NCBI GenBank assembly: GCA_030431975.1
Contig: JAUIHP010000007.1
Span: 130,554 to 194,553, forward strand
Length of the DNA: 64,000 bases
Origin: a bacterium
GTDB lineage: Bacteria; Eisenbacteria; RBG-16-71-46; CAIMUX01
Direction: 5' to 3'
The stretch's first letter is position 1. Every line of letters begins with the position of its first letter. Positions 1-64,000 of this stretch are shown here, in pieces. Under the pieces are notes generated by a model. It was not told where the DNA came from, did not search any database, and saw nothing but the letters and a program-made list of their open reading frames with translations. Both the position numbers and the translations under genes were made by a program.

Positions 1-1
1 A

Positions 2-676
2 GGTCACCGAGTCGAGGTTCCGGTCAACGGCCGAAGGATTGAAGGCTACCTGTCCCGTCCGGAGAGTGGCTCCGGTCCGGGAGTCATCGTTCTCCAGGAG
101 TGGTGGGGGCTGGTGCCTCACGTCGAAGATATCTGTGATCGCTACGCTGCCGCCGGTTTCGCCGCCCTTGCCCCCGATCTCTACCACGGAGAAAGCACAA
201 AGAGCCCGGACGATGCCAGCAAGCTGATGATGGCCCTCAACATCGACGAGACGGAGAAGGACCTGCGCTCGGCGGTGAAGTATCTGCTGCAACACGAAGC
301 CTGCAGTAGCGCTAAAGTGGGCACGGTCGGATTCTGTATGGGCGGGATGATGTCCCTCTTTGCTGCGGGAGCGAGTCCGGACAAGGTCGGCGCCGCGATC
401 GACTACTACGGAATCCATCCCAACGTTCATCCGGACTTCAGCGCCATGTCCGCGCCCGTCCTGGGATTCTTCGGCGCTCAGGACCCGATGGTCACACCGG
501 ACCATGCCCGTGAACTCGAATCCAAACTTCGGGACGCGGGTCGCGATGTCGAGATCCACATCTATGAGGAAGCCGGCCACGCTTTCTTCAACGACACGAG
601 ACCGGACGCCTATCACGAAGCGTCGGCCAAGGACACCTGGGAGAAGGCGCTCGAGTTCTTTCGGAAGAACCTCTAA
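2..676 (+). CDS. Dienelactone hydrolase family protein (5' end outside window)
   Basis: The reading frame is open from base 2 with no start codon, so the gene begins upstream; 224 residues are visible. It has the alpha/beta-hydrolase core of the dienelactone hydrolase family: an early strand followed by the QEWWGL loop, a nucleophile elbow GFCMGG with the catalytic Cys near residue 112 of this fragment, an Asp in the GAQDPMVTP segment, and the His in EEAGHAFF close to the C terminus. The Cys-Asp-His triad is therefore complete. Members hydrolyse lactones or small esters in the cytoplasm; the substrate cannot be told here. Convergent to the next gene, 29 bases apart. Confidence 0.9.
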   Translation, partial: GHRVEVPVNGRRIEGYLSRPESGSGPGVIVLQEWWGLVPHVEDICDRYAAAGFAALAPDLYHGESTKSPDDASKLMMALNIDETEKDLRSAVKYLLQHEACSSAKVGTVGFCMGGMMSLFAAGASPDKVGAAIDYYGIHPNVHPDFSAMSAPVLGFFGAQDPMVTPDHARELESKLRDAGRDVEIHIYEEAGHAFFNDTRPDAYHEASAKDTWEKALEFFRKNL

Positions 677-705
677 GCCGGAACAGCACTCTCAGTGCCG
701 CCGCT

Positions 706-1380
706 CTACGACCAGGGAAAGATCCGGTAGCGGTGCGCGTAGAAGACCATCTTGAACGTTTCCGTCGCCACGGCGATGGACTCGGCCTCCCGATTCCACC
801 AGTCCTTTGGGTCCTGACTCGATCGGCCGATGGGCAGGTGATGCATGAAGATGCTGGGCTTGGACTCCCCGAGTTCGTCATGTAGCACTTTGCGGAACGT
901 TGACCGCGCCCGGTGCGTGTGAAGCGGCGAGGTGACGATGACGACGGCGTTCCAACCTTCGCGCCCGGCGACGTCGGCGACGGTCTCTGCCTCCTGGAAC
1001 GTGCTGGACGCCCGCAGGTCGACCATGATGTCTTCTTCCCGCACTCCCTTGCGCACCGCGATCCGGCGCTTGGCCTCGCCTTGCGTCAGGCCTTCTTCTC
1101 CGCCGGTGTAGACCTTGAGGATGGGAACGGGAGGTCCGACGATGAGAATGCGGTCGACCTTGCCTTCTTTGTAGAGTTCGATCGCGGCGAGCAGTCGTTC
1201 CCCGTCCGCGCCGGACAGCGCAACAGCCACATCGGCCCTCTCGAACTCATCCGAGACGACGAGCCAGTTCGCGTATCCGTTGGCCACATAGGGGCTGAGA
1301 ATGCGGATCGCAACAATGACGGCGACGAGTATGAGGAGGCCGCGCAAGAACCTCTGACGTAGGGAACGGCCTTCAGGCAT
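706..1380 (-). CDS. YdcF/SanA-like DUF218 membrane protein
   Basis: A 224-residue protein with one N-terminal membrane segment (about residues 12-30, rich in Leu/Val/Ile) followed by a DUF218 domain. The domain shows the hallmark segments: a VALSGADGERLLAAIELYK stretch, ILIVGP, an SSTFQEAE motif and a VIVTSPLHTHRA motif. Family members (SanA, ElyC, YdcF) sit in the envelope and have been linked to barrier function and polyprenyl or peptidoglycan metabolism; the reaction is not settled. I chose the ATG at 1380. The frame stays open to 1746, but that extension is only the antisense of a GT-repeat region and is not credible. A TATACT box lies just 5' of the start. Confidence 0.8.
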   Translation of the reverse strand: MPEGRSLRQRFLRGLLILVAVIVAIRILSPYVANGYANWLVVSDEFERADVAVALSGADGERLLAAIELYKEGKVDRILIVGPPVPILKVYTGGEEGLTQGEAKRRIAVRKGVREEDIMVDLRASSTFQEAETVADVAGREGWNAVVIVTSPLHTHRARSTFRKVLHDELGESKPSIFMHHLPIGRSSQDPKDWWNREAESIAVATETFKMVFYAHRYRIFPWS

Positions 1381-1408
1381 GCGCGCAGTATAGGGGAAAC
1401 GACCGACG

Positions 1409-3955
1409 ATGGGGTCCTTGAGCGAGCCTTCGTCATGCCCCATCATCTGTGGCATGTTGCGAGGACGACGACGCGATGTCAGTTGGTTGATGCTTTCAGG
1501 CGGGGACGTTCCGCCCGGCTCGGGCTCCTTGTCCAGCTTGCGGGACTCTCGAACGTTGCGCCCCGTGGACTCTCCAGGCGGCGCCGAACCGGGAAGCGGA
1601 CCCCGAACCGGAACCCGAAACGGAACCCGAAACGGAACCCGAAACGGAACCCGAACCGGAACCGGAACCGGAACCGGAACCGGAACCGGACCCCCGCGCC
1701 TTCTGCTCATCCTTTGCTGCGCGACCATCGGATTGGTCGGAGCCATGGGACTCGCAGGAGTCTCTGGACTTCTCGAGACCTCCTCGGCTCAGGATGCCCG
1801 TCTCACCATCGACCTGAATGAAGAGACGCCGTTTCCTCCAGCCTCGTTGGTTTCCACAGACAATCCCTCGTCCGCGGCCATTCTCCACCACCGGATCTCG
1901 GCCCAGGTTTTTCCTGCCGACGGTCGCCTCGTCGTTCGTGACCGAATGACGATTGCCCACTCAGGCGGGGCCCAGGTTGCGATCCCGTTTCTGCTCTGGA
2001 AGGAACTGGAGGTGACTTCCGCGGAGGCCGGGGACGTCGCCTTGTCCTGCGTCGCGAGAAAACGCCTTCGCGCGAAGTCATTCTGGGAGCGGCCCCCGTT
2101 CGCCGAACTTGCAGGCTATGAGAATGCCCGTCACTGGGAGCTTTCACTGACGGGAACATCCTGGCCGGAGACGCTCGAAGTCACACTCGAGTACGAAGGC
2201 ACGATTCGTGATTCTCTTCAGGCTCCGAAAGCGGCCTATGCCCGGTCCTTCGAGACGACCTCGGGGCTGATTCAAAGGGAAGGGAGTTTCCTTTCCTACG
2301 GCAGCTTTTGGGTCCCGACTCGTCCCGAGGAAGTCTTCACATTCGATCTCGAGGTCACCCTGCCCGAGGCGCACCGCGTCGTTTCACAAGGGCAGTTGAA
2401 GTGGGACCGGACGACGAACGACGGGATGCGGCAGGCGCGGTGGTTGTGCCGCCACCCGATGGAAGAGGTCTATCTCGTAACGGGACCGTGGGAAGAGAAT
2501 CACCTTCGACACGGTGATGTCATGGCCCAGACCTACACGTACGCCGATACCGACTCGACGATCTACAACCGATATCTCCGCGGGACCGGGCGATACCTCG
2601 ACCGCTATGAAGAGGCGATCGGTCCGTATCCGTTCGCGAAGTTCGCCCTTGTCGAAAACTTCTGGCAAAGCGGCTTCGGCATGCCGTCCTTCACCCTGCT
2701 CGGTGATCGCGTCATTCGGCTTCCTTTCATCCTCGACACCTCCTATGGCCATGAAATCCTCCACAACTGGTGGGGCAACGGCGTGTTCGTCGACGCGAGC
2801 CTCGGCAACTGGTGTGAGGGGCTGACGACCTACGGCGCTGACTACGCCTATGAGGAGGACAAGGGAAGCAACGAAGCCCGTCGCTACCGTTTGAACGCGC
2901 TTCAGTCCTACCGCGACTATGTCAGCGATGCCGAGGACATGCCGCTGGCGTCGTTCCGGGCCCGTCACGACTATGCGACGCAGGCCGTCGGTTACTCCAA
3001 ATCGATGATGGTCGTGCATCAGCTGCGGCGGCAACTTGGGGATCAGGGCTTCCAGGAGACGTTGCGGGACTTCTACCGCGACAACCTTTGGAAACGAGCC
3101 AGCTGGAAGGATCTCTTCGAAAGCGGTTCACGTCATGGCAGCATCGATCCCGACGGCTGGTATGAGCAGTGGATCGCGCAATCCGGCGCGCCGAGCCTCA
3201 GCATCGAGAACCTTGTCGTGAAAGGTGACGTGGGTCATCACTCCGTTTCGTTCGACCTCGTTCAGGAGGAAGAGACTCCCTATCGCCTTCTGGTTCCGGT
3301 CAAGGTGACCGGTCCCGATGGTGTTCAGGTCGATAAGGAGTTCGCAGTCGAAGACGCTCGCACACCCATCGAGATGGTGTGTGGTTTCGAGCCGCGTTGG
3401 GTCGAGGTCGATCCCGACTTCCATGTGATGCGACGTTTGCACGATGAGGAAGTCCCTGTCCGCTTGAGTGGCATTCTGGGATCTGACGAGATCACCATCG
3501 TGATCGCCGCCGGCCTCGATGCCGAGGTGACGGCCGCGTTTCGCAGCCTGGCCGAGGAATGGAGCCAGGGACACACCGCCACGATCGTGGAGAGTGCCGA
3601 CTTCGCCGCCGATGCTTCGTCCGCGGTTTGGTACTTCGGCGCCGACCTCGCCTGGCGTGGTCGGCTCGCGGACACCGACCTGCCGGTCGTTGCGTCGGAA
3701 AGCACGGGATTCCGTTCGATGGACGGTCATGGCGTGGAATCCGGAGCGGGGCTGGTCGTGGCCGGTCGCTTCGGTGAACAGACGTGGGGCTTGCTCCACG
3801 CGGAAACGGCGGAGGACGTGGCGGCACTGGGTCGAAAGGTTCCGCATTACGGCCGCTATTCGTACCTGGCCTTCACTCCGGCTTCTGATGGAGCCGAGAA
3901 CACGCTCAAAGGAGTCTGGCCCGCAGGACAGTCTCCGCTCCGCGTTCGCCCCTGA
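1409..3955 (+). CDS. M1 family (aminopeptidase N-like) metallopeptidase
   Basis: A gluzincin of the M1 type. HEILH at about residue 448, followed by NWWGN and then CEGLTTY 18 residues after the second His, gives the HExxH-x18-E zinc site. The upstream segment [17 protein letters not shown] replaces the usual GAMEN exopeptidase loop, so strict aminopeptidase activity is uncertain. A hydrophobic signal or anchor segment (LLLILCC...GLAGVSGL) sits near residues 98-120, suggesting export. It is preceded by a low-complexity Gly-Thr-Arg-Asn stretch encoded by a hexamer repeat. The start is uncertain: ATG 1409 follows AGGGGA, ATG 1454 is possible, and the true start may be nearer the signal. Stops 26 bases before the M28 peptidase gene, so the two are probably co-transcribed. 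Confidence 0.85.
1602..1690. repeat. Hexamer/12-bp tandem repeat in M1 peptidase leader
   Basis: Four GGAACCCGAAAC-type 12-mers run into about six copies of the 6-mer GGAACC. In the peptidase frame it encodes Gly-Thr-(Arg-Asn/Thr) repeats just before the hydrophobic export segment. The opposite strand is also open and would encode Pro-Val/Arg-Phe repeats. Confidence 0.95.
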
Positions 3956-3981
3956 TGATTTCCGACGAAGGAGAAGAGTAG

Positions 3982-5340
3982 ATGCGTCTCGGAATGAACT
4001 GTGCCGTCGGCCTTTCTGTCCTCTTGCTCACCACGGCGGCTGCGACTGTCTACGCCCAGGATGATTCCGAAGGACGAATTCAGGCCCGGATCGAGCAGCT
4101 TGCCTCTGAAGATTTGGGTGGCCGTGCGCCGGGCTCGTCCGGAATCGAGACGGCACGGTCCCTCGTTCGTGGGTGGCTCGAAGAGTCTGGCTTTTCGTTC
4201 GAGTCGAAGGGGCCGGAGTCGAATGAATCCGTCAATCAGCCCACGGTCTGGTCGCAGGCGTTTCAGATCGCCGACCTTGGAATGAAGTCGCTCCCTCGCG
4301 CGGAAGAGGTCCACCTCAATGCCGACGCGACGTGGCCCGACGTGGAACTTGCCAATCTCGTCGCGCTCCTGCCCGGAAATGCCGCGAACGCCAAAGCTGC
4401 GAACGCCAAAGCTGCGAACGCCAAAGCTGCGAACGAAGTGATCCTGGTCGGAGCGCATCTCGATCACCTGGGTCGCGACTCCGACGGGCGGGTTTTCGGC
4501 GGAGCGGATGACAACGCTTCGGGCGTGGCGGCGTTGGTCGAGGTCGCGTCGCTCCTGGTTGAAGAAGGGCCGTTCCAGCGTGACCTTGCGTTCGTTTTCT
4601 TCGACGGAGAAGAGGCGGGGCAGTTGGGCGCGAAGTATCTTGCCAAGAATCCGCAGGGGCTCGGCAAGGTCGTGACCATGATCAGTCTCGACGCCATCGG
4701 CCGCATGGCCGAGAGACGCCTCTACGCGCTGGGAACGGAGTCCGGTCAGGGGCTTGCCGAAGCGCTTCGCGGAATCAACTTGGGCTACGGTTTCGATCTG
4801 GCTCAGCCCGTCTCCGGCCCGTTTGCTTCCGATCATGTTCCGTTCCACGAGTCGGGAGTTCCCGCACTTCACTTCACCACCGGCGCGAATCCGGACTACC
4901 ACCGTCCATCGGACACTGCCGACAAAATTGCGGCTGCCGAGCTGGCCGAGGTCGCGGAGTTCGTGGCCGAGTTCGTGGGTTATCTTGCCGACGAGCCGGA
5001 GGCTGTTACGTTCGTTCCGCCGGGAGCCGCGTCGGTCAAACCGCCGGCGACAGCCGGGTCCGGTTCACCCCGTCGTGTCAGTTTGGGAACGATCCCGGAC
5101 TTTTCCAGGACGTCCGGAGGCGTGCTCCTTTCGGGTGTCATGCCCGGAAGCCCTGCGGCCGAGGCCGGCTTGGAAAAGGGAGATGTTCTCAAACAGATCG
5201 GTGGAGTTCCGGTTGAGGATCTCGCCGCGTTCTCACAGGTGCTGAAGTCGCACGCTCCGGGCGACGTTGTGGAAGTCGTCTTCGAACGCGCGGGGGAGAC
5301 CCTGAGCAAGGAAGTGACGCTGGCCGAGCGCAGTCGCTGA
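3982..5340 (+). CDS. Exported M28 family peptidase with C-terminal PDZ domain
   Basis: 452 residues. The N terminus is a clean signal peptide ending around VYAQDD. The M28 (aminopeptidase Y/S-like) di-zinc core shows all five ligand regions: GAHLDHLG, GGADDNASG, FFDGEEAGQLG, ISLDAIGR and DYHRPSDTADKI. A PDZ domain follows (GVLLSGVMPGSPAAEAGLEKGDVLKQIGG), as in other M28-PDZ proteins of Bacteroidetes and Eisenbacteria-like bacteria. Expected to be a periplasmic aminopeptidase. An Ala-Asn-Ala-Lys-Ala repeat is inserted just before the first metal-ligand strand. GAAGGAGAAG precedes the ATG. It follows the M1 peptidase by 26 bases and pairs with it as a peptide-degrading unit. Confidence 0.92.
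   Translation: MRLGMNCAVGLSVLLLTTAAATVYAQDDSEGRIQARIEQLASEDLGGRAPGSSGIETARSLVRGWLEESGFSFESKGPESNESVNQPTVWSQAFQIADLGMKSLPRAEEVHLNADATWPDVELANLVALLPGNAANAKAANAKAANAKAANEVILVGAHLDHLGRDSDGRVFGGADDNASGVAALVEVASLLVEEGPFQRDLAFVFFDGEEAGQLGAKYLAKNPQGLGKVVTMISLDAIGRMAERRLYALGTESGQGLAEALRGINLGYGFDLAQPVSGPFASDHVPFHESGVPALHFTTGANPDYHRPSDTADKIAAAELAEVAEFVAEFVGYLADEPEAVTFVPPGAASVKPPATAGSGSPRRVSLGTIPDFSRTSGGVLLSGVMPGSPAAEAGLEKGDVLKQIGGVPVEDLAAFSQVLKSHAPGDVVEVVFERAGETLSKEVTLAERSR
4384..4436 (+). repeat. 15-bp in-frame tandem repeat (ANAKA units)
   Basis: Three and a half exact copies of the 15-mer GCGAACGCCAAAGCT, encoding Ala-Asn-Ala-Lys-Ala repeats within the M28 peptidase. The exact copies mean a recent expansion. 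Two other genes carry 15-bp units with the same Ala-Asn-Ala core (41292-41366 and 41881-41915). Confidence 0.97.
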
Positions 5341-5341
5341 C

Positions 5342-6451
5342 TTACGGCTTCGGGTCCGAGAACTCCGGATTGGTCAGGAAGCTGGGATCCGAGAGTGTCT
5401 TGAGAAACGCCACGATGTCGGCCACGTCCTGGTCAGTCAGCACCATCGAGTCCGGTCGCTCCAATCGTGTCAGCATGAGCGGATCCAGATTCGGTGAACG
5501 CTGGATGTCCTCTTCATAGTGCCGGACGGCTTCTTCCAGCGTCTTGTAGCGACCGTCGTGCATATACGGACCGGTGAACTCGATGTTCCGAAGAGTCGGT
5601 GTCTTGAACTTCCCGTCGTCGATCGAAACTCCCGTGACTCCTCCCCGGCCTCCGTCGACCGGCTGAAGGTCGAGCCCGATGTCGTGAAAGAGACTCGTCG
5701 TAAAGAGCACATTGCCGTGGCAGTGGAAGCAATCTCCTCGCTCGGTCAAAAACAGCGTCTCTTTGCCGCGCCGTTCGGACTCGGTGTAGGACTCTTCTCC
5801 GCGCTCTACGCGGTCGTACTTTGAGTTTCCGGAAATGAGTGTCCGCTCGAACTGAGCGATGGCTTTGACGACGTTGTCCTCGGTGATAGGGCCGGGGCCG
5901 AAGGCCGCACGAAAGAGGGCGGGATACTCATCGTGATCCTCGAGCCGGGTGACGGCCTCTTCCCAGGACAGGTCCATCTCGATCGGATTGTGTACCGGCT
6001 CGCGAGCCTGATCTTCCAACGAGGCGGCGCGGCCGTCCCAAAACGCGGTCGGTAGCCAGGCGATGTTGACCAGCGCCGGCGCGTTGCGAGTTCCAACCTG
6101 TCCATCGATTCCGGTACTGACGGCGGCGCCACCGTCCGAGAAGGCAAAGTCCTGTTGGTGACAGGACGAACACGAAATCGTTTCGTCGCGCGAGAGAATC
6201 GGATCGTAAAAGAGACGACGGCCCAGAGCGACGCCTTCGACAGTCGTCGGATTATCCTCCGGGATCTGCAGACGCGGGAAGCCGACCGGAATCTGAAGCT
6301 CGTACGGAGTCGGGTCCGGAGGTGAGTCCGGCACGGTCGACGAGTCCGATCCGCACCCGGCGCCAAAACCGAGCAGGAGTGCGCCCGTGATGCCTGCGAT
6401 GATGCCAAAACTCAACGTGCGCTCAGCTGTCGACCCTGGCTGTCGTTTCAA
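5342..6451 (-). CDS. Di-haem cytochrome c peroxidase (MauG family), exported
   Basis: About 369 residues with two c-type haem sites: CSSCHQ in the N-terminal domain and CFHCHG in the C-terminal domain, plus the family segments GRRLFYDPILSRDETISC, FAFSDG, TRNAPALVN and FKTPTLRNIEFTGPYMHDG. It should reduce hydrogen peroxide in the periplasm using electrons from small cytochromes. The N terminus has a hydrophobic stretch ending in GFGAGC, a weak lipobox. I prefer the TTG at 6451 because AGGGAG lies 6-7 bases upstream; a GTG at 6490 has no well-placed ribosome site. Convergent with the M28 gene, one base apart. Confidence 0.9.
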   Translation of the reverse strand: MKRQPGSTAERTLSFGIIAGITGALLLGFGAGCGSDSSTVPDSPPDPTPYELQIPVGFPRLQIPEDNPTTVEGVALGRRLFYDPILSRDETISCSSCHQQDFAFSDGGAAVSTGIDGQVGTRNAPALVNIAWLPTAFWDGRAASLEDQAREPVHNPIEMDLSWEEAVTRLEDHDEYPALFRAAFGPGPITEDNVVKAIAQFERTLISGNSKYDRVERGEESYTESERRGKETLFLTERGDCFHCHGNVLFTTSLFHDIGLDLQPVDGGRGGVTGVSIDDGKFKTPTLRNIEFTGPYMHDGRYKTLEEAVRHYEEDIQRSPNLDPLMLTRLERPDSMVLTDQDVADIVAFLKTLSDPSFLTNPEFSDPKP

Positions 6452-6706
6452 ACGGTTCTCCCTGCGCGGAGAGGCTTGTGCGAAGGCCACACTCCGACGC
6501 AGTTGTCGAAGGACGGACCCAACTTCTGCCTAAAGCGTACGAAGCCGTAGTCTCGGCGGTCAAGGTCGCGAAGCAGGTTCAGCGAGTCCATATGGTAGTA
6601 TGCGGCCTTCGGCGGGGCTCAATCGTCCCCAGGCTCTTTGCGGGCGGCAATGGTCGATGTGCAAAGGGCTCTCCGAGGTTCTCTTCCTTAGGGAGTAGCC
6701 ACCCGA

Positions 6707-7963
6707 ATGTCAGACTCCACGAAATCCGATCCCAACTCTGAATCCACGGCGGCATTCACACGGGCACCGGCAGTCAGGCCGGCTGCCATGCCGACGATCC
6801 GGCCGCTCTTCACGGCCTTGACGATTCTTGCGTTGAGTGTCGTGGCCGACTCCCTGGACCACACCGTGGAGGCGGCAACGCGCCGGGTTCCGGCCGAATA
6901 CGAGACCATCCAGGCCGCCATCGATGCGACGGAGGATGGGGACAGTGTTCTGGTCGCTCCGGGCACGTATTCCGGCGAGGGCAACCGGAACATCAGCTTC
7001 CGGGGACGGAACATCGTCGTCACGACCGAGGGTGGACCGAGAGTGACGACGGTCGATGTGATGGGTTCTGCATCGGACCCGGGCCGCGGGTTTCTGATCG
7101 ATGGAGGGGAGGGGCCGTCCGCAATTCTCGAGGGCTTCACCATCATCAACGGCTGGATGTCGACCGAAGAGACCTTCCGACTGGATTCCTCGAGCCCGCC
7201 GGCTCTTCGTGACGAGCGTCACGATCTTTCCGGGGGAGGCTTCAAGGTCAACTTCCTGAGCTCCCCGACGGTTCGCAACCTGGTCGTCCGCGGCTGCCAC
7301 AGCGAGTACACGGGAGGCGGCGCCTCCGTTGAGTTGCAAAGCAGCCCCCACCTCGAAGACATTCGCATCGAGGCCTGCACGGCCGGCATTCAGGGAGGCG
7401 GTCTCAGTATCGAGACGACCTCCTCACCGACCGTCGAGAACTGCGTCTTTGTCGGTAACCGCTCTGCGAACGGAGGCGGTGTCGCCAGTCACTCCACATT
7501 CACGATGAAGGGTTGCACGATCGCGAGCAACGAGGCGACGACGCGCGGAGGCGGCCTGTCCGTCTTCACGTTCACCGAAGGGACCTACGAGCGGCTGCTG
7601 ATCTGGGGAAACTGTTCGAGCGGTGTTGGCGACGACGTCTTCATCGATGTGCAGGCATTTGCCGACTTCAGTTGTTCGTTGGTCGACACGAGCGGAGTCG
7701 AGAACCTGGGCGTCGTGGATTGGGGAGAAGACCTGGTTACGGACGACCCGCTCTTCTGCGTTCCCACGGATTGCACGCAGGCCCCCGTTCCCGGGGGCGC
7801 ATTCACGGTGGCCGACACCTCGCCGGCCTTAGCCGTCGCTTCGCCCTGCGGGACCACGATCGGGGCTCTCGGGCTCGGAGCTTGCGGTTTCCCCACGAGC
7901 TGGGGGCGGATCAAGTCGCGGTTTCTGGGGGAAGGGAACGATCCGGGCCTCCGGCGCCGGTAG
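6707..7963 (+). CDS. Secreted right-handed beta-helix protein with C-terminal SWGRIK motif
   Basis: 418 residues. After a signal-like N terminus comes a start typical of pectin-lyase-fold proteins (VPAEYETIQAAIDATEDGDSVLVAPGTYSG), then several rungs with G-G-G-hydrophobic turns (SGGGF, TGGGAS, QGGGLS, NGGGVA, RGGGLS) like polymorphic outer-membrane or Disaggregatase-type repeats. Likely a surface or secreted protein; no catalytic residues are obvious. It ends in a segment GFPTSWGRIKSRF similar to the terminus of the unrelated protein at 21829-22737. Its last 135 bases overlap the convergent rhomboid gene. The 255 bases upstream, shared with the divergent peroxidase gene, presumably hold both promoters. 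Confidence 0.8.
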   Translation: MSDSTKSDPNSESTAAFTRAPAVRPAAMPTIRPLFTALTILALSVVADSLDHTVEAATRRVPAEYETIQAAIDATEDGDSVLVAPGTYSGEGNRNISFRGRNIVVTTEGGPRVTTVDVMGSASDPGRGFLIDGGEGPSAILEGFTIINGWMSTEETFRLDSSSPPALRDERHDLSGGGFKVNFLSSPTVRNLVVRGCHSEYTGGGASVELQSSPHLEDIRIEACTAGIQGGGLSIETTSSPTVENCVFVGNRSANGGGVASHSTFTMKGCTIASNEATTRGGGLSVFTFTEGTYERLLIWGNCSSGVGDDVFIDVQAFADFSCSLVDTSGVENLGVVDWGEDLVTDDPLFCVPTDCTQAPVPGGAFTVADTSPALAVASPCGTTIGALGLGACGFPTSWGRIKSRFLGEGNDPGLRRR

Positions 7964-8959
7964 GATCCAGTCGGGCTCGGGACGAACCGGGGCCGGGACG
8001 GTGTTTGCGAACCCAGGACCGGACGCAGTCGCGGGAGCGGACTTGAGTTCAGCCCCGAGTTCAGAACCGATCGTGCTTCCGGCGCGTGCGCCGTTTTCTC
8101 CCTCATCCGGTGACTTTGGCAAATGGCCCGGGCGCGGCAGCCGTTCCGGCAATGGCGGAATGAGCAGAGCCAAGGCGACTCCACCGACAAAGCCTCCGAA
8201 GTGCGCGAACGCATCCGCGTGGAGAATGGCCGGAAACACCATCAGGATGAAGAAGGGAATTTGAACCCGGCGAAGCTTGAATCGCTGCCTCGCGTTGAAA
8301 TGATTGCGCTCGCGCAACAGGAAGACCAGCCCCGCGCCGTACATGCCCATGATGGCGCCCGATGCGCCGACCGAAAGCACGTCCTTGTCTCGAATCAACG
8401 AGAACACCGCGCCGGTCAGCCCCGACCCGATGTAGATCGCGAACATCCGAAGGCGCCCCCAGAACTCCTCGATGACCGCGCCGGCGGCGAAGAAGGTGAA
8501 CATGTTTCCAACGAGGTGGCTGAGTGATGCGTGCAGGAAGAGCGGAATGAAGAGGACTTGGAAGCCGCCGTTGTCGAACGTCTCTTTCAGTCCACCTGAG
8601 TAGGCCCACAGGTTCTTGGAATAGTCGTCCCCCCACTGCCACATCAGGACGGCGGCGATGATGACGTTGGCCAGGATGAGCGCTTCGGTCACCGAAACAC
8701 CGGGACCGCGGAACATCCCGAACGGCCCGTGACGAGGGACCTTCTTTTCGTCGTCTGGGGCCGGTGGAGTTTCGAGGATCTGATCTGAAGGGCGGAAGAG
8801 GTGGTAGACCTCGAGGGAATCCGCCTGCCGCCAGACGCCTTTGGTCCAACGGCGGGAGAGAACGTAGGCGTCCGGCGGAACCCAACCGAGGCGCACCCAA
8901 CGCGGCCATTCTTCGTCGTGAATCTGCCAGATGCGGTCGCCTTGTCGAATGCGTGTCAT
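7829..8959 (-). CDS. Rhomboid family intramembrane serine protease
   Basis: 376 residues. About six membrane helices with the rhomboid signature: HLVGNMFTFF, the nucleophile in SVGASGAIMG, and a C-terminal HFGGFVGG carrying the general-base His. These proteases cut membrane-protein helices within the inner membrane. The first 60 residues form a soluble Trp-rich module (IWQIHDEEWPRWVRLGWVPPDAYVLS...), which may be a small recognition domain. The C-terminal tail of about 110 residues is Pro/Ala/Glu-rich and probably disordered. ATG 8959 is preceded by GAGAGAT; an in-frame GTG at 9004 is the alternative. The disordered tail is the part that overlaps the beta-helix gene. Confidence 0.87.
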   Translation of the reverse strand: MTRIRQGDRIWQIHDEEWPRWVRLGWVPPDAYVLSRRWTKGVWRQADSLEVYHLFRPSDQILETPPAPDDEKKVPRHGPFGMFRGPGVSVTEALILANVIIAAVLMWQWGDDYSKNLWAYSGGLKETFDNGGFQVLFIPLFLHASLSHLVGNMFTFFAAGAVIEEFWGRLRMFAIYIGSGLTGAVFSLIRDKDVLSVGASGAIMGMYGAGLVFLLRERNHFNARQRFKLRRVQIPFFILMVFPAILHADAFAHFGGFVGGVALALLIPPLPERLPRPGHLPKSPDEGENGARAGSTIGSELGAELKSAPATASGPGFANTVPAPVRPEPDWILPAPEARIVPFPQKPRLDPPPARGETASSEPESPDRGPAGRSDG

Positions 8960-9254
8960 ATCTCTCGGATGCCGTCGCGGCAAAATGGACGGGGAAAACT
9001 TCACTCAATCGACCGACGAATCCGGACACCGTCGTTTCCTGTTGGTACCTAGGCTCTTGAAGCGTCGCAGGTCGCTACTTCGAGTGAGACCGGGCAAGGT
9101 TCTCAGTGAAGGCAGGGCAGGGTTCTCAAGGATCGAAGTGATCCGTCGCTCGGCGCGACAGGCCCTCTTTCGTCGATCGACGACAGAAGTCGAACGATCG
9201 TTGGGCATCGTGCTTTTCAGGTGGGGATCGGTCGTGCTACGTTGCTCCTCTCTT
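8960..9254. other. Intergenic region between divergent genes
   Basis: About 295 bases between the rhomboid gene and the AAA_28 gene. It is open in the forward frame of the ATPase, but nothing in the translation resembles a domain. It probably carries both promoters. I see no convincing -10/-35 pair, repeat or RNA element. Confidence 0.5.
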
Positions 9255-9872
9255 ATGGACTCAGATCTCAGACAAAACGACGACGAGTCTCCGTCCGCCG
9301 GACCTTCCTGTTTCAAGGTCGCTTTCGTCGGCAGCCACGGCGTGGGGAAGACCACGCTCTGCTTCGAACTTGCGGCCGCACTGAAACGGCGCGATCTCAA
9401 CGTCGATGTCGTCAAGGAAGTGGCGCGGCAGTGTCCGCTGCCGATCAACCAGGGGACCTCGTTCGAGGCGCAGTCCTGGATTCTTCATACGCAGATTGCC
9501 TTGGAGATCGAATCGGCGGGCCGGCACCAGGTCCTTGTCTGTGACCGCTCGGTACTCGACAACTATGCCTATTTCGTGACGAGCCTGGGTCGGAGACGTG
9601 AGTACGATGGGCTCGTCTCCCAGTGGATCCGAAGCTATGACCGGCTCTTCTGGGTTCCGATTCTGGATACGCCGAGCTTCGATGGAGTGCGCGATACCGA
9701 TGTGCGCTACCAGGCTCGGGTCGAGGAGTTGATTACGGAGCTGGTCGGAGAGTTTTCCGTTCCCGTCATTCAGTTCCACGGGCATCCCAGGGAAGAGTGG
9801 ATCTCGATTGCGCTGAACGCGATTCCTCAGATGTCCGACCAGTTGCCGCTCTTCGGAGGCGATGCTTCGTGA
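9255..9872 (+). CDS. AAA_28 / NadR-like P-loop ATPase or kinase
   Basis: 205 residues. Walker A GSHGVGKTT at about residues 26-34, a Walker B-like strand QVLVCDRSVLDNYAYF, and a later segment LDTPSFDGVRDTDVRYQARVEELI typical of the AAA_28/NadR ribosylnicotinamide-kinase fold. It is probably a small cytoplasmic NTP-dependent kinase; the substrate is unknown. The start is the ATG at 9255; the frame extends further upstream but without recognisable content. Its stop overlaps the start of the next gene by four bases (GTGA), a translational-coupling arrangement. Confidence 0.8.
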   Translation: MDSDLRQNDDESPSAGPSCFKVAFVGSHGVGKTTLCFELAAALKRRDLNVDVVKEVARQCPLPINQGTSFEAQSWILHTQIALEIESAGRHQVLVCDRSVLDNYAYFVTSLGRRREYDGLVSQWIRSYDRLFWVPILDTPSFDGVRDTDVRYQARVEELITELVGEFSVPVIQFHGHPREEWISIALNAIPQMSDQLPLFGGDAS

Positions 9873-10225
9873 ACATCTCTCCCAAACTGCTGCTCCTGCT
9901 GGCGCTCGTTCTCAATGCCGCTGCCAACATTCTCATCAAGTACGGCATGGCCCGCGAAGGGCGCACCACCGACGGCAGTGTTTCCCTGATGCAGATCGTG
10001 GATCCCTACGTCTTCCTTGGCATGATCTGCTTCGCCGCCAACTTCGTCGCCTACTCACTTGCGCTCAAGAGCCTTCGGCTATCCATCGCCTATCCGGTCA
10101 TGGTCTCGGGCGGGTACGCTCTGATCCTGTTGGCGAGTTTCCTGCTGTTTCGGGAAAAGCTGACCCTGACGCAGTACGGTGGACTGACCATGATCGTGGT
10201 CGGGCTGTGGATGGCCGTCCGGTAG
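9869..10225 (+). CDS. Small four-helix DMT/SMR-type transporter
   Basis: 118 residues with four predicted membrane helices and the SMR/EamA-like end LKSLRLSIAYPVMVSGGYALILL...GGLTMIVVGLWM. The SMR drug-export signature requires a Glu in helix 1 (Glu14 of EmrE). Here the equivalent region, LLALVLNAAANILIKYGMA, has no acidic residue, so proton-coupled drug export is unlikely. It resembles ArnE/ArnF-type half-flippases or other small DMT proteins instead. Starts at a GTG overlapping the stop of the AAA_28 gene; the two probably form an operon. Confidence 0.72.
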   Translation: MNISPKLLLLLALVLNAAANILIKYGMAREGRTTDGSVSLMQIVDPYVFLGMICFAANFVAYSLALKSLRLSIAYPVMVSGGYALILLASFLLFREKLTLTQYGGLTMIVVGLWMAVR

Positions 10226-10308
10226 CAACCGGGCGACCTTCCCAGCCTCTGGACCGCACCAAAGGAATTGGTAGCGCCTGAGCCGCTTCTCTTCGTCCAC
10301 CGCGTCGG

Positions 10309-11670
10309 TCAGTCCTTCCACAAGGTCTTCCACCAGGAGGACGAACCCTTCGGAAAGTCTGGAATCTCCATGTCCCGCCGGATGTCGGAGATGTCCCATC
10401 CTGTCAGTGAAGCGAGGTTCGTGGCTTCCTTCTCCTGCCGCTCGGCAACTTGGGAGTAGTAGCTATCCGCTTCGTTGCACTCGATCGGTTCCATGAATGG
10501 ATGGCGAAGGACGTAGCGACCCTGGAAGTTGCTGCGATCGCCGGTCTCGCGAAAGACAAGATCCTCCGGGAAGTGGCGGCCGTCGTAGCGCACGTGCATT
10601 CGCGTGACGAAGACGTCCCGGGCCATGGACTTGCCGCGCCCCCGGTGACTGGCGTCCGCCCAGAAGACGCCCAGTTCGCGCAGCTGCTCCACGGACAGCG
10701 GGTCGGCCGCGCACGGATCACACCAGTTCATGTCCCAGGCGTACTCGAGGAAGACGACGTTGCGCCCCTCGTTCTTCCATTGGTGATCGAACATCGCCGT
10801 GTAGAAGCTGCCGAAGTCATCATTGATGTAAGTCGGGATGTCCATGTCGGACGGAAGCCGGACGGTTCGGTAGTTCGTGGACTCCACGCGACCGGTGCGG
10901 GTCAGGGCATAGACGAACATCTCCTGCGGGCCGTTCGCATTGACCGTTCCCAGGCGCAGCGGAAGCATGAACTTCGGGCTCTCGAACGCGACCTGGATCG
11001 GACGCAGGTTGTTCACGCCCTGCTTGGCCTTCTCGTCGAGATTGACCTTGGCGACGAAGAACTTCATGCCTTGCCGGATGTAGCTGCTGAGTACCCGATC
11101 GGCCTGCTTCGGGGTGCGATAGCCGTTGCCGTCGAGCCAGGTCTGAAGTCCGTCGCTTTCCTTTGCGGACAGAATGAGAATGTCGTACTCGCCGACCGTG
11201 TATGTGGCTTCGATGGTGACGCCCAGCTCCTTGGCTTCCTCCTCGATCGACTTCATTGCTCCCCAGGTGCTTTGACGCGCGCTTGGGGCAGCCGCGTCGA
11301 GACACATCTCGTAGCGATGACACGGATTCGAATCGAAGTACTCGACCAGTCGGGGTGACGTGTAGGCGTCCAGGTGATCGAGTAGAGACTGCTCCGTCAC
11401 GTGGATCTGCTCCCGCTCGAGAACGGTCGGCACCGGAACGACGAGTGCGAACTCGCTGGGTTCCCCTTGATAGTCACTGGCCATAGTGATGACGGTTCGG
11501 TCTCCGTCGCGGACCAGTACGACCTGTGACGCTTCGTTGAAGAGGTCGGCGTCGGCTTTGGCTACATAGAATCCGCAAAAGGCCGAGGCCGTTTGCGCCA
11601 TGAAACTGAGACCGAGGACAGCCATCGTCGCGCCGGCGAAGCGGCGGCCGAATCTGCGTCGTGATTGCAT
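10309..11670 (-). CDS. DUF2330 secreted protein (internal start of the fused frame)
   Basis: 453 residues from the ATG at 11670, which is preceded by AGGAGAAAGGAAACGCT, an excellent ribosome site. The N terminus is a textbook signal peptide (RRRFGRRF... then a hydrophobic core ending AQTASA) followed by FCGFYVAKAD, the usual mature start of DUF2330 proteins, and ALVVPVPTVLE, a conserved segment. The C-terminal 130 residues contain paired Cys (NWCDPC). Function unknown; the family is periplasmic or secreted and often lies beside RnfD-like genes. This internal start suggests it was an independent gene before the upstream stop was lost. Confidence 0.75.
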   Translation of the reverse strand: MQSRRRFGRRFAGATMAVLGLSFMAQTASAFCGFYVAKADADLFNEASQVVLVRDGDRTVITMASDYQGEPSEFALVVPVPTVLEREQIHVTEQSLLDHLDAYTSPRLVEYFDSNPCHRYEMCLDAAAPSARQSTWGAMKSIEEEAKELGVTIEATYTVGEYDILILSAKESDGLQTWLDGNGYRTPKQADRVLSSYIRQGMKFFVAKVNLDEKAKQGVNNLRPIQVAFESPKFMLPLRLGTVNANGPQEMFVYALTRTGRVESTNYRTVRLPSDMDIPTYINDDFGSFYTAMFDHQWKNEGRNVVFLEYAWDMNWCDPCAADPLSVEQLRELGVFWADASHRGRGKSMARDVFVTRMHVRYDGRHFPEDLVFRETGDRSNFQGRYVLRHPFMEPIECNEADSYYSQVAERQEKEATNLASLTGWDISDIRRDMEIPDFPKGSSSWWKTLWKD

Positions 11671-12654
11671 AGCGTTTCCTTTCTCCTGGGACGGGATCGA
11701 GGTGGTGTGGGTTCGCGGGGTACTCCATTCGTAGGCCGTTCCCGGGAAGAGGCGGTCCCAAACGGGAACGAGGGGAGCGGCCAGGGCCAACGACCAGAGA
11801 AGTCCGTCCGGCTGGAAGAAGACGAATCGGAAGGCGCAGGCAACCACCGCAACGAGGATGCCGTGTGCGAAACGTCCTGTCCGTGAGTCCGGAGTGGTCT
11901 TCGGATCGGAGATCATGAAGAACGTGAAGAGCAGAAGCGCTCCGCTGGAGAGTTGGTGTGCCGGGATCGTCAATGGATCGCCGAGCCACAAGGCGCGGCC
12001 GAAGAGAACCAACGCATACGTCGCGATGAAGGCGTACGCGACGTCGCTTCGTGCCGCCCGATACACGACCAGCCCGCCGAGTCCCGCCAGGGTGAAACCG
12101 AGGAGCGCGACACTTCCCCATTGTCCCGGCGAGACCCAGGCGTGACCGGTCGCTAGCGTTACCGCGGCGATTCCGATGTTCGCCGGGTTGAAGACGTGTT
12201 TCTTTCCGACCCGGAAGAGGAACTTGCTGCCGATCGCGATCGCTGCGGCCACGGCGGCAATCACAAGGTCATCCGTTCGGAGAAGCAGGCAGAGGGAGAG
12301 TGAAGAAATGATCGGGCTGCGCAGGTCGAGCGCGCGTCGCGGCACGCTCGGCACGGGGGGCGCGACTGTGACGCCCGGCACGCCTGGAACGCCCGGAACG
12401 CCCGGCACGCCTGGAACGCTCGGCCCGCTCGGCCTGCCTGACGCTGTCAAACCGCGTGTCCCAGCCGAAACCGACTCTCTCTCGCGATGCATCCAGCGGT
12501 GGCCGAGCCACTGGATCGCGATGGCTGTTCCCAGGGTGACAAGAAGCCGCGGGAGCGTGATCGGGAAGTGGAGCTCCACCACACCGTACGTGAGCAGCAG
12601 GCTCAGAACGGCGATCTGAAAGTGTCGTGGGTCGCGTGTCCATTTGCGGATCAT
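10309..12654 (-). CDS. RnfD/NqrB-like membrane protein fused in frame to DUF2330 secreted protein
   Basis: One uninterrupted frame of 781 codons. Residues 1-328 are an RnfD/NqrB-type polytopic membrane domain (KKHVFNPANIGI motif, about eight helices, ending in VWDRLFPGTAYEW). They are followed, without a stop codon, by residues 329-781, a complete DUF2330 protein with its own ribosome site and signal peptide. In relatives these are normally two proteins (family knowledge). A Pro-Gly-Val repeat interrupts the membrane domain after helix 2. Either the stop between two adjacent genes has been lost, or there is a sequencing error. Both products could still be made: the fusion by read-through and DUF2330 from its own start. 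Confidence 0.75.
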   Translation of the reverse strand: MIRKWTRDPRHFQIAVLSLLLTYGVVELHFPITLPRLLVTLGTAIAIQWLGHRWMHRERESVSAGTRGLTASGRPSGPSVPGVPGVPGVPGVPGVTVAPPVPSVPRRALDLRSPIISSLSLCLLLRTDDLVIAAVAAAIAIGSKFLFRVGKKHVFNPANIGIAAVTLATGHAWVSPGQWGSVALLGFTLAGLGGLVVYRAARSDVAYAFIATYALVLFGRALWLGDPLTIPAHQLSSGALLLFTFFMISDPKTTPDSRTGRFAHGILVAVVACAFRFVFFQPDGLLWSLALAAPLVPVWDRLFPGTAYEWSTPRTHTTSIPSQEKGNAMQSRRRFGRRFAGATMAVLGLSFMAQTASAFCGFYVAKADADLFNEASQVVLVRDGDRTVITMASDYQGEPSEFALVVPVPTVLEREQIHVTEQSLLDHLDAYTSPRLVEYFDSNPCHRYEMCLDAAAPSARQSTWGAMKSIEEEAKELGVTIEATYTVGEYDILILSAKESDGLQTWLDGNGYRTPKQADRVLSSYIRQGMKFFVAKVNLDEKAKQGVNNLRPIQVAFESPKFMLPLRLGTVNANGPQEMFVYALTRTGRVESTNYRTVRLPSDMDIPTYINDDFGSFYTAMFDHQWKNEGRNVVFLEYAWDMNWCDPCAADPLSVEQLRELGVFWADASHRGRGKSMARDVFVTRMHVRYDGRHFPEDLVFRETGDRSNFQGRYVLRHPFMEPIECNEADSYYSQVAERQEKEATNLASLTGWDISDIRRDMEIPDFPKGSSSWWKTLWKD
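12371..12423 (-). repeat. 9-bp tandem repeat encoding Pro-Gly-Val
   Basis: About six copies of the 9-mer ACGCCCGGA (with C/T and C/A variants) within the RnfD-like domain, encoding (Pro-Gly-Val)n in a cytoplasmic or periplasmic loop. It adds an elastin-like linker. Confidence 0.95.
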
Positions 12655-12842
12655 GGTGTCTCCCGACTCGAGCCGCTGAGTGGCGGTGACTCTGGCTGGC
12701 GATGATTCTGGCCAGGGGCGTAGTCCCGGCTTCGAACACAGAGACGGGGAGTGATCCGGAAGTGCTTACGCGGAGAACCAAGCTTTTGCAGGTGGGGAAG
12801 CCGGTGCCTGGGGCAAACGCCCCACGCTGGCAGGAGGCGAAC

Positions 12843-14435
12843 TCACTGAAAGACGAACTCGAGTCCCTCGATGTCTTTCAGATCTGAAATCGTGAGGACT
12901 TCGGCGTCTTCCCAGTCTTCAACTCCCGGATACCATCGGGTGATAGCAGGATGTCGAACGGCTCCGAGCTTGTATGAGCCGTCGCGGAAGGCTCCTGCAT
13001 CGAATTGACCGAACTGGTCCACGCGCCCGAGATTGCCCTCGAAATTGTCGGACTCGGCCGTGGTTAGGCTCAGGACGACGTCGGATTGGGGGATCCCGTC
13101 GGCGTTGACCACGATTCCCTTCATCCGGGCACCTTGAATCGGGTTCCACTTCAGGACGGTTTGTGTCCCCGCGGGCCCTAGGTCCACCACCGCCGGTTCG
13201 CCCATCTTTCCATCCGTCGAGTACCACTGATCGAGGTGGAAAAGCTCCCGGTTTTCGAAGGTTTGGAGCTGGATTCGGATCTTCTCGGGCAGGAAACCGG
13301 AATAGCTGGCGGAGAACACTTGTTCCCCGGACGAGACGCGTGACGCAAGGAAGGCTTCGGTGCCGGTCTCGTTCCAGAAATAGACCGCAGCGACCTCCAA
13401 TCCCTCGCGTCTTCCTGTGTCGAACTGGAGTTCGAGGGAACAGCTTTCCAAAGCCGGGAGTTCTGTCGTAGACCCCGGCTCGAAAGTGATGGCCGGTTCG
13501 CGGTTCGCAAAGTAGCTGGTTAGGTAGCGCGGCACGGAAAATCGGTCGTCGGAGCGGTGAAGCGCCAGGATGCGGAACGGAGCTTGTCCCAGCGTCTCGA
13601 ACTCAAAGCGTCCGTTCTGCGTTGCCTCGAGCGTTCCAAAGCGGAAGCCGTCGTCCGCACGTTCCAGCAGCAGCAGCACCCGCGCCTCGTCCTGCCCTTC
13701 CAGAAGGTAGGTGTTGATGTCGAGGGCAAAGTGGCTCGGAGGAGGCATCGTCGCCGCATAGCTCGAAACCGACCCGGCTTGGATCGTCAGTGCGTCGACG
13801 GGATTGTCCTGAATGAGAGGAATGGCCTCGACGCGGCTTCCGTCATCCGTATTCACGATCACGCGTACGTTCCCGGCCGGGAGGTCCCGAAAGGTCAGTT
13901 GCCCCGTCCCATTCTCGATGATCGTGCTGCTCTCTTTGATGAAGTCGCGAAAGATTGGCGACTGCAGATCGACACGGACTTCCTGCCCTTCGAGAGTTGG
14001 GGCTCGAAGCTCGAGTTGCAACGTGCCGAATGCCGCTTCGATCAGAGGCACTTCGTCGGTGAATGTGACCTCGATGATCTCCGCCTGACCTCGGACCGGC
14101 CGAAGGACACCGGAGGTATAGTACGTGTCGTCTCGGTCCTCTCCTCGAACGATGAGGATGTACTTTCCCGCGACCAGCGGAATCTCGAAGTAGCCATCCT
14201 TACGGGTTCGAGTTCTTGCCCATCGATTCGGGTCGTCCACATTCGAACGACTTGCCAACACCTCGTAGCCGGAGGCGGGGCCCTCGGGGGTCACGACGAA
14301 TCCTCGAATCCGGCCGGCATAGACGTCGTCCGGTGCTGAGGTGTCGTCACAGGAGGCGAGGAGTACCATCAGAGGAATCAGAAGGATCCAGTGGAACTGT
14401 GGTCGCGGAGGCCCGAAGTCGTTCACTGATCCCAT
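12843..14435 (-). CDS. Lipoprotein with carboxypeptidase-regulatory-like (CarboxypepD_reg) domains, copy 2
   Basis: 530 residues starting with a lipoprotein signal (hydrophobic stretch then LLASCDD). The mature part is all-beta, with repeated segments such as RIRGFVVTPEGPASGYEVLASR...DGYFEIPLVAGKYILIVRG near the N terminus and GARMKGIVVNADGIPQSDVVLSL near the C terminus, which is the CarboxypepD_reg/Kre9-like pattern of envelope proteins. Function unknown. AGGAGG lies nine bases before the ATG and inside the end of the preceding lipoprotein gene, which it overlaps by 13 bases. It aligns by eye with that neighbour, so the pair is a tandem duplication. Confidence 0.82.
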   Translation of the reverse strand: MGSVNDFGPPRPQFHWILLIPLMVLLASCDDTSAPDDVYAGRIRGFVVTPEGPASGYEVLASRSNVDDPNRWARTRTRKDGYFEIPLVAGKYILIVRGEDRDDTYYTSGVLRPVRGQAEIIEVTFTDEVPLIEAAFGTLQLELRAPTLEGQEVRVDLQSPIFRDFIKESSTIIENGTGQLTFRDLPAGNVRVIVNTDDGSRVEAIPLIQDNPVDALTIQAGSVSSYAATMPPPSHFALDINTYLLEGQDEARVLLLLERADDGFRFGTLEATQNGRFEFETLGQAPFRILALHRSDDRFSVPRYLTSYFANREPAITFEPGSTTELPALESCSLELQFDTGRREGLEVAAVYFWNETGTEAFLASRVSSGEQVFSASYSGFLPEKIRIQLQTFENRELFHLDQWYSTDGKMGEPAVVDLGPAGTQTVLKWNPIQGARMKGIVVNADGIPQSDVVLSLTTAESDNFEGNLGRVDQFGQFDAGAFRDGSYKLGAVRHPAITRWYPGVEDWEDAEVLTISDLKDIEGLEFVFQ

Positions 14436-16009
14436 GAGATCGGACCTCCTGTCCAGACCGGCGCGCCTTCGCGGATCTCGAAGTAGAGATCGTCGAACAT
14501 CAGAACGTCCTCGAACCCGAAGACCTGAGCCTCGGTGAAGCCGACTCCGCCCGGGTAGTACTGCAGGCGAGGATCCGCAGTGGCACTGACGAAGGCGATC
14601 CGGTACGCACCATGTTCGAGCGCGTCGATGTCGAAGCTGCCATCTTCGGTGACGGGGACTGAGACGGTGCGGTAGCTGGATTCCTCGTCTCCTTCGACAA
14701 GGACAAGGGTCTCCTGCTCGCTGGGTCTCCTGCTGATCTGCCCTCGCAGTCGCCCGCCAGGCCAGGGAGTCCAGTCGAGACGCGTCGTTTCTCCGGTGAC
14801 GAACTCGTAGACTCGGCTCGCGGAGCGTGTGATTGCGGCGTCGACCCATTGGTCGGGAAACTTCGTGTCAAAGTCAGGGTCGACTTCGATGCGCCAACGA
14901 CCGGCCGGAACCGGAATCAGGGCGGAGGTTGCTCCCTTCATCGCGAACGCATCCATGTACACAGGCTCTGTTCGTCCCGGGTAGTCCGCCGCATGCAGAA
15001 GCAGGCGAAACTCGCCTACGTCGAGAAGGGCATCGGCCACGACGAACTCCAGCGCGGCGAACTGCGCGTTGATGACGAGTTCCTCTTCGAGCGACGGCAA
15101 GTAGTAGTCGAACTGTGGGAGCCCGAAGGGCAGGCGAAGCCAACCGGCGTCCAAGTTGACTCGCGCACCCGTCGGCTCCGGCGTGAAGACGTGTACAGGA
15201 ATCTCCAAGCCATCGTAGACCGGTCCCTCGTACCGCGAGCGAATGTAGGGAGTATCCAGCAGAACTTCGGCTTCACGGACGTTCCAGTCCAGGGAGGGTC
15301 CCTCGATCCTGCAACGGACGACCGCCGGTTCAGGAACGGACAGACGGAAGCTTTTCAGCGCCGTGTCCCGTACATAGAGCGAGTCTGCGGGTTCGGCTCC
15401 TTCGAAGATCTGGGCAGTAACGCGCTCCCCGTGCGCCGACTCCATGAGGATGTTCAACGGTGCCAGGGGAAGATAAGGGATCACGAACGGCTCATCCGGT
15501 GTCAATCCCCCGAAGGATCTGAAGTACTGAACATGATGATTCTCGAGGAAGAAGCGCCACGGCGAGCCGCGTTCTTCCTCGATGGTCAGAGAGAGGGTTC
15601 CAAACGGAACATAAAGGTCCGGAAGTGGCGACTCTTCAGTGATCGAAAGCCATGTTCTCACTTCCGAGGCTGTTCCGTCCGCGTCGACAAAGAAGGACCC
15701 GGCCCCATCAAAGGAGATTGTGATCGAGAACTCGCCCTCTGGAACGGCGATGGCGAACTCCCCATCGTTGCCGAAGTCGACGGTGGCAAAGAAACCCTCT
15801 GTCGGTGTGTCGCTTCGCCCTTGCACGTCAACATCCCCGCGAGGACGCGTTGAATCGGAGCCCGAGTCCGCGTCGATGACTCCGCGAATGACCAAGGGAG
15901 TGTGAAACTCGGGAGCGGCAGTCTCGTCACACGAGAGAACGCCCAAGCTCAGCGTGAACCACAGGATCAGCCGCACATAGGAGACGGCCTTGTGTGGGAT
16001 GGGAAGCAT
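14423..16009 (-). CDS. Lipoprotein with carboxypeptidase-regulatory-like domains, copy 1
   Basis: 528 residues; signal peptide with lipobox LGVLSCDE near residue 24. The rest is beta-rich. The C-terminal 100 residues (GGRLRGQISRR...DGSFDIDALEHGAYRIAFVSA...YYPGGVGFTEAQVF) match the same region of the downstream lipoprotein (GARMKGIVV...GQFDAGAFRDGSYKLGAV...WYPGVEDWEDAEVL), so they are paralogues. Gly-Gly-Arg-Leu-Arg-Gly marks a CarboxypepD_reg start. Probably outer-membrane anchored; role unknown. Start ATG at 16009; the frame is open upstream to 16432 but that part is antisense to the NUDIX gene. First gene of a two-gene operon with translational coupling. Confidence 0.82.
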   Translation of the reverse strand: MLPIPHKAVSYVRLILWFTLSLGVLSCDETAAPEFHTPLVIRGVIDADSGSDSTRPRGDVDVQGRSDTPTEGFFATVDFGNDGEFAIAVPEGEFSITISFDGAGSFFVDADGTASEVRTWLSITEESPLPDLYVPFGTLSLTIEEERGSPWRFFLENHHVQYFRSFGGLTPDEPFVIPYLPLAPLNILMESAHGERVTAQIFEGAEPADSLYVRDTALKSFRLSVPEPAVVRCRIEGPSLDWNVREAEVLLDTPYIRSRYEGPVYDGLEIPVHVFTPEPTGARVNLDAGWLRLPFGLPQFDYYLPSLEEELVINAQFAALEFVVADALLDVGEFRLLLHAADYPGRTEPVYMDAFAMKGATSALIPVPAGRWRIEVDPDFDTKFPDQWVDAAITRSASRVYEFVTGETTRLDWTPWPGGRLRGQISRRPSEQETLVLVEGDEESSYRTVSVPVTEDGSFDIDALEHGAYRIAFVSATADPRLQYYPGGVGFTEAQVFGFEDVLMFDDLYFEIREGAPVWTGGPISWDQ

Positions 16010-16100
16010 GAAACGCGACTCCCGGCTTCTACTCGCGATCGGATCGGGTAGGATTCTTCCTTCGAGCCCGCTGAAGATAACACAGGAGGGATCGGCATCC

Positions 16101-17711
16101 GTGTCCATACGTAGTGCCAGCAGCATCATCCTAAAGGACGGCGATCGCGTCTTTCTTGTTCGTCGGTCCAGCCGCCTCAAGTTCTTCGGAGATTTTTGGG
16201 CGTGTCCCGGGGGGACGGTGGACGCGGAGGATCGTTTTGCGACCGACCCGGGATCGACCGCGGAGGATCGTTCCGCGACCGACCCGGCCTCGACCGCGGA
16301 TGATGAGTTCCTGCGTGCTGCCGTCCGGGAGCTTTTCGAGGAGTCGGGGATCGAACTGTGGCCTCCGTTGCCTCCGAAAGACGCCTCGGCGTGGCGCAAG
16401 CGGCTCATCGAAGGCGCCCCAAACGAGGTCAAAGAGTTTTGGGCCGAAGTCGACCTTGCCGGCTTTGAGCGCTTGCGCGTTGAAGTGGATGGACCGACGG
16501 GACGGCGCCCTTCGTCTCACGGCGGTTCGGCCATTCGCCCTATTGCCCGTCTTCTTACACCGAGCTATCAGCCCCGCCGCTATGACACTCAGTTCTACCT
16601 CGTTGATCTTGCCCAAGCGCCGAAACGGGACGGTCGGGTGCAGCGGCCGGAAGTGTGGCCGGGTGAACTCGAAGAAGGCGAGTGGGACGAACCCTCTGCA
16701 TGGCTCGACCGCTGGCGTCGCGGAGAGGTCAAGATCGCGCCTCCCGTGATCCTCATGCTTTTCGAGATCGCGACTCACGGTTGGGAGGGATCCCACGAAC
16801 GGTTTCGTCAACTGACTGCGCGATTCCGGGAAGGCCGGATTCATACCATCTTCCACAATCCGGCGGCTCAGCTCCTGCCGATGCGAACCCGGACCCTGCC
16901 TCCGGCGGAGCACACCAACGCCTATCTCGTCGGAACGGACTCCGCCTATCTGGTCGATCCCGGGCCCGATGATCCGGATGAGCAGGAGCGTCTACTCGAG
17001 ATCCTGCGGTTGTCGCTCGAAAATAGCCCGATCGGCGTCCGTCACCTGAAGGCGATCCTGCTGACGCATCATCACAATGATCACATCGGCGCGGTCGATC
17101 GCATTCGGAAGGAGTTCGGTGTACCGGTGTTGGCCCATCCGGCCACAGCGGAGCGGCTCGAGGGTCGGATCTCCATCGATCGTCTACTCGAGGAAGGAGA
17201 TCGCCTCCCGTTGGGACGGGCTCCATCCGGACATGATGGTTGGGAGCTCGAAGTGCTACACACGCCCGGACACGCGCCGGGGCATGTCTGCTTCCTCGAA
17301 AGGGAGTACGGCAGCCTGTTCATCGGCGACATGGCCTCTCCGCTCTCCAGCGTGCTCGTCCGCCGGAAGGACGGCACGATGCGGGACTACATGACTTCGT
17401 TGCGACGGCTGTCCGAAGTAGAAAGCGAGATGATCTATCCCGCTCACGGCCCGGCCGTTCCCACGGCGACGGGCTTGCTCCCCAAGCAGATCGCCCATCG
17501 CGAAGAACGTTCGGAAGCGATCGCCGAGTCCGTTGGCAACGGTGCAAGACGGGTCGAGGATGTCGTCGATCGGGTCTATGTCGAGCTCCCCGACGAAGCT
17601 CGTCCCTTCGCGATGGAGAGCGTGGCCTCCGTTCTCGACATGTTGGTCGAGAATGGGCGAATCGAAGTGGATGAGGACGGGAATCTCAGCGCCGTGGACG
17701 CTTCCGAGTGA
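16101..17711 (+). CDS. NUDIX hydrolase fused to LACTB2-like metallo-beta-lactamase-fold hydrolase
   Basis: 536 residues. The N-terminal half is a NUDIX domain: GDFWACPGGTVDA, then REL-FEESGIEL, the two parts of the NUDIX box, separated by a 24-residue repeat insertion. The C-terminal half is a metallo-beta-lactamase fold with THHHNDHIGAV, HTPGHAPGHV, IGDM and a final AHGP, followed by a winged-helix-like end (RRVEDVVDRVYVEL...VASVLDMLVENGRIE), as in LACTB2 endonuclease-like proteins. NUDIX-MBL fusions of this kind are known; substrates are probably nucleotide or CoA derivatives plus RNA or thioester. The GTG at 16101 is preceded by AGGAGGG at ten bases. Divergent from the lipoprotein operon, 91 bases apart. 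Confidence 0.87.
   Translation: MSIRSASSIILKDGDRVFLVRRSSRLKFFGDFWACPGGTVDAEDRFATDPGSTAEDRSATDPASTADDEFLRAAVRELFEESGIELWPPLPPKDASAWRKRLIEGAPNEVKEFWAEVDLAGFERLRVEVDGPTGRRPSSHGGSAIRPIARLLTPSYQPRRYDTQFYLVDLAQAPKRDGRVQRPEVWPGELEEGEWDEPSAWLDRWRRGEVKIAPPVILMLFEIATHGWEGSHERFRQLTARFREGRIHTIFHNPAAQLLPMRTRTLPPAEHTNAYLVGTDSAYLVDPGPDDPDEQERLLEILRLSLENSPIGVRHLKAILLTHHHNDHIGAVDRIRKEFGVPVLAHPATAERLEGRISIDRLLEEGDRLPLGRAPSGHDGWELEVLHTPGHAPGHVCFLEREYGSLFIGDMASPLSSVLVRRKDGTMRDYMTSLRRLSEVESEMIYPAHGPAVPTATGLLPKQIAHREERSEAIAESVGNGARRVEDVVDRVYVELPDEARPFAMESVASVLDMLVENGRIEVDEDGNLSAVDASE
16224..16303 (+). repeat. 36-bp tandem repeat inside the NUDIX box
   Basis: Two 36-bp units (16224-16259 and 16260-16295) and the start of a third, encoding AEDRFATDPGST, AEDRSATDPAST and ADD. 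Removing them restores a canonical G-x5-(D/E)-x7-RE-U-x-EE-x-G-U NUDIX box, so the repeat is a clean insertion. Confidence 0.93.
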
Positions 17712-17778
17712 TAAACTCCGTCGCTCAGACCCAGACGGAAGCCGGTCGCGCGACAGGCGGAGGACGAAGGAGACCCGA

Positions 17779-19566
17779 ATGATGCCGAAGCAGAGAGTGG
17801 ATGCCCTCCGTGAGGAGATGAAGCGCCGGGGTATCGATGCCTACCTCATTCCGAGCACGGACCCGCACCAAAGTGAGTATGTGCCGGAGCGGTGGCAAAG
17901 GCGTCCCTGGATCAGCGGCTTCACCGGGTCGGCGGGAGAAGTTCTCGTTCTGAAGGACCACGCGGGGCTGTGGACGGATGGCCGCTACTACCTACAGGCG
18001 GCTTCGGAACTCCGCGGAAGTGGAATCCATCTCTACAAGAGCGGTCTCCCCGGCGTGTCTTCCGTCGAAGAGGTCTTGAAGAAGAAGCTCGGAAAAGGCG
18101 CCAAACTTGGGTTGGATCCGCAGGTCGTTACCTTCCGTAAGGCTCAAGGATACGAGCGAACGATGGAGGAGCTCGGTGGATCCGTCGAATGGGTCGGGGA
18201 GAACCTCGTCGACGCCGTCCGTGAGGACACGCCGGAACTTCCGCAGGGCGAGATTCGCCTTCAGCCTCCGAAGCTTTCCGGTGAGGGCACTGCGTCCAAG
18301 ATCAAGCGCGTGCGCAAGGCGATGGAAGGGGAGAAGGTCGACGCCCTCGTCATTTCCGCTCTCGACGACATCGCATGGCTCTACAACATTCGCGGAAACG
18401 ATGTCGATTTCAATCCGGTGACGATCAGCTACGCCCTGGTCACGCCGGACAAGGCCGTGCTCTTCATCGATCCGAACAAAACACCGGTCAAGACTCGCAA
18501 CCGGCTGGAACCCCGTGTCGACGTACGTCCATACGAAGAGTTTGCGGCGGCGCTTCGCGAGTTGGGTGCGGGTGCAAAGAAGGTTTGGATCGACGACAAA
18601 GTGGCCAGTCGTTGGATTGGAGACCAGCTCGAAGGGGCAACGCTTTTCAAGCAGATGTGTCCGGTGCGAAAGATGAAGTCCATCAAGAACGGTGTCGAGA
18701 TCGCCGGAATGCGGGCGGCGCACGAGCGGGACGGTGTGGCTATGGTGCGGTTTCTCCACTGGCTGGATGATTCGGTCGGACGCGAGGAGCTCACTGAGAT
18801 CTCGATCGCCGACCAGTTGGAGTCCTTCCGCCGGGAAGGTCCCAACTTCCAGGGCCTCAGCTTCCGCACGATCTCCGGTTACCGTGAGCACGGAGCGATC
18901 ATTCACTACACCGTGACGCCGAAGACCGACATTCCCGTGAAGGCGGAAGGGATCTATCTCGTCGACTCCGGCGCACAGTATCTGGACGGGACGACAGACA
19001 TCACCCGTACCGTCCTTCTGGGTCGACGCGGCACCAAGGAGCAGAAGGATCGCTTCACGCGCGTTCTCAAGGGACACATTGCGCTCAGTCAGGCGCGGTT
19101 TCCGAAGGGAACGATGGCGCCGGCTCTCGATACGTTGGCCCGTAAGGCACTTTGGGATGCGGGCCTCGATTACGGGCACGGAACCGGGCATGGAGTCGGC
19201 GCCTACCTTTGCGTCCATGAAGGGCCGCGTTCCATCGGCAATCGTCCGGACGCGGGACTGCCCATCGAGCCGGGAAACATCTTCAGCAACGAGCCGGGCT
19301 ACTACAAAGACGGCGAGTACGGCATCCGCATCGAGAACCTGATCGTGGCCGTGGAGGCGGGAGTTTCCGATGACGGTCGTCACTTCCTTTGCTTTGAAGA
19401 CCTGACGCTGTGTCCGATCGACAAGCGGCTGATCGAGCCCAAGCTCTTGACGGACGTTGAGGCGAAGTGGCTCAACAACTACCACAAGCGTGTCTGGGCG
19501 GTGCTTTCTCCGCATCTCGATGGGAAGGCCAAGGACTGGTTGAAAGAGGCGTGTGCGAAGCTCTGA
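17779..19566 (+). CDS. Xaa-Pro aminopeptidase (aminopeptidase P, M24B)
   Basis: 595 residues, the length of the three-domain eukaryote-like aminopeptidase P. Two creatinase-N-type domains (beginning RVDALREEMKRRGIDAYLIPSTDPHQSEY and a second around residues 165-290) precede the pita-bread catalytic domain. The five metal ligands are visible: DSGAQYLDGTTDITRT (two Asp), GHGTGHGVGAYL (His), FSNEPGYY (Glu) and GIRIENL (Glu). It removes N-terminal residues before proline in the cytoplasm. ATG 17779 follows AAGGAG at six bases; a second ATG follows immediately. Its stop overlaps the potential start of the ApbE gene. Confidence 0.95.
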   Translation: MMPKQRVDALREEMKRRGIDAYLIPSTDPHQSEYVPERWQRRPWISGFTGSAGEVLVLKDHAGLWTDGRYYLQAASELRGSGIHLYKSGLPGVSSVEEVLKKKLGKGAKLGLDPQVVTFRKAQGYERTMEELGGSVEWVGENLVDAVREDTPELPQGEIRLQPPKLSGEGTASKIKRVRKAMEGEKVDALVISALDDIAWLYNIRGNDVDFNPVTISYALVTPDKAVLFIDPNKTPVKTRNRLEPRVDVRPYEEFAAALRELGAGAKKVWIDDKVASRWIGDQLEGATLFKQMCPVRKMKSIKNGVEIAGMRAAHERDGVAMVRFLHWLDDSVGREELTEISIADQLESFRREGPNFQGLSFRTISGYREHGAIIHYTVTPKTDIPVKAEGIYLVDSGAQYLDGTTDITRTVLLGRRGTKEQKDRFTRVLKGHIALSQARFPKGTMAPALDTLARKALWDAGLDYGHGTGHGVGAYLCVHEGPRSIGNRPDAGLPIEPGNIFSNEPGYYKDGEYGIRIENLIVAVEAGVSDDGRHFLCFEDLTLCPIDKRLIEPKLLTDVEAKWLNNYHKRVWAVLSPHLDGKAKDWLKEACAKL

Positions 19567-20701
19567 AGTCGTGCGGGTTCGAGTCACAAGGTGGGTAGTT
19601 GCCCCTGTCGGCCTTGTCGTCCTGACCCTCGTAGTCCTTGCCGGCTGCTCGAACCCCGACGACCATGCGGGCATACCCGATGTTCGCCTCGTGTCCTACC
19701 GGACGCCCACCATGGGAACCTGGGGCACGATTACGATCGCAACTGCGGACTCCGCGATCACTCAGGCTTCCGCGCTTCGCGCCAAGGACGGCTGGGATCA
19801 TGTCAACGAACTGATGAGCAACTGGTCACAGACCAGTGAAATCTCCCGCGTCAACCGTGAGGCCGGGTCCGACACGGTTGCTGTCGATCCGGAGCTTGCC
19901 CTTGTTTTGGGCGAAGCGCTTTCCGTGGCCGAAGCCAGCAACGGCGCGTTTGACGTGACTGTCGAGCCCTTGGTGCGCATCTGGGGATTTCTCGGCGGGG
20001 AACCGCGAGTGCCCGATGCGGAGTCGATTGCCTCGACGCTCTCGAGAATCGGTTGGCACAAAGTCTATTTCGATGTCGGCAACGCTCGGGTCTTCTATAG
20101 AGAGCCGACTCTACGTGTCGACCTGGGCGGGATCGCGAAGGGTTACGGAGTCGATCTGGCCACGAAGCATCTTCGCTCGGCAGGTGAAACGTCCGCGATG
20201 ATCAACCTGTCCGGAAACATCCGTACGATCGGAACTCCGCCTGGTCGGGAGGAGTGGTCCGTCGGGATTCGAGACCCGCGGGATCGTGTCTCTTTTCTCG
20301 GGACGCTTCGGATCGCGGAAGCCGCCCTCGCCACCTCCGGTCAGTACGAGCAGTTCGTCAGCGTCGACGGGAAGCGCTACGGGCACATCCTCGATCCCCG
20401 AACCGGATGGCCCGTGGAAGGAGTGCTTTCGGTGACCGTCCTGGCTCCGACCGCGATGATGGCGGATGCGTGGTCCACGGCCTTCTTCGTGATGGGCGTC
20501 GAAGAGGCCAAGGCCGTCGCGTCGAGTAGTGATGATCTGCAGCTCATCATCATTGAGTCAGGGGACATGGAGTCAGACGGGATGGAGTCACGGGAGCGCT
20601 CGGGCTCCCGAATCGTTGATACCGTCTGGGTTGAAGCTTCCCTTGCAGAGTCATTTCGGCTGATCGATGAGGCCGATTTCGCACAGATCCGGCTCTTCTA
20701 G
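19553..20701 (+). CDS. apbE: FAD:protein FMN transferase (ApbE), lipoprotein
   Basis: 382 residues. Lipoprotein signal ending VVLAGCSN, then the ApbE fold: MGTWGTITI, MSNWSQTSEISRVNR, NGAFDVTVEPLVRIWGF, the FAD-binding LRVDLGGIAKGYGVD, and the YGHILDPRTGWPVEG motif followed by MADAWSTAFFVMG. It covalently attaches FMN to Thr of flavoproteins such as RnfG/RnfD and NqrB/NqrC. That fits with the RnfD-like gene 7 kb away and with DUF3570/DUF4266/thioredoxin clusters, in which apbE is often found. The start is uncertain: GTG 19553 overlaps the preceding gene, GTG 19571 lies just after it. A short Met-Glu-Ser-Asp-Gly duplication near residue 340 looks recent. Confidence 0.93.
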   Translation: MRSSEVVRVRVTRWVVAPVGLVVLTLVVLAGCSNPDDHAGIPDVRLVSYRTPTMGTWGTITIATADSAITQASALRAKDGWDHVNELMSNWSQTSEISRVNREAGSDTVAVDPELALVLGEALSVAEASNGAFDVTVEPLVRIWGFLGGEPRVPDAESIASTLSRIGWHKVYFDVGNARVFYREPTLRVDLGGIAKGYGVDLATKHLRSAGETSAMINLSGNIRTIGTPPGREEWSVGIRDPRDRVSFLGTLRIAEAALATSGQYEQFVSVDGKRYGHILDPRTGWPVEGVLSVTVLAPTAMMADAWSTAFFVMGVEEAKAVASSSDDLQLIIIESGDMESDGMESRERSGSRIVDTVWVEASLAESFRLIDEADFAQIRLF

Positions 20702-20803
20702 GACGATTCCCGCTCCGAAAGTAAATCGCCATGGACCTGGGCACAGGCTAAGACTGTACTTTGTCCAGTCAGGTCGTACTCAAATCACCCGAAAGGCCAC
20801 TCC

Positions 20804-21823
<1,020 letters not shown>

Positions 21824-21828
21824 AGAGA

Positions 21829-22737
21829 CTACCGGTACTTGCCCTTGACCGATCCCCAGCTTGTCTCGAAGGTTGGATTGGCGACGCAGGGATCCGGGTC
21901 GCAAAGAATATCCCCACCCTGGAAATGGCCGCCGTCTGACTCGCAGATGCAGGGATTCAGGAACTCGCACCTTCCGTCGAAGAAGCAGCAAGCGCCGGGG
22001 ACGGGCTGCGTACATGGGTTGGGATCGCAGCTCGTGCCTTTACCCTGGAAGAGTCCTCCGATGTCGTCGCACTCTTCAAGGAGCACTAGGAAGCACTCGC
22101 CGCACTCGTCGCAGCAAGCGCCAGGATCCTCGACCACCACACACGGTAGATTGCCCGGGTTTCCGCTGAACCCGAAGCTTCCCAGGGCAAGGATCGGGTC
22201 AAGATTCGAAGGGATATCGTCGTCGGCGAAGTTTGCGCCCTGCGTCGGATGCGGAATCAGATCGATCGAGTTGCTGTTGCCGTAGTAGTTGTAGCCGGCG
22301 AGCCAATAAACCTCGACGGACTCCGTAGTGTGTGGGGATCCCCAAGTCAGAGCGGTTCCTTCTCCGGATTCCGGCCAACGCGAGGTCGGCAGTTCAAAAT
22401 CGGCGCAGGATCCCCAAGCTAGGAAGTAGATTTCGTCGTCGGGGTACTCGATTCCGAACGTCAATCCCGAGAGGCGCGGGGAGCCTCCCAGATAGGCCAC
22501 GACGGTCAGAATGATTAGGTCGGTTCGGTCGGACGTGACCACCGCCTCTTCGCATGACGGGGTCGGAACGAAACTGCAATAGTCGTCCCCGTCACTCTCG
22601 GAGTAGACGATCCCGGGATCGATGAGTGTGAGTACTCCATTGTTGGGTCCGGCAATGGTCTCGGTCACGAGAACGAACGTGCAGAGGAAAGAGCCGATTG
22701 CCGTCAGGCAGTTGGACTTGATCGGTTCGAAGCGCAT
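21829..22737 (-). CDS. Secreted protein with two Cys-rich repeats and C-terminal SWGSVK motif
   Basis: 302 residues. Signal peptide ending around VTETIAG. Residues 25-200 form a beta-rich domain without a name that I recognise. Two Cys-rich repeats follow, of the form GACC-x-x-(D/E)G-x-C-...-C-...-GG-x-FQG-...-CDP(N/D)PC, each with about six Cys. Such repeats are frequent in secreted proteins of Eisenbacteria-like and planctomycete genomes, from memory. It ends NPTFETSWGSVKGKYR, close to the C terminus of the beta-helix protein at 6707-7963. AAGGAG lies seven bases before the ATG. Function unknown; likely surface or extracellular. Confidence 0.75.
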   Translation of the reverse strand: MRFEPIKSNCLTAIGSFLCTFVLVTETIAGPNNGVLTLIDPGIVYSESDGDDYCSFVPTPSCEEAVVTSDRTDLIILTVVAYLGGSPRLSGLTFGIEYPDDEIYFLAWGSCADFELPTSRWPESGEGTALTWGSPHTTESVEVYWLAGYNYYGNSNSIDLIPHPTQGANFADDDIPSNLDPILALGSFGFSGNPGNLPCVVVEDPGACCDECGECFLVLLEECDDIGGLFQGKGTSCDPNPCTQPVPGACCFFDGRCEFLNPCICESDGGHFQGGDILCDPDPCVANPTFETSWGSVKGKYR

Positions 22738-22967
22738 GTCGAATCTCCTTGGCGAGGGGTGAAAGCCAAAAGACGGATTCGAGAGGGGAAGCAACTACTG
22801 GAACGCTACCACTACTTGCGTTCTCCGTCCACGGGAACGCAGCCCCAAGTCGGGAACTGCGTGGCTGAAGATTCGTACCTACCTCGACAGGCGGGGGCAT
22901 TCCGCCCAATCCGGATCCACATCGGTCCGGAGTTTGGTCGTAGATTGGTGGGCACCGGGGGAGAACG

Positions 22968-23687
22968 ATGAATCGAATTCGCAAGGGAGTCGGCTGTCTG
23001 GCCGTCGCCCAGTTGATGATCTGGGCAACCGTGCAAGTAAATGGGGATGTGGCTTCGTCTCCGGAACCTCTTTCCCTGGCGCAGATCGAACTCCTGCGGG
23101 TACGGGTCGAGCATCTTCTCGAGAAGGATCAGCAGTTTCGGTCCTACCTCACCTACGGGACGCTCAGTGATTCTCTCATCAAAGAGATCAACCAGATGGG
23201 CATCGAGGAGCAACTGAAGATCATGAGTAGCCGCGAGTCCGATCTCTCCGACGAGCAGGAGAGCCTTCTTCGTGAGCTTCAACTCAAGAACGATCTCGAG
23301 AACTACGAGGCGCTGCGCCAAGTCATTTCCGACTACGGCTATCCATCTCCGAAGCGACTTGGGACGGAGGGAGACAAAGTTCTCGCTCTTCTGCTACATC
23401 CGCCGTTCGATCAGGACGAGTGTGAGGACTATCTGGAGACGATGTCGAATCTTCTGAAGCCGGAGGTGCTCGCGGGGCGGATGCCACCCAAGTCGTACGC
23501 ACTTTTCGTCGACAACATTCTCGGCAAGATTCTTCGCCGTGAGCAGCTCTTCGGGACCAACAAGGTCTTCGACAGCAAGACGCAACAAGTACTGCCGCCC
23601 ATCATCGAAGACCTGGACAAAACGAACGAAGCGCGACGCGAGATTGGATTGGCTCCTCTTGGGGAAGGGGAGTACCGGCTGCACTGA
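22968..23687 (+). CDS. DUF6624-like exported protein
   Basis: 239 residues with a signal peptide (cleavage near QVNGDVA). The C-terminal part shows the pattern of the DUF6624 group: YGYPSPKRLGTEGDKVLALLLHPP, then LLKPEVLAGRMPPKSYALFVDNIL, then FGTNKVFD...LPPIIEDLDKTNEARREIGLAPLGEGEYR. The middle is helical and charged. Function unknown; these proteins are found in Bacteroidetes and related phyla, usually exported. GGGGAGA precedes the ATG. Divergent from the Cys-rich gene with a 230-base spacer that presumably carries both promoters. Confidence 0.72.
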   Translation: MNRIRKGVGCLAVAQLMIWATVQVNGDVASSPEPLSLAQIELLRVRVEHLLEKDQQFRSYLTYGTLSDSLIKEINQMGIEEQLKIMSSRESDLSDEQESLLRELQLKNDLENYEALRQVISDYGYPSPKRLGTEGDKVLALLLHPPFDQDECEDYLETMSNLLKPEVLAGRMPPKSYALFVDNILGKILRREQLFGTNKVFDSKTQQVLPPIIEDLDKTNEARREIGLAPLGEGEYRLH

Positions 23688-23766
23688 TGCGTCGCACAGT
23701 CACGGTCAGAACGTCTCGCGACATGAATGCACGTGAGCCGTGCGGGTCAGCAGAATCGGATGGAGC

Positions 23767-24447
23767 TTAGTCTTCGTCGTCCGGGGACGCTGCCGAGGTG
23801 TAGGAGTCGACGTTCTCCAAAGGTCCGATCCAGTGCCGGGGCGCGAAGATAGATAGGGACTTCTGGCCTTCGTCTCCATCCACGTCGTACTGCCAGAGAA
23901 TCTGCGATGCTTCCGGAAAGGGTGGCTTCGCGATCTGGTCCTCGAAGAGTCGATGAAGCACGGCGTTCTCGGACATTCCGTCGGCGAGGATGCGCACGAG
24001 AAGCGGTTCAGAGATGGGACGCTTGAGCAGTTTCTCACCGTCTGGCGAAGCGGCTTCGATCTCGATATCCATGCGCGCGATGTCCGGCGCCGGGTAGTCG
24101 GAGAACGCCTGGGAAAGAAGGAGCTGAGCCTGGAAGATGGGTTCGTGACAGCTCATGTCCGGATGTTCTTCCCACTGCCGTTCGTCCTTCATCTCCTCGG
24201 AGAGGTTCCGGATCTGGCCGGGACTTAGTTGCCCGGAAAGCAAGTGTCCGAGGACCAGCTGGGCGGCTTCCTCGGGCTCGAGGTCCTGGAGTGCCATGAC
24301 GACATAGGACTCGAGTTCCTCATCCGCGACCGGATCGCTGAAGTCCAGAAGCTTCAGCAGACCGTGGAAGGTGTCCGCGGACAGTCCCTGCGGCATCTTG
24401 CCGAGTTTGCTGAACTTCAGAATCCGAACTTGGAACCGCGGTTTCAT
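23767..24447 (-). CDS. Hypothetical cytoplasmic protein
   Basis: 226 residues, no signal peptide or membrane segment, acidic, with a helical N-terminal half (FHGLLKLLDFSDPVADEELESYVVMALQDLEPEEAAQLVLGHLL) and a mixed C-terminal half. I do not recognise the family. GGAGG lies a few bases before the ATG at 24447, and the codon pattern matches the neighbours, so it is real. It lies 118 bases downstream of the serine hydrolase gene on the same strand and may share its transcript. Confidence 0.6.
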   Translation of the reverse strand: MKPRFQVRILKFSKLGKMPQGLSADTFHGLLKLLDFSDPVADEELESYVVMALQDLEPEEAAQLVLGHLLSGQLSPGQIRNLSEEMKDERQWEEHPDMSCHEPIFQAQLLLSQAFSDYPAPDIARMDIEIEAASPDGEKLLKRPISEPLLVRILADGMSENAVLHRLFEDQIAKPPFPEASQILWQYDVDGDEGQKSLSIFAPRHWIGPLENVDSYTSAASPDDED

Positions 24448-24565
24448 TCGCCCTCCGTGAGTCGCTGCCGACCATCGTGTCGGCGGTGTCGTACTTCTGG
24501 AGGAAGCTTAGCGAAAAACAGCGGAGGTGCCCCTCTCCTTCGTCCGGATTTCTTTTGCCTCTGGA

Positions 24566-26563
24566 CTACGGGTCCTGTGCGGTTCGACTGGGAAGGTCTG
24601 TGCCGGTGGGGGCGTCCGGTTTTGCGAACTCATAGGCCGGTCCGGAATCTTCGAGAACGCGCAGCAGGTGAGAACTCCCGACCTGGGAGAACGTAACGAT
24701 GTGCCCGATGCGCGACCGAAAGTAGCCAGCTCCCTGATAGGCCAAGGTGTCCGCTCCACTCCCGTACTTCAGGATGGCGCCGTCTTTGGTCGGCACGACA
24801 TCGATGGTGCCGAAGTACCCGGATTCGTAGGTTCCGCCGATGGAGTCGGTGAGCGTCTCGGGGAGCGGTTCGCGTTTGGGAGCGGGTCGCGCTAGATCCC
24901 AGCAGTATTTCCGAGCCCGCTCCACAACCTGGGGGTCGAGGGTCATCTCGTAACCGACGATACGGCCGTTGTCCTCTTGAAAGATCAGGTCACGTCCGGG
25001 CCAGAACACTTCACGGACACCGGTATCGTCGAGACTGCCGAGAGCAAACCGATGTCTTTCCAGCGGGATGAGATCAACGGCGGGAAGGGCCACGGCGAGG
25101 GCCGGACGGCAGACGATACTTCCCGCGGACTTCGTTACGGACCTGGCATGCGGTTCCGTTCGGGGAGGCTCGACGCCACGGATCAGTTGAAGTCGTCCGT
25201 CCACCTCCTGCACCTCGACCGTGCGCCCTCGAACGTCGTAGAAGCCTACGTAGCGTGACCGGTCTTCCGGCGTAAGGGTCGCGGGTTCGATTTCGGGCGA
25301 ATCATCGCGCCAGGTTCCGAATGCACCGATGCTCGCAAGAACTCCGAACTCGCCGGTTAGACCGGCACGCATCGCGAACTGGTCCCGGCAGTCGCACCCC
25401 CGGGACTGGGTGAAGAAGAGGACGATGAGATCCTGGTCCGGAAGGCAGAGGGCCATCGTTCCGTCCGAGCCTCCGTGGCCGAACAAGGCTGGTGTGGAGC
25501 CCGACGCGGCTTCGACCGACTCCCAGTGCATGCCGTAGGGTGCATCGGTCGCCTGCGATACGGCGCGGATAGCGAGTGAAGAATCGAGAAAGCCTTCGTT
25601 GTTGCCACGGATGGCCTGCAGCCAGGCGTCGAGAAACCTCGCGTAGTCAAAGACCGTTGAGTAGATGCCGCCGGACGCTCGGAAGTAGGCCAGCTCCTGC
25701 GGTTCCTCCGGAGCCCAGTAGCGCCGATGGGACTGCAAGTCTTCGTCCCAACGGTGTGTGCTGTTCATGCGATCCCGCCACGCTACCGTCGGTTCGTAAC
25801 GCGTGTGCGTATCCCGCAGATCGAGAGGAGCGAAGACTTCGGTCGCAAGAACCGATTCCAGCGATTCGTCAGTTACGGCTTCCAGGACGGCTCCAAGGAT
25901 GGCGCTTCCGGCATCGCTGTAGTAGAACTCTCCCGGCTCTCGGGATGGGGCCTCGTCGGCGAGGTCATCCACGGACTCGCGAAGCGAAGCGTAGCTCTGG
26001 CGTGCGCGGGGGAAGGGGCTGTACTCCAGGCCCGACGTGTGTTCCAGGAGAGATTCGATGGTCACCGCCTTCCACGCTTCGGAACTCAGGCTTGGCAGGT
26101 GTCGCGAGACCGGATCGTCGAGCCGTAGCAGGCCGCGGTCGACGAGACGAAGGGCCGCCGTTCCCAGCATGGGCTTGGTCATCGAACGAATCCGGAAGAC
26201 CCCGGCCGGTTGCATCGGCTCACCGGTTTCCATGTCTCGGACCCCGAAGGTTTCGTGCCATGCGATGCTTCCGCTCTTGAGGACCAGAACCTCGGCTCCG
26301 ACGATTTCGCCTTGAGCCACCCACTCCGTGACTTGCCGACCGAGGTCGGCGACGACCTGGTGCGAGAAACCGAGACTCTCGGGGTCCTCATATGGATACG
26401 GCGACAAAGGGTGCGCGGTGACGTGCTCCCGAGGGACGTTGGCGGTCGACGCTTCCGCGTCGTTCGCATCGACCAGTAGGGGCATGGTGCTGGCGAATCC
26501 CATGGCCAGCCCGATGGCGGAAAGGCCGAGATGCCGGGGGTGTAGGTTCGAATTGGGCCTCAT
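24566..26563 (-). CDS. Exported serine hydrolase, beta-lactamase/class C-like family
   Basis: 665 residues with a signal peptide. The class C beta-lactamase-like domain has SMTK at residues 127-130 (nucleophile Ser and Lys), an EHTSGL segment, YSDAG at about 215 in the place of the usual Y-x-N, and GHGGSDGTM in place of KTG. The C-terminal 230 residues are beta-rich (DRSRYVGFYDVRG...), as in many family members with an added lipocalin-like module. Probably an esterase or D-amino peptidase in the periplasm rather than a resistance enzyme. AGGAGG lies five bases before the ATG. Confidence 0.88.
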   Translation of the reverse strand: MRPNSNLHPRHLGLSAIGLAMGFASTMPLLVDANDAEASTANVPREHVTAHPLSPYPYEDPESLGFSHQVVADLGRQVTEWVAQGEIVGAEVLVLKSGSIAWHETFGVRDMETGEPMQPAGVFRIRSMTKPMLGTAALRLVDRGLLRLDDPVSRHLPSLSSEAWKAVTIESLLEHTSGLEYSPFPRARQSYASLRESVDDLADEAPSREPGEFYYSDAGSAILGAVLEAVTDESLESVLATEVFAPLDLRDTHTRYEPTVAWRDRMNSTHRWDEDLQSHRRYWAPEEPQELAYFRASGGIYSTVFDYARFLDAWLQAIRGNNEGFLDSSLAIRAVSQATDAPYGMHWESVEAASGSTPALFGHGGSDGTMALCLPDQDLIVLFFTQSRGCDCRDQFAMRAGLTGEFGVLASIGAFGTWRDDSPEIEPATLTPEDRSRYVGFYDVRGRTVEVQEVDGRLQLIRGVEPPRTEPHARSVTKSAGSIVCRPALAVALPAVDLIPLERHRFALGSLDDTGVREVFWPGRDLIFQEDNGRIVGYEMTLDPQVVERARKYCWDLARPAPKREPLPETLTDSIGGTYESGYFGTIDVVPTKDGAILKYGSGADTLAYQGAGYFRSRIGHIVTFSQVGSSHLLRVLEDSGPAYEFAKPDAPTGTDLPSRTAQDP

Positions 26564-26776
26564 GGTCGCCTCCTGGTGGGTCCGCCAGGGAAGACACCGT
26601 TCCGCTGGTCATCCGAACAGAGAATGTTTGCACATTGAGATGGTTGCTGGGAGTCGTTCCGAAGTCGCACGGGATTCTGCCTTCCGCAGCCGAGCGTTCA
26701 CCGCGCGGTCCCGGCTGGGCACCCTGCCGCGTTTTCGCTCGACGATTCTGGCTCGATCAGGGTTAAGCTGGCCGCA

Positions 26777-28300
26777 ATGTCACTCGCCCCTCCCTTGCAG
26801 CGCTCGGATCGTGGAAAGACGCCCCCCATCGCGGGAACCTCCGTGCTCGTGGCGGCACTCACGCTCGTCGTCTTTCTGACGTTCGTCCCTTTGAGCACCA
26901 ACGACTACTGGCTGCAAGTCGCTATCGGGAAGATCATCGTAGAGACCGGCGAGATTCCGCGGACCGCACTCTTTCCATTCACCGAGGCGCAGGACTATCC
27001 CTTTTTCGCCCACGAATGGCTGCCGTCCGTGTTCTTCCATGCGTTGAATGAAGGCCTGGGATACGAGGCTCTTCGTTGGATCAAGGGGGGGCTCGGACTC
27101 CTGCTTTTCGGCCTGGCCGCTCTCCTTGCCTTTCGTGTGCAGGGCCGGTGGATTCCTGCAGTTGTCCTGGCCACGGTGACGGTGTGTGCCACCAACCAGC
27201 GCCACTTTCTCCGGCCGGAGATCTTTGCCTACGTGTTCCTGCTAGGGGAGCTACTTCTTCTCGAGGAGTATCGGCGTACACGGTCACTCCGGTGGCTCGT
27301 CGGGCTTCCCTTCCTCGCCGTTCTCTGGGCGAACTGCCATGGCTCATTTGTATTGGGGCCGCTGTTGCCGCTGGCTTTCGCCGCGGGCGATGGACTGAAC
27401 GGATTGATGAAACGCCTCGAGAAGCCGATTCGGCAGATGGCGCCGTTCGTCCTCGTTGCCTTGCTCATGGCCCTTGGAGTTCTCGTCAACCCCTACGGAA
27501 CGGAACTGCTGCACTTCGCAACGGGTTTCTCGGGATCCAATGTCATCGGCGTCTTCTACGAGTGGTTGCCGACCTTCTCGGACCAGTTCATGGCGTCGCT
27601 GCCGTTCAAGATCTTCATGGCCTACTTCGCGCTGTGGTTGGTGTGTGTTGCCACCGGATGGCGCCGGCTCGAACCGACAGATTGGCTGCTCATCCTGGCC
27701 TTCACCTACCTGGCCGTCTCCCGCCAGCGCCATCTGGCTCTCTTCGTCTACATCTCGCTGCCGATTCTCGCGCGTGCGCTGAAGGGACGGTTCGAGAGTC
27801 CACGAGCTACAACGTCGCTGACGCTGAGCGCGGTCCCGATCCTGCTGCTTCTAGTGGCACTTGTTTTCCGGTACGGAAACGCCTACGGCGCCAAATGGGA
27901 CGAGGTCGCTTCCTGGAGACTCTCTCCGCGGCTGGTCGAGGAGGTTCGCACCCGACAGATCGAGGGAAATGTGTTCAACAGCGTGGCTCTGGGTGCAGAG
28001 ATCGCTCAGAAGTTCCACCCGCAGCTTCGGATCACGGTCGACTCCCGAATCGACGTTTACGCGGAAGACTACTGGCAACGGTACTTTGAGATGCTCCGCG
28101 ACGAGACGCGCCTGCTTCGTTTCATCGAGGAATACGACGTCCGCTATCTGTTCCTTACGATCGTCGACTTCGAAACGTCGATCACCCGGATGGGCGGCTT
28201 GCACCGCCAAGGGTGGCGGAAGGTCTACGAGGACGGGCTCATCGTCGTGCTGACGCGGATGGATGTCGAAGGTCTGGGGGGCGAAGGGACTTCAGGATAG
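26777..28300 (+). CDS. Polytopic inner-membrane protein, GT-C glycosyltransferase-like
   Basis: 507 residues with ten or more predicted membrane helices and a soluble C-terminal domain of about 110 residues. The first loop has STNDYWLQVAIGKIIVETGEIP and FFAHEWLPSVFFHAL, and the tail has EGNVFNSVALGAEIAQKF and TVDSRIDVYAEDYWQRYFEML. This layout (acidic first loop, DSR-D-Y in the tail) recurs in putative GT-C glycosyltransferases and O-antigen-type membrane proteins annotated only as hypothetical. A lipid-linked sugar substrate is inference. Divergent from the serine hydrolase with 213 bases between. Confidence 0.68.
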   Translation: MSLAPPLQRSDRGKTPPIAGTSVLVAALTLVVFLTFVPLSTNDYWLQVAIGKIIVETGEIPRTALFPFTEAQDYPFFAHEWLPSVFFHALNEGLGYEALRWIKGGLGLLLFGLAALLAFRVQGRWIPAVVLATVTVCATNQRHFLRPEIFAYVFLLGELLLLEEYRRTRSLRWLVGLPFLAVLWANCHGSFVLGPLLPLAFAAGDGLNGLMKRLEKPIRQMAPFVLVALLMALGVLVNPYGTELLHFATGFSGSNVIGVFYEWLPTFSDQFMASLPFKIFMAYFALWLVCVATGWRRLEPTDWLLILAFTYLAVSRQRHLALFVYISLPILARALKGRFESPRATTSLTLSAVPILLLLVALVFRYGNAYGAKWDEVASWRLSPRLVEEVRTRQIEGNVFNSVALGAEIAQKFHPQLRITVDSRIDVYAEDYWQRYFEMLRDETRLLRFIEEYDVRYLFLTIVDFETSITRMGGLHRQGWRKVYEDGLIVVLTRMDVEGLGGEGTSG

Positions 28301-28384
28301 CCGGATGTCCGACGCAGGGTGAGGTTCCAATGGTGACGGCCCTCGCCTATCCGGTAACCTGCCTGCCCGTGGAAGGGAGTCGTT

Positions 28385-28654
28385 GTGGAATTCCACCAAG
28401 TCGGAGAAACGATCGTGTGGCGCATGCACTTCGTGTCCGCGCCGGAGCGGGTTTTTGCCGCGCTGAAGTCGGATGGGAAGGGAGGTTCGGACCTGACTCT
28501 TTCGCACGACAGCGGATCGATCGAGAGTTGGCATGAAGAGCATGCGGGGTGGCTCAACGTTCTGTTCCCGCTCAAGGCTTGGGTCGATCACGGGATCGAC
28601 CTCAGGAATCACGATCCGGAAAGAACATGGGACAACGGCTATGCCGATCAGTAG
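28385..28654 (+). CDS. SRPBCC/START-domain protein with large internal deletion
   Basis: 89 residues. The first 30 (FHQVGETIVWRMHFVSAPERVFAAL) match the N terminus and the last 45 (GGSDLTLSHDSGSIES...AGWLNVLFPLKAWVDHGIDLRNHDPERTWDNGYAD) match the C terminus of a standard SRPBCC (AHSA1-like) protein of about 140-150 residues. The middle, about 60-70 residues including most of the beta sheet, is missing. The join lies at KSDGKGGSDL, where a Gly-rich repeat in both arms could have recombined. The GTG start has GGGAG five bases upstream, and the frame is intact. Probably a decaying gene, or a miniature protein of unknown fold. Confidence 0.6.
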   Translation: MEFHQVGETIVWRMHFVSAPERVFAALKSDGKGGSDLTLSHDSGSIESWHEEHAGWLNVLFPLKAWVDHGIDLRNHDPERTWDNGYADQ

Positions 28655-28756
28655 GTGTCTTCCATTTGCGAGCCCAGTTGGAAGATCTAGATTTCCTGCA
28701 GCGATCTCGAAAGAAGGATGCAGGGCCTCAACCGTCCCGGCAGTAAGGAAGCTTTC

Positions 28757-29302
28757 ATGACCGTCTATGTATCGTTACTTCGAGGCGTCAATGTCGGTGG
28801 AAAGAACAAGCTGCCGATGAAGGATCTGGTCGTCGTCCTGGAAGGGTTGGGACTTCGCGGAGTGGAGACGTACATCCAAAGCGGGAACGTGGTCTTCGAA
28901 TCCCGACCGCTCAAAGAGTCGACACTGGAGTCGCGGATTCAGGGCGCGATTGACAAGGAGTTCGGGTTCGGCCCGGATGTCTGCGTGCGAAACGCAGACG
29001 AGTTGAACCAGGCGGTCGCCGGAAATCCGTTTCCCAAGGCAGATGCCGACCCAACTGCAGTGCACCTGACCTTTCTGTCCAAAGAACCGAAGAATGTCGA
29101 TACGGAGGCGTTGGTCGCCCTGGCCGGTCCGAAGGAAAAGTACGCCCTCGAGGGGCGGGTCTTTTATCTCTTCGCCCCGGACGGATACCACAAGTCGAAA
29201 CTCGCGACGAAGCTCGAGCGTGTCCTCGGCGTATCCGCCACTTCCCGGAACTGGCGAACGGTTCGAAAGCTGCAGGAAATGATCGCGAGTCGAACGCCTT
29301 AG
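28757..29302 (+). CDS. DUF1697 family protein
   Basis: 181 residues beginning TVYVSLLRGVNVGGKNKLPMKDL and continuing GLRGVETYIQSGNVVFES, the signature of DUF1697; the end SATSRNWRTVRKLQEMI also fits (TxRNWxTxxKL). Structure known, function unknown; cytoplasmic. AAGGAAG precedes the ATG at 28757. The frame is open 13 codons further upstream, but the family begins here. Confidence 0.92.
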   Translation: MTVYVSLLRGVNVGGKNKLPMKDLVVVLEGLGLRGVETYIQSGNVVFESRPLKESTLESRIQGAIDKEFGFGPDVCVRNADELNQAVAGNPFPKADADPTAVHLTFLSKEPKNVDTEALVALAGPKEKYALEGRVFYLFAPDGYHKSKLATKLERVLGVSATSRNWRTVRKLQEMIASRTP

Positions 29303-29551
29303 TCGGAAAAACATTCCCGTGTGAAGAAGAGAAGCGATGGGAAGTTTGGTAACACTTCTCCGACATGCTTTGCTGAGTGATCTGACCCACCCAAAGAAAA
29401 ACCAGCCGGTGTATTAGCTCCGAACCCCGTCCTTTTCACAGACTTCGCCGTTTTCGGCCAAGCCTGCGCAAGAAAGCGTGCGGATTGGTTCGCTCCTTGC
29501 CGTAGTGCTTCCGAGTTCACGGGGGTGACTCGAAACGCGAAGGCGAACGTG

Positions 29552-30064
29552 ATGATCGGAAGCCTGGGCTCGACGCGACCTAGCTGCATCTACATAGAGA
29601 GGCCGGGACATCGGGTTCACCTCGGATTGAGGTGGAGTGTCTGGTCTCTGCTTCCGGTCATCTTCGCCCTTCCGACGTTTGCAATGATGGGGTGCTCCTC
29701 GCCGACGGATGCTCCGGATCCGGTTGGTGGAGGACAGGAGTACGAGCTCTCGTTTGACGACTTCGCATCCACCGTGGCTCCGATTCTTACGGAACGTGGA
29801 TGCAACGCCGGGGGAGACTGTCACGGCGGGGGAATTCGAGGAACGTACGAACTGTCGCCCGTGGAGAGTCCGAACCTGGTGGCCGATTTCGAGCAAACGC
29901 GACTTCAAGTTCTGCCGCTTGCTCTGTCCGAAAGCCCGATCCTGACAAAGCCGCTCCGGATGGAAAGCGGCGGGGAGCGGCACGAATACGAACCGTTCGA
30001 GACCCAGGATGATCCGGGGTACCGAGCGATCGAGAGTTGGGTCTTCGGGGGAAGCTACCAATGA
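29552..30064 (+). CDS. Lipoprotein with unusual CX5CH haem-like site
   Basis: About 170 residues. Lipoprotein signal with FAMMGCSSP. The mature part has FDDFASTVAPILTERGCNAGGDCHGGG, resembling the haem-binding start of planctomycete-type cytochrome c (VAPIL...C...CHG), but the spacing is C-x5-C-H instead of C-x2-C-H. It ends with a segment like those of haem-domain carrier proteins (KPLRMESGG...YRAIESWVFGG). Haem attachment is unproven. Start uncertain: GTG 29525 or ATG 29552. Its stop overlaps the next start (ATGA), and it leads a long unidirectional gene run. Confidence 0.7.
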   Translation: MIGSLGSTRPSCIYIERPGHRVHLGLRWSVWSLLPVIFALPTFAMMGCSSPTDAPDPVGGGQEYELSFDDFASTVAPILTERGCNAGGDCHGGGIRGTYELSPVESPNLVADFEQTRLQVLPLALSESPILTKPLRMESGGERHEYEPFETQDDPGYRAIESWVFGGSYQ

Positions 30065-30816
30065 GGTTTCTCCTTTTCATGATCGCTCTCGCCGGTTTCT
30101 TCAGTGTTCCCAGCCGGGTCCAGGGTGGTGGGTCTTCGGAAGAACTCCGTACCCTCAACACCGACACCATCACCCGTAGTTCTTCCGAGAACGCAACCAC
30201 CGTCCTGGACCCCGCTCATTCAGGAGCCGAATCCCAAGAGTCGATCGATGAGCCCGTCGCGTTGGTTGGTGAAACCGACGCGCTGCCCGACGGGCAGGAT
30301 CGACTCGAGTATCTGGTTCCCGAACTGGAAGGGAACCTCTTCTCCGTCGGATCCGGTCCGCGCTCCTTTCGCAATCGACTGAGCTTTAGTCCGGGATTCG
30401 GTCGCCTCGGCAACGAGCCGCTCTATCTGTTCCGGGTGGGATACAACCCCAACGAGTGGTTGGGGTGGGAAGCTCACGTCGGGCACAACCGAGGTGACTC
30501 GGTGCATGCGTTGTTCCACTTCCTGAATGCGCAGGTTCGCTACCCGCTTCCCTTTCGCATTCAGCCCTATCTCTCCGGCGGATTCGGCATCGTCATGGTG
30601 TTTCCCGGGAACAGTGTCAACTCTGACCCGGTGACCGAGAACGCACTGACCGGCGGCGCCGGGCTGGAACTCTATCTTCGAGACGATGTCGCCATACGGG
30701 GCGAATGGCGACGCATCGGTGTCTTCGGTCGCGATCCGTTCACTCAGAAAAGCACGACCTACAGCTACGGCGAAGCCACGCTGGGTCTCACCTTCTACCG
30801 TCGCATCGGCTCGTGA
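30061..30816 (+). CDS. Outer-membrane beta-barrel protein
   Basis: 251 residues with a signal peptide (cleavage near RVQGGG), a 70-residue polar Ser/Thr/Glu-rich region, then alternating aromatic and polar strands (YLFRVGYNPNEWLGWEAHVGHNRG, FRIQPYLSGGFGIVMVF, TGGAGLELYLRDDVAIRGEWRRIGVF, TYSYGEATLGLTFYRR) typical of eight-strand OmpW/OprF-like barrels. Translationally coupled to the haem-site lipoprotein (ATGA overlap), so the two probably act together at the outer membrane. Confidence 0.8.
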   Translation: MRFLLFMIALAGFFSVPSRVQGGGSSEELRTLNTDTITRSSSENATTVLDPAHSGAESQESIDEPVALVGETDALPDGQDRLEYLVPELEGNLFSVGSGPRSFRNRLSFSPGFGRLGNEPLYLFRVGYNPNEWLGWEAHVGHNRGDSVHALFHFLNAQVRYPLPFRIQPYLSGGFGIVMVFPGNSVNSDPVTENALTGGAGLELYLRDDVAIRGEWRRIGVFGRDPFTQKSTTYSYGEATLGLTFYRRIGS

Positions 30817-30851
30817 ACGAGCACAGAACCACTGAAGGAGCCAAAGGCCCC

Positions 30852-32981
30852 ATGCATAGTCACGGGTACAGGAATCTCTCTGAGGGGGCAGATCAGAGCA
30901 CGGACTTCGAGGGCGGTTGCGTCCGAAGTTGTTCCGAGGGTGCCGGACATGAACGGACGCGGCCGGCTGGTCGGCAGATTCTTTCGAATCTACTCGGCGC
31001 AGTCACGATCGGCGTCTTGCTGTTCGGCGTGACGGCCTGCAAGGAGAGCGCTCCGGATGACCTCATCATCCAGGAGGAGACAACCGAGGCTCTGGTCTTC
31101 GTCAAGACCCGCGCCGAGGAAACCCTCAATCGCTCCCGAGCGGAAGGGAACCTCTACAAGCTGGCTCCGATCTCTCCGGACGGCGCGGTCACACCGTTGA
31201 CGAACTTCGTCGGCGCGAGTGTCTCCGATCCCTGCGTTTCGTTTGATGGAAAGTGGATTCTCTTCTCGATGAGCCCGTCCGGAACGAACGAGCGGAACAT
31301 CTACGAGATCGACATCCACGGTCAGAACATGCGTCAGATTACCTTTGGGGGATCCGACTTCGATCCGCTCTATCTGCCCGACGATGGCATTCTCTTCACC
31401 AGCAGCCGCGCCGGTGAAATGGATGAGTACAACCACTCACCGGCAGAACATCTCTATCGTTGCGACGCGGACGGAAGCAACATGGAGCGTCTGAGCTTCA
31501 ATCAGAGTGACGACTTCGATCCGGCGTTGCTTCCCAACGGTCAGATTCTCTACACGCGCTGGGAACACTTCGGGACGATGAACCGCTTTCCGCTGTTCTT
31601 TACGAATCCTGATGGAACAGGAACCTTTCATCGTTTCGGTCCCCACCATCGCAACTTCTTCCATGCCCAGCCGACACCAGACGGCCGCATCGTCGCGATC
31701 GAGTCGACACGGATCAACGAAGACGCGGGCCCGATCGCGGTCCTGAAGCCGGAGCAGGGCCCGGCCGATCCGGCGCATGAGCATGACCTTCACTGGGACG
31801 TTCTGACTCCCGACGTCAACAACAGCGGCGCTCCCTGGCCCTACGGCGCGTTCAAGTATCCGTTCCCGCTTGGGAACAATCGGTTCGTCGTTTCCTACAC
31901 CCTTCCCTCCGCGGAAGAGGACGAAGTGGACTACGGACTCTACACGTTCACGATCGATCAGGAAGGCGAGGGTACGCTGGAAGAGCCGGCCACCTTCACT
32001 CCGACGGATCTGACCTTTCTCTACAACGATCCCGAGATGAACGAGTACGACGCGCAGCTTATCGCGCCCCGGACGAAGCCTCCGGTCATCGAACGGGCTG
32101 TCGACGAGACCAAGGACTGGGGCGTCTTTACCGCTGCGGATGTGTTCAATCGCAGTTTCAACGACGGCCAGGAAGTCCCGCTGAAAGGCACCGATGGGGT
32201 TCCCCGGGTCGCCGTGCTTGCCGGACGTCCGACGATGAGAGGGGAAGCCAACGACATCGGCCTCACCGAGTTCGAGAAGCGATCCTTTCTGGGGTATGCG
32301 CCTGTGCAGCCGGATGGATCTTTCAGCATCAAGGTTCCCGCCGATACGCCGATCAGTTTTGCCACGGTCGACAACCGGGATCGCGGGTTCGTCGTCAAGA
32401 GAACCTGGCTCTACGTCCGACCCGGTGAAGTCTTCGACCAGTGCTTTGGCTGTCACGAAGACCGAATGGCGGGTGGACCGCAGGTAACGAATCAAAGTCC
32501 GATGGCGGCGACGCTGCCGCCGACCGACCTCAACCTTCCGGTCGCGGAGCGACAGATCATCAACTTCGAGAAGGACATTGCTCCCATCGTCGAGAACAAG
32601 TGCGTGAGTTGTCACGTGCCGACGTTCGTCGAGCGCGAGGTCCCGCCGCCGCTGGATAGCGACCTGGCTGGTGGAACCGTCATCGACACCATCCCGCCGC
32701 CCGCAAACCTGGATCTGCGGATGGATCTCGAAGAAAGCGAGATGGGTCGAATGTTCCCAATCGCCTACATCAGTCTGGCCGAGGGGCCGACGGATGAGAA
32801 TCCGGAACGTGCCGATGTCCTGACTCCGGCGTTTCCGCGTCGCTCTGTCCTTGTCGACGCGGTGTTGGGTCTGGGGAGTCACGCCGTCACCGGTCCGCAC
32901 CCGGAGGGGTTGAACTCGCTGACCGCAGAAGAGAAGGAACTCTTCAATCTGTGGGTCCTGCTCGGGGCTCAGTACCGCTAG
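30852..32981 (+). CDS. HzsA-like (hydrazine synthase alpha-related) di-haem lipoprotein
   Basis: 709 residues. Lipoprotein signal ending LLFGVTACKES. The N-terminal half is a PD40/TolB-like propeller (SDPCVSFDGKWILFS, NIYEIDIHGQNMRQITFGGSDFDPLYLPDDGILFTSSR). The C-terminal half has a middle domain of the hydrazine-synthase-alpha type (PVQPDGSFSIKVPADTPISF...) and two c-type haem motifs, CFGCHEDR and CVSCH. HzsA-related proteins are widespread outside anammox bacteria, where their substrate is unknown, so hydrazine synthesis is not implied. The ATG at 30852 has GGAG 13 bases upstream. It lies 35 bases after the barrel gene. Confidence 0.85.
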   Translation: MHSHGYRNLSEGADQSTDFEGGCVRSCSEGAGHERTRPAGRQILSNLLGAVTIGVLLFGVTACKESAPDDLIIQEETTEALVFVKTRAEETLNRSRAEGNLYKLAPISPDGAVTPLTNFVGASVSDPCVSFDGKWILFSMSPSGTNERNIYEIDIHGQNMRQITFGGSDFDPLYLPDDGILFTSSRAGEMDEYNHSPAEHLYRCDADGSNMERLSFNQSDDFDPALLPNGQILYTRWEHFGTMNRFPLFFTNPDGTGTFHRFGPHHRNFFHAQPTPDGRIVAIESTRINEDAGPIAVLKPEQGPADPAHEHDLHWDVLTPDVNNSGAPWPYGAFKYPFPLGNNRFVVSYTLPSAEEDEVDYGLYTFTIDQEGEGTLEEPATFTPTDLTFLYNDPEMNEYDAQLIAPRTKPPVIERAVDETKDWGVFTAADVFNRSFNDGQEVPLKGTDGVPRVAVLAGRPTMRGEANDIGLTEFEKRSFLGYAPVQPDGSFSIKVPADTPISFATVDNRDRGFVVKRTWLYVRPGEVFDQCFGCHEDRMAGGPQVTNQSPMAATLPPTDLNLPVAERQIINFEKDIAPIVENKCVSCHVPTFVEREVPPPLDSDLAGGTVIDTIPPPANLDLRMDLEESEMGRMFPIAYISLAEGPTDENPERADVLTPAFPRRSVLVDAVLGLGSHAVTGPHPEGLNSLTAEEKELFNLWVLLGAQYR

Positions 32982-33037
32982 TCGGGAAGCGGAACGTGTT
33001 GTTTTGGACGATGGACCTGGGGGATCAGGAAACGAAC

Positions 33038-33694
33038 ATGATCGGAAAGAACACGCTGAAAACCTTGTCACGCCCATCGTCTTTTCCTTCGGCGTCACGT
33101 GCCCGAAGGCTGCTGCTGGGCGGATCCGCCACGTCAGCGACACATCTCCGGAGGCTACTGCTGGTCGGATCCGCTGCGGTCGCTTTGATGGCCACGGTCG
33201 GCGATGCGAACGCGAGCCCCAAGGGGGTTCGCCTGCCGGACCTCCTCGAGACCAAGACGTTGACCACGATGGACGGGGTTCAAGGTCGGTTGGATCCGAC
33301 GGCAGCGACCGCAACCGTCGTCCATTTCTGGGCCACGTGGTGCGGCCCGTGCAAGAAGGAGATGCCGCATCTGGACAGCCTGGCGGCCAAGCTCGGCAAA
33401 AGCGGGGTTCGTTTTGCCGCGATCTCGATCGATACCGATGCGACGAAGGTGCAGCGTTTCGCGGATCGCTATGAACTGCATCTTCCCATTTTCATTGATG
33501 GACCGAAGGGGCTCGCGGAGTCCCTGGCCATCCCGAACGTTCCCTGCACCTACGTGGTCGATGGAGAGGGGAACACCACGTTTGCAGCGGTTGGCGGAAG
33601 CGAGGCGGAACTCGCGCGTTTGGAGGCGCATCTTCGGCAACTGATCGCCGCCGACGGCAATGGATCGAACCCTGTAATCGCAACCAATCGTTGA
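33038..33694 (+). CDS. TlpA/ResA-like exported thioredoxin
   Basis: 218 residues. A signal region with a duplicated RRLLLxGSA motif precedes SPKGVRLPDLLETKTLTTMDG and the thioredoxin fold HFWATWCGPCKKEMPHLDSL (WCGPC active site), FAAISIDTD and the cis-Pro IPNVPCTYVVD. The extra Cys next to the cis-Pro is unusual. Its role is to reduce periplasmic disulfides, for example during cytochrome c maturation, which fits its place after the di-haem protein. AGGA lies before the ATG at 33038; ATG 33011 is an alternative. DUF4266 and DUF3570 follow, as in other genomes. Confidence 0.9.
   Translation: MIGKNTLKTLSRPSSFPSASRARRLLLGGSATSATHLRRLLLVGSAAVALMATVGDANASPKGVRLPDLLETKTLTTMDGVQGRLDPTAATATVVHFWATWCGPCKKEMPHLDSLAAKLGKSGVRFAAISIDTDATKVQRFADRYELHLPIFIDGPKGLAESLAIPNVPCTYVVDGEGNTTFAAVGGSEAELARLEAHLRQLIAADGNGSNPVIATNR
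33108..33175 (+). repeat. Duplicated 23-bp segment in TlpA signal peptide
   Basis: Two 23-bp copies (33108-33130 and 33153-33175, three mismatches) set 45 bp apart, encoding RRLLLGGSA and RRLLLVGSA. The duplication lengthens the n- and h-regions of the signal. Confidence 0.85.
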
Positions 33695-33753
33695 GCCCGA
33701 ATGAAGTTCACGCGGTTGACTCACCTGCGGGTTGTCCGGACTGAAGGGAAAGC

Positions 33754-34002
33754 ATGAGAGCAGTAGGGAAAGTTCAGCGGACGACTCGATTCGTAGTGTT
33801 CGGGCTGTCGATCCTGGGTGCGGTAGGAGCACTCTCCGGATGCGCCAGTGTTGCGGCCTACGAAAAGGAGCATCTTGCTGACCGGATTCTCGCCTTCGAT
33901 GCCGAGACCGCGGAAGAGGCGCGAGAAGTGAAGTGGCTGGAGGCCCGCGAAGGCTCGACCGGCGGCGTCGGCGGCGCCGGTGGAGGTTGCGCGTGCAACT
34001 GA
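33754..34002 (+). CDS. DUF4266 small lipoprotein
   Basis: 82 residues: a lipoprotein signal (LSGCAS), then VAAYEKEHLADRILAFD and a Gly-rich end that finishes GGGCACN. A Gly-Gly-Gly-Cys-(Gly/Ala)-Cys-Asn terminus is the hallmark of DUF4266. The family nearly always sits beside DUF3570 and usually near a TlpA-like thioredoxin and ApbE (family knowledge). The terminal Cys pair could bind a metal or a cofactor. AAGGGAAAG precedes the ATG. It overlaps the DUF3570 start by ten bases, so their production is linked. Confidence 0.9.
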   Translation: MRAVGKVQRTTRFVVFGLSILGAVGALSGCASVAAYEKEHLADRILAFDAETAEEAREVKWLEAREGSTGGVGGAGGGCACN

Positions 34003-35135
34003 TCCGGTTGCTAGCGGGGCTGGCGTTCCTGTCCCTCGGAGCCTCGTCCTTTGTGGAGGCCAGCGTCCTGGGCTTGGAGGCCGACGAGCAGGAAGCGACC
34101 TATCTCTTCCGCTTCTTCACCGACGCGGATGAGGTTCGGGTGCAATCTCACTATGCCTTCTATGACCTCGCACTGGAGAACGACATCGACCTGGCCATGC
34201 ACGTCAACCATGAGCGTGTGACCATTCCTGCAGTGAGTGCGCCGGCCGGAAGCGAGGAGGCTGTCGACGCCATCACCACGGCGAGCCGTCCGATCAGCGG
34301 CGATGCGTTCGAAGACTTCGTCAAAGTCAGAAACGAGATCCAGGCCAACACCAGCGTCAAGGGGCTGGACCTGGGCTACTACGTCTCGGACGAGTCCGAC
34401 TACTTTGCCCAGCAGGCGAGTGCCGAGTACACGGCCAAGCTCTTTGGCGAGAACCTCTACGTCAACGGCGGAACGAGCTACGGTTGGGATCGCATCGAGC
34501 CGCTTTCTGACGATGACACGGCGACTCCCGATGACGAGAAGACGAACCTTCACGGTCACGTCGTGCTGACCCGGATCCTCACCTCCACGACTCTCTTTCG
34601 GGTCGGAGCCGAGGTCAACCGGGTGCGGGGTTTGCAGCACAATCCCTACCGCAACGTCTATGCAGGCGGCGGAGCGCAGCCGGAGGTACATCCGGACGAA
34701 AGACTTCGACGCGACTACTTCGTGCGCGTCAACCAGTACTTCCACAACCGGTCGAGTCTCAAGCTGAGTTACCGGTTCTATGAGGACGACTGGGGCGTTC
34801 AGTCACACGCCCTTGGCGCGAAAATTCACCAGCGGGTCGGCTCCTGGGTCGACGTCCGCTATCGCTATCGCTACTACGAGCAGACGGCGGCAGATTTCTA
34901 CCGGGACGAGTATGAGTTCTCGGAAGGAATCGACGGGTTTCGGTCCGGGGACTATCGCCTGAACGCCGTCAGCTCGCACCTCTTCGGGACCCGACTCGAT
35001 GCGGATCTCGGAATGCTGGCTCCCGAAAGTCGCTGGATGACCCAGTTCCGCGTCTCTTTCGGTTATGAGCGTTACTTCAACGACACCAACTTCTCGGCCA
35101 ACGTGTTCGAGAGCGGCCTCAACTTCCAGTTTTGA
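33993..35135 (+). CDS. DUF3570 outer-membrane barrel-like protein
   Basis: 380 residues starting at the GTG at 33993, with GGAGG six bases upstream inside the DUF4266 gene. Signal peptide, then the DUF3570 pattern: YYVSDESDYFAQQASAEYTAKLFGENLYVNGGTSYGWDRIEP, HVVLTRILTSTTLFRVGAEVNRVRGLQHNPYRNVYAGG and a C-terminal FGYERYFNDTNFSANVFESGLNFQF. Rows of aromatic-alternating strands and a terminal Phe point to an outer-membrane barrel. The family's job is unknown; it is always linked to DUF4266. Confidence 0.9.
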   Translation: MQLIRLLAGLAFLSLGASSFVEASVLGLEADEQEATYLFRFFTDADEVRVQSHYAFYDLALENDIDLAMHVNHERVTIPAVSAPAGSEEAVDAITTASRPISGDAFEDFVKVRNEIQANTSVKGLDLGYYVSDESDYFAQQASAEYTAKLFGENLYVNGGTSYGWDRIEPLSDDDTATPDDEKTNLHGHVVLTRILTSTTLFRVGAEVNRVRGLQHNPYRNVYAGGGAQPEVHPDERLRRDYFVRVNQYFHNRSSLKLSYRFYEDDWGVQSHALGAKIHQRVGSWVDVRYRYRYYEQTAADFYRDEYEFSEGIDGFRSGDYRLNAVSSHLFGTRLDADLGMLAPESRWMTQFRVSFGYERYFNDTNFSANVFESGLNFQF

Positions 35136-35145
35136 GGAGACTTCC

Positions 35146-36831
35146 GTGAAGAAGAAGACCATCCATTCGATGATCGGCGGGGCAATGTTCGGAGGCGTCG
35201 CTTCCGTGCTCAGTTTGGCTCCCGCGCCGGCCCTCGCGGAGTCCTTCGACAGAGCTGCGGTAGCGCCGGATCTGGGAGTCGAGGTGTTTACCCGTGAAGT
35301 TGCGGAGGACAAGGTCGGGAAGCGCCTCTTCTCGGCTCCCTACTCTTCCGCCGTCATTGGAAATGTCGACATCTACGACACCTTTCCCTATGTCGAGTCC
35401 CGTTACTTCGTGATCGTCTCCGATCCGGCTTGGGATCGCCTCGTCATCACGGCGACCGGGAGCGGTCGGGTCACCGAGTACCACGGGGACGACCTCATCG
35501 GAGTGCTTTCCGCACCGCGCGGTCTTACGGTCGATGGCGAGAACCGGATCTACGTGTGCGATACCGAGAATGACCGCCTGCTCGTGTTGCAGGCCGAACC
35601 GGAGTTCGACCGGTTGGGGCTTCGTCTGATCACGACCGTCGAGGATCTCTCACGCCCTTACGACGTCGCGGTGTCCGACAACGGGACCCCGACGATGTGG
35701 GAGGACGACCGGGTCTACATCGCCGAGGCCGGCGCCAATCGGGTTTCCAAGTTCGAGGTCAGCGGCAATGACTTGTCCCTGGTCAGTCGACTGGGTGGAC
35801 TCGGCTCCGGTGTTGGACGTTTTGCAGGACCGCTGGCCCTGACCGTTGGCTTCGCGGAAGGAGCCGGGACCGAGCAGGTCTACGTCGCCGATTCGCACAA
35901 CCGGCGCATCGTTCTGCTTGAGGACGACGGGCGGTCGCTTCAGTGGATCTCATCGGTTGGGCACGACGCATCTTCCGTGACCGGTCTGGACGTCGATCAG
36001 TGGGGACAGCTCTACTCCGTTTCCCCACAGGACGGGACGGTGACGAAGTGGACCCCGAACCTGGAGCCGCTCGCCCGACTGCAGACGCCGGCCCGACCGC
36101 GCAGCTTCCATGTTCCGTTCGTCACGACCACCGATCATCGAAGCGGAACCGTGACGCGGTCCGGTGAGGGGCGTGGGCTTCTGGTCGAGGACTGGAAGCA
36201 CGATTCGGGTATTCGCGCCTGGAGTCTTGGGCTCGAACTGAGTGACCTCGGCGTCAGCCCCAATCCTTCCAGCCCTTCTGCGGAAGTCGGTCTCCAGTTT
36301 CAGTTGACCGATCCGGCCCTGGTCGTCGGTCGTCTCGAGCGTGTGGATGATGGCACCATCGTGGCGGAGAAGGAGTTTGGTGTACTTCTGTCCGGCGCAC
36401 AGAGTCTCGAGTTCGAAGAGGGCGACTTTCTGGAAAGTGCGGAGGCTTCTGCAGAGTACCGATTCGTCGTCGAGGCCTCCTCGACGTATGAGGGTGGCCC
36501 GACCGTCGTTGCCTCCTCCGATGTTTCTCTCGATCGTGACCTCCAGGTGTTGGGACGCCCGACGTTTCTCGGCAACTCTCCCAACCCGTTTCCCGGCACG
36601 ACAACGTTCCGCCTGCAGCTTCCGCCTGCGGAGGGTACGGCCACCGTTCGGGTCTTCGACCTGGCCGGCCGTATCGTCGACGAGATCGCGGCGAAGCATT
36701 CCGGCGGACGCGTCGACCTGGAGTGGGACGGTCGCGACAGCGACGGCCGCGAGACGAACTCGGGAATCTACTTCTACCGCGTAGAGGCTGCGGACCGGGA
36801 GTGGGAAGGCCGAATGGTGCGCCTGAAGTGA
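35146..36831 (+). CDS. NHL-repeat beta-propeller protein with C-terminal FlgD-like Ig domain
   Basis: 561 residues. GTG start with GAGGAG at seven bases; signal peptide ending PAPALAES. Residues 80-370 contain NHL-type repeats (RGLTVDGENRIYVCDTENDRLLVL, YVADSHNRRIVLLED, GLDVDQWGQLYSVS). Residues 480-561 are a FlgD-like Ig domain (NSPNPFPGTTTFRLQLPPA...VRVFDLAGRIVDEI...WDGRDSDGRETNSGIYFYRVEA), the secreted-protein tail common in FCB and Eisenbacteria-like bacteria. It may bind a ligand or partner at the cell surface. It follows DUF3570 by ten bases and overlaps the next gene. Confidence 0.88.
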   Translation: MKKKTIHSMIGGAMFGGVASVLSLAPAPALAESFDRAAVAPDLGVEVFTREVAEDKVGKRLFSAPYSSAVIGNVDIYDTFPYVESRYFVIVSDPAWDRLVITATGSGRVTEYHGDDLIGVLSAPRGLTVDGENRIYVCDTENDRLLVLQAEPEFDRLGLRLITTVEDLSRPYDVAVSDNGTPTMWEDDRVYIAEAGANRVSKFEVSGNDLSLVSRLGGLGSGVGRFAGPLALTVGFAEGAGTEQVYVADSHNRRIVLLEDDGRSLQWISSVGHDASSVTGLDVDQWGQLYSVSPQDGTVTKWTPNLEPLARLQTPARPRSFHVPFVTTTDHRSGTVTRSGEGRGLLVEDWKHDSGIRAWSLGLELSDLGVSPNPSSPSAEVGLQFQLTDPALVVGRLERVDDGTIVAEKEFGVLLSGAQSLEFEEGDFLESAEASAEYRFVVEASSTYEGGPTVVASSDVSLDRDLQVLGRPTFLGNSPNPFPGTTTFRLQLPPAEGTATVRVFDLAGRIVDEIAAKHSGGRVDLEWDGRDSDGRETNSGIYFYRVEAADREWEGRMVRLK

Positions 36832-37475
36832 GGCGGAGCACGCGAAAGCAAGTAGTGGGAGACGGCACACGTTCGCTGCTTTCAGCGCTGACGGGCGGGC
36901 TGACCCTTGGACTCGCCGTTTTCCTCAGCGGCTGTCTTGGTGAGCCCGAGATCGAAGATCGGTGGACCCGACTCGACGTCCTCAGTGTCGACGAGAATGT
37001 CACGGATCCCGAGGACGGGTCTACGGCAACGCGCGTGCGTGGTGCGATCACGTTCCGCGCCATTCTGACGGGTTCTCTCATCATGGAACTCCGTGTCAGT
37101 GACGCCGTCGGCGCAAAGGATGTCGATCTGCGGGATGAAGCAGATCGTCTGGACACGGCCCACCAGATCATGAACCTCATGGACAGCTCGACGGTCATCG
37201 CGCGCTCGAGTTTGTTCGTGACGGGATTCGATCATCTCATTCGGGAGCATGACTTCGTCCTGCCGGCAAACGTTCCCGACGCGCCATCAGGCGGAGCCGT
37301 CTTTGCGGTGCTCTACTTCGGTCAGATCGAGGAGATGGAGCTGCCGTCCGGCGAGGAGATCGAAATCGTTACCGCGTCGGACTTCGAGGCAGAGCAGATT
37401 CTTCCTGCGGCGTTCCTTCTTCGCGACGGCGGCGAGGGCGAGGGCGACGGCGAGACGGAAGGTCGGTCGTCATGA
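36828..37475 (+). CDS. Lipoprotein of unknown function
   Basis: 215 residues from the GTG overlapping the previous stop (GTGA). Lipoprotein signal with FLSGCLGEPE. The mature part is mixed alpha/beta with no family that I recognise, and has an acidic Gly/Glu repeat tail (EGEGDGETEG). A later GTG near 36855 is an alternative start. Its own stop overlaps the next start (ATGA), so it is embedded in a coupled series of envelope genes. Confidence 0.65.
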   Translation: MRRSTRKQVVGDGTRSLLSALTGGLTLGLAVFLSGCLGEPEIEDRWTRLDVLSVDENVTDPEDGSTATRVRGAITFRAILTGSLIMELRVSDAVGAKDVDLRDEADRLDTAHQIMNLMDSSTVIARSSLFVTGFDHLIREHDFVLPANVPDAPSGGAVFAVLYFGQIEEMELPSGEEIEIVTASDFEAEQILPAAFLLRDGGEGEGDGETEGRSS

Positions 37476-38233
37476 GCTCACGTGTCACGAAAAGGCACTT
37501 CGCCAATAAGGGGGAGACACCAAGCGCGGTCGCGGGGCTTCTTTCGTTGGATGACCGCATGGACCGGACCTCGATGGGCGTACCGAGGCCGGTAGTTTCG
37601 GTCCTGATCCTTACAGCGTTTGCCCTGCTCTTTGGCGCAGAGGCGGCCCGCGCCGGCCTGTCTCCGATCGACGCTCGTTTCTCCGTTCTTGCCGGGGCGA
37701 CGCGGACCGGGGAAAAGCTGGTCGAATATCAGTGGTTGAATGAGGACCGCCTCAATGTCGGGGGACAGTTCCTCATCGGCCGCGGTCCGGTCTCCGTCGG
37801 CGCCCGAGGATGGACGACGACCGGTGAACAACTTCTGACCGTGCCGGGATTGGCCACGCAGTCATTGGAAACACGCCTGGTCGCCGGTGAGGCGGTCCTC
37901 CGTGTCGACATGCTCACGTTGGGGGGAGCCTCGCTCTTCGCCCAAGGCTCCGGAGGCCGAATGCGCCTCTCCTACGGAACGGAACTTCTCCGTTTTACTC
38001 CGACGGGATCGTCTGAAGAACTCGAAGTGGCTTTGCCCCCCATCGACGGATGGATCGGGGGCGGAGGAGTTGGGCTCGACTATGCAACGCCGTTGGGCGT
38101 TTCGGTCGGAGCCGTCGTGGATCGTAGTTGGTTTCAAATGGAAACCGCACACCGCTCCGGCGAGGAGATCGTGCGGACCACGGAGTCGTTCGGGGAATGG
38201 ACGGTCCGTGCCGAACTCGGTTGGGGGTTTTGA
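37472..38233 (+). CDS. Outer-membrane beta-barrel protein
   Basis: 253 residues, with a signal peptide after a long 40-residue N-terminal extension (VSVLILTAFALLFGAEAARAG). The mature region starts SPIDARFSVLAGATRTGEKL and shows amphipathic strands ending SFGEWTVRAELGWGF, a C-terminal Phe as expected for BAM-inserted barrels. Role unknown. Its position before the TPR/ExbB set recalls the small barrels GltA/GltB of the myxobacterial gliding machine, but I see no sequence proof of homology. A second start within the extension (ATG 37559 or 37574) may be the real one. Confidence 0.72.
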   Translation: MSSRVTKRHFANKGETPSAVAGLLSLDDRMDRTSMGVPRPVVSVLILTAFALLFGAEAARAGLSPIDARFSVLAGATRTGEKLVEYQWLNEDRLNVGGQFLIGRGPVSVGARGWTTTGEQLLTVPGLATQSLETRLVAGEAVLRVDMLTLGGASLFAQGSGGRMRLSYGTELLRFTPTGSSEELEVALPPIDGWIGGGGVGLDYATPLGVSVGAVVDRSWFQMETAHRSGEEIVRTTESFGEWTVRAELGWGF

Positions 38234-38241
38234 AAATCTAA

Positions 38242-38259
38242 CCTCGATTTGAATCGAGG
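38242..38259. promoter_or_regulatory. Hairpin (8-bp perfect inverted repeat) before the SH3-barrel gene
   Basis: CCTCGATT, TG, AATCGAGG: an 18-base near-palindrome located eight bases after the barrel stop codon and just before AAGGAGGG, the ribosome site of the next gene. It could be an operator or an RNA hairpin tuning translation. No T run follows, so it is not a standard terminator. Confidence 0.5.
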
Positions 38260-38273
38260 CTAAGGAGGGTATC

Positions 38274-39332
38274 GTGCGGAGACCTCGCAGGCGTCTACCG
38301 TGGATCATCCTTGTCCTTCTGCTCCTGGGGGCGTCGAACCCATCGACCCTGAGGGCAGAGACAGACATGCCCGGAACAAAGTCGACGGTCTCTCAGTCGT
38401 CGACGGATGCGCCTATTGAAAGCGGCGCGGCGGCGAACTCGGGGGCAGAGCCTTCCTGGTTCACGCCCGTGAGTCCGGACGAAGGGAAAGCGAGCTCATC
38501 GAGAACGGCGCCCCTGTCGGCCCCGTCGATCGAGACCGATTCGGTCGATGGAGCGTCCGCGGAAACGGAACTCGTTCGCCCGACCCTCCACCGCTCTGAA
38601 GACGGATGGGGCTTCGCCATTCCAATGGTCCGATTCGTCGGCAGCGACCACAACGTCGTGCGCCGTGGTCCCGGCGAAGGGTTCGCCATCGTCGATGTCG
38701 TCGAGAAGGGTGTCGAGTGTCGCGTCATCGCCAAGAGCGGTGACTGGTTCAACGTCGAACTCTCGGAAACGACGACCGGCTGGGTTCACTCCGCGCTCTG
38801 CGAAGAGTTCGAAGACCTCTCCCACCTCGAAATGCGACCCAACCCACGCCTCTTCTCGCGAGTGGGGGCCTTTACCCTTTCGGGATACGCCGGCGGGTAC
38901 GCCTACGACCGGAAGTCGAACTCCGTCGCGCTTGGTGGACGGATGGGCTACTACCTGTTCGACTTCCTCGAAGTGGAAGGCGGCGTCTCCTGGACGCATA
39001 TCGAACGACCGGCCGAGATCGTCGAGTCTCTGTTCGACCTACGTCTCGAAGCCGAAGATTTCCACATGCTCTACTACAACCTCGGGCTTCGGCTCGAGCT
39101 ACTGCCGGGTCGTCGGATGGTCCCGTATGCCCTGGCCGGCGTCGGCGCCTCCATTCTCCAAGGCCGCACCGAGTCGGCGTTCCACTATGGCGGCGGCACC
39201 ATGCTCTTCGTCAACAAGACGACGGCCGTCCGTTGGGAACTTCGCTCCTACCAGTTCGAGTCCGGGTTCGATCGGGCTCGCCGCCGCAATCACAACGTCG
39301 AGTTCAGTCTGGGAACGTCGGTGCTCTTCTAG
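38274..39332 (+). CDS. SH3-domain outer-membrane beta-barrel protein
   Basis: 352 residues; GTG start with AAGGAGGG at eight bases. Signal peptide, about 80 residues of Ser/Glu-rich linker, then a bacterial SH3 domain (VRFVGSDHNVVRRGPGEGFAIVDVVEKGVECRVIAKSGDWFNVELSETTTGWVHSAL), then an eight-strand barrel (FSRVGAFTLSGYAGGYAYD...FVNKTTAVRWELRSYQF...RRNHNVEFSLGTSVLF). The SH3 module may reach peptidoglycan while the barrel sits in the outer membrane. SH3-barrel fusions occur in myxobacteria and Eisenbacteria-like genomes next to Exb/TPR genes, from memory. Confidence 0.82.
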   Translation: MRRPRRRLPWIILVLLLLGASNPSTLRAETDMPGTKSTVSQSSTDAPIESGAAANSGAEPSWFTPVSPDEGKASSSRTAPLSAPSIETDSVDGASAETELVRPTLHRSEDGWGFAIPMVRFVGSDHNVVRRGPGEGFAIVDVVEKGVECRVIAKSGDWFNVELSETTTGWVHSALCEEFEDLSHLEMRPNPRLFSRVGAFTLSGYAGGYAYDRKSNSVALGGRMGYYLFDFLEVEGGVSWTHIERPAEIVESLFDLRLEAEDFHMLYYNLGLRLELLPGRRMVPYALAGVGASILQGRTESAFHYGGGTMLFVNKTTAVRWELRSYQFESGFDRARRRNHNVEFSLGTSVLF

Positions 39333-39346
39333 GAGGTTCGCTGATC

Positions 39347-39934
39347 ATGACTCTTTCCATGAAGTCCTTCCGGCGGCCCGCGCGTTCGTTTGCGGCGGTG
39401 TTGGCCCTGGTTGCTGCCGCGTTCGCGATCGAGATCTGCCGAGCCGGCGATGCGTCGCACATGACTGCTCGCGAAGGAGTCGCGCTGGCCTATTCGGCGG
39501 CGCGCGCCTGGGCGGAAGATGCGGAACTGGTCTATCTGGAGAACGACGAGGACCTGAGCGACGCCGGAACTTCGGCGCGCTGGGGATATCTCTTCCGTTC
39601 CGAGACCTTGGAGGGAGCACGCGGCTACTCCGTGGCCGGTGGCAAGGTCGTGCAGGCCGGTGACCTCGGTTTCCGATTCGACCCACCTCCGATCGAGGCA
39701 GGATGGATCGATTCACAGACCGCGTTGCAAACCGCTGAAGAGAAAGCGGGACTCGAATTCCGTGCGAAGGAGGGCGGCTCCCTGGATTCGATGCTTCTTC
39801 TCCGTGGAGCCTCCGACCCGAAGAAGCCGGAGCGAACGAGTTGGCTTGTCGTTTACCGGGCGGAGGGCCGTCCGTCTCTGTTTGTCCTGGTAGACGCCGT
39901 CGACGGTGACGTGCACCGGAAATGGAGGGGATAG
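39347..39934 (+). CDS. Exported PepSY-like protein
   Basis: 195 residues. AGGAGG lies ten bases before the ATG. Signal peptide ending ICRAGDA. Two repeats resembling PepSY domains (TAREGVALAYSAARAWAEDAELVYLENDEDL... and SWLVVYRAEGRPSLFVLVDAVDGDV), as in small periplasmic inhibitor-like or structural proteins. Fourteen bases after the SH3-barrel gene; its stop overlaps the start of the coiled-coil gene. Confidence 0.65.
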   Translation: MTLSMKSFRRPARSFAAVLALVAAAFAIEICRAGDASHMTAREGVALAYSAARAWAEDAELVYLENDEDLSDAGTSARWGYLFRSETLEGARGYSVAGGKVVQAGDLGFRFDPPPIEAGWIDSQTALQTAEEKAGLEFRAKEGGSLDSMLLLRGASDPKKPERTSWLVVYRAEGRPSLFVLVDAVDGDVHRKWRG

Positions 39935-40833
39935 TGTCCCAACTACGAACACTTCTTCCGTTGTCACTCGCTGTGTGCGTTCTCGCTTCAGCCACGATCG
40001 TCGTCGCCCAGGACAATGGCTTGGACGAGGCGGCCCGGGTTGCCCAAAACAATGGATCGGACGACGCGGTCCTGGTCACACAGGACGACGGCTTGGATGA
40101 CGCGGTCCCAGTCAAGGTCCGCCGCGAGAAGCCAGATCGACTGAAGAAGCCGACGCTTCGCTTTCTGCAGGAGAACCTCGACTTCCTGCGTGCGCAGATC
40201 GACGGTCTCCATTGGGAGGCGGATCGCCACGACGCAGACGGATCCGTTGTCGATCCGACATGGATGCGCTACCTGGAACTGCAGCAGGCGGCGGAGCGCT
40301 CCGTTTCAGATGTCGAGCGGATCGGAGAGGAATCCCGGCAACGGGAACTCCTGGAGTCGGTCGCGGAACTGGTGGCGGTGGAGGAAAGTCTTCAGCATCT
40401 CTCGAGCGCCTTGGATGGGCACGAGCAGCGTCTTCAGGAACTTCACGAAGACTATGTCGAAGACCACGTGACCAGTCTTGTCATTCTCCTACAGGGAACG
40501 GTCGACCCCGGAATTCAAATGGCAACTTTGGCCCGCGAAGACGGCCGCGTCGTCGACGTCTCCTTTGACGGTGCGATCGCCGGATCACTCGAGTCCGGCG
40601 CCATCGTCGAGCTGGACCATGACTTCGTCGAACCTCGCTGGCAGTGGTTGGAGCTGAGTTTCGGCGGGGCCGCATCGATCGAACCGGTCTATCTCGAGAT
40701 CGAACCCCTGCGTGACCAGCTCAACTTCGTTCAGATCGACCTCGGGTCGGTTCGCGCAACCTCTCCTGCCGAAGAATGGAGCGTCACGTCCTGGAGCCGC
40801 CCTCTCAATGGAGGCTACGACTGGACGTGGTAA
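39934..40833 (+). CDS. Exported coiled-coil protein with N-terminal 12-residue repeats
   Basis: 299 residues from GTG 39934, with GGAGG at five bases; ATG 39922 is possible. Signal peptide ending TIVVAQD, then three 12-residue acidic repeats, a helical coiled-coil region (TLRFLQENLDFLRAQIDGLHWEADRH... to ...SALDGHEQRLQELHEDYVEDH, about residues 65-175), and a beta-rich C-terminal domain ending GGYDWTW. No known family. Likely a periplasmic component of the neighbouring TPR/Exb set, since it overlaps both neighbours. Confidence 0.65.
   Translation: MSQLRTLLPLSLAVCVLASATIVVAQDNGLDEAARVAQNNGSDDAVLVTQDDGLDDAVPVKVRREKPDRLKKPTLRFLQENLDFLRAQIDGLHWEADRHDADGSVVDPTWMRYLELQQAAERSVSDVERIGEESRQRELLESVAELVAVEESLQHLSSALDGHEQRLQELHEDYVEDHVTSLVILLQGTVDPGIQMATLAREDGRVVDVSFDGAIAGSLESGAIVELDHDFVEPRWQWLELSFGGAASIEPVYLEIEPLRDQLNFVQIDLGSVRATSPAEEWSVTSWSRPLNGGYDWTW
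40009..40116 (+). repeat. Three 36-bp units (12-residue repeats)
   Basis: Three consecutive 36-bp units encoding QDNGLDEAARVA, QNNGSDDAVLVT and QDDGLDDAVPVK, directly after the signal-peptide cleavage site. The unit length equals that in the NUDIX repeat, but the sequences are unrelated. Confidence 0.93.
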
Positions 40834-43800
40834 GGACCGCGACCACATTTGCCTGCGTCCTACTTGTCGCCGGTACTCAGCTCCTCGCCGCCGAGGCCTC
40901 GCTGGCCGAGGCGTTGGATCGTGTCGACGTAGAGTCCGTCCGGCGGTTCGCGGACCGGTGGTCCCTGGCGGACAGCTCTTCCCGTGTTCGACCTGACGTT
41001 GCTGACGTGGACCCGAGCGAGACGCACTTCCGACGCGGGCTTTTCTATGCGTTGAGGGGCGACCAACTCTCTGCCGTCGTCGATCTGGAAAGGTGTCACC
41101 TCGACCCTGCGGTCTTCTCTGACGCCGATCGGGCCGCTTTCTTGCTGGCTCTCAGCTATTCGTACATCGGGGACGACGGGGGAGTCGCTCGGATCGCTGC
41201 GGATGTTCGGGGATGGAAGTCGACCGCGTTCACACGGTGGGTGCTTCGGGCGGACGCAGAGCTTCAGGTTCGCCTCGGGGTGGACCCGGGCGCAAACGCT
41301 CCGAGAGCAAACGGCGCGGGCACAAACAGCCCGGACGCTAACGTCGCGGAAGCTAGCGATCCGGAAATCTACGACGCCGAGGGAAGGGCCCTGCTGGCCT
41401 GGCTGGCCTATGAGTCGGGGGAAAACTCGACAGCGAAACGTTGGATCGACGACCTGGACCATGCGTTGGCCGCGCAGCTCCGAGCCTTGATGGACCCGAA
41501 CAGCGCCGCATCCATTGGCGACTTCGCGTCGCTGGAAACGCTCGACGATCGTGTCCCGCACCTGGAGTTTCGGAAAGCCCTCGACGCCCTTGCCGATGCA
41601 AAGGACGCCGCCGACAGCTTGGCGGTTGCCGAGCAACTTGCGCATTGGATCTCCCTGGCGCCGGACCATCCGGACGCGCCGCAGATGCGACTTCAGCTGG
41701 CCAGTCTTCATCTTGCGGCCAACCGATTCCGGGACAGTCAGGCCGTTCTTCAAACCTCACGGAGTGATCTCCAGCTCCGCCGTTCGGATCTGTTGCGCGT
41801 GCAGGAGGAAAAGCTCTGGAGTGCGGTGTGGGAGGACTGGGTCACCGACGACGGGTGGCACCCACTCGTGCTCGTCGAAGGTGCGAACGCGGAAGGTGGG
41901 AACGCGGAAGGTGGGGCGGCCACCGGCGAGAACTGGATTCGCGAATTGGCAGGAGACACGAGGCGGGAGACGGTCGTTTTGCCTGCGAGACCGCTGCGGG
42001 AGGCCATGGGTTCGGCTCCCCTCTCCCGTCTCGTTCCCCTGCCTGAAGTGGCAACGCTTCGCGAAGTCGCCGACTTGGAGTCGGAAGCGCGCTCCGCGTA
42101 CAACGGGCGCGAACGGGCGCGATGGCAGTTGCAGCAGGCCAGGATGGATCTCGAAAGGCGCCGCGGCTACGTACGACGCGGAATTGATCGTGTCCGCGGA
42201 GAGATTGCAGGACTGCAGGAAGTCGAAAAGGAACTGGCACGCATCGAAAGCCGGCTCGACCGACTCTTCTCCCTGATGGACCAGGTCACGGAGGCGGAGA
42301 TTCGTCGCATCCTTTCCGAAACGGAACGGATTCTGAACCGGGTTGCAGAGACCCGAACCGAGATCGATGCGGTGGAGCACTTCTACGACCAGGGACCGGA
42401 CGAGGCGCGTCGAACGAATCCCCCGGAGGGCTACCCCGACCGGAACGAACTGCTGAACGGAGAGGATTCCCTGGCTCAACGGTTGGGCGACACGGCGGAC
42501 GCATTTCGGAACAACTATCCCGACGTCATCCGCCGAAGCCGTGACGAAGTGTGGAAGCCAAGGATCCGGGAGTCCCTTGATCAGCTCGCGGCGCGCACCA
42601 ATGGTCTGCTTGCCCGTGCCGCGGAAGAAGAGCGAACTCTGCTCGCCAAACTCGAGTCCCTGGATCCCGGCCAACTTCTGGCGGGCGCGCACGAAGATGT
42701 CCGCGCTTGGGACCACCGGGTCGATGACGCAGTGTCGCAATGGCTGCAGCATCGGCAGGACGTTGTCGAGCAGGCGGTGGCCGCAGAGCTCGAGCGACTG
42801 CACGGGCTGGACGAGGGGCTTCACTACCAGGCCGCTCTTGTTGAGTACGAACTGGCAGTCCGGGGACAGGGCAATCTCGAACTTGCGGTCGCCAGTTGGG
42901 ACGACTTCCTCTTGGCGTATCCGGATGCGGTCACGCGCGCTCATGCACTCTACCGGTTGGCCGACCTGGAGCTGACGCAGTCCAAGGATACGTTCCGTCG
43001 CGAAATGGCGTCCTACCTCGCGATTCCGGAGCCGAATCGGGGATCCCGCGTCGTGCCCATCCTCGACACGGGCCGGGCGCTTCCGCTCTACGAAGATCTG
43101 GTCGCGAGCCACCCGGACTTCCCGCACCTGGATGCCGCCCTCTATCACGTCGGTGTGCTGCGTGCCGACGAAGGCGATCCTCGGGGGATCGACGCCCTTC
43201 ATCGTCTTCTCGCCGACTATCCGCAGTCGAAGTTCCGGCAGGAGTCGCAGCTTCGCGTGGCGGACTTCCACTTCGACGGTGGACGTCTCGAGGAAGCGGC
43301 TTCCTTCTACGAACTGGCTGCCGCTGGTGAGGACGCGGGTCTGTCTGTGATCGCCCTCTACAAGCTGGGTTGGTCGCACTTCCGAAAGGACCGCTTCACA
43401 GAGGCGGCCGGGGCCTTTGCCCGCGGACTCGATCTGTACGAAGCGGGAGCGCAAGCCGAAGGGGGAGCGGATCTGCGCGGCGAATCGCTCGACTATCTCA
43501 TTCACTCACTCGCTCGTGCCGGGGGCGGAGAAACTGCGGCGACCTTCTTCGACGGTCTGGGTCCCCGGTCCTACTCTTCTTCGGCCTTGCTCGGCGTTAG
43601 CGCGCTGCTCCGACGCTTCTCGCTCTTCGGTCCCGCTGTGGAAACGGACATGGCCTGGTTGGAGCGATTCGGATCGAGCCCGGAGGCGCTCTCCGTGGCC
43701 GCAAACGTCGTGGAGACCTACGAACTTTGGGAGCGTCCGGGAACGGCCCGGAAGATGCGACTGCAGTTCGCCGAAACCTTCCAGCCTGGATCCGACTGGT

Positions 43801-45599
43801 ACCGCTCTGCAGATTCGGATTCGCTGCGCGATGAAGCCAACCGCTTCTCGAGAGATGCCTACTACAAGGTGGCGCTCTTCCACCATCACCGGGCTCGTAC
43901 GGATGAAACGGGCACGGAAGACTGGGAGCGCGCGCTTCAGCTCTATGACCGCATGCTTGCGCTTTGGCCAAATGATGCCGAGTCGGCCCGCCTTCACTAC
44001 AACATGGGGGAAGCCGCACAGAAGAGCGGGAAGCCGCAACGTGCCTACGCCGCGTTCGGCGTGGCCGCGCAGGCGGAAGATCGCACCTTCTCTCGTGACG
44101 CTGCATGGCAGCAGGTGGCTGTACTCGATACCTGGTACGAATCCGAGAAGAGTGATTCCCTGGCCAACGCTTTGGTGACGCAGATCGATCGTTACCTGTC
44201 CGCCGATCCTTTCGAGCTGCGCGGACCGGATCTGACCTGGCGGCAGGCCGGTGTGGCCTTTGCCCACGGATGGGACGAGTTGGCGATCGAGAAGTGCTCT
44301 CTCATGGCACAGCGGTATCCACGGGATCGCCGCGCGGCCGAGGCGTTGACGATGCGGGGAGATGCTTACTATCGGGGGCAGTCGTACGGAGACGCCGCAA
44401 CCGCTTACGAGGAAGCCGCTCGTTTCGTCGAAGCGAGCTCCGACTCTACTGAGCTTCGCGACCGGCTGTACGCTCTGGTTCCTCACTGCGCGTATCTCCA
44501 CGGCGAGTCCGTTCATGAGTCGGGAGAGACACACGCCGCGGCGCAGATCTTCGAGAGAGTGGCCACTCGTTGGCCGGAGTTCGAGGAATCCGAGAACGCG
44601 CTCTACCGTGCAGGAACCGCCTATGCCGAAGAGGACCGTTCTCTGGACGCCGTCCGATGTTTCGAAGAGTTGATCCGGACCTACCCGGACGGCGTGTATA
44701 GACGTGATGCCTACCTCGCACTCGCTGCGGTCTACGAAGATGACGATCGTCTTCTGGATTCCGCGCGGGTTCTGGAGCGTTTTCACGATGACTTCCGGGA
44801 CGACGCAGAGAGCGGTCCGGCCCTGCTGCAGGCCGTCGAACTCTGGCGGAAGGGAGGGGACGAGTATCAGGCCGCACGGACGGAACGTCGCTACATCGAC
44901 AACCATCCGGAAGATACGGAGACCGCGGCCGTGGTCTATCACCGGGAAGCCGGTCGCGAACTCGAAAGACTGGGAGAGTTCGCACCCATCTCCACCTTGT
45001 TGGACGAAAGTTCCGATGCCGGCGCAGAGAGCAACGCGAAGAGCGATCTGCAGCGCTACTTGCATCTTGCCAAAGAACACCCCGAGTACGCGGATGCCGC
45101 GTTGATGGCTCGGGTCGACTTCCTCGTCGCCGACGAGACGCACCGCGGTTACGACTCCGTTCGACTGACGCAGCCGTTGAAGGCATCCCTGGCGCAGAAG
45201 AAAGAACTCTTGGAACAGGTCATCGCCGAATACAAGCAGTCGGTATCCCACGGAGTTTCTCCATGGAGTCAGGCTGCGACCTATCGCATCGGTCAGTGCC
45301 TCATCAGCTTTGGAGATCGACTGCTGGAAAGCGAGCGACCGGCCGATCTATCGATGGATGATCGACAAGCCTACGACGAGGTTCTGGAAGAGCAGGCATG
45401 GGAATTCTACGGGCAGGGAGAAGACGTCTGGTCGCAGTTGTTGACGCAGATCGACCCCGCCCTGGAAGACGAAGGCGGCTGGATCGAACGAACGCGCAGC
45501 TCGTTGTGGCCGAGGGTGTCCGCGCGGTTCGTTCACTTCGCCGAAGCCGCGCACCCCATCGTCGAGGCGGCGCCCCCCGGCTCGGGTGGAAGCGAATGA
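40827..45599 (+). CDS. Very large exported TPR protein (GltI/AgmK-like architecture)
   Basis: About 1590 residues, the largest gene here. From GTG 40827 a signal peptide follows at once (RTATTFACVLLVAGTQLLAAEAS); ATG 40776 is the alternative start. Residues 40-400 are TPR-like helices carrying two Ala-Asn-Ala repeat linkers. Residues 420-640 are a coiled coil (VADLESEARSAYNGRERARWQLQQARMD... EKELARIESRLDRLF...). Residues 670-1560 are YbgF/BamD/Sel1-like TPRs (FLLAYPDAVTRAHALYRLADLEL, LHRLLADYPQSKFRQESQLRVADF, FERVATRWPEFEESENALYRAGTAYA, FEELIRTYPDGVYRRDAYLALAAVY). A giant periplasmic TPR scaffold beside ExbB-ExbD-ExbD-TonB genes recalls GltI of myxobacterial gliding, by layout not by proven homology. 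Confidence 0.85.
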   Translation: MVRTATTFACVLLVAGTQLLAAEASLAEALDRVDVESVRRFADRWSLADSSSRVRPDVADVDPSETHFRRGLFYALRGDQLSAVVDLERCHLDPAVFSDADRAAFLLALSYSYIGDDGGVARIAADVRGWKSTAFTRWVLRADAELQVRLGVDPGANAPRANGAGTNSPDANVAEASDPEIYDAEGRALLAWLAYESGENSTAKRWIDDLDHALAAQLRALMDPNSAASIGDFASLETLDDRVPHLEFRKALDALADAKDAADSLAVAEQLAHWISLAPDHPDAPQMRLQLASLHLAANRFRDSQAVLQTSRSDLQLRRSDLLRVQEEKLWSAVWEDWVTDDGWHPLVLVEGANAEGGNAEGGAATGENWIRELAGDTRRETVVLPARPLREAMGSAPLSRLVPLPEVATLREVADLESEARSAYNGRERARWQLQQARMDLERRRGYVRRGIDRVRGEIAGLQEVEKELARIESRLDRLFSLMDQVTEAEIRRILSETERILNRVAETRTEIDAVEHFYDQGPDEARRTNPPEGYPDRNELLNGEDSLAQRLGDTADAFRNNYPDVIRRSRDEVWKPRIRESLDQLAARTNGLLARAAEEERTLLAKLESLDPGQLLAGAHEDVRAWDHRVDDAVSQWLQHRQDVVEQAVAAELERLHGLDEGLHYQAALVEYELAVRGQGNLELAVASWDDFLLAYPDAVTRAHALYRLADLELTQSKDTFRREMASYLAIPEPNRGSRVVPILDTGRALPLYEDLVASHPDFPHLDAALYHVGVLRADEGDPRGIDALHRLLADYPQSKFRQESQLRVADFHFDGGRLEEAASFYELAAAGEDAGLSVIALYKLGWSHFRKDRFTEAAGAFARGLDLYEAGAQAEGGADLRGESLDYLIHSLARAGGGETAATFFDGLGPRSYSSSALLGVSALLRRFSLFGPAVETDMAWLERFGSSPEALSVAANVVETYELWERPGTARKMRLQFAETFQPGSDWYRSADSDSLRDEANRFSRDAYYKVALFHHHRARTDETGTEDWERALQLYDRMLALWPNDAESARLHYNMGEAAQKSGKPQRAYAAFGVAAQAEDRTFSRDAAWQQVAVLDTWYESEKSDSLANALVTQIDRYLSADPFELRGPDLTWRQAGVAFAHGWDELAIEKCSLMAQRYPRDRRAAEALTMRGDAYYRGQSYGDAATAYEEAARFVEASSDSTELRDRLYALVPHCAYLHGESVHESGETHAAAQIFERVATRWPEFEESENALYRAGTAYAEEDRSLDAVRCFEELIRTYPDGVYRRDAYLALAAVYEDDDRLLDSARVLERFHDDFRDDAESGPALLQAVELWRKGGDEYQAARTERRYIDNHPEDTETAAVVYHREAGRELERLGEFAPISTLLDESSDAGAESNAKSDLQRYLHLAKEHPEYADAALMARVDFLVADETHRGYDSVRLTQPLKASLAQKKELLEQVIAEYKQSVSHGVSPWSQAATYRIGQCLISFGDRLLESERPADLSMDDRQAYDEVLEEQAWEFYGQGEDVWSQLLTQIDPALEDEGGWIERTRSSLWPRVSARFVHFAEAAHPIVEAAPPGSGGSE
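41292..41366 (+). repeat. 15-bp tandem repeat (ANAPR-type units)
   Basis: Five 15-bp units encoding ANAPR, ANGAG, TNSPD, ANVAE and ASDPE in the TPR protein. The unit length and the Ala-Asn core match those in the M28 peptidase (4384-4436). Confidence 0.9.
41881..41915 (+). repeat. 15-bp tandem repeat (ANAEG-type units)
   Basis: Two and a third copies of a 15-mer containing GAACGCGGAAGGT, encoding Ala-Asn-Ala-Glu-Gly and Gly-Asn-Ala-Glu-Gly in the TPR protein. Confidence 0.92.
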
Positions 45600-45760
45600 T
45601 CGGAACCTCGCGCGATCCGTCCCGGTGGCCTGCAGAGTCGATGCGTCGGGCCGCGCAGATCCCGCGCGGGACACCAGTCCGATCCGTCAACGACGATGGT
45701 AGCGAGGTGGCGATGACGACCGATCGAGTCGCGGTTTGGTTGGGGAGAATGGAGCCAGAG
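45600..45760 (+). other. Gap between TPR genes, largest in the 20-kb gene run
   Basis: 161 bases, open in the frame of the following lipoprotein gene, but the translation has no signal or domain. It could hold a secondary promoter; none is clear. Confidence 0.4.
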
Positions 45761-46660
45761 ATGAAGAAATCACATGGGAGCAAGCGAGGTCCGGCTTCGT
45801 CGGCTGTTCTCACGTTGACGGCTACCGTTGCACTTGGGCTCTCACTCCTGGGATCCGGATGCGGAATCATGCGTGGCGGTGACGACGATCCGTTCCGGGT
45901 TTCCGATACTGAGCTGGCTCAGAATGCAGAGGCTTGGAACGCACAGCATCTTCACGTCCTCAGTGAGCACCGCAAAAGTCCGTCCGAGCCGTACTGGCCG
46001 CATCGACTCGCGGAACTGGAGTTGGTGACCGGTGATGTCGCGGAAGCCGAGACGTGGTTCCGCACGGCACTGGAGATCGATCCCATCTATGCTCCGGCCG
46101 CGACTCGACTGAGTGCGTTGCTTTATGAACAGGCACGGCACTTCGAGGCCATCGATTTCCTGGGACCGTTGTCCCAGGTGTCCCGGCGAGGAGAGATCCG
46201 CGCGGCTCTGGCTCTCCATCAGATCGCCGTCGGTGAGATCGAGGCAGCGGAAGACACCGTTCGTCCGCTCGAGGACATCGGGGATCATTGGGCTCGCATC
46301 GGTTCTGTCCTGACGTACGTGAAGCTTCAGGGGGCGGACTATACCCAGGCGCCCCGCCTTGCCGAGCGTGCTCTTTCCGCCCAGGACACTGCCGCCAACC
46401 GCAACAACTTCGGAATCGCCCTCTTGCAGGAGGGAAAGCCGGAGCAGGCCAGGACAGAATTCGAGAAGGCGCTCGAGGCCGATCCGAAGATGGCCGGTGC
46501 GCACTACAACCTCGCCATCGTCGAGAAGTACTACTTCTTCGATCACGATGCCGCGCTCGAACACTATCAGGCCTATCGCGAGCTCTCGTCGGAAGACCCG
46601 GATGGATTGGCTGAAGTCTTCGAGGGTGCGTCCGGTGAAACCATGATGGGGGCCAAGTGA
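45761..46660 (+). CDS. TPR lipoprotein (GltE/AglT-like by context)
   Basis: 299 residues; GGAG six bases before the ATG. Lipoprotein signal with LGSGCGIM. About five TPR units: PYWPHRLAELELVTGDVAEAETWFRTALEIDPIYAPAATRLSALLYEQ, IRAALALHQIAVGEIEAAEDTV, and AANRNNFGIALLQEGKPEQARTEFEKALEADPKMAGAHYNLAIVEKYYFFDHDAALEHYQAY. Likely anchored in the outer or inner membrane as an adaptor. TPR lipoproteins accompany ExbB/ExbD engines in myxobacteria (GltE), the basis for the comparison. Its stop overlaps the next gene's GTG. Confidence 0.85.
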   Translation: MKKSHGSKRGPASSAVLTLTATVALGLSLLGSGCGIMRGGDDDPFRVSDTELAQNAEAWNAQHLHVLSEHRKSPSEPYWPHRLAELELVTGDVAEAETWFRTALEIDPIYAPAATRLSALLYEQARHFEAIDFLGPLSQVSRRGEIRAALALHQIAVGEIEAAEDTVRPLEDIGDHWARIGSVLTYVKLQGADYTQAPRLAERALSAQDTAANRNNFGIALLQEGKPEQARTEFEKALEADPKMAGAHYNLAIVEKYYFFDHDAALEHYQAYRELSSEDPDGLAEVFEGASGETMMGAK

Positions 46661-47124
46661 TTCGACGAAGCATCTCCTGGCTCCCCTTGCGGTCGAACGT
46701 GATTGGCAATGCGGTTGCCGTGACCACAGCGTCGGCAGCTACGGCAGTGGCTAAGGTCGTGGCTACAACTGCGGCGACAGTGGCAACGACAGTGGCAGCG
46801 ACAGCGGCTACGGCTACGGCTATGGCTATGGCTACGGCAGCGGTCGCGATCAGCTTGATTCCTTGCGCGGCATGGGCGAACGCCGAAGGGCGGACGCTCG
46901 ACGAAATCTCGATCGAGGGTGAGATCGCCATGCCTCAAGTCCTTTTCGTCACGGCTCGTGAGCCCTACCGATTGTCGGATCGGGCTCACACTGTCTATCT
47001 AACCGAACCCGAGGAACTCGACGCCAAGCTGACCGAGATCATTCCGATCTGGATCGGCCGACCCGTCTGGTTCCAACCCGGCAACGAAGGGCCGGGGGTC
47101 AACGCAACGCCGAACCGGCGTTAG
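46657..47124 (+). CDS. Exported small protein with greatly expanded Ala/Thr/Val signal region
   Basis: 155 residues from the GTG overlapping the previous stop (GTGA). Residues 18-73 are almost only Ala, Thr, Val and Met before AAWANAEG, a likely cleavage site; this is two to three times the normal signal length and comes from 6-bp-type repeats. The mature 80 residues (LDEISIEGEIAMPQVLFVTAREPYRLSDRAHTVYL...IPIWIGRPVWFQPG) form a small beta-rich domain of no known family. Thirteen bases before exbB. Probably a periplasmic partner of the Exb proteins. Confidence 0.7.
   Translation: MIRRSISWLPLRSNVIGNAVAVTTASAATAVAKVVATTAATVATTVAATAATATAMAMATAAVAISLIPCAAWANAEGRTLDEISIEGEIAMPQVLFVTAREPYRLSDRAHTVYLTEPEELDAKLTEIIPIWIGRPVWFQPGNEGPGVNATPNRR
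46728..46850 (+). repeat. Degenerate 6/12-bp repeat in a signal peptide
   Basis: GCTACG and GTGGCAACGACA-type units, repeated with drift for about 120 bases, encoding Ala-Thr-Val-rich sequence in frame. Confidence 0.85.
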
Positions 47125-47137
47125 GGAGGAACGACCG

Positions 47138-47779
47138 ATGGAAATCCTTTCTGGGATTGCCACTTTCTTCAAGAACGGGGGACCGTTCATGTTCATCATC
47201 CTGGCGATCGGAGTCGTCTCACTGGCCATCATCGTCGAGCGCGTCTGGACGATCGGCCGAGCTTCTTCGATCGATAGCCGGAAACTTCTTCGGGACATCG
47301 AAGGACGGGTGCAGCAGGGCGACATCCCGGGAGCGCTCGGTGTCGCCAAGCAGGTTGACGGACCGGTGGCCCGGGTTGCCTCGAGTGTGTTGTCTTCTGA
47401 TCACAACAATGATGACCGGCTCTACAACGCGGCCGAAAGCGCAGCGACCGTCGTGCTTCCGCCGCTTTCCCGCCGACTCTCGTTTCTCGGAGTGCTCGCC
47501 AACACCGCGACGTTGTTGGGACTGCTGGGAACGATCTTCGGTCTGACGACAGCGTTCTCGGCCGTGGGCGCGGCCGACCCGGCAGAGCGGTCCGCGTTTC
47601 TTGCGGCTGGTATCTCGCAGGCGCTGAACACCACGTCCTTCGGTTTGATCGTGGCCATCCCGACGCTGTTGGCCCACAGCTTCCTCGTCGGCAAGGTGGA
47701 CACCATGGTCGAGCAGGTCGAAGAAGCTGCGGCGCGCATCGTCCAGGCTGTCGTTCGCCGGCCGCGCCGAGTGGCTTGA
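47138..47779 (+). CDS. MotA/TolQ/ExbB proton channel family protein
   Basis: 213 residues, three membrane helices: FMFIILAIGVVSLAIIVERVW, LSFLGVLANTATLLGLLGTIFGLTTAF and SQALNTTSFGLIVAIPTLLAHSFL, with the family's conserved GLLGTVxG and ALxTTxxGLxxAIP features. It forms the stator pentamer that uses proton flow to power ExbD. AGGGAGG precedes the ATG. Comparable to AglR in Myxococcus. Followed by two ExbD genes at 27 and 79 bases. Confidence 0.95.
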   Translation: MEILSGIATFFKNGGPFMFIILAIGVVSLAIIVERVWTIGRASSIDSRKLLRDIEGRVQQGDIPGALGVAKQVDGPVARVASSVLSSDHNNDDRLYNAAESAATVVLPPLSRRLSFLGVLANTATLLGLLGTIFGLTTAFSAVGAADPAERSAFLAAGISQALNTTSFGLIVAIPTLLAHSFLVGKVDTMVEQVEEAAARIVQAVVRRPRRVA

Positions 47780-47806
47780 TCACCCGGCCGCGAGAGGAGC
47801 CTAGAT

Positions 47807-48313
47807 ATGGCACGTCGACGTTTGCGCAGGTTTCGGGAGATCGTCGAATCCGACCTCGAGATCCTGCCTTTGATGAATCTGTTCGTGGTGTTGATTCCGA
47901 TGCTGCTGCTTTCGGCGGTGTTCCTGGAGTTGTCGGTGATTCACATGGCCGCGCCCGGCGGGGACGAGCAAGCCGAGGTCGAGAAGGAGTCGTTTGATCT
48001 TGCCGTACACATCTCCGAAACGAGTTGGGAGATTCGGGCACGGAACATCGAGACCCGAGTGATCTCGAGAACGGAAGCCGGGATGGTAGAGGCGGATGGC
48101 TCCGATGGCATGACCAGCGCGATCGACTTTGCGACGGCGGTCGGACGTCTCCATGCCGCATTGATCGAGATTGCCGTTGATCATCCGGAGAACAAAGCCG
48201 TTCGAATCGTTTCGCAACCGGACACGATCTACGAGGACATCATCGAAGTGATGGACGCGTCCCGCGCCGCAGGACTGCCGGAGGCCTCACTGCAGGCGGC
48301 CGGTCAGAGCTGA
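47807..48313 (+). CDS. ExbD/TolR family protein lacking the conserved Asp (Asn24)
   Basis: 168 residues: short cytoplasmic basic N terminus, one membrane helix, and a periplasmic domain of about 120 residues ending ...FRIV-type strands (NKAVRIVSQPDTIYEDIIEVMDASRAAG). The membrane helix begins LEILPLMNLFVVLIPMLLL. In ExbD/TolR/AglQ the equivalent residue is an Asp that binds the proton and is essential for force generation; here it is Asn24. The GAGGAG site lies seven bases before the ATG. It presumably works as the silent partner of the Asp-containing copy that follows. Confidence 0.9.
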   Translation: MARRRLRRFREIVESDLEILPLMNLFVVLIPMLLLSAVFLELSVIHMAAPGGDEQAEVEKESFDLAVHISETSWEIRARNIETRVISRTEAGMVEADGSDGMTSAIDFATAVGRLHAALIEIAVDHPENKAVRIVSQPDTIYEDIIEVMDASRAAGLPEASLQAAGQS

Positions 48314-48392
48314 GGGTCGTCCGCATTCGGTACCACCCAGCCGCGACGAGCTGCTTTTCGCACCGTATCGGGGCTAGAACGTAGGGAAAACG

Positions 48393-48869
48393 ATGCGTAG
48401 AAAGAAGCCAAGAAAGAAGCACGGAGTCACTCAGCTTCGAATGACGTCGATGATGGATATCCTCGTCGTTCTCCTGCTGTTCCTCATCAAGAGCTTCGTT
48501 GCCGATGAGCAGATGAACCCGGCGGCCGGCGTGACGCTTCCGGAGTCGACGAGTCAGGAACGGCCGGAAGACTCGGTTGTCGTTGCCATCACCGATTCAT
48601 CCATTCTCGTCGGTGAGGACTGGGTCATGGACCTGACCGCGCTCGATGACTCCGAAGAGATGCTCCTCATCCCGCTGGCCGATCATCTGCGTGATGTTCG
48701 CTCGGTTCGCGAAGACATCGCGCGCCTTCAGGGGGAGGACCCGAACCTCGGAAGGGTCACGATTCAGGGAGACCGCGAGATCGAGTTTGCCGTTCTGCAG
48801 CGCGTGATGTACACCATCGGGGCCGAGGGCTTTGAAGAAGTCTCCCTGGCCGTAATCCGGACGACTTGA
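48393..48869 (+). CDS. ExbD/TolR family protein with the conserved Asp (Asp22)
   Basis: 158 residues with a basic N terminus (RRKKPRKKHG), one membrane helix starting RMTSMMDILVVLLLFLIKSF with the proton-carrying Asp22, and a periplasmic domain ending with RVTIQGDREIEFAVLQRVMYTIGAEGFEEVSLAV, typical of ExbD. AGGGAAAA precedes the ATG. Together with the preceding Asn24 paralogue it makes the one-TolQ-plus-two-TolR layout seen in AglRQS. Confidence 0.93.
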   Translation: MRRKKPRKKHGVTQLRMTSMMDILVVLLLFLIKSFVADEQMNPAAGVTLPESTSQERPEDSVVVAITDSSILVGEDWVMDLTALDDSEEMLLIPLADHLRDVRSVREDIARLQGEDPNLGRVTIQGDREIEFAVLQRVMYTIGAEGFEEVSLAVIRTT

Positions 48870-48876
48870 GGTGGCA

Positions 48877-49911
48877 ATGAGTCAGACTCTCACAGCTACC
48901 TATAGGCAGCCGCTTCTGGGAAGGCCGGACCCGCGACTGCGCAAGAGCATGACATTCTCGTCGGCTCTGGGCGTGTTGGTCCTGGCGGTCGTCATCCTGG
49001 CGCCGGTGCAGGTCGAGGAGAAGCCGACCGTCGAGGATGTTCCCGAACGGTTGGCCAAGCTCATTCTCGAGCCGAAGAAACCGGTCCCGGTTCTGCCACC
49101 TGCTCCGGTCAAGATCGATACACCACCGGTTCCGGAGCCCGTTGTCGAAGCTCCACCCGAGCCGGTGGCCGAGGCCGTCCCGGAGAAGAAACCGGAGAAG
49201 GTGGAGGCGACGAAGCCCAAGCCCCGAAGCCAGCGTACGGAGAAGTTGGACACCGACCGTGGGGTCGCGGGCAGAACCCAGGCGCAGAAGGAAGTGACGG
49301 CCGCGCTCGCCCAAACGACCGAGAGTGTGAAGTCGACGCTCAACAGTCTGTCGGAAGATCTGGCCTCCGTGGGCGTCAACTCCGGCGACACGGCGCCCAA
49401 GCGAACCGGGGGACGCCGGCGACCGGGTCGAGGACGCAGCGGTGCGGAGGCGGGCGGCGCCGTCGCGGCGCGGACCGACGTCGGCTCTGGACACTCGACG
49501 GGAACGGTCGTCACCGGCGACTTCATCGATATCGAATCGATCGCGACCGGGTCCGGGAACGGTGATCTCGCCTCGGCCGATCCTGCGCTCGCTGCCGGAG
49601 GGGGTCCGGAATCCGGATCCTATCGAAGCAACGCGAGCCTTCTTGCCGTCGTTCGAAAGTACGCTGCCGGGATTCAGTTCTGCTATGACAACCAGCTCAA
49701 GCAGGAGCCCGGCCTGAAAGGGAAGATGGTCGTCGTGCTGACGGTCGAGGCTTCCGGCCAGGTCTCCCAGGCGAAGATTGCGGAGGATGGTCTGGGCTCG
49801 TCGCCACTTCGAGAGTGTGTGCTGGCGCAGGTTCGGGCGTGGAAGTTCCCGGCGATTCCGGAAGGAGTCGTCACCTTCCGCACACCGTTTGTCTTCACTC
49901 CGCCGCAATAG
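48877..49911 (+). CDS. TonB-like protein with AgmX/PglI C-terminal domain
   Basis: 344 residues. A single N-terminal membrane anchor (LGVLVLAVVILAPVQV), a long Pro/Glu/Lys-rich stiff linker (PKKPVPVLPPAPVKIDTPPVPEPVVEAPPEPV...), a Gly/Arg-rich region, and a C-terminal AgmX/PglI domain: LLAVVRKYAAGIQFCYDNQLKQEPGLKGKMVVVLTVEASGQVSQAKI...LRECVLAQVRAWKFPAIPEGVVTFRTPFVF. The two Cys (QFCYD and RECV) are characteristic of the domain. It should span the periplasm and carry force from ExbB/ExbD to outer-membrane partners. ATG 48877 is preceded by GAGGTG; GTG 48871 is an alternative. Last gene of the 20-kb run. Confidence 0.92.
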   Translation: MSQTLTATYRQPLLGRPDPRLRKSMTFSSALGVLVLAVVILAPVQVEEKPTVEDVPERLAKLILEPKKPVPVLPPAPVKIDTPPVPEPVVEAPPEPVAEAVPEKKPEKVEATKPKPRSQRTEKLDTDRGVAGRTQAQKEVTAALAQTTESVKSTLNSLSEDLASVGVNSGDTAPKRTGGRRRPGRGRSGAEAGGAVAARTDVGSGHSTGTVVTGDFIDIESIATGSGNGDLASADPALAAGGGPESGSYRSNASLLAVVRKYAAGIQFCYDNQLKQEPGLKGKMVVVLTVEASGQVSQAKIAEDGLGSSPLRECVLAQVRAWKFPAIPEGVVTFRTPFVFTPPQ

Positions 49912-49957
49912 AGCAGCACGCCTTTACAGCAGCGCCCCGATAACCGAACATGCCCGC

Positions 49958-50767
49958 ATGTCCGGGGAGTTCAGGCATCGACTGCACGAGATCATCTTCG
50001 AGGCCGATACGAAGGCGGGACGCGCCTTCGATATCGCCCTGATCGCTTTCATTGTCCTCAGCATTGTCGCGGTCATGCTGGACAGCGTCAAAGAGATCAA
50101 TACCGCCTGGGGCTATGAGTTCTACCTCGTCGAGTGGCTCTTCACCATCATCTTCACCCTCGAATACCTGCTTCGACTCTTCTCCGTACGCCGGCCCCTT
50201 TCCTACGCGCGTAGTTTCTTCGGAGTTATCGATCTGCTCGCCATTCTGCCTACCTACATCTCAGTCATCTTTCCGGGAACGCAGTACCTTCTCGTCATTC
50301 GCGTCCTCCGAGTCCTGCGCGTCTTCCGCGTCCTCAAACTCGTCAATCACATTACAGCCTCGCAGGATCTGATGCGGGCAATCGGAGCGACCCGTTCGAA
50401 GATCACGGTCTTTCTGTTCTTCGTGGTGACGCTGACCATCATTCTGGGATCGCTGATGTACTTGATCGAAGGCCCCGGATCGGACTTCACAAGCATCCCG
50501 AAGGGCGTTTACTGGGGGGTGGTGACCCTGACCACCGTCGGCTACGGCGACATCTCTCCGCAAACGGGACTGGGCCAGTTCATGGCGGCCGTCGTCATGA
50601 TTCTGGGTTACGCCATCATCGCCGTCCCGACGGGCATCGTTACGGCCGAACTGACCCGGGGGCAGGCGGAGATCGTGACGACGCAAGTCTGCCGGTCCTG
50701 CAGTCGCGAAGGACACGACATCGATGCGGTCCACTGCAAGTACTGCGGCGACGTCCTCAACGGCTGA
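49958..50767 (+). CDS. Voltage-gated potassium channel-like ion transporter with zinc-ribbon tail
   Basis: 269 residues with six membrane helices. The S4 voltage sensor has regularly spaced Arg (RVLRVLRVFRVLKL, near residue 113), and the pore loop has the K+ selectivity filter TTVGYGD (near residue 194). After S6 there is a short cytoplasmic end with CRSC...HCKYCGD, a CxxC-CxxC zinc ribbon, which may sense metal or redox or aid tetramer assembly. The start is uncertain, and ATG 49958 gives the right length; there is no clear ribosome site. Forty-six bases after the TonB-like gene, in the same direction; possibly on the same transcript. Confidence 0.9.
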   Translation: MSGEFRHRLHEIIFEADTKAGRAFDIALIAFIVLSIVAVMLDSVKEINTAWGYEFYLVEWLFTIIFTLEYLLRLFSVRRPLSYARSFFGVIDLLAILPTYISVIFPGTQYLLVIRVLRVLRVFRVLKLVNHITASQDLMRAIGATRSKITVFLFFVVTLTIILGSLMYLIEGPGSDFTSIPKGVYWGVVTLTTVGYGDISPQTGLGQFMAAVVMILGYAIIAVPTGIVTAELTRGQAEIVTTQVCRSCSREGHDIDAVHCKYCGDVLNG

Positions 50768-50788
50768 TTCGACCTGGGTCGGGACTTG

Positions 50789-50806
50789 TTGGGGCAATTG
50801 CCCCAA
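50789..50806. terminator. 18-bp perfect palindrome after channel gene
   Basis: TTGGGGCAA followed by its exact reverse complement TTGCCCCAA, 21 bases after the channel stop codon. A strong hairpin or an operator for the following TTG-start gene; no T run follows, so the terminator call is tentative. Confidence 0.45.
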
Positions 50807-50958
50807 TGGCCTCGACCGTCGTTTGTCGAGGTTGTTTTCGTCGGGTGTTACGGGTCGATAACCTCATGATCTGCCGAAGTTTACAACTGGCTTACAGAAG
50901 CTCCAGTCGCCGCCGCAGGAGGCCGATACCTGCTAGGTAAGGCCCAAGGAGATCCTCA

Positions 50959-51801
50959 TTGCCTACGTGCATTGCACGACAACCGATTCTCGATCGGGAC
51001 CGTAAGGTCTGCGCTTACGAGTTGTTCTTCCGCGACGGCGTGAGCAACCGCTTTCCCGATGTCGACCCCGACGACGCCACCGCTCGTGTCGTTCTCGAGG
51101 GCGGCCTCACGCTGGGAATGGGTTACCTCACGAACGGGCTACCTGCGTTTCTCAACTGCTCGCGGGAATCGCTCATTCAGGGAATCGCACGGGTGTTGCC
51201 TCCCGAACTGACGGTCGTCGAAGTCCTCGAGTCGATCGAGCCTGACGACGAAGTCATCGCCGCCTGTCGGCGTCATCGGGAGATGGGATACCAGATCGCG
51301 CTGGACGACTTCGCCTTCTCACCGCGAGTGGCTCCGCTGCTTGCCTATGCCGACATCGTCAAGCTGGAGATGAACGTGACGACGCCGGAGGAACGGCGCG
51401 AGCTTATCCAGCGCTACTCGGTGAAATTCGTTGCGGAGAAGGTCGAGACCGAAGATGAGTTTCAGATGGCCAAGGAAGAAGGATTCCATCTCTTCCAGGG
51501 CTACCACTTCGGCAAACCGGAAATGCTCGACCGACCGGAACGGCATACCGGTCACGTTCTTTCCCTGCTCGGCGCGCATCTGTGTCGGAGTGAGCCGGAT
51601 CTCTTCTATCTCAAGCGGCTCATCGAGGCTGAACCGATCCTGGAGAGGCGCCTCCGAAGCTTCGTTCAGGACATCGATGATGCTGCCGGCGGCTCCGTCG
51701 CCGAGCTGGTCGATCTGCTCACCCCGGAGCAGACACATCGATGGGGGCGAGTCCTTCTCACGGAAGGCGTGCAGCATGGCGGAATCGACAAGGCCGCGTA
51801 G
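50959..51801 (+). CDS. EAL plus truncated HDOD domain protein (YuxH-like)
   Basis: 280 residues beginning at a TTG with AGGAG eight bases upstream. Residues 1-200 follow the EAL fold of the YuxH type: CIARQPILDRDRKVCAYELFFRDG, VVEVLESIE, QIALDDFAFS, DIVKLEMNV, KFVAEKVETEDEF and GYHFGKP. The EAL motif reads YELFF and the KxD site reads KLE, so c-di-GMP hydrolysis is improbable and binding is possible. Relatives have about 400 residues with a complete HDOD domain; here only its first helices remain. Regulatory protein, cytoplasmic. Confidence 0.85.
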   Translation: MPTCIARQPILDRDRKVCAYELFFRDGVSNRFPDVDPDDATARVVLEGGLTLGMGYLTNGLPAFLNCSRESLIQGIARVLPPELTVVEVLESIEPDDEVIAACRRHREMGYQIALDDFAFSPRVAPLLAYADIVKLEMNVTTPEERRELIQRYSVKFVAEKVETEDEFQMAKEEGFHLFQGYHFGKPEMLDRPERHTGHVLSLLGAHLCRSEPDLFYLKRLIEAEPILERRLRSFVQDIDDAAGGSVAELVDLLTPEQTHRWGRVLLTEGVQHGGIDKAA

Positions 51802-51850
51802 TCTGCGTTAGTCTGCGCGCAGTCTACGCGCAGTCTACGCGCAATCTACG
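51800..51850. repeat. 11-bp tandem repeat starting at a stop codon
   Basis: About 4.7 units of AGTCTACGCGC (with AGTCTGCG variants) starting at the TAG of the EAL gene. Non-coding. Confidence 0.9.
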
Positions 51851-52100
51851 ACCCGTTCTTCGTTCCCTCCGCTGCCGAGTCCGCAAGGTACCTCAATCCG
51901 AACCACTCCCTGCACTGCAGCGCTCGACTGCGGTTTCGAGTCCCCTCTCAACCCTTCCGTTCCGCAGCCGTCCACGCGACTCCACTTGGTTTGAAAAAGT
52001 TGAAATGAGTTTGTCGGCTACGGCCCGCAAACGTCGGATGGACTTCTGAGAGCCAGTCAACGAGTCCCGGCCCTGTCCGGCTTGAGCCAAGGAGTCTCCC
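51851..52100. other. Intergenic region before the large beta-helix gene
   Basis: About 250 bases with no gene. It contains an A/T-rich stretch around 51988-52008 that could be a promoter, and the AAGGAG ribosome site of the next gene at its end. Confidence 0.4.
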
Positions 52101-55100
52101 ATGATCCAGAAACCTTTTCTTTCCAAACGGCCCCGTCTGGTCACGGGCCTGGCCGCTTCAACGTTGCTAGTGGCGGTCTCGAGTCCGGTGCTCTCGATAA
52201 CCGAGATATCCGGTACCGCCTCCGGCACCTGGGCGGCAGCGGGCAACCCGTACGTCGTGACCGGAAACACCATCGTTCCTTCCGGCCAGACGCTGATGAT
52301 CGAGGCCGGAGTCGAGGTTCGCTTCAACGCCGACAAGTGGCTCCAGATCAATGGAACCGTTCATGCATCGGGAACGCCGGGGAACGAAGTCGTTTTCACC
52401 AGCAATCAGATCGAACCCGCCCCTGGGGACTGGTACAGCATCTACGTCGAGAACGAAGCGGACATCACGTTCGATCACACCTGGGTCGAGTACGCCGGCG
52501 GCGGTTCGTGGAATGCGGTCGATACCTTCTCCGGGAGGGCCACCGCTCTCCATTGGAACGGTGGGGGAGTCCGTTACAGCGACGCCAAAGGCATTCAGGT
52601 CGTCGTCGACGAAGCGTCGTTGGACGGTCTCCACGTCCATGACAACAACGGGACGGGAATCGAGCTCAGTTCCACCGCGTCACCGGTCCTCGGGAACATC
52701 CAGGTCTCGAACAACGCAGGCCGGGCCGTCGACATTGCGGCGAACGTCGGAAACGTACCGGCGACACTGACGATCACCGGTAACGACCTCAACGGTATCT
52801 TCGTCAACGGAGCGCTCGGAGCGGGGCAACCGGGAACCTTCACCTGGGACTGGAATCCGGGAGCGCCGATCGTCGTCGATCGTGTTCCGATTTTCACGGG
52901 TGTCACGTTGGACATCTCTGCCGGATCGGTCGTGAAGTTCCTCGAGAGTTCTTCCGACCTGGAGGTCTCTTCGGGCGCGACCCTGCGCACGCTTGGCGTT
53001 TCGGCCGCCGGATCCGGCGCGGGTCCAGTTTGGTTCACTTCGTTCCGCGATGATTCTTTGGGCGGGGACACCAACGGCGACGGAGCCGGCTCCGGTGCGA
53101 ACCCGGGCGACTGGGAGGCCATCTTCGTTGACGGAGGAGGAACGCTCGACCTCGACGAAACGTGGGTCGCCTACGCCGGTGGAAACGGCTGGTCGGGCGT
53201 GAGTAGTTTCGCAGGTCAGGCCGCCGACATCGACTGGAATGGCGGCGGCTCGGTTCAATGCGCCGCGGACGGGGCTTTCCTTAGTGCCGTTCAGCTTTCC
53301 GTTCAGAACCTGCTGTTCAACCAGAACATCTCTGACGGTCTGCGTCTGAACTCGCAGGTTCCGACGCTGCTCTCCAACATCGTTTCGAACAACAACGGGG
53401 GGAGGGCGATCGTTATCGAGACTCGTCCCGGTCACATCCCGCCGACGTTGTCGGGATCCGGAAACGGGACGAACGGGGTCGTCGTCTCCGGAGACGTGGG
53501 TGGGACCACGCCCGGAGTGTGGAGCTGGTCGAACAATCCTGGCCTCCCCGTGGTTCTCTCGGGCATCGTCCGTGTTCCTCAGGACTCCGTTCTCGAGATC
53601 GAGGCCGGTGTGGTCGTCAAGTTTGTCACCGGAACGACGGACCTCACGGTTCTTACAGGTGGAACGCTTCGTACGCTTGGGACGACGCCGGCGACCGGCG
53701 GAGCAGAGCCGGTCTACTTCACGTCGATCGCGGACGACGAAGTCGGCGGCGATACGAACGGCGACGGCAGCGCTTCGTTGCCGGCGCCCGGTGACTGGGA
53801 AGCGGTGTTCATCGCAACGGACGCCGACGTTGATCTTGCAGGAACCTGGGTCCGCTACGCCGGAGTTGGTGGCTGGGCGGGAATTCACTCGTTCCCGGCA
53901 GCGGCGAACTCCTTTGCGTGGGCGGGCGGCGGATCGGAGAACTGCGCGGGATCCGGGATGGACGTTTCCGCAGATGTCATGTCGCTGCAGAATCTCTCGT
54001 TCCAACAGAACGGGGGAGATGGCCTTGAGGCTTCCTCGACGTCCGCGATCGTTTTCGACAACATCGACTCGAGCAACAACGTCGGACGCGCATTCAACGT
54101 TTCCAGCGGCGCCGGCAACCTTCCGTCGTCACTCTCGGGTCAGGACAACGGAATCAACGGTGTCGTCGTCGGCAACAATCTGCCCGGATCAGGGACTTGG
54201 TCATGGAGCACGAGAACGGACCTTCCCGTTGTCATCGCCAACGACTTCGACATCAATGGAGGACAGGTCCTGGAGATCGGACCCGGGGTTACGGTCAAAG
54301 CGCTTACCAATCAGACCGACATTCAGGTGCATGACCAGGGGATTCTGCGAACCCTGGGTACTGCGACGCTCATCGGAGATCCGGTCGACCAGCCGGTTTG
54401 GTTTACCTCGATCGCGGACGATGCTCATGGAGCAGACACCAACGGCGACGGCAGTGCCTCTTCGGCCGCACCCGGGGACTGGCTGGGTTTGTTCTGCGAG
54501 GCGGGATCGGTGGTGGAACTGGCCAACACCTGGGTGGCCTACGGTGGAGGCGCGGGTTGGGACAATGTAGATACGTCGATCGGCACCGCCACTTCCGTCA
54601 CTTGGAACGGCGGCGGAAGTCTGTGGAGCGGGAACCACGGTTTTGCCGTCTCCGCAGTCGATGTCGACGCCTCTTTCGTCCGATTCGCGGAGAATGCGGC
54701 CGACGGTGTCGACCTCAATGCGATCAACAGCGCTACGTTCAGCAACTGCGACATCGTCGACAACGACTTCGGCATGAACAATCGACGACCCGCGACCTTG
54801 ATTGATGCCCGCAACTGCTGGTGGGGAGACGCAACCGGTCCGTTCGATCCCACCGACGGTGACCCCGACTTCAATCCCGACGGACTCGGTCAGGGAGTCT
54901 CCGACTTCATTCAGTACCGGGACTTCCTGACGGCCCCGGCCACCAATCTCTCTCCGAACGGATTCGCGTTGGTGAGTCCGGCCCACGGGGCCATGGACGT
55001 GGATCCGGACAACGTCGTGTTTCAATGGTCTGCAGCGATCGATCCCGACGACGACGCGGTCACCTACGATGTCGAAGTCAGTTCCGACCCCAGTTTTGCC

Positions 55101-55589
55101 GCGGAGTTCTTCATCGACGGAGCTTCCGACGTGAACGCGACGACGTGGGATCCCGTGGCGAGTCTTCCGGCCGAAGCTGTTCTCTACTGGAGGGCCGTGG
55201 CCCGGGACAGCCGGGGCGGCTCGACGTTGAGCACACCGCAGTTTGCCCAGTTCTCGACCGGAGAGAGTACGACGACCCATGCCGATGCGCCCGCATCCCT
55301 CGGGCTGGCGGACCGGCTTCAGATCGGCTCCGCAGCGCCCAATCCGTCACGAGGCCGAATCGAGATGAGCTTCCAGCTTCCAACCGGCGGGCGGGTCGAC
55401 TGGACGGTTCTCGATGCGCAAGGCCGCCGGATCTACAGCGGCGGCAGGGAAGATCTTCCGTCTGGTGAACACTCGGTGGCGTGGAACGGGCATGGCGATG
55501 AAGGGCGTCCTGTGGCCAACGGTACGTACTTCATTCGAATTCAATCCGCCGGGGAGATCGCGACGACGCGCGTAACCGTGATTCGGTGA
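52101..55589 (+). CDS. Giant secreted four-repeat beta-helix protein with FlgD-like C-terminal domain
   Basis: 1162 residues. Signal peptide, then four homologous units of about 220-230 residues. Each has a beta-helix start (GQTLMIEAGVEVRF, GVTLDISAGSVVKF, DSVLEIEAGVVVKF, GQVLEIGPGVTVKA), a WFTS strand, and an aromatic TWVxYAGGxxW turn. Three units carry GGDTNGDGxxS loops resembling dockerin/EF-hand calcium sites. Then an Asp-rich fibronectin-like module (SPAHGAMDVDPDNVVFQWSAAIDPDDDAVTYDVEVS...) and a FlgD-like Ig tail (PNPSRGRIEMSFQLPTGG...WNGHGDEGRPVANGTYFIRI). A cell-surface or secreted adhesin-like or polysaccharide-binding protein is likely. AAGGAG before the ATG. A strong hairpin lies 20 bases after the stop. 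Confidence 0.87.
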   Translation: MIQKPFLSKRPRLVTGLAASTLLVAVSSPVLSITEISGTASGTWAAAGNPYVVTGNTIVPSGQTLMIEAGVEVRFNADKWLQINGTVHASGTPGNEVVFTSNQIEPAPGDWYSIYVENEADITFDHTWVEYAGGGSWNAVDTFSGRATALHWNGGGVRYSDAKGIQVVVDEASLDGLHVHDNNGTGIELSSTASPVLGNIQVSNNAGRAVDIAANVGNVPATLTITGNDLNGIFVNGALGAGQPGTFTWDWNPGAPIVVDRVPIFTGVTLDISAGSVVKFLESSSDLEVSSGATLRTLGVSAAGSGAGPVWFTSFRDDSLGGDTNGDGAGSGANPGDWEAIFVDGGGTLDLDETWVAYAGGNGWSGVSSFAGQAADIDWNGGGSVQCAADGAFLSAVQLSVQNLLFNQNISDGLRLNSQVPTLLSNIVSNNNGGRAIVIETRPGHIPPTLSGSGNGTNGVVVSGDVGGTTPGVWSWSNNPGLPVVLSGIVRVPQDSVLEIEAGVVVKFVTGTTDLTVLTGGTLRTLGTTPATGGAEPVYFTSIADDEVGGDTNGDGSASLPAPGDWEAVFIATDADVDLAGTWVRYAGVGGWAGIHSFPAAANSFAWAGGGSENCAGSGMDVSADVMSLQNLSFQQNGGDGLEASSTSAIVFDNIDSSNNVGRAFNVSSGAGNLPSSLSGQDNGINGVVVGNNLPGSGTWSWSTRTDLPVVIANDFDINGGQVLEIGPGVTVKALTNQTDIQVHDQGILRTLGTATLIGDPVDQPVWFTSIADDAHGADTNGDGSASSAAPGDWLGLFCEAGSVVELANTWVAYGGGAGWDNVDTSIGTATSVTWNGGGSLWSGNHGFAVSAVDVDASFVRFAENAADGVDLNAINSATFSNCDIVDNDFGMNNRRPATLIDARNCWWGDATGPFDPTDGDPDFNPDGLGQGVSDFIQYRDFLTAPATNLSPNGFALVSPAHGAMDVDPDNVVFQWSAAIDPDDDAVTYDVEVSSDPSFAAEFFIDGASDVNATTWDPVASLPAEAVLYWRAVARDSRGGSTLSTPQFAQFSTGESTTTHADAPASLGLADRLQIGSAAPNPSRGRIEMSFQLPTGGRVDWTVLDAQGRRIYSGGREDLPSGEHSVAWNGHGDEGRPVANGTYFIRIQSAGEIATTRVTVIR

Positions 55590-55609
55590 CTCGACGAGGT
55601 CCACGAGAA

Positions 55610-55646
55610 GACGCCGGATGCCGACAAGTTGCGGACATCCGGCGTC
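55610..55646. terminator. 11-bp perfect inverted repeat between beta-helix gene and xth
   Basis: GACGCCGGATG, a 15-base loop, then CATCCGGCGTC. The stem is G+C rich and perfect. Located 20 bases after the beta-helix stop and 38 bases before the next start. Terminator-like hairpin, but without a U tract. Confidence 0.6.
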
Positions 55647-55684
55647 ACCTATGCTACAAAGGCTCTTCCGAAAGGGGAGCCTTC

Positions 55685-56455
55685 ATGCGTATCGCCACCT
55701 GGAACGTCAACTCCATCCGCGCCCGTCTCGACGCCGTACTCCTCTGGTTGCAGGCGCAGGAACCGGACGTTCTGTGCATGCAGGAAACGAAGTGCACGGA
55801 CGACGTTTTCCCCTACGAGGCCTTCGAGCAGGCCGGGTATCACGCCGCGCACCATGGAGAGAAAACCTACAACGGGGTTGCCATTCTCGCCCGCGAACCG
55901 TTGGAGGATATCGTTCTCGGGTTGCCCGATGATGACGACGACGCACAGAAGCGGGTCGTAGCCGCAACCGTGAATGGTGTCCGCTTGCTCAATCTCTATG
56001 TCGTCAACGGTCAAAGCGTCGGTTCGGAGAAGTACGCCTACAAGCTGGAATGGTTGGACCGCGTGCTCGATTACCTGGCGACGGAGTTCGACCCGGAGGG
56101 GCCGGTCGTCGTCACCGGTGACTTCAACATCACGCGGGACGACCGCGACGTCTACGACCCGGAAGCCTGGCGCGAGAAGATTCTCTGCTCCACCGAAGAG
56201 CGGCAGTATCTGGAAGCCCTGATCGAGATGGGATACACGGATGCCGTCCGGGAAAGCTATCCGCAAGGGGGAGTCTACACGTGGTTCGATTTCCGAACGC
56301 GAGGCTTCGAGAGAGGTCGCGGGCTGCGGATCGACCACTTCTTTCTGTCGCCCCCGGCCACGCGGCGCTTCGAAGTCGCGGAGGTCGACCTCGAGGAGCG
56401 CGGTAAGGAAAAGCCCAGCGACCATGCGCCGGTGGTGATTACGCTTCGGTCGTGA
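55685..56455 (+). CDS. xth: Exodeoxyribonuclease III
   Basis: 256 residues starting RIATWNVNSIRARLD; GGGGAG precedes the ATG. All family motifs are present: the Mg2+-binding QETKC, the GVAILAREPL strand, GDFNITRDDRDVYD and the C-terminal SDHAPVVITL with the catalytic Asp-His pair. AP endonuclease and 3'-5' exonuclease of base-excision repair, cytoplasmic. The frame is open upstream, but this is the family start. Its 3' end runs into a 17-bp tandem repeat. Confidence 0.96.
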   Translation: MRIATWNVNSIRARLDAVLLWLQAQEPDVLCMQETKCTDDVFPYEAFEQAGYHAAHHGEKTYNGVAILAREPLEDIVLGLPDDDDDAQKRVVAATVNGVRLLNLYVVNGQSVGSEKYAYKLEWLDRVLDYLATEFDPEGPVVVTGDFNITRDDRDVYDPEAWREKILCSTEERQYLEALIEMGYTDAVRESYPQGGVYTWFDFRTRGFERGRGLRIDHFFLSPPATRRFEVAEVDLEERGKEKPSDHAPVVITLRS

Positions 56456-56530
56456 CCGCGCTTCGACCGCGACGTCGCTTCGGCCGTGACTACGCTTCGG
56501 CCGCGCCTACGCATCGGTCGTAACTCCGCC
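56437..56530. repeat. Degenerate 17-18-bp repeat starting at the end of xth
   Basis: About five drifting copies of ACGCTTCGGCCGTGACT, beginning with the last codons of the exonuclease gene and continuing beyond its stop. Confidence 0.8.
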
Positions 56531-56612
56531 TCGAAACGAGATCTTGCTCAGGAGAGATTGCCTTTTGAACGACGGAGGTACGAGCGTGGATGGGGTGGTC
56601 CGCTCGTTCGGG

Positions 56613-57197
56613 TCAGTCGTTGCAATCCTCAACCTCGTCACAGCTGTGGCAGTCGACGATTGTTCCGCGAGCGTCGCGCTCCAGGGCGCAGCAGGCTTCG
56701 ATGGTGCGCCGCAATCCGGCCCTACCACGCTGCACGCGAGACTTCATTCCGGACAGCGAGATCCCAACCTTGCGGGCCGCCTCAGACTGACTCATTCCCT
56801 CGAGGTCGACGAGTCTCAGAGCTTCCTGCTGCTCTGCGGGGAGTTCATGGATGACCGGAAGCAGACAGTCGGTAATCTCGCGACGCAGGCGACGGTCCTC
56901 CTGCTCATCGACCTCGGCAGGCTGACTAAGGAGCACGTCTTCCAACTCCAAGGCCTCCCGCCCTTGAGGACGAGAGGCCTGGCGGCGTCGGTGATCGATG
57001 ATTGTGTTGCGAACGAGTCGGTAAACCCACGCGTCGGTGGCCTTCTCGTCATTCAACGAGTTCACGTTCTGATGAATCTTGAGAAAGGCTTCCTGGATCA
57101 GGTCTTCCGCCTCTTCGCGGTTCCCGACCTGATGCCGGACGTAGCCGCCGATTCGGTCCCGTAGATCTGACCAGATGCGTTCGGTCGCGACCATCAT
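56613..57197 (-). CDS. ECF sigma factor, SigZ/CorE-like, with Cys-rich tail
   Basis: 194 residues. Sigma-70 region 2 (NREEAEDLIQEAFLKIHQN...DAWVYRLVRNTIIDHRRRQ) and region 4 (LPAEQQEALRLVDLEGMSQSEAARKVGISLSGMKSRVQRGRAGLRRTI) are complete. The last 27 residues (CCALERDARGTIVDCHSCDEVEDC) hold five Cys, including CHSC, the SigZ type of end. Cys-rich tails of this sort sense copper in the CorE sigma factors (family knowledge). The start ATGATG follows GAAGGAAG. A Cys-rich exported protein gene lies 38 bases upstream on the same strand, which suggests a metal or thiol-stress regulon. Confidence 0.9.
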   Translation of the reverse strand: MMVATERIWSDLRDRIGGYVRHQVGNREEAEDLIQEAFLKIHQNVNSLNDEKATDAWVYRLVRNTIIDHRRRQASRPQGREALELEDVLLSQPAEVDEQEDRRLRREITDCLLPVIHELPAEQQEALRLVDLEGMSQSEAARKVGISLSGMKSRVQRGRAGLRRTIEACCALERDARGTIVDCHSCDEVEDCND

Positions 57198-57225
57198 CTT
57201 CCTTCTACCTGCTTCCTTCTATCCG

Positions 57226-57247
57226 GGGCTGCTGCTAGCAGCAGCCC
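57226..57247 (-). promoter_or_regulatory. 22-bp perfect palindrome centred on the stop of the Cys-rich gene
   Basis: GGGCTGCTGCT followed by AGCAGCAGCCC. In RNA it folds into a 9-bp stem with a CTAG loop that includes the stop codon, between the Cys-rich gene and the sigma factor. It may attenuate the downstream sigma gene. Confidence 0.55.
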
Positions 57248-57498
57248 GGGGCACATGGGAAACAGCAGTTCGCGTTCTGCTCGGTGTTGGCAGGCGCCGT
57301 TCCCGCGTTCGTGGGGAGCGTCGCTTCGGACCCGGCCACTGGCGCCGACTCCGTTGCCGATTCCGTTGCCGCTTCTGACGTCGCCTGGGTGCCGCCTGTT
57401 ACGCAGCATCCGGGGTCGCAGCAGGAGTCGCTGCTGTCCGTGGCCGGAAGCTGAACCGTCAACAAAGGCAGCGCACTGACGATCATGAGTTTGAGCAT
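57235..57498 (-). CDS. Small secreted Cys-rich protein
   Basis: 87 residues. Short signal peptide (MLKLMIVSALPLLTVQLPA), then DSCCDPGCC near the N terminus and NCCFPCAPGCC at the C terminus, separated by an Ala/Ser/Thr/Glu-rich repeated spacer. The mature part has nine Cys, many as adjacent pairs. No family that I recognise; the Cys pairs suggest metal chelation or disulfide crosslinking. AAAGGAA precedes the ATG. Upstream of the SigZ-like gene in the same direction, so probably its partner or target. Confidence 0.72.
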   Translation of the reverse strand: MLKLMIVSALPLLTVQLPATDSSDSCCDPGCCVTGGTQATSEAATESATESAPVAGSEATLPTNAGTAPANTEQNANCCFPCAPGCC

Positions 57499-57668
57499 GG
57501 TTGGTTCCTTTCGAGAGGTTTTCGTCGAGAGTCTTCCGTCGAGAGTTTCCCGGAGCCGACCCTTTGTCGGCCCTCGACTCGTCGATCACGCTTGAAAGGA
57601 CGCAGCCGGACGGCCGGCGGACGCAGCAACGGACGAAAAACTTCGAACCAGGGCGATCCGGCGACCAC

Positions 57669-60134
57669 CTATTGCCACTCCACCTCGTCATGCCGGCACA
57701 AAACGGACTCGAACTCATTGAAAACAATGGACTTGGGATCGGCCGGCAGCGGCGGCAAATCAAACTCGGACACAGGGCCCACCAGGTGTACCCGCAGCCG
57801 GACGGCGCCGCCCCCTTCCAGGTCGACCCGGATCGGGACATAGGCACGGAAGTCCTCCGCGACGTCTTCCTGGGAGACCCGCATCGAGACGACGTGGGTC
57901 CCGTCATCAGATGGGGCAGAGGTCCACGCGAAACGGTACTGCGGCAGTTCTGTCCCAAAGATCCACTGATGGAAGAACCATCCCATCGACGTTCCGGCGG
58001 CCTGTTCGCAGGCGGCCAGGAAGTCGGACGTCGAGGCTTTACCTCCCTTGTGCGTTTCGAAGAATCCCCGCAGTAGGTCGCGGAACTTGGAATCGTCGAG
58101 GGTATTCAGGTCCATGAGTAGGTTGCGCAGCATGTGCAGCACCCAAGCGCCCTTGCGATACACGATGAGGTCGTAGTCGCCCCGCGTATCCGCCGTGTCC
58201 GTGCGGTAACCCAACCAGATCGGGCCGGCCTCCGTTCCCTCGCCGATCAGATAGTTGCGATTGTCGAAGATGTCGTCTCGCCAGTCGCGGAGTCGATCGA
58301 AGAAGGCCTCGTTGTCTCCGAGTCCGGCCTGGACGAACCAGGCCGCGGAGTACTCGGCGAACGCTTCGCTCAACCATTGATCGTGATACGAGGCAAAGTC
58401 GACTCCGGACGCGCCCCACCATTGGTGAGCCACCTCATGTGCGCGAAACTGCTCCGGCGCTTTGTCCCGTCCGGTCAGTTGAAACGTGGCCCACGAAAGG
58501 TTGATGAGACCGGGAAAGGCCTCCCCGTGACCGGTTGGGGTCTCCACCGCGATCAGTTCGGAAGCGGGGCAGGGACCGTAGAGTTCGTGGTAGAACGCCA
58601 GGGCGTTGGCGACATCTGCAGCGACCTGCTTGTGCATGTCCTTGCCGGACAGCGTGCCTTCTTCGATCAGAGCTTGTGCAATGTCCCGGTGATGCTTCTC
58701 CGAGTAGTAGACCGAAAGAGGAGGAATGCGCTCGTCCTGGATTTCGTAGAGCTCGAGATGTCCGACATTGAAGGTGGCGTTTCGAGAGGGTTGGAGCAGC
58801 TGGTAGTGAAGCTTGCGCCGGCCGTCCTCGACAGCTTCCTCCACCGGATCACCGACGCTGAGAAAGGTGAATCGATCCGGAACGTCATAGTGAAGATCGA
58901 AGGTCGCGTGCCTGCGCCAGTCGATTTTCGGATACCAACCGATGGAGCTGTCCAGACGGATCCAGTCTCCATCCCGAGTGATGATGTCACCGTCATAGGA
59001 AATCTGCAGTTGGTGAGGTGCGGCCCACTCTTCCGGAGTGGCGACCCAGACGATCCAGCTGTCTTCTTCCCGTCCGAACTCCAAAGGTTCGCCGTTGGAC
59101 CAGGAAGCCTGCGTGATCTCGAGTTCCGGATGAAGAAAGAAGCGCAGCCACGGACGAGCCTCGCCTTCCAGATGAAGGTCGGCTGTGACCTCGATATCCA
59201 AGCCGGTGGAGATACTCGTCTCAAGGTCATAGTGCGTGATCCAGGTGCGTTCGTGGGATTCGTAGTCTTCCTGCCGTCCGAGTGAGTAATCGGTGGACCG
59301 GTGATGCCGGGTAATCGGCGACCAGATCTCGTGGAACTTGGTCCGGTCTTCGCTGAGCGACACTTCCTCAGCGGAGTAGGGATCAACCTGGTAGCAGAGT
59401 TCGTTTTCGCCCTGAATGTGGGCGTAGAAGAGATCGTTGTTCTCGCCGCAGAGAAGAACCTCGGTGATTCCGGGTTCCGGCAGATACTTACGCGCGTTCC
59501 GCAAGAACTTGTCGGCGGTAGTGGTCGCTTCCATCGGTCCGAACGGCAGGGCGTTGGCCAGCTGGGTCGGAGATTGATCGGCAAAGAAGAAGAGAGCTCT
59601 TTGGAATGTCTCCTCGGACACCGGCGCTCCACGAAGCCGTGCCAGCTGATCCTGCTCTACTTTCAATGCCGGCTTGTACGCGAAACGTCCCGAGCCTTCG
59701 AAGAGAAAGAAGCCATGGCGCCCCATCGTTTCCGTGCACCGGAACAACAAACCGTCGTCCAGGGAAAACGTCGCCTGCTCCCGTTCGAAGATGAATCCCT
59801 GCACCGGGGCCGCTTCGCCGGACAAGGCGAGCCGGGACAGCTCCTCGAAGAGTCGGGTGTACGTCGGGCCCGAGTAGGACTCGACGTTGTTGGATGCCTG
59901 CGAACCGGAGAAGATGCCGAAGGTGCAAAGGACGCAGAAGACGCACAAGAGGCAGAAGACGTGGAAGCGGCGGAAGACGCAGAAGTCACGGAAGACGCTG
60001 AAGTCGCGTTGGTCGCGGCCGTCGCTGAAGTCGCGGAAGACACGGAACGTGCTCAGGATGACGGTAGCGCGCGTGACGGGCCGAGCCGCCGCCGACCAGA
60101 CGGATGATCCGGCCGCGAGGAACAGAAGATTCAT
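57669..60134 (-). CDS. M1-type metallopeptidase with expanded N-terminal repeat
   Basis: 821 residues. The catalytic site is HEVAHQWWG near residue 566, followed by WLSEAFAEYSA, the gluzincin HExxH-x18-E pattern, and the exopeptidase loop is replaced by ETPTGHGEAFPGLINLSW. The N-terminal 200 residues are a domain without a clear match. After the start MNLLFLAAGSSVWSA, residues 24-70 are an oddly Phe/Arg/Cys-rich stretch (DF, RVF, CVF units) made by a 9-bp repeat, which has lengthened and perhaps damaged the signal peptide. Probably envelope located. GAGGGGGG precedes the ATG at 60134. Confidence 0.87.
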   Translation of the reverse strand: MNLLFLAAGSSVWSAAARPVTRATVILSTFRVFRDFSDGRDQRDFSVFRDFCVFRRFHVFCLLCVFCVLCTFGIFSGSQASNNVESYSGPTYTRLFEELSRLALSGEAAPVQGFIFEREQATFSLDDGLLFRCTETMGRHGFFLFEGSGRFAYKPALKVEQDQLARLRGAPVSEETFQRALFFFADQSPTQLANALPFGPMEATTTADKFLRNARKYLPEPGITEVLLCGENNDLFYAHIQGENELCYQVDPYSAEEVSLSEDRTKFHEIWSPITRHHRSTDYSLGRQEDYESHERTWITHYDLETSISTGLDIEVTADLHLEGEARPWLRFFLHPELEITQASWSNGEPLEFGREEDSWIVWVATPEEWAAPHQLQISYDGDIITRDGDWIRLDSSIGWYPKIDWRRHATFDLHYDVPDRFTFLSVGDPVEEAVEDGRRKLHYQLLQPSRNATFNVGHLELYEIQDERIPPLSVYYSEKHHRDIAQALIEEGTLSGKDMHKQVAADVANALAFYHELYGPCPASELIAVETPTGHGEAFPGLINLSWATFQLTGRDKAPEQFRAHEVAHQWWGASGVDFASYHDQWLSEAFAEYSAAWFVQAGLGDNEAFFDRLRDWRDDIFDNRNYLIGEGTEAGPIWLGYRTDTADTRGDYDLIVYRKGAWVLHMLRNLLMDLNTLDDSKFRDLLRGFFETHKGGKASTSDFLAACEQAAGTSMGWFFHQWIFGTELPQYRFAWTSAPSDDGTHVVSMRVSQEDVAEDFRAYVPIRVDLEGGGAVRLRVHLVGPVSEFDLPPLPADPKSIVFNEFESVLCRHDEVEWQ
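59937..60053 (-). repeat. 9-bp tandem repeat in M1-type peptidase leader
   Basis: Thirteen units of GAAGACGCA-type sequence with drift (on the plus strand), in frame. The plus strand is also open through it and would encode Glu-Asp-Ala-rich repeats. Confidence 0.93.
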
Positions 60135-60211
60135 AGACCCCCCTCGCGTTGTAGTGTACACGTCGATTCATCGAATGCGAACTTGATCCAAGGCGGGAGC
60201 CCTACACGACC

Positions 60212-60766
60212 GTGGCCACTATCGAAACGGAACGACTACACCTGCGGGAGATGACGGCCGCCGATGGAGAGTTCCTGAACGCACTCATGAACGAGCCGCC
60301 CTACCTCCAGTACATTGGAGATCGGGGGATTCGGTCGCCGGAAGATGCAGTCCGGTTCATCGAGAGTTCGTTTGTTCCCAGCTATCGGAAGCACGGTTAC
60401 GGTCTCTACGCTGTGGAAGTCGCAGCATCTCAGCAGCCGGTGGGGATCACGGGTCTGGTGCGGAGGGCGGGACTGACCTGCCCGGATTTGGGCTTCGCTT
60501 TTCTCGAGGAAACGTGGGGGCGCGGATATGCTCGGGAGGCGTCGGAGGCCGCGATGGTCGACGCTCGGGAGCGCCTCCGGATCGACCGGATTCAGGCCAT
60601 CTGTTCGCCGGCGAATGTTCGCTCCATCGGGCTGTTGCTTCGCCTTGGATTCCAGTCGAAAGGATTGACCCGGCTGACTCCCGAGGCGGAGGAGCTTCGC
60701 CTCTTCGAGAGAGCCTTGCAAGAGACTGGAAACGAATCCGGCGCAGCCGCATCTATAGCTTCGTAG
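60212..60766 (+). CDS. GNAT family N-acetyltransferase (RimJ/RimL type)
   Basis: 184 residues from GTG 60212. RimJ/L-like: ETERLHLREMTAADGEFLNALMNEPPYLQYIGDRGIRSPEDA, GITGLVRR, LGFAFLEETWGRGYAREASEAAM (acetyl-CoA-binding RGYA) and SPANVRSIGLLLRLGFQSKG. Acetylates a protein N terminus or a small molecule; the substrate is unknown. The last ten residues run into repeat-like sequence at the 3' end. Divergent from the peptidase gene with 77 bases between. Confidence 0.9.
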   Translation: MATIETERLHLREMTAADGEFLNALMNEPPYLQYIGDRGIRSPEDAVRFIESSFVPSYRKHGYGLYAVEVAASQQPVGITGLVRRAGLTCPDLGFAFLEETWGRGYAREASEAAMVDARERLRIDRIQAICSPANVRSIGLLLRLGFQSKGLTRLTPEAEELRLFERALQETGNESGAAASIAS

Positions 60767-60895
60767 CGCGAACGTTCGTAAGGCGAGCTTCGTAACGCGA
60801 GTCAGCGTCCGCAAAAGGCGTTCGCAACGGGCGTTCGCAACAGGCGTTCGCAACAAGCGTTCGCAACAAGCGTCCGCAACAAGCGTCCGCATCGA
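60755..60895. repeat. 13-bp tandem repeat downstream of the GNAT gene
   Basis: Seven units of GCGTTCGCAACA(A/G) with exact 13-bp phase from 60805 to 60895, preceded by degenerate CTTCGTA(A/G)CGCGA copies that begin at the stop codon. Too short for a CRISPR and without spacers. Confidence 0.93.
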
Positions 60896-60927
60896 ACTGG
60901 TCGAGTCACTCGTCCCCAGGAGAAATC

Positions 60928-61836
60928 ATGTCAGTACGTCCAGTGAAGAAGGTTTCAGAGGCAGTTCCCACCCGTGAGGGCGCGGGCGTTCATCTGCGCC
61001 GGGCTTTCGGATTCGGGGACACCAACGAGACGGATCCGTTCCTCCTGTTCGACGACTTCCGCAACGATCGTCCGGAGAACTACAAAGCGGGATTTCCGTG
61101 GCATCCCCACCGTGGGATCGAAACGATCACCTACGTGCTCGCCGGAACGGTCGCGCACGGCGACAGCCTTGGCAACCACGGTTCCCTCGGCGCCGGTGAC
61201 GTCCAGTGGATGACGGCCGGAAGCGGAATCCTCCATCAGGAGATGCCGGAAGGCGACGACCTCGGACGGATGCACGGCTTCCAGCTTTGGGCCAATCTGC
61301 CCTCGTCTCTAAAGATGACGAAGCCCCGCTATCAGGACGTGGACGGGGAGGCCGTTCCCATCGTTACCGAGGACGACGGAACTTCGGTCCGTGTCGTTTG
61401 CGGTGACTTCTGGGGAAAGAAGGGCCCGGTCGACGGAGTCGCTGCGAACCCGAGGTTTCTCGATGTCAGCGTGCCTGCCGGCAAGAAGCGGACTCTCAAG
61501 GTCGACACTCGTTCGAATGCCTTCGCCTACGTGTTTGAAGGCGGTGGTGACTTTCGGGATGCGTCGGACCCCCGCCCCGTTCTGACCGAGCGCGTCGGCG
61601 CGGAGTCGGACGAGCCCGTACCGGAGTTCGTCGGGAACCGTTCCCTTGTTCTCTTCGGCAACGGCGACGAAGTCACTGTTCAGGCAGGAGAGGAAGGCGT
61701 GCGATTTCTTCTTGTGTCCGGTCAGCCGATCCAAGAGCCTGTGGCTTGGCGCGGCCCGATCGTGATGAACACCCAGGAAGAGCTCTACCACGCGTACTCA
61801 GAGCTCAAAGAAGGAACGTTCATCAAGCACCGATGA
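60928..61836 (+). CDS. Pirin family protein
   Basis: 302 residues; AGGAG lies eight bases before the ATG. Bicupin with the pirin motif FPWHPHRGIETITYVLAG, HGDSLGNHGSLGAGDVQWMTAGSGILHQEM, giving the His-His-His-Glu iron site in the N-terminal cupin. Pirins act as quercetinase-like dioxygenases or redox-sensing regulators in the cytoplasm. The C-terminal cupin (FRDASDPRP...FGNGDEVTVQAGEEGVRFLLVSGQPIQEPVAWRGPIVMNTQEE) is complete. Confidence 0.95.
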   Translation: MSVRPVKKVSEAVPTREGAGVHLRRAFGFGDTNETDPFLLFDDFRNDRPENYKAGFPWHPHRGIETITYVLAGTVAHGDSLGNHGSLGAGDVQWMTAGSGILHQEMPEGDDLGRMHGFQLWANLPSSLKMTKPRYQDVDGEAVPIVTEDDGTSVRVVCGDFWGKKGPVDGVAANPRFLDVSVPAGKKRTLKVDTRSNAFAYVFEGGGDFRDASDPRPVLTERVGAESDEPVPEFVGNRSLVLFGNGDEVTVQAGEEGVRFLLVSGQPIQEPVAWRGPIVMNTQEELYHAYSELKEGTFIKHR

Positions 61837-61913
61837 GACATCAAACACGCCGAAGGACGGGCATGAGACCAACTGCCGATGACCGCAGGATTCTCTTTCG
61901 GCGATAACACACT

Positions 61914-61935
61914 GCGCCTCTGCCCCCGGAGGCGC
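61914..61935. terminator. 7-bp inverted repeat followed by a short T run
   Basis: GCGCCTC, 8-base loop, GAGGCGC, then GGTTTGTC. Located 78 bases after pirin and before the SGNH gene. A weak intrinsic terminator candidate. Confidence 0.45.
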
Positions 61936-61958
61936 GGTTTGTCTGCATAGACGGAGTC

Positions 61959-63080
61959 ATGTCTCGACGTTTCGCTACCAACCTCCTCGTTCTCTTCGGA
62001 GCCCTCATCGTCTGCATCGCGCTTGCGGAGGGCATGGTTCGCGTACTCCATCCGCAGCTCGGTACCATCAGCCTCAACCGGGAACTTGTTCAGTTGTCCG
62101 AGAACGAGAAGCTGCTCTACGAGCTGCGGCCGAACCGTTCGATTCGATCCGAGGTCACCTACGCAACGAACGAGCACGGAATGCGCGACCGTTCCCGCAC
62201 CCGCTCCCGTTCCCGCACCCGTGAGGGAGCGCAGGGAAAGGTCCGCATCGTTACGCTCGGCGATTCGATTACCTTCGGTTATTGGGTCGACCAGGCAGAT
62301 GTCTACACAGCGAAACTGGAATCACTGGTCGAGGCCAACAAACTGGGTGAGGTCGGCCTCGAAGTCCTGAACTTTGGAGTCAGCGGCTACAACCTCGATC
62401 AGGAAATCGAGACACTGCGTTCGAAGGCGATGCGTTTCGATCCGGACATCATTCTCTTCGGGCTGTGCCTCAATGACATCGACAGCCCCTTCTCGTATGA
62501 GTACGGACTCACCGCCGGGGCTACCGAGCGTCAGGGACAGGCGGGTCCTTCGGAAAAGCTGCAGACGTGGCTACGTTCCAACTCCCGACTGGCCGCCTGG
62601 ATTCACTACCGGCGCGTCGAGTACGACGCACGCAAACAGTGGGCGGAAGCGCGGGAGTGGCAGATCGGGAACGGCTCTGACAACCTGCGGCTGCAGCTTC
62701 GTCAGGTTCTCGTCCCGCGAATGCAAGAGATCGCACAGATCGCCGCCGGACGAGATGTCGTTGTGATGCTGTTCCCCTCGTTCGACGTCGTCGACGGAAA
62801 CTACAAGAACGATTGGTTTCATGAAGAGGTCGGCGGAACCGCCCGATCAGCAGGGCTCCACTATCTGGATTTGAGGGACGACTTTCACCATCTGCCGCCG
62901 GAGGAAACAAGTGTCGATGTCGTCCATCCCAGCCCCTGGGGACACCTCATCGCCGCCCATCGACTCGCCCTGTTTCTTCAGGAGACCGGCCTGGCCTCGA
63001 AGCACGGCCTCCGGTACCAGATCGACGACGACGTGCTGACCGTAGAGCGCGCCCGCCTCGTCAACGTCACGGGATACTGA
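61959..63080 (+). CDS. SGNH/GDSL hydrolase with N-terminal membrane anchor
   Basis: 373 residues. One N-terminal membrane segment (LLVLFGALIVCIALAEGMV), then an SGNH fold: IVTLGDSITFGYWV (nucleophile Ser), NFGVSGYNLDQEIETLR (Gly), FGLCLNDI (Asn) and SVDVVHPSPWGH (Asp, His). Such proteins are lipases or polysaccharide/peptidoglycan deacylases in the envelope. An Arg/Ser/Thr repeat (RSRTRSRSRTRE) interrupts the segment before the first strand; it comes from an 18-bp duplication at 62190-62225. Confidence 0.85.
   Translation: MSRRFATNLLVLFGALIVCIALAEGMVRVLHPQLGTISLNRELVQLSENEKLLYELRPNRSIRSEVTYATNEHGMRDRSRTRSRSRTREGAQGKVRIVTLGDSITFGYWVDQADVYTAKLESLVEANKLGEVGLEVLNFGVSGYNLDQEIETLRSKAMRFDPDIILFGLCLNDIDSPFSYEYGLTAGATERQGQAGPSEKLQTWLRSNSRLAAWIHYRRVEYDARKQWAEAREWQIGNGSDNLRLQLRQVLVPRMQEIAQIAAGRDVVVMLFPSFDVVDGNYKNDWFHEEVGGTARSAGLHYLDLRDDFHHLPPEETSVDVVHPSPWGHLIAAHRLALFLQETGLASKHGLRYQIDDDVLTVERARLVNVTGY
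62190..62221 (+). repeat. 18-bp duplication encoding RSRTRS
   Basis: Nearly two copies of CGTTCCCGCACCCGCTCC inside the SGNH hydrolase gene. Confidence 0.9.
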
Positions 63081-63144
63081 CATTCGGTTACTCTTTCAAG
63101 GCAGAGACCGCCCGTTCCAAGCCCCAACCCTGGAGAAACTGCCC

Positions 63145-63429
63145 ATGTGCCGAAACATCCGCACGCTCTTCAACTTTGACCCGCCGGCGACCGACGAGGA
63201 AGTCCATGCCGCTGCGCTCCAGTTCGTGCGCAAGCTAAGCGGGTCGACGATGCCGTCCAAAGCAAACGAGCAAGCCTTCGAGGTCGCGGTCGAAGAGACC
63301 GCGGCAGTGGCGAGGAAGCTTCTGGATTCGTTGGTGACCACGGCTCCACCCCGTGACCGTGATGTCGAGTTGGCCAAGGCAAGGGCCCGCAACGCCAAGC
63401 GTTTCGGCCGCCCGGAAGCTGGGAGCTGA
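63145..63429 (+). CDS. DUF2277 family protein
   Basis: 94 residues, starting CRNIRTLFNFDPPATDEEVHAAALQFVRKLSG and ending TAPPRDRDVELAKARARNAKRFG, the full length of DUF2277, a small helical cytoplasmic protein of unknown function. Its stop is two bases before the next gene's likely TTG. Confidence 0.93.
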   Translation: MCRNIRTLFNFDPPATDEEVHAAALQFVRKLSGSTMPSKANEQAFEVAVEETAAVARKLLDSLVTTAPPRDRDVELAKARARNAKRFGRPEAGS

Positions 63430-63430
63430 C

Positions 63431-63988
63431 TTGGGTTCGAAGCCCGATGTCTGCACCAGCCGTTCCCATCCCTCCAGCCTTCCGTCTCGGCTCCACCCGT
63501 CCGGCCCCGGGACTCCCAGGAGACGGAAGCACTTCGAAAAAGTCCGGTTGGGCTTCGGATTGATTTGGGCGCTTCCCTACACGCTGGTCGGCCTTGCGGT
63601 CGGCGCCCTCGGACTGGCCACGGGTGGCGGTTGGCAACGCCGTGGACGAACCCTCGAGTTCCACGGCGGCTGGACGACCCGTTTCGTTCGGAACCTACCG
63701 GCGCGCCAATCCATCGCCGCGATCACGCTGGGTCACACCGTCCTTGGGCAAACCCGAGCGGTGCTCGACCAGGTTCGCAGTCACGAAGCGGTCCACGTCC
63801 GTCAGTTCGAGCGATGGGGACCGTTCATGGGACCGGCCTATCTGCTTGCCTCATTGTGGCTTTGGCTGGGGGGTGGGGAGCCGTACTGGGACAACCCCTT
63901 CGAGCGAGAAGCTTATTCCGAGGGTTGTGGCCGGAAGATTGCGGACGGCAGCCGTCCAAGTCCCACCGAGACAACCAGAAGGAAGTGA
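63431..63988 (+). CDS. Membrane protein with HEAVH motif
   Basis: About 185 residues from a TTG two bases after the DUF2277 stop, with GGGAG five bases upstream; the frame is open further upstream within DUF2277. The conserved part begins VRLGFGLIWALPYTLVGLAVGALGLATGG, then AITLGHTVLGQ, RSHEAVHVRQFERWGPFMGPAYLLASLWLW and YWDNPFEREAYSEG. The HExxH plus a downstream Glu within NPFEREAY suggests a zinc peptidase-like membrane protein, but no activity is known. Stops 12 bases before the window ends. Confidence 0.65.
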   Translation: MGSKPDVCTSRSHPSSLPSRLHPSGPGTPRRRKHFEKVRLGFGLIWALPYTLVGLAVGALGLATGGGWQRRGRTLEFHGGWTTRFVRNLPARQSIAAITLGHTVLGQTRAVLDQVRSHEAVHVRQFERWGPFMGPAYLLASLWLWLGGGEPYWDNPFEREAYSEGCGRKIADGSRPSPTETTRRK

Positions 63989-64000
63989 CGATCGCTCGTC

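Follow-up and report, generated by a model that had tools for sequence, protein, structure and literature searches.

The core complex of the Glt/Agl machinery (aglRQS with gltC, D, E and G) is also found in non-gliding bacteria, where its function was left unassigned (Luciano et al. 2011, PMC3169522); the small CglF/GltF-type gene is not among the Group B genes of that study. The exchange D28N in AglQ abolishes motion (PMC3858216), and it has been stated to be unknown if AglQ dimerises with AglS or each of them with itself (PMC9389320). The other system of relevance here is protein flavinylation: DUF3570 proteins are flavinylated by ApbE, and the known clusters also hold genes for a thioredoxin and DUF4266 (Meheust et al. 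2021, PMC8238504). We analysed a stretch of 64,000 nucleotides from a genome of Eisenbacteria (the window), in which relatives of both systems lie together.

The original prediction for this DNA had described a block of genes running in one direction, mostly with coupled starts and stops, and had read it as a relative of the Agl-Glt machine outside myxobacteria. All twelve genes of the block are present about where it had put them and on the + strand throughout; most gaps between them measure -13 to +79 bp, one measures 161 bp, and some starts and stops overlap. They make up the 3' half of a cluster of about 20 collinear genes in Eisenbacteria and Krumholzibacteriota, and the true start of the unit is near 29.5 kb and not, as had been proposed, at 37.5 kb. 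The cluster opens with a redox module consisting of ApbE, a putative haem lipoprotein, a barrel, an HzsA-like propeller/di-haem protein, TlpA, DUF4266, DUF3570 and an NHL protein. In the following, module A stands for 29.5-39.9 kb plus ApbE and module B for 39.9-49.9 kb; all genes named by coordinates lie on the + strand. The anatomy of the cluster is well supported; its function we infer.

The ApbE of the window, an FAD:protein FMN transferase and lipoprotein (19553..20701; Pfam ApbE, 290 bits), is encoded about 9 kb upstream of the cluster and shares 42-48% identity with the cluster ApbEs, which in relatives adjoin it. For the lipoprotein at 29525..30064 the alignment reveals a conserved C-x(4,5)-CH motif, a putative haem c site of atypical form, and the gene is present in the loci that extend as far as its position. 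Outer-membrane barrel A follows (30061..30816; OMP_b-brl, Pfam 31.9 bits; OMP_myx_plus-like, TIGR04565, 30.6 bits), and then the HzsA-like protein (30852..32981), which has a lipobox, a beta-propeller, HZS_alpha (61 bits) and two CXXCH motifs and matches PDB 5c2v chain A with an E of 7.8e-27, spanning the propeller and both haem domains. The TlpA-like thioredoxin (33038..33694; AhpC-TSA/Redoxin match) carries CGPC, its CxxC being kept in all aligned members, and the small DUF4266 lipoprotein (33754..34002; Pfam 50.9 bits) has a C-terminal CAC, of which the CxC is invariant in the alignment. Together with the DUF3570 protein (33993..35135; Pfam 126 bits) they complete the flavinylation set of ApbE, DUF3570, thioredoxin-like protein and DUF4266. 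The acceptor site of this protein is the variant DAITTAS: the exact [S/T]GA[S/T] motif occurs once each in two of the 14 cluster DUF3570s, TTAS or TSAS is aligned in most others, and the window protein has none, where we had looked for two per DUF3570. The next two genes encode an NHL propeller with a FlgD/T9SS-type-A C-terminal domain (35146..36831; NHL, FlgD_ig; TIGR04183, 30.6 bits, cut-off 23) and a lipoprotein without a known family (36828..37475; empty Pfam search), whose lipobox Cys is invariant in 13 members.

The exported protein at 37472..38233 occupies the same place in relatives' loci. It had been called a small barrel; profile searches gave no family match, and this assignment (barrel B) is plausible only. 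The adjoining protein combines an SH3 domain with outer-membrane barrel C (38274..39332; SH3_3, 32 bits; OMP_b-brl, 31 bits) and shows 51-66% identity in the best segments among the named relatives. As for the exported protein at 39347..39934, the proposed likeness to PepSY receives no support by sequence (E 0.21) and stands by fold: the AlphaFold model (pLDDT 88.8) consists of two alpha-beta4 units, a tandem PepSY fold, and its best match in the PDB is 4exr, a lipoprotein of C. difficile (E 5.5e-6), with YpeB (5boi) second. We met this gene in no other genome of the window genome's order. A search of solved structures with the PepSY and PglI profiles gave no useful match.

Module B begins with an exported protein composed of a coiled coil and an Ig-like sandwich according to AlphaFold (39922..40833). 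Its model had no PDB match below E 0.001, but hhalign pairs it with a core gene of about 200 aa from other phyla (95%, E 2.2e-8), so a protein that had been set down as having no known family is a component common to the core complexes of other phyla. The same correction applies to the small exported protein at 46657..47124, which is CglF/GltF-like (hhalign 87.5%, E 3.6e-6, with unrelated control pairs below 1.5%); one relative of it matched the CglF family NF033764 at E 0.006. Between them lie the periplasmic TPR/coiled-coil protein of 1590 aa (40827..45599) and a TPR lipoprotein with the lipobox LGSGC (45761..46660), which is GltE-like (hhalign 99.5%, E 3e-22 to the GltE-like set). The giant had been likened to GltI, and we reject this: profile comparison and HMM searches identify it as a GltC-GltD-like fusion, its N half matching the GltC-like set (hhalign profile comparison, 97.4%, E 1e-11) and its C half matching GltD-like proteins collinearly from one end to the other (scores of up to 356 bits).

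The motor genes come last. The ExbB/TolQ-type proton channel subunit (47138..47779; Pfam MotA_ExbB, 89 bits) is followed by two ExbDs. ExbD1 (47807..48313; Pfam 43 bits) has Asn at the position of the proton-path Asp, as in 18 of 19 cluster loci, and ExbD2 (48393..48869; Pfam 56 bits) retains the Asp, as in all 18 cluster loci. A myxobacterial AglQS-type pair has Asp in both, a property that does not hold here; since the Asp required in AglQ is Asn in ExbD1, with Asp in ExbD2, the motor is an ExbBDD clade other than AglRQS. The fixed Asn/Asp pair points to a motor axle formed by a heterodimer, only one subunit of which would carry protons. Our literature search for an Asn-bearing ExbD found no report. 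The last gene (48871..49911) encodes a GltG/PglI-like TonB-family transducer with an AgmX/PglI tail (NF033768, 89 bits, cut-off 40), the sole protein of this type over the cut-off in the genome; it has no FHA or zinc-finger domain ahead of its single TM, and this segment lacks His.

Domain matches thus confirm the SH3-barrel, the 1590-residue TPR protein, the TPR lipoprotein, ExbB, the two ExbDs and the AgmX/PglI protein. In addition, each gene of the 3' half pairs with a core-complex gene in profile comparisons with matched negative controls, and a myxobacterial glt locus, our positive control, has the same order as this half. The features of a core complex are present: ExbB, two ExbDs and a GltG-type PglI transducer are adjacent, homologues of GltC, GltD and GltE are found by profile comparison and HMM, the first two fused, and the small CglF/GltF-type gene comes after GltE, a positional feature of the core loci examined. 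We therefore agree that this is a relative of Agl-Glt outside myxobacteria. In the proposed search against the Glt/Agl profiles no equivalog cut-off was reached (GltG 59.7/650 bits, GltJ 53.6/450, GltE 29.7/225, CglE 15/70); for GltA, B, H, I, J and K the NCBIfam models matched none of the cluster proteins, save for a weak CglE/GltH match of the SH3 barrel.

Absence of co-occurrence in related genomes had been set in advance as grounds against the prediction. Instead, the cluster is collinear in 17 named records, a recurrence which excludes chance, and in further genomes of the two phyla, with gene order held at about 30-60% protein identity. Pairwise distances of modules A and B correlate (rho 0.72 for 13 loci, 0.78 for 7 loci), a correlation that shared vertical descent is also expected to give. 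In the complete, single-contig genome G385 the halves of the cluster are 2.2 Mb apart and ApbE adjoins the motor half, so the link between the modules outlives the operon; in G219 ApbE adjoins PglI. The clusters of G035, G025 and G219 lack ExbBDD, and these genomes have no cluster-type copy elsewhere; hence the motor may be replaceable. The TPR-lipoprotein-to-PglI part is carried by G002, of the same family and 68% complete; horizontal transfer into the window genome was considered and rejected, since with this part-cluster loss or incompleteness is as likely. The downstream genes for a K+ channel, an EAL protein and beta-helix proteins have no conserved neighbourhood in relatives' loci, and we rejected them as partners. 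The suggested anchoring of beta-helix proteins is therefore not upheld, the conserved partner being the upstream redox module.

We consider it about an even chance that modules A and B are one system, a proton-driven trans-envelope machine serving an outer-membrane flavin/haem electron-transfer complex. Module A would be an electron-transfer assembly of the outer membrane and periplasm, comprising the DUF3570 substrate of ApbE, the CxC and thioredoxin proteins, the HzsA-like di-haem propeller and the putative haem lipoprotein, together with the barrels, the surface-type NHL protein and the tandem PepSY protein. Module B would be the Glt/Agl core complex in a dedicated form: ExbB, together with the Asn/Asp pair of ExbDs, would draw in protons and set in motion the short TonB-like PglI transducer, which may pass force through the CglF-, GltE- and GltC-GltD-like periplasmic proteins onto outer-membrane barrels. 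In this way module B could open, assemble or move the redox complex or its ligand. The joint reading is favoured by the collinearity of the modules, their correlated distances and the ApbE-motor adjacency in G385 and G219, by the core-complex homology of the module B genes, the HzsA match and the known flavinylation of DUF3570 by ApbE and its clustering with thioredoxin and DUF4266 (PMC8238504), and by the position of the other ExbB sets and 12 TonB-dependent receptors of G000, all away from the cluster. Against it speak the canonical acceptor motif, intact in so few cluster DUF3570s, the vertical descent that could equally account for the correlated distances, the lack of ExbBDD in three genomes, and the core complexes of other phyla, beside which no redox genes were seen in about 20 loci (profile and CXXCH count). 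More tentatively, and with less confidence than in the joint system as such, we propose a flavin/haem conduit for electrons in the outer membrane that the force-transmitting core, proton-driven and with its built-in Asn/Asp ExbD heterodimer, would drive or gate.

Could the cluster rather serve energised uptake, with the barrels importing a reducible ligand such as a metal complex, the flavin/haem proteins reducing it in the periplasm, and PglI-ExbBDD opening the barrels as in Ton? A TonB-family transducer, ExbBDD and several barrels are indeed at hand, and flavinylated systems are often linked with iron assimilation (PMC8238504). We think this unlikely, as the cluster encodes neither a TonB-dependent receptor nor a plug or cytoplasmic-membrane importer, the genome's 12 receptors are sited elsewhere, and the family-matched barrels are of the small OMP_b-brl type; with no receptor in the cluster, the second ground set in advance against the prediction, plain Ton or BAM, does not apply either. 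A similarly low probability applies to secretion or surface assembly, in which the module B motor would place module A proteins on the surface. The T9SS type A tail of the NHL protein, the SprA-like translocon gene in 5/5 genomes tested and a low-score PorW/SprE-like TPR similarity point that way, but PorV, PorU, GldL and GldM are unmatched in the cluster, the SprA gene is on another contig, and a FlgD-type tail is also found on the non-conserved neighbouring beta-helix protein.

True gliding or surface transport of the Agl-Glt kind, which had been among the suggestions, now seems very improbable. Core genes and their order are in common, but the gliding-specific equivalogs GltA, B, I, J and K are unmatched among the cluster proteins, PglI lacks the cytoplasmic FHA or zinc-finger platform, ExbD1 has Asn at the very site where D28N stops AglQ, and what is conserved alongside is a redox module. 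The relatives compared all derive from metagenomes. We give as little credence to two unrelated neighbouring operons, co-inherited or co-transferred. The distance correlation taken alone and the split in G385 are compatible with them; the order held over two phyla at such divergence, ApbE staying beside the motor half in G385 and its adjacency to PglI in G219 are not what they would predict.

If the proposed machine of modules A and B is real, the work of the Glt-type core in non-gliders includes powering extracytoplasmic redox reactions. In two phyla the core complex, known from non-gliding bacteria since 2011, is now linked with a defined electron-transfer set, which makes its role directly testable and gives a first testable hint of its job there. 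The cluster also links two questions, the purpose of DUF3570 flavinylation and the role of HzsA-like proteins outside anammox. Compared with hydrazine synthase, the HzsA-like protein has propeller, HZS_alpha and the two CXXCH in like order to HzsA (PDB 5c2v), but scores far under the equivalog cut-off (90.6/800 bits), and HzsB and HzsC genes were not found among the neighbours scanned. Compared with ApbE-DUF3570-thioredoxin-DUF4266 clusters, no DsbD was seen and the acceptor motif is mostly TTAS, whereas the HzsA-like and other haem-type proteins, barrels, PepSY and the ExbBDD-TPR-PglI machine are added. With Ton and Tol the cluster shares ExbB, ExbD and the TonB-type C-terminal fold; it differs in its Asn/Asp ExbD pair and a PglI TM without His, and TolB and Pal are not beside the motor genes. 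The Agl-Glt system of Myxococcus xanthus has in common with it the ExbB/ExbD/ExbD motor type, the GltG-type transducer and counterparts of GltC/D/E and CglF; the cluster's motor is of another clade, its PglI has no FHA platform, and its proteins gave no match to GltA, B, I, J or K. Closest is the Glt/Agl core complex, whose gene families are the same and likewise clustered; here GltC and GltD are fused and preceded by the coiled-coil/Ig gene, ExbD1 bears Asn, the phyla are others, and the cluster is joined to a redox module.

The locus at 37472-49911, read in the original prediction as an Agl-Glt-like energised trans-envelope machine, perhaps for gliding, belongs to a real, conserved and unusual system: a Glt-type core complex of a new form, joined to an electron-transfer module. 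All twelve of its genes lie on the + strand with intergenic gaps of -13 to +79 bp, the single exception being 161 bp, and domain searches support the combined SH3-barrel gene, the TPR protein, the TPR lipoprotein, ExbB, the two ExbDs and the PglI transducer (48871-49911). NF033768 matches the PglI tail at 89 bits (cut-off 40), and PglI is the only protein in the whole 6.2 Mb genome to exceed that cut-off. Seven other ExbB-type genes lie outside the cluster, and all 12 TonB-dependent receptors of the genome are away from it.

The conserved unit is larger than this twelve-gene block. Searching with the 1590 aa TPR giant (40827-45599), we retrieved orthologues from other members of the class. The genes around them, and those of 17 named records from an SH3-barrel profile search (titled as Eisenbacteria, Krumholzibacteriota and 'Gemmatimonadetes' MAGs), follow a fixed order as far as each record extends: ApbE, haem-motif lipoprotein, barrel A, HzsA-like protein, TlpA, DUF4266, DUF3570, NHL/FlgD protein, lipoprotein, barrel B, SH3 barrel, PepSY protein, coiled-coil protein, TPR giant, TPR lipoprotein, small protein, ExbB, ExbD1, ExbD2 and PglI. 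With the PepSY gene as marker, 13 of 47 genomes in the window's phylum carry the cluster, as do 9 of 80 in a second phylum. In the window, ApbE (19553-20701) stands about 9 kb upstream of the remaining cluster, and the genes between (20780-29414) are non-syntenic; relatives have no such separation. Immediately 3' of the cluster, in a position which is not conserved, is an Ion-transport-family channel with a four-Cys, zinc-ribbon-like C-terminus (49778-50767). Further on, a 1162 aa right-handed beta-helix protein with an FlgD-type tail (52101-55589) adjoins an endonuclease/phosphatase-family gene and is not a conserved neighbour.

From its sequences, the 3' half is identified as a Glt-type core complex. 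About 20 distant loci, retrieved via the PglI tail, share with variations the order of a ~200 aa gene, a ~650-700 aa GltC-like gene, a ~1000-1200 aa GltD-like TPR gene, a TPR lipoprotein, a ~105 aa gene, ExbB, ExbD, ExbD and PglI. Profile comparison paired the N half of the TPR giant with GltC-like proteins (97.4%, E 1e-11), the TPR lipoprotein with GltE-like (99.5%, E 3e-22), the coiled-coil protein with the ~200 aa gene (95.3%, E 2e-8) and the small protein with CglF-like (87.5%, E 4e-6), with mismatched non-TPR pairs below 1.5%; because TPR families cross-match one another at 84-95%, their pairings lean partly on gene position. GltD-like proteins align with the C half of the giant over its length. 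In the myxobacterial gltC-gltD-gltE-cglF-gltG-cglE locus, our control (NCBIfam), GltC (211 bits), GltE (120), CglF (70) and GltG (352) found their best families below the equivalog cut-offs, and CglE (211) exceeded its own. Since Luciano et al. 2011 (PMC3169522) reported this core complex, as a unit without a known function, from bacteria that do not glide, the proposed Agl-Glt relationship holds for the core and not for gliding, an unlikely function of the cluster.

The 5' half appears to be a redox module. ApbE has been shown to act on DUF3570, and clusters of ApbE, DUF3570, thioredoxin and DUF4266, with or without DsbD, are known (PMC8238504). The cluster DUF3570s keep the acceptor region, but with a TTAS or TSAS motif in most copies (SGAS in two), so they are probably flavinylated. 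Over the propeller and both haem domains, the HzsA-like protein aligns with PDB 5c2v; it shares this layout with hydrazine synthase but scores far below the equivalog (91 of 800 bits). For HzsA-like proteins beyond anammox, activity on different substrates has been suggested (PMC10732223). AlphaFold and Foldseek predict a tandem PepSY fold for the PepSY protein. Two further DUF3570 loci were seen: a classical TlpA-DUF4266-DUF3570-ApbE cluster with a TGAS motif, on the opposite strand near the large cluster in genome G038 (L043, 4850-7740), and a DUF3570-DUF4266 pair without HzsA-like or core genes in the window's genome (L238, 11451-12593; contig 47, ~84-85 kb).

Do the two halves work together? 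Gene distances of the redox and core halves correlate across cluster loci, for which shared descent also accounts. Stronger support for a functional link comes from ApbE. G385, a single-contig genome, carries the cluster in two pieces separated by 2.2 Mb (L241, L248): the redox locus ends with the PepSY gene, and an ApbE adjoins the other, which holds GltD-, GltE- and CglF-like genes, ExbB, ExbD1, ExbD2 and PglI. Its relative G219 has both halves together without ExbBDD, and there ApbE adjoins PglI; the ApbE-PglI pairing therefore outlasts rearrangement. The content, order, homology and conservation of the cluster are established. As families, ExbB/ExbD are proton conductors that power a TonB-type transducer, ApbE is known for attaching FMN, and CXXCH for binding haem c. 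PglI could pass force via the TPR and CglF proteins to the barrels, and this force might open, assemble or move the redox complex. Such a machine might also serve uptake or secretion, the latter suggested by the T9SS-type tail of the NHL protein and by the SprA-like genes present in the cluster-bearing genomes tested.

The motor itself is distinctive. ExbD1 (PLMNLFVVLIP) has Asn at the site where ExbD, TolR and AglQ have Asp, and ExbD2 (TSMMDILVVLL) retains Asp. Across cluster loci, with some records counted twice (as genome locus and named locus), 18 of 19 ExbD1s carry Asn (the remaining one Gly) and 18 of 18 ExbD2s carry Asp; in the wider set of core-type loci, 37 ExbD1s divide into 31 N, 4 D and 2 S, and 39 of 39 ExbD2s have D. 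Most core-type loci, across many phyla, share this fixed asymmetry of the pair (47807-48313 and 48393-48869). The window's genome has another ExbB-ExbD(Asn)-ExbD(Asp) set (L057, 5062-10404; contig 37, ~71.1-76.4 kb), which adjoins an unassigned 314 aa ORF and a TonB-dependent receptor of 897 aa; the TPR core is absent there. Three clusters (L071, L051, L163) have no ExbB, ExbD1 or ExbD2 between the CglF-like gene and PglI, and cluster-type ExbB was not found elsewhere in these genomes, so a different motor may stand in. Where the pair is present, the natural reading is a putative mixed ExbD axle with one subunit carrying protons. The D28N substitution in AglQ eliminates proton conduction and leaves the Agl-Glt machine paralysed (PMC3858216). 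Both subunits of a myxobacterial AglQ/AglS-type pair have Asp, whereas the cluster pair combines Asn with Asp, and the predicted cluster motor differs in this from AglRQS.
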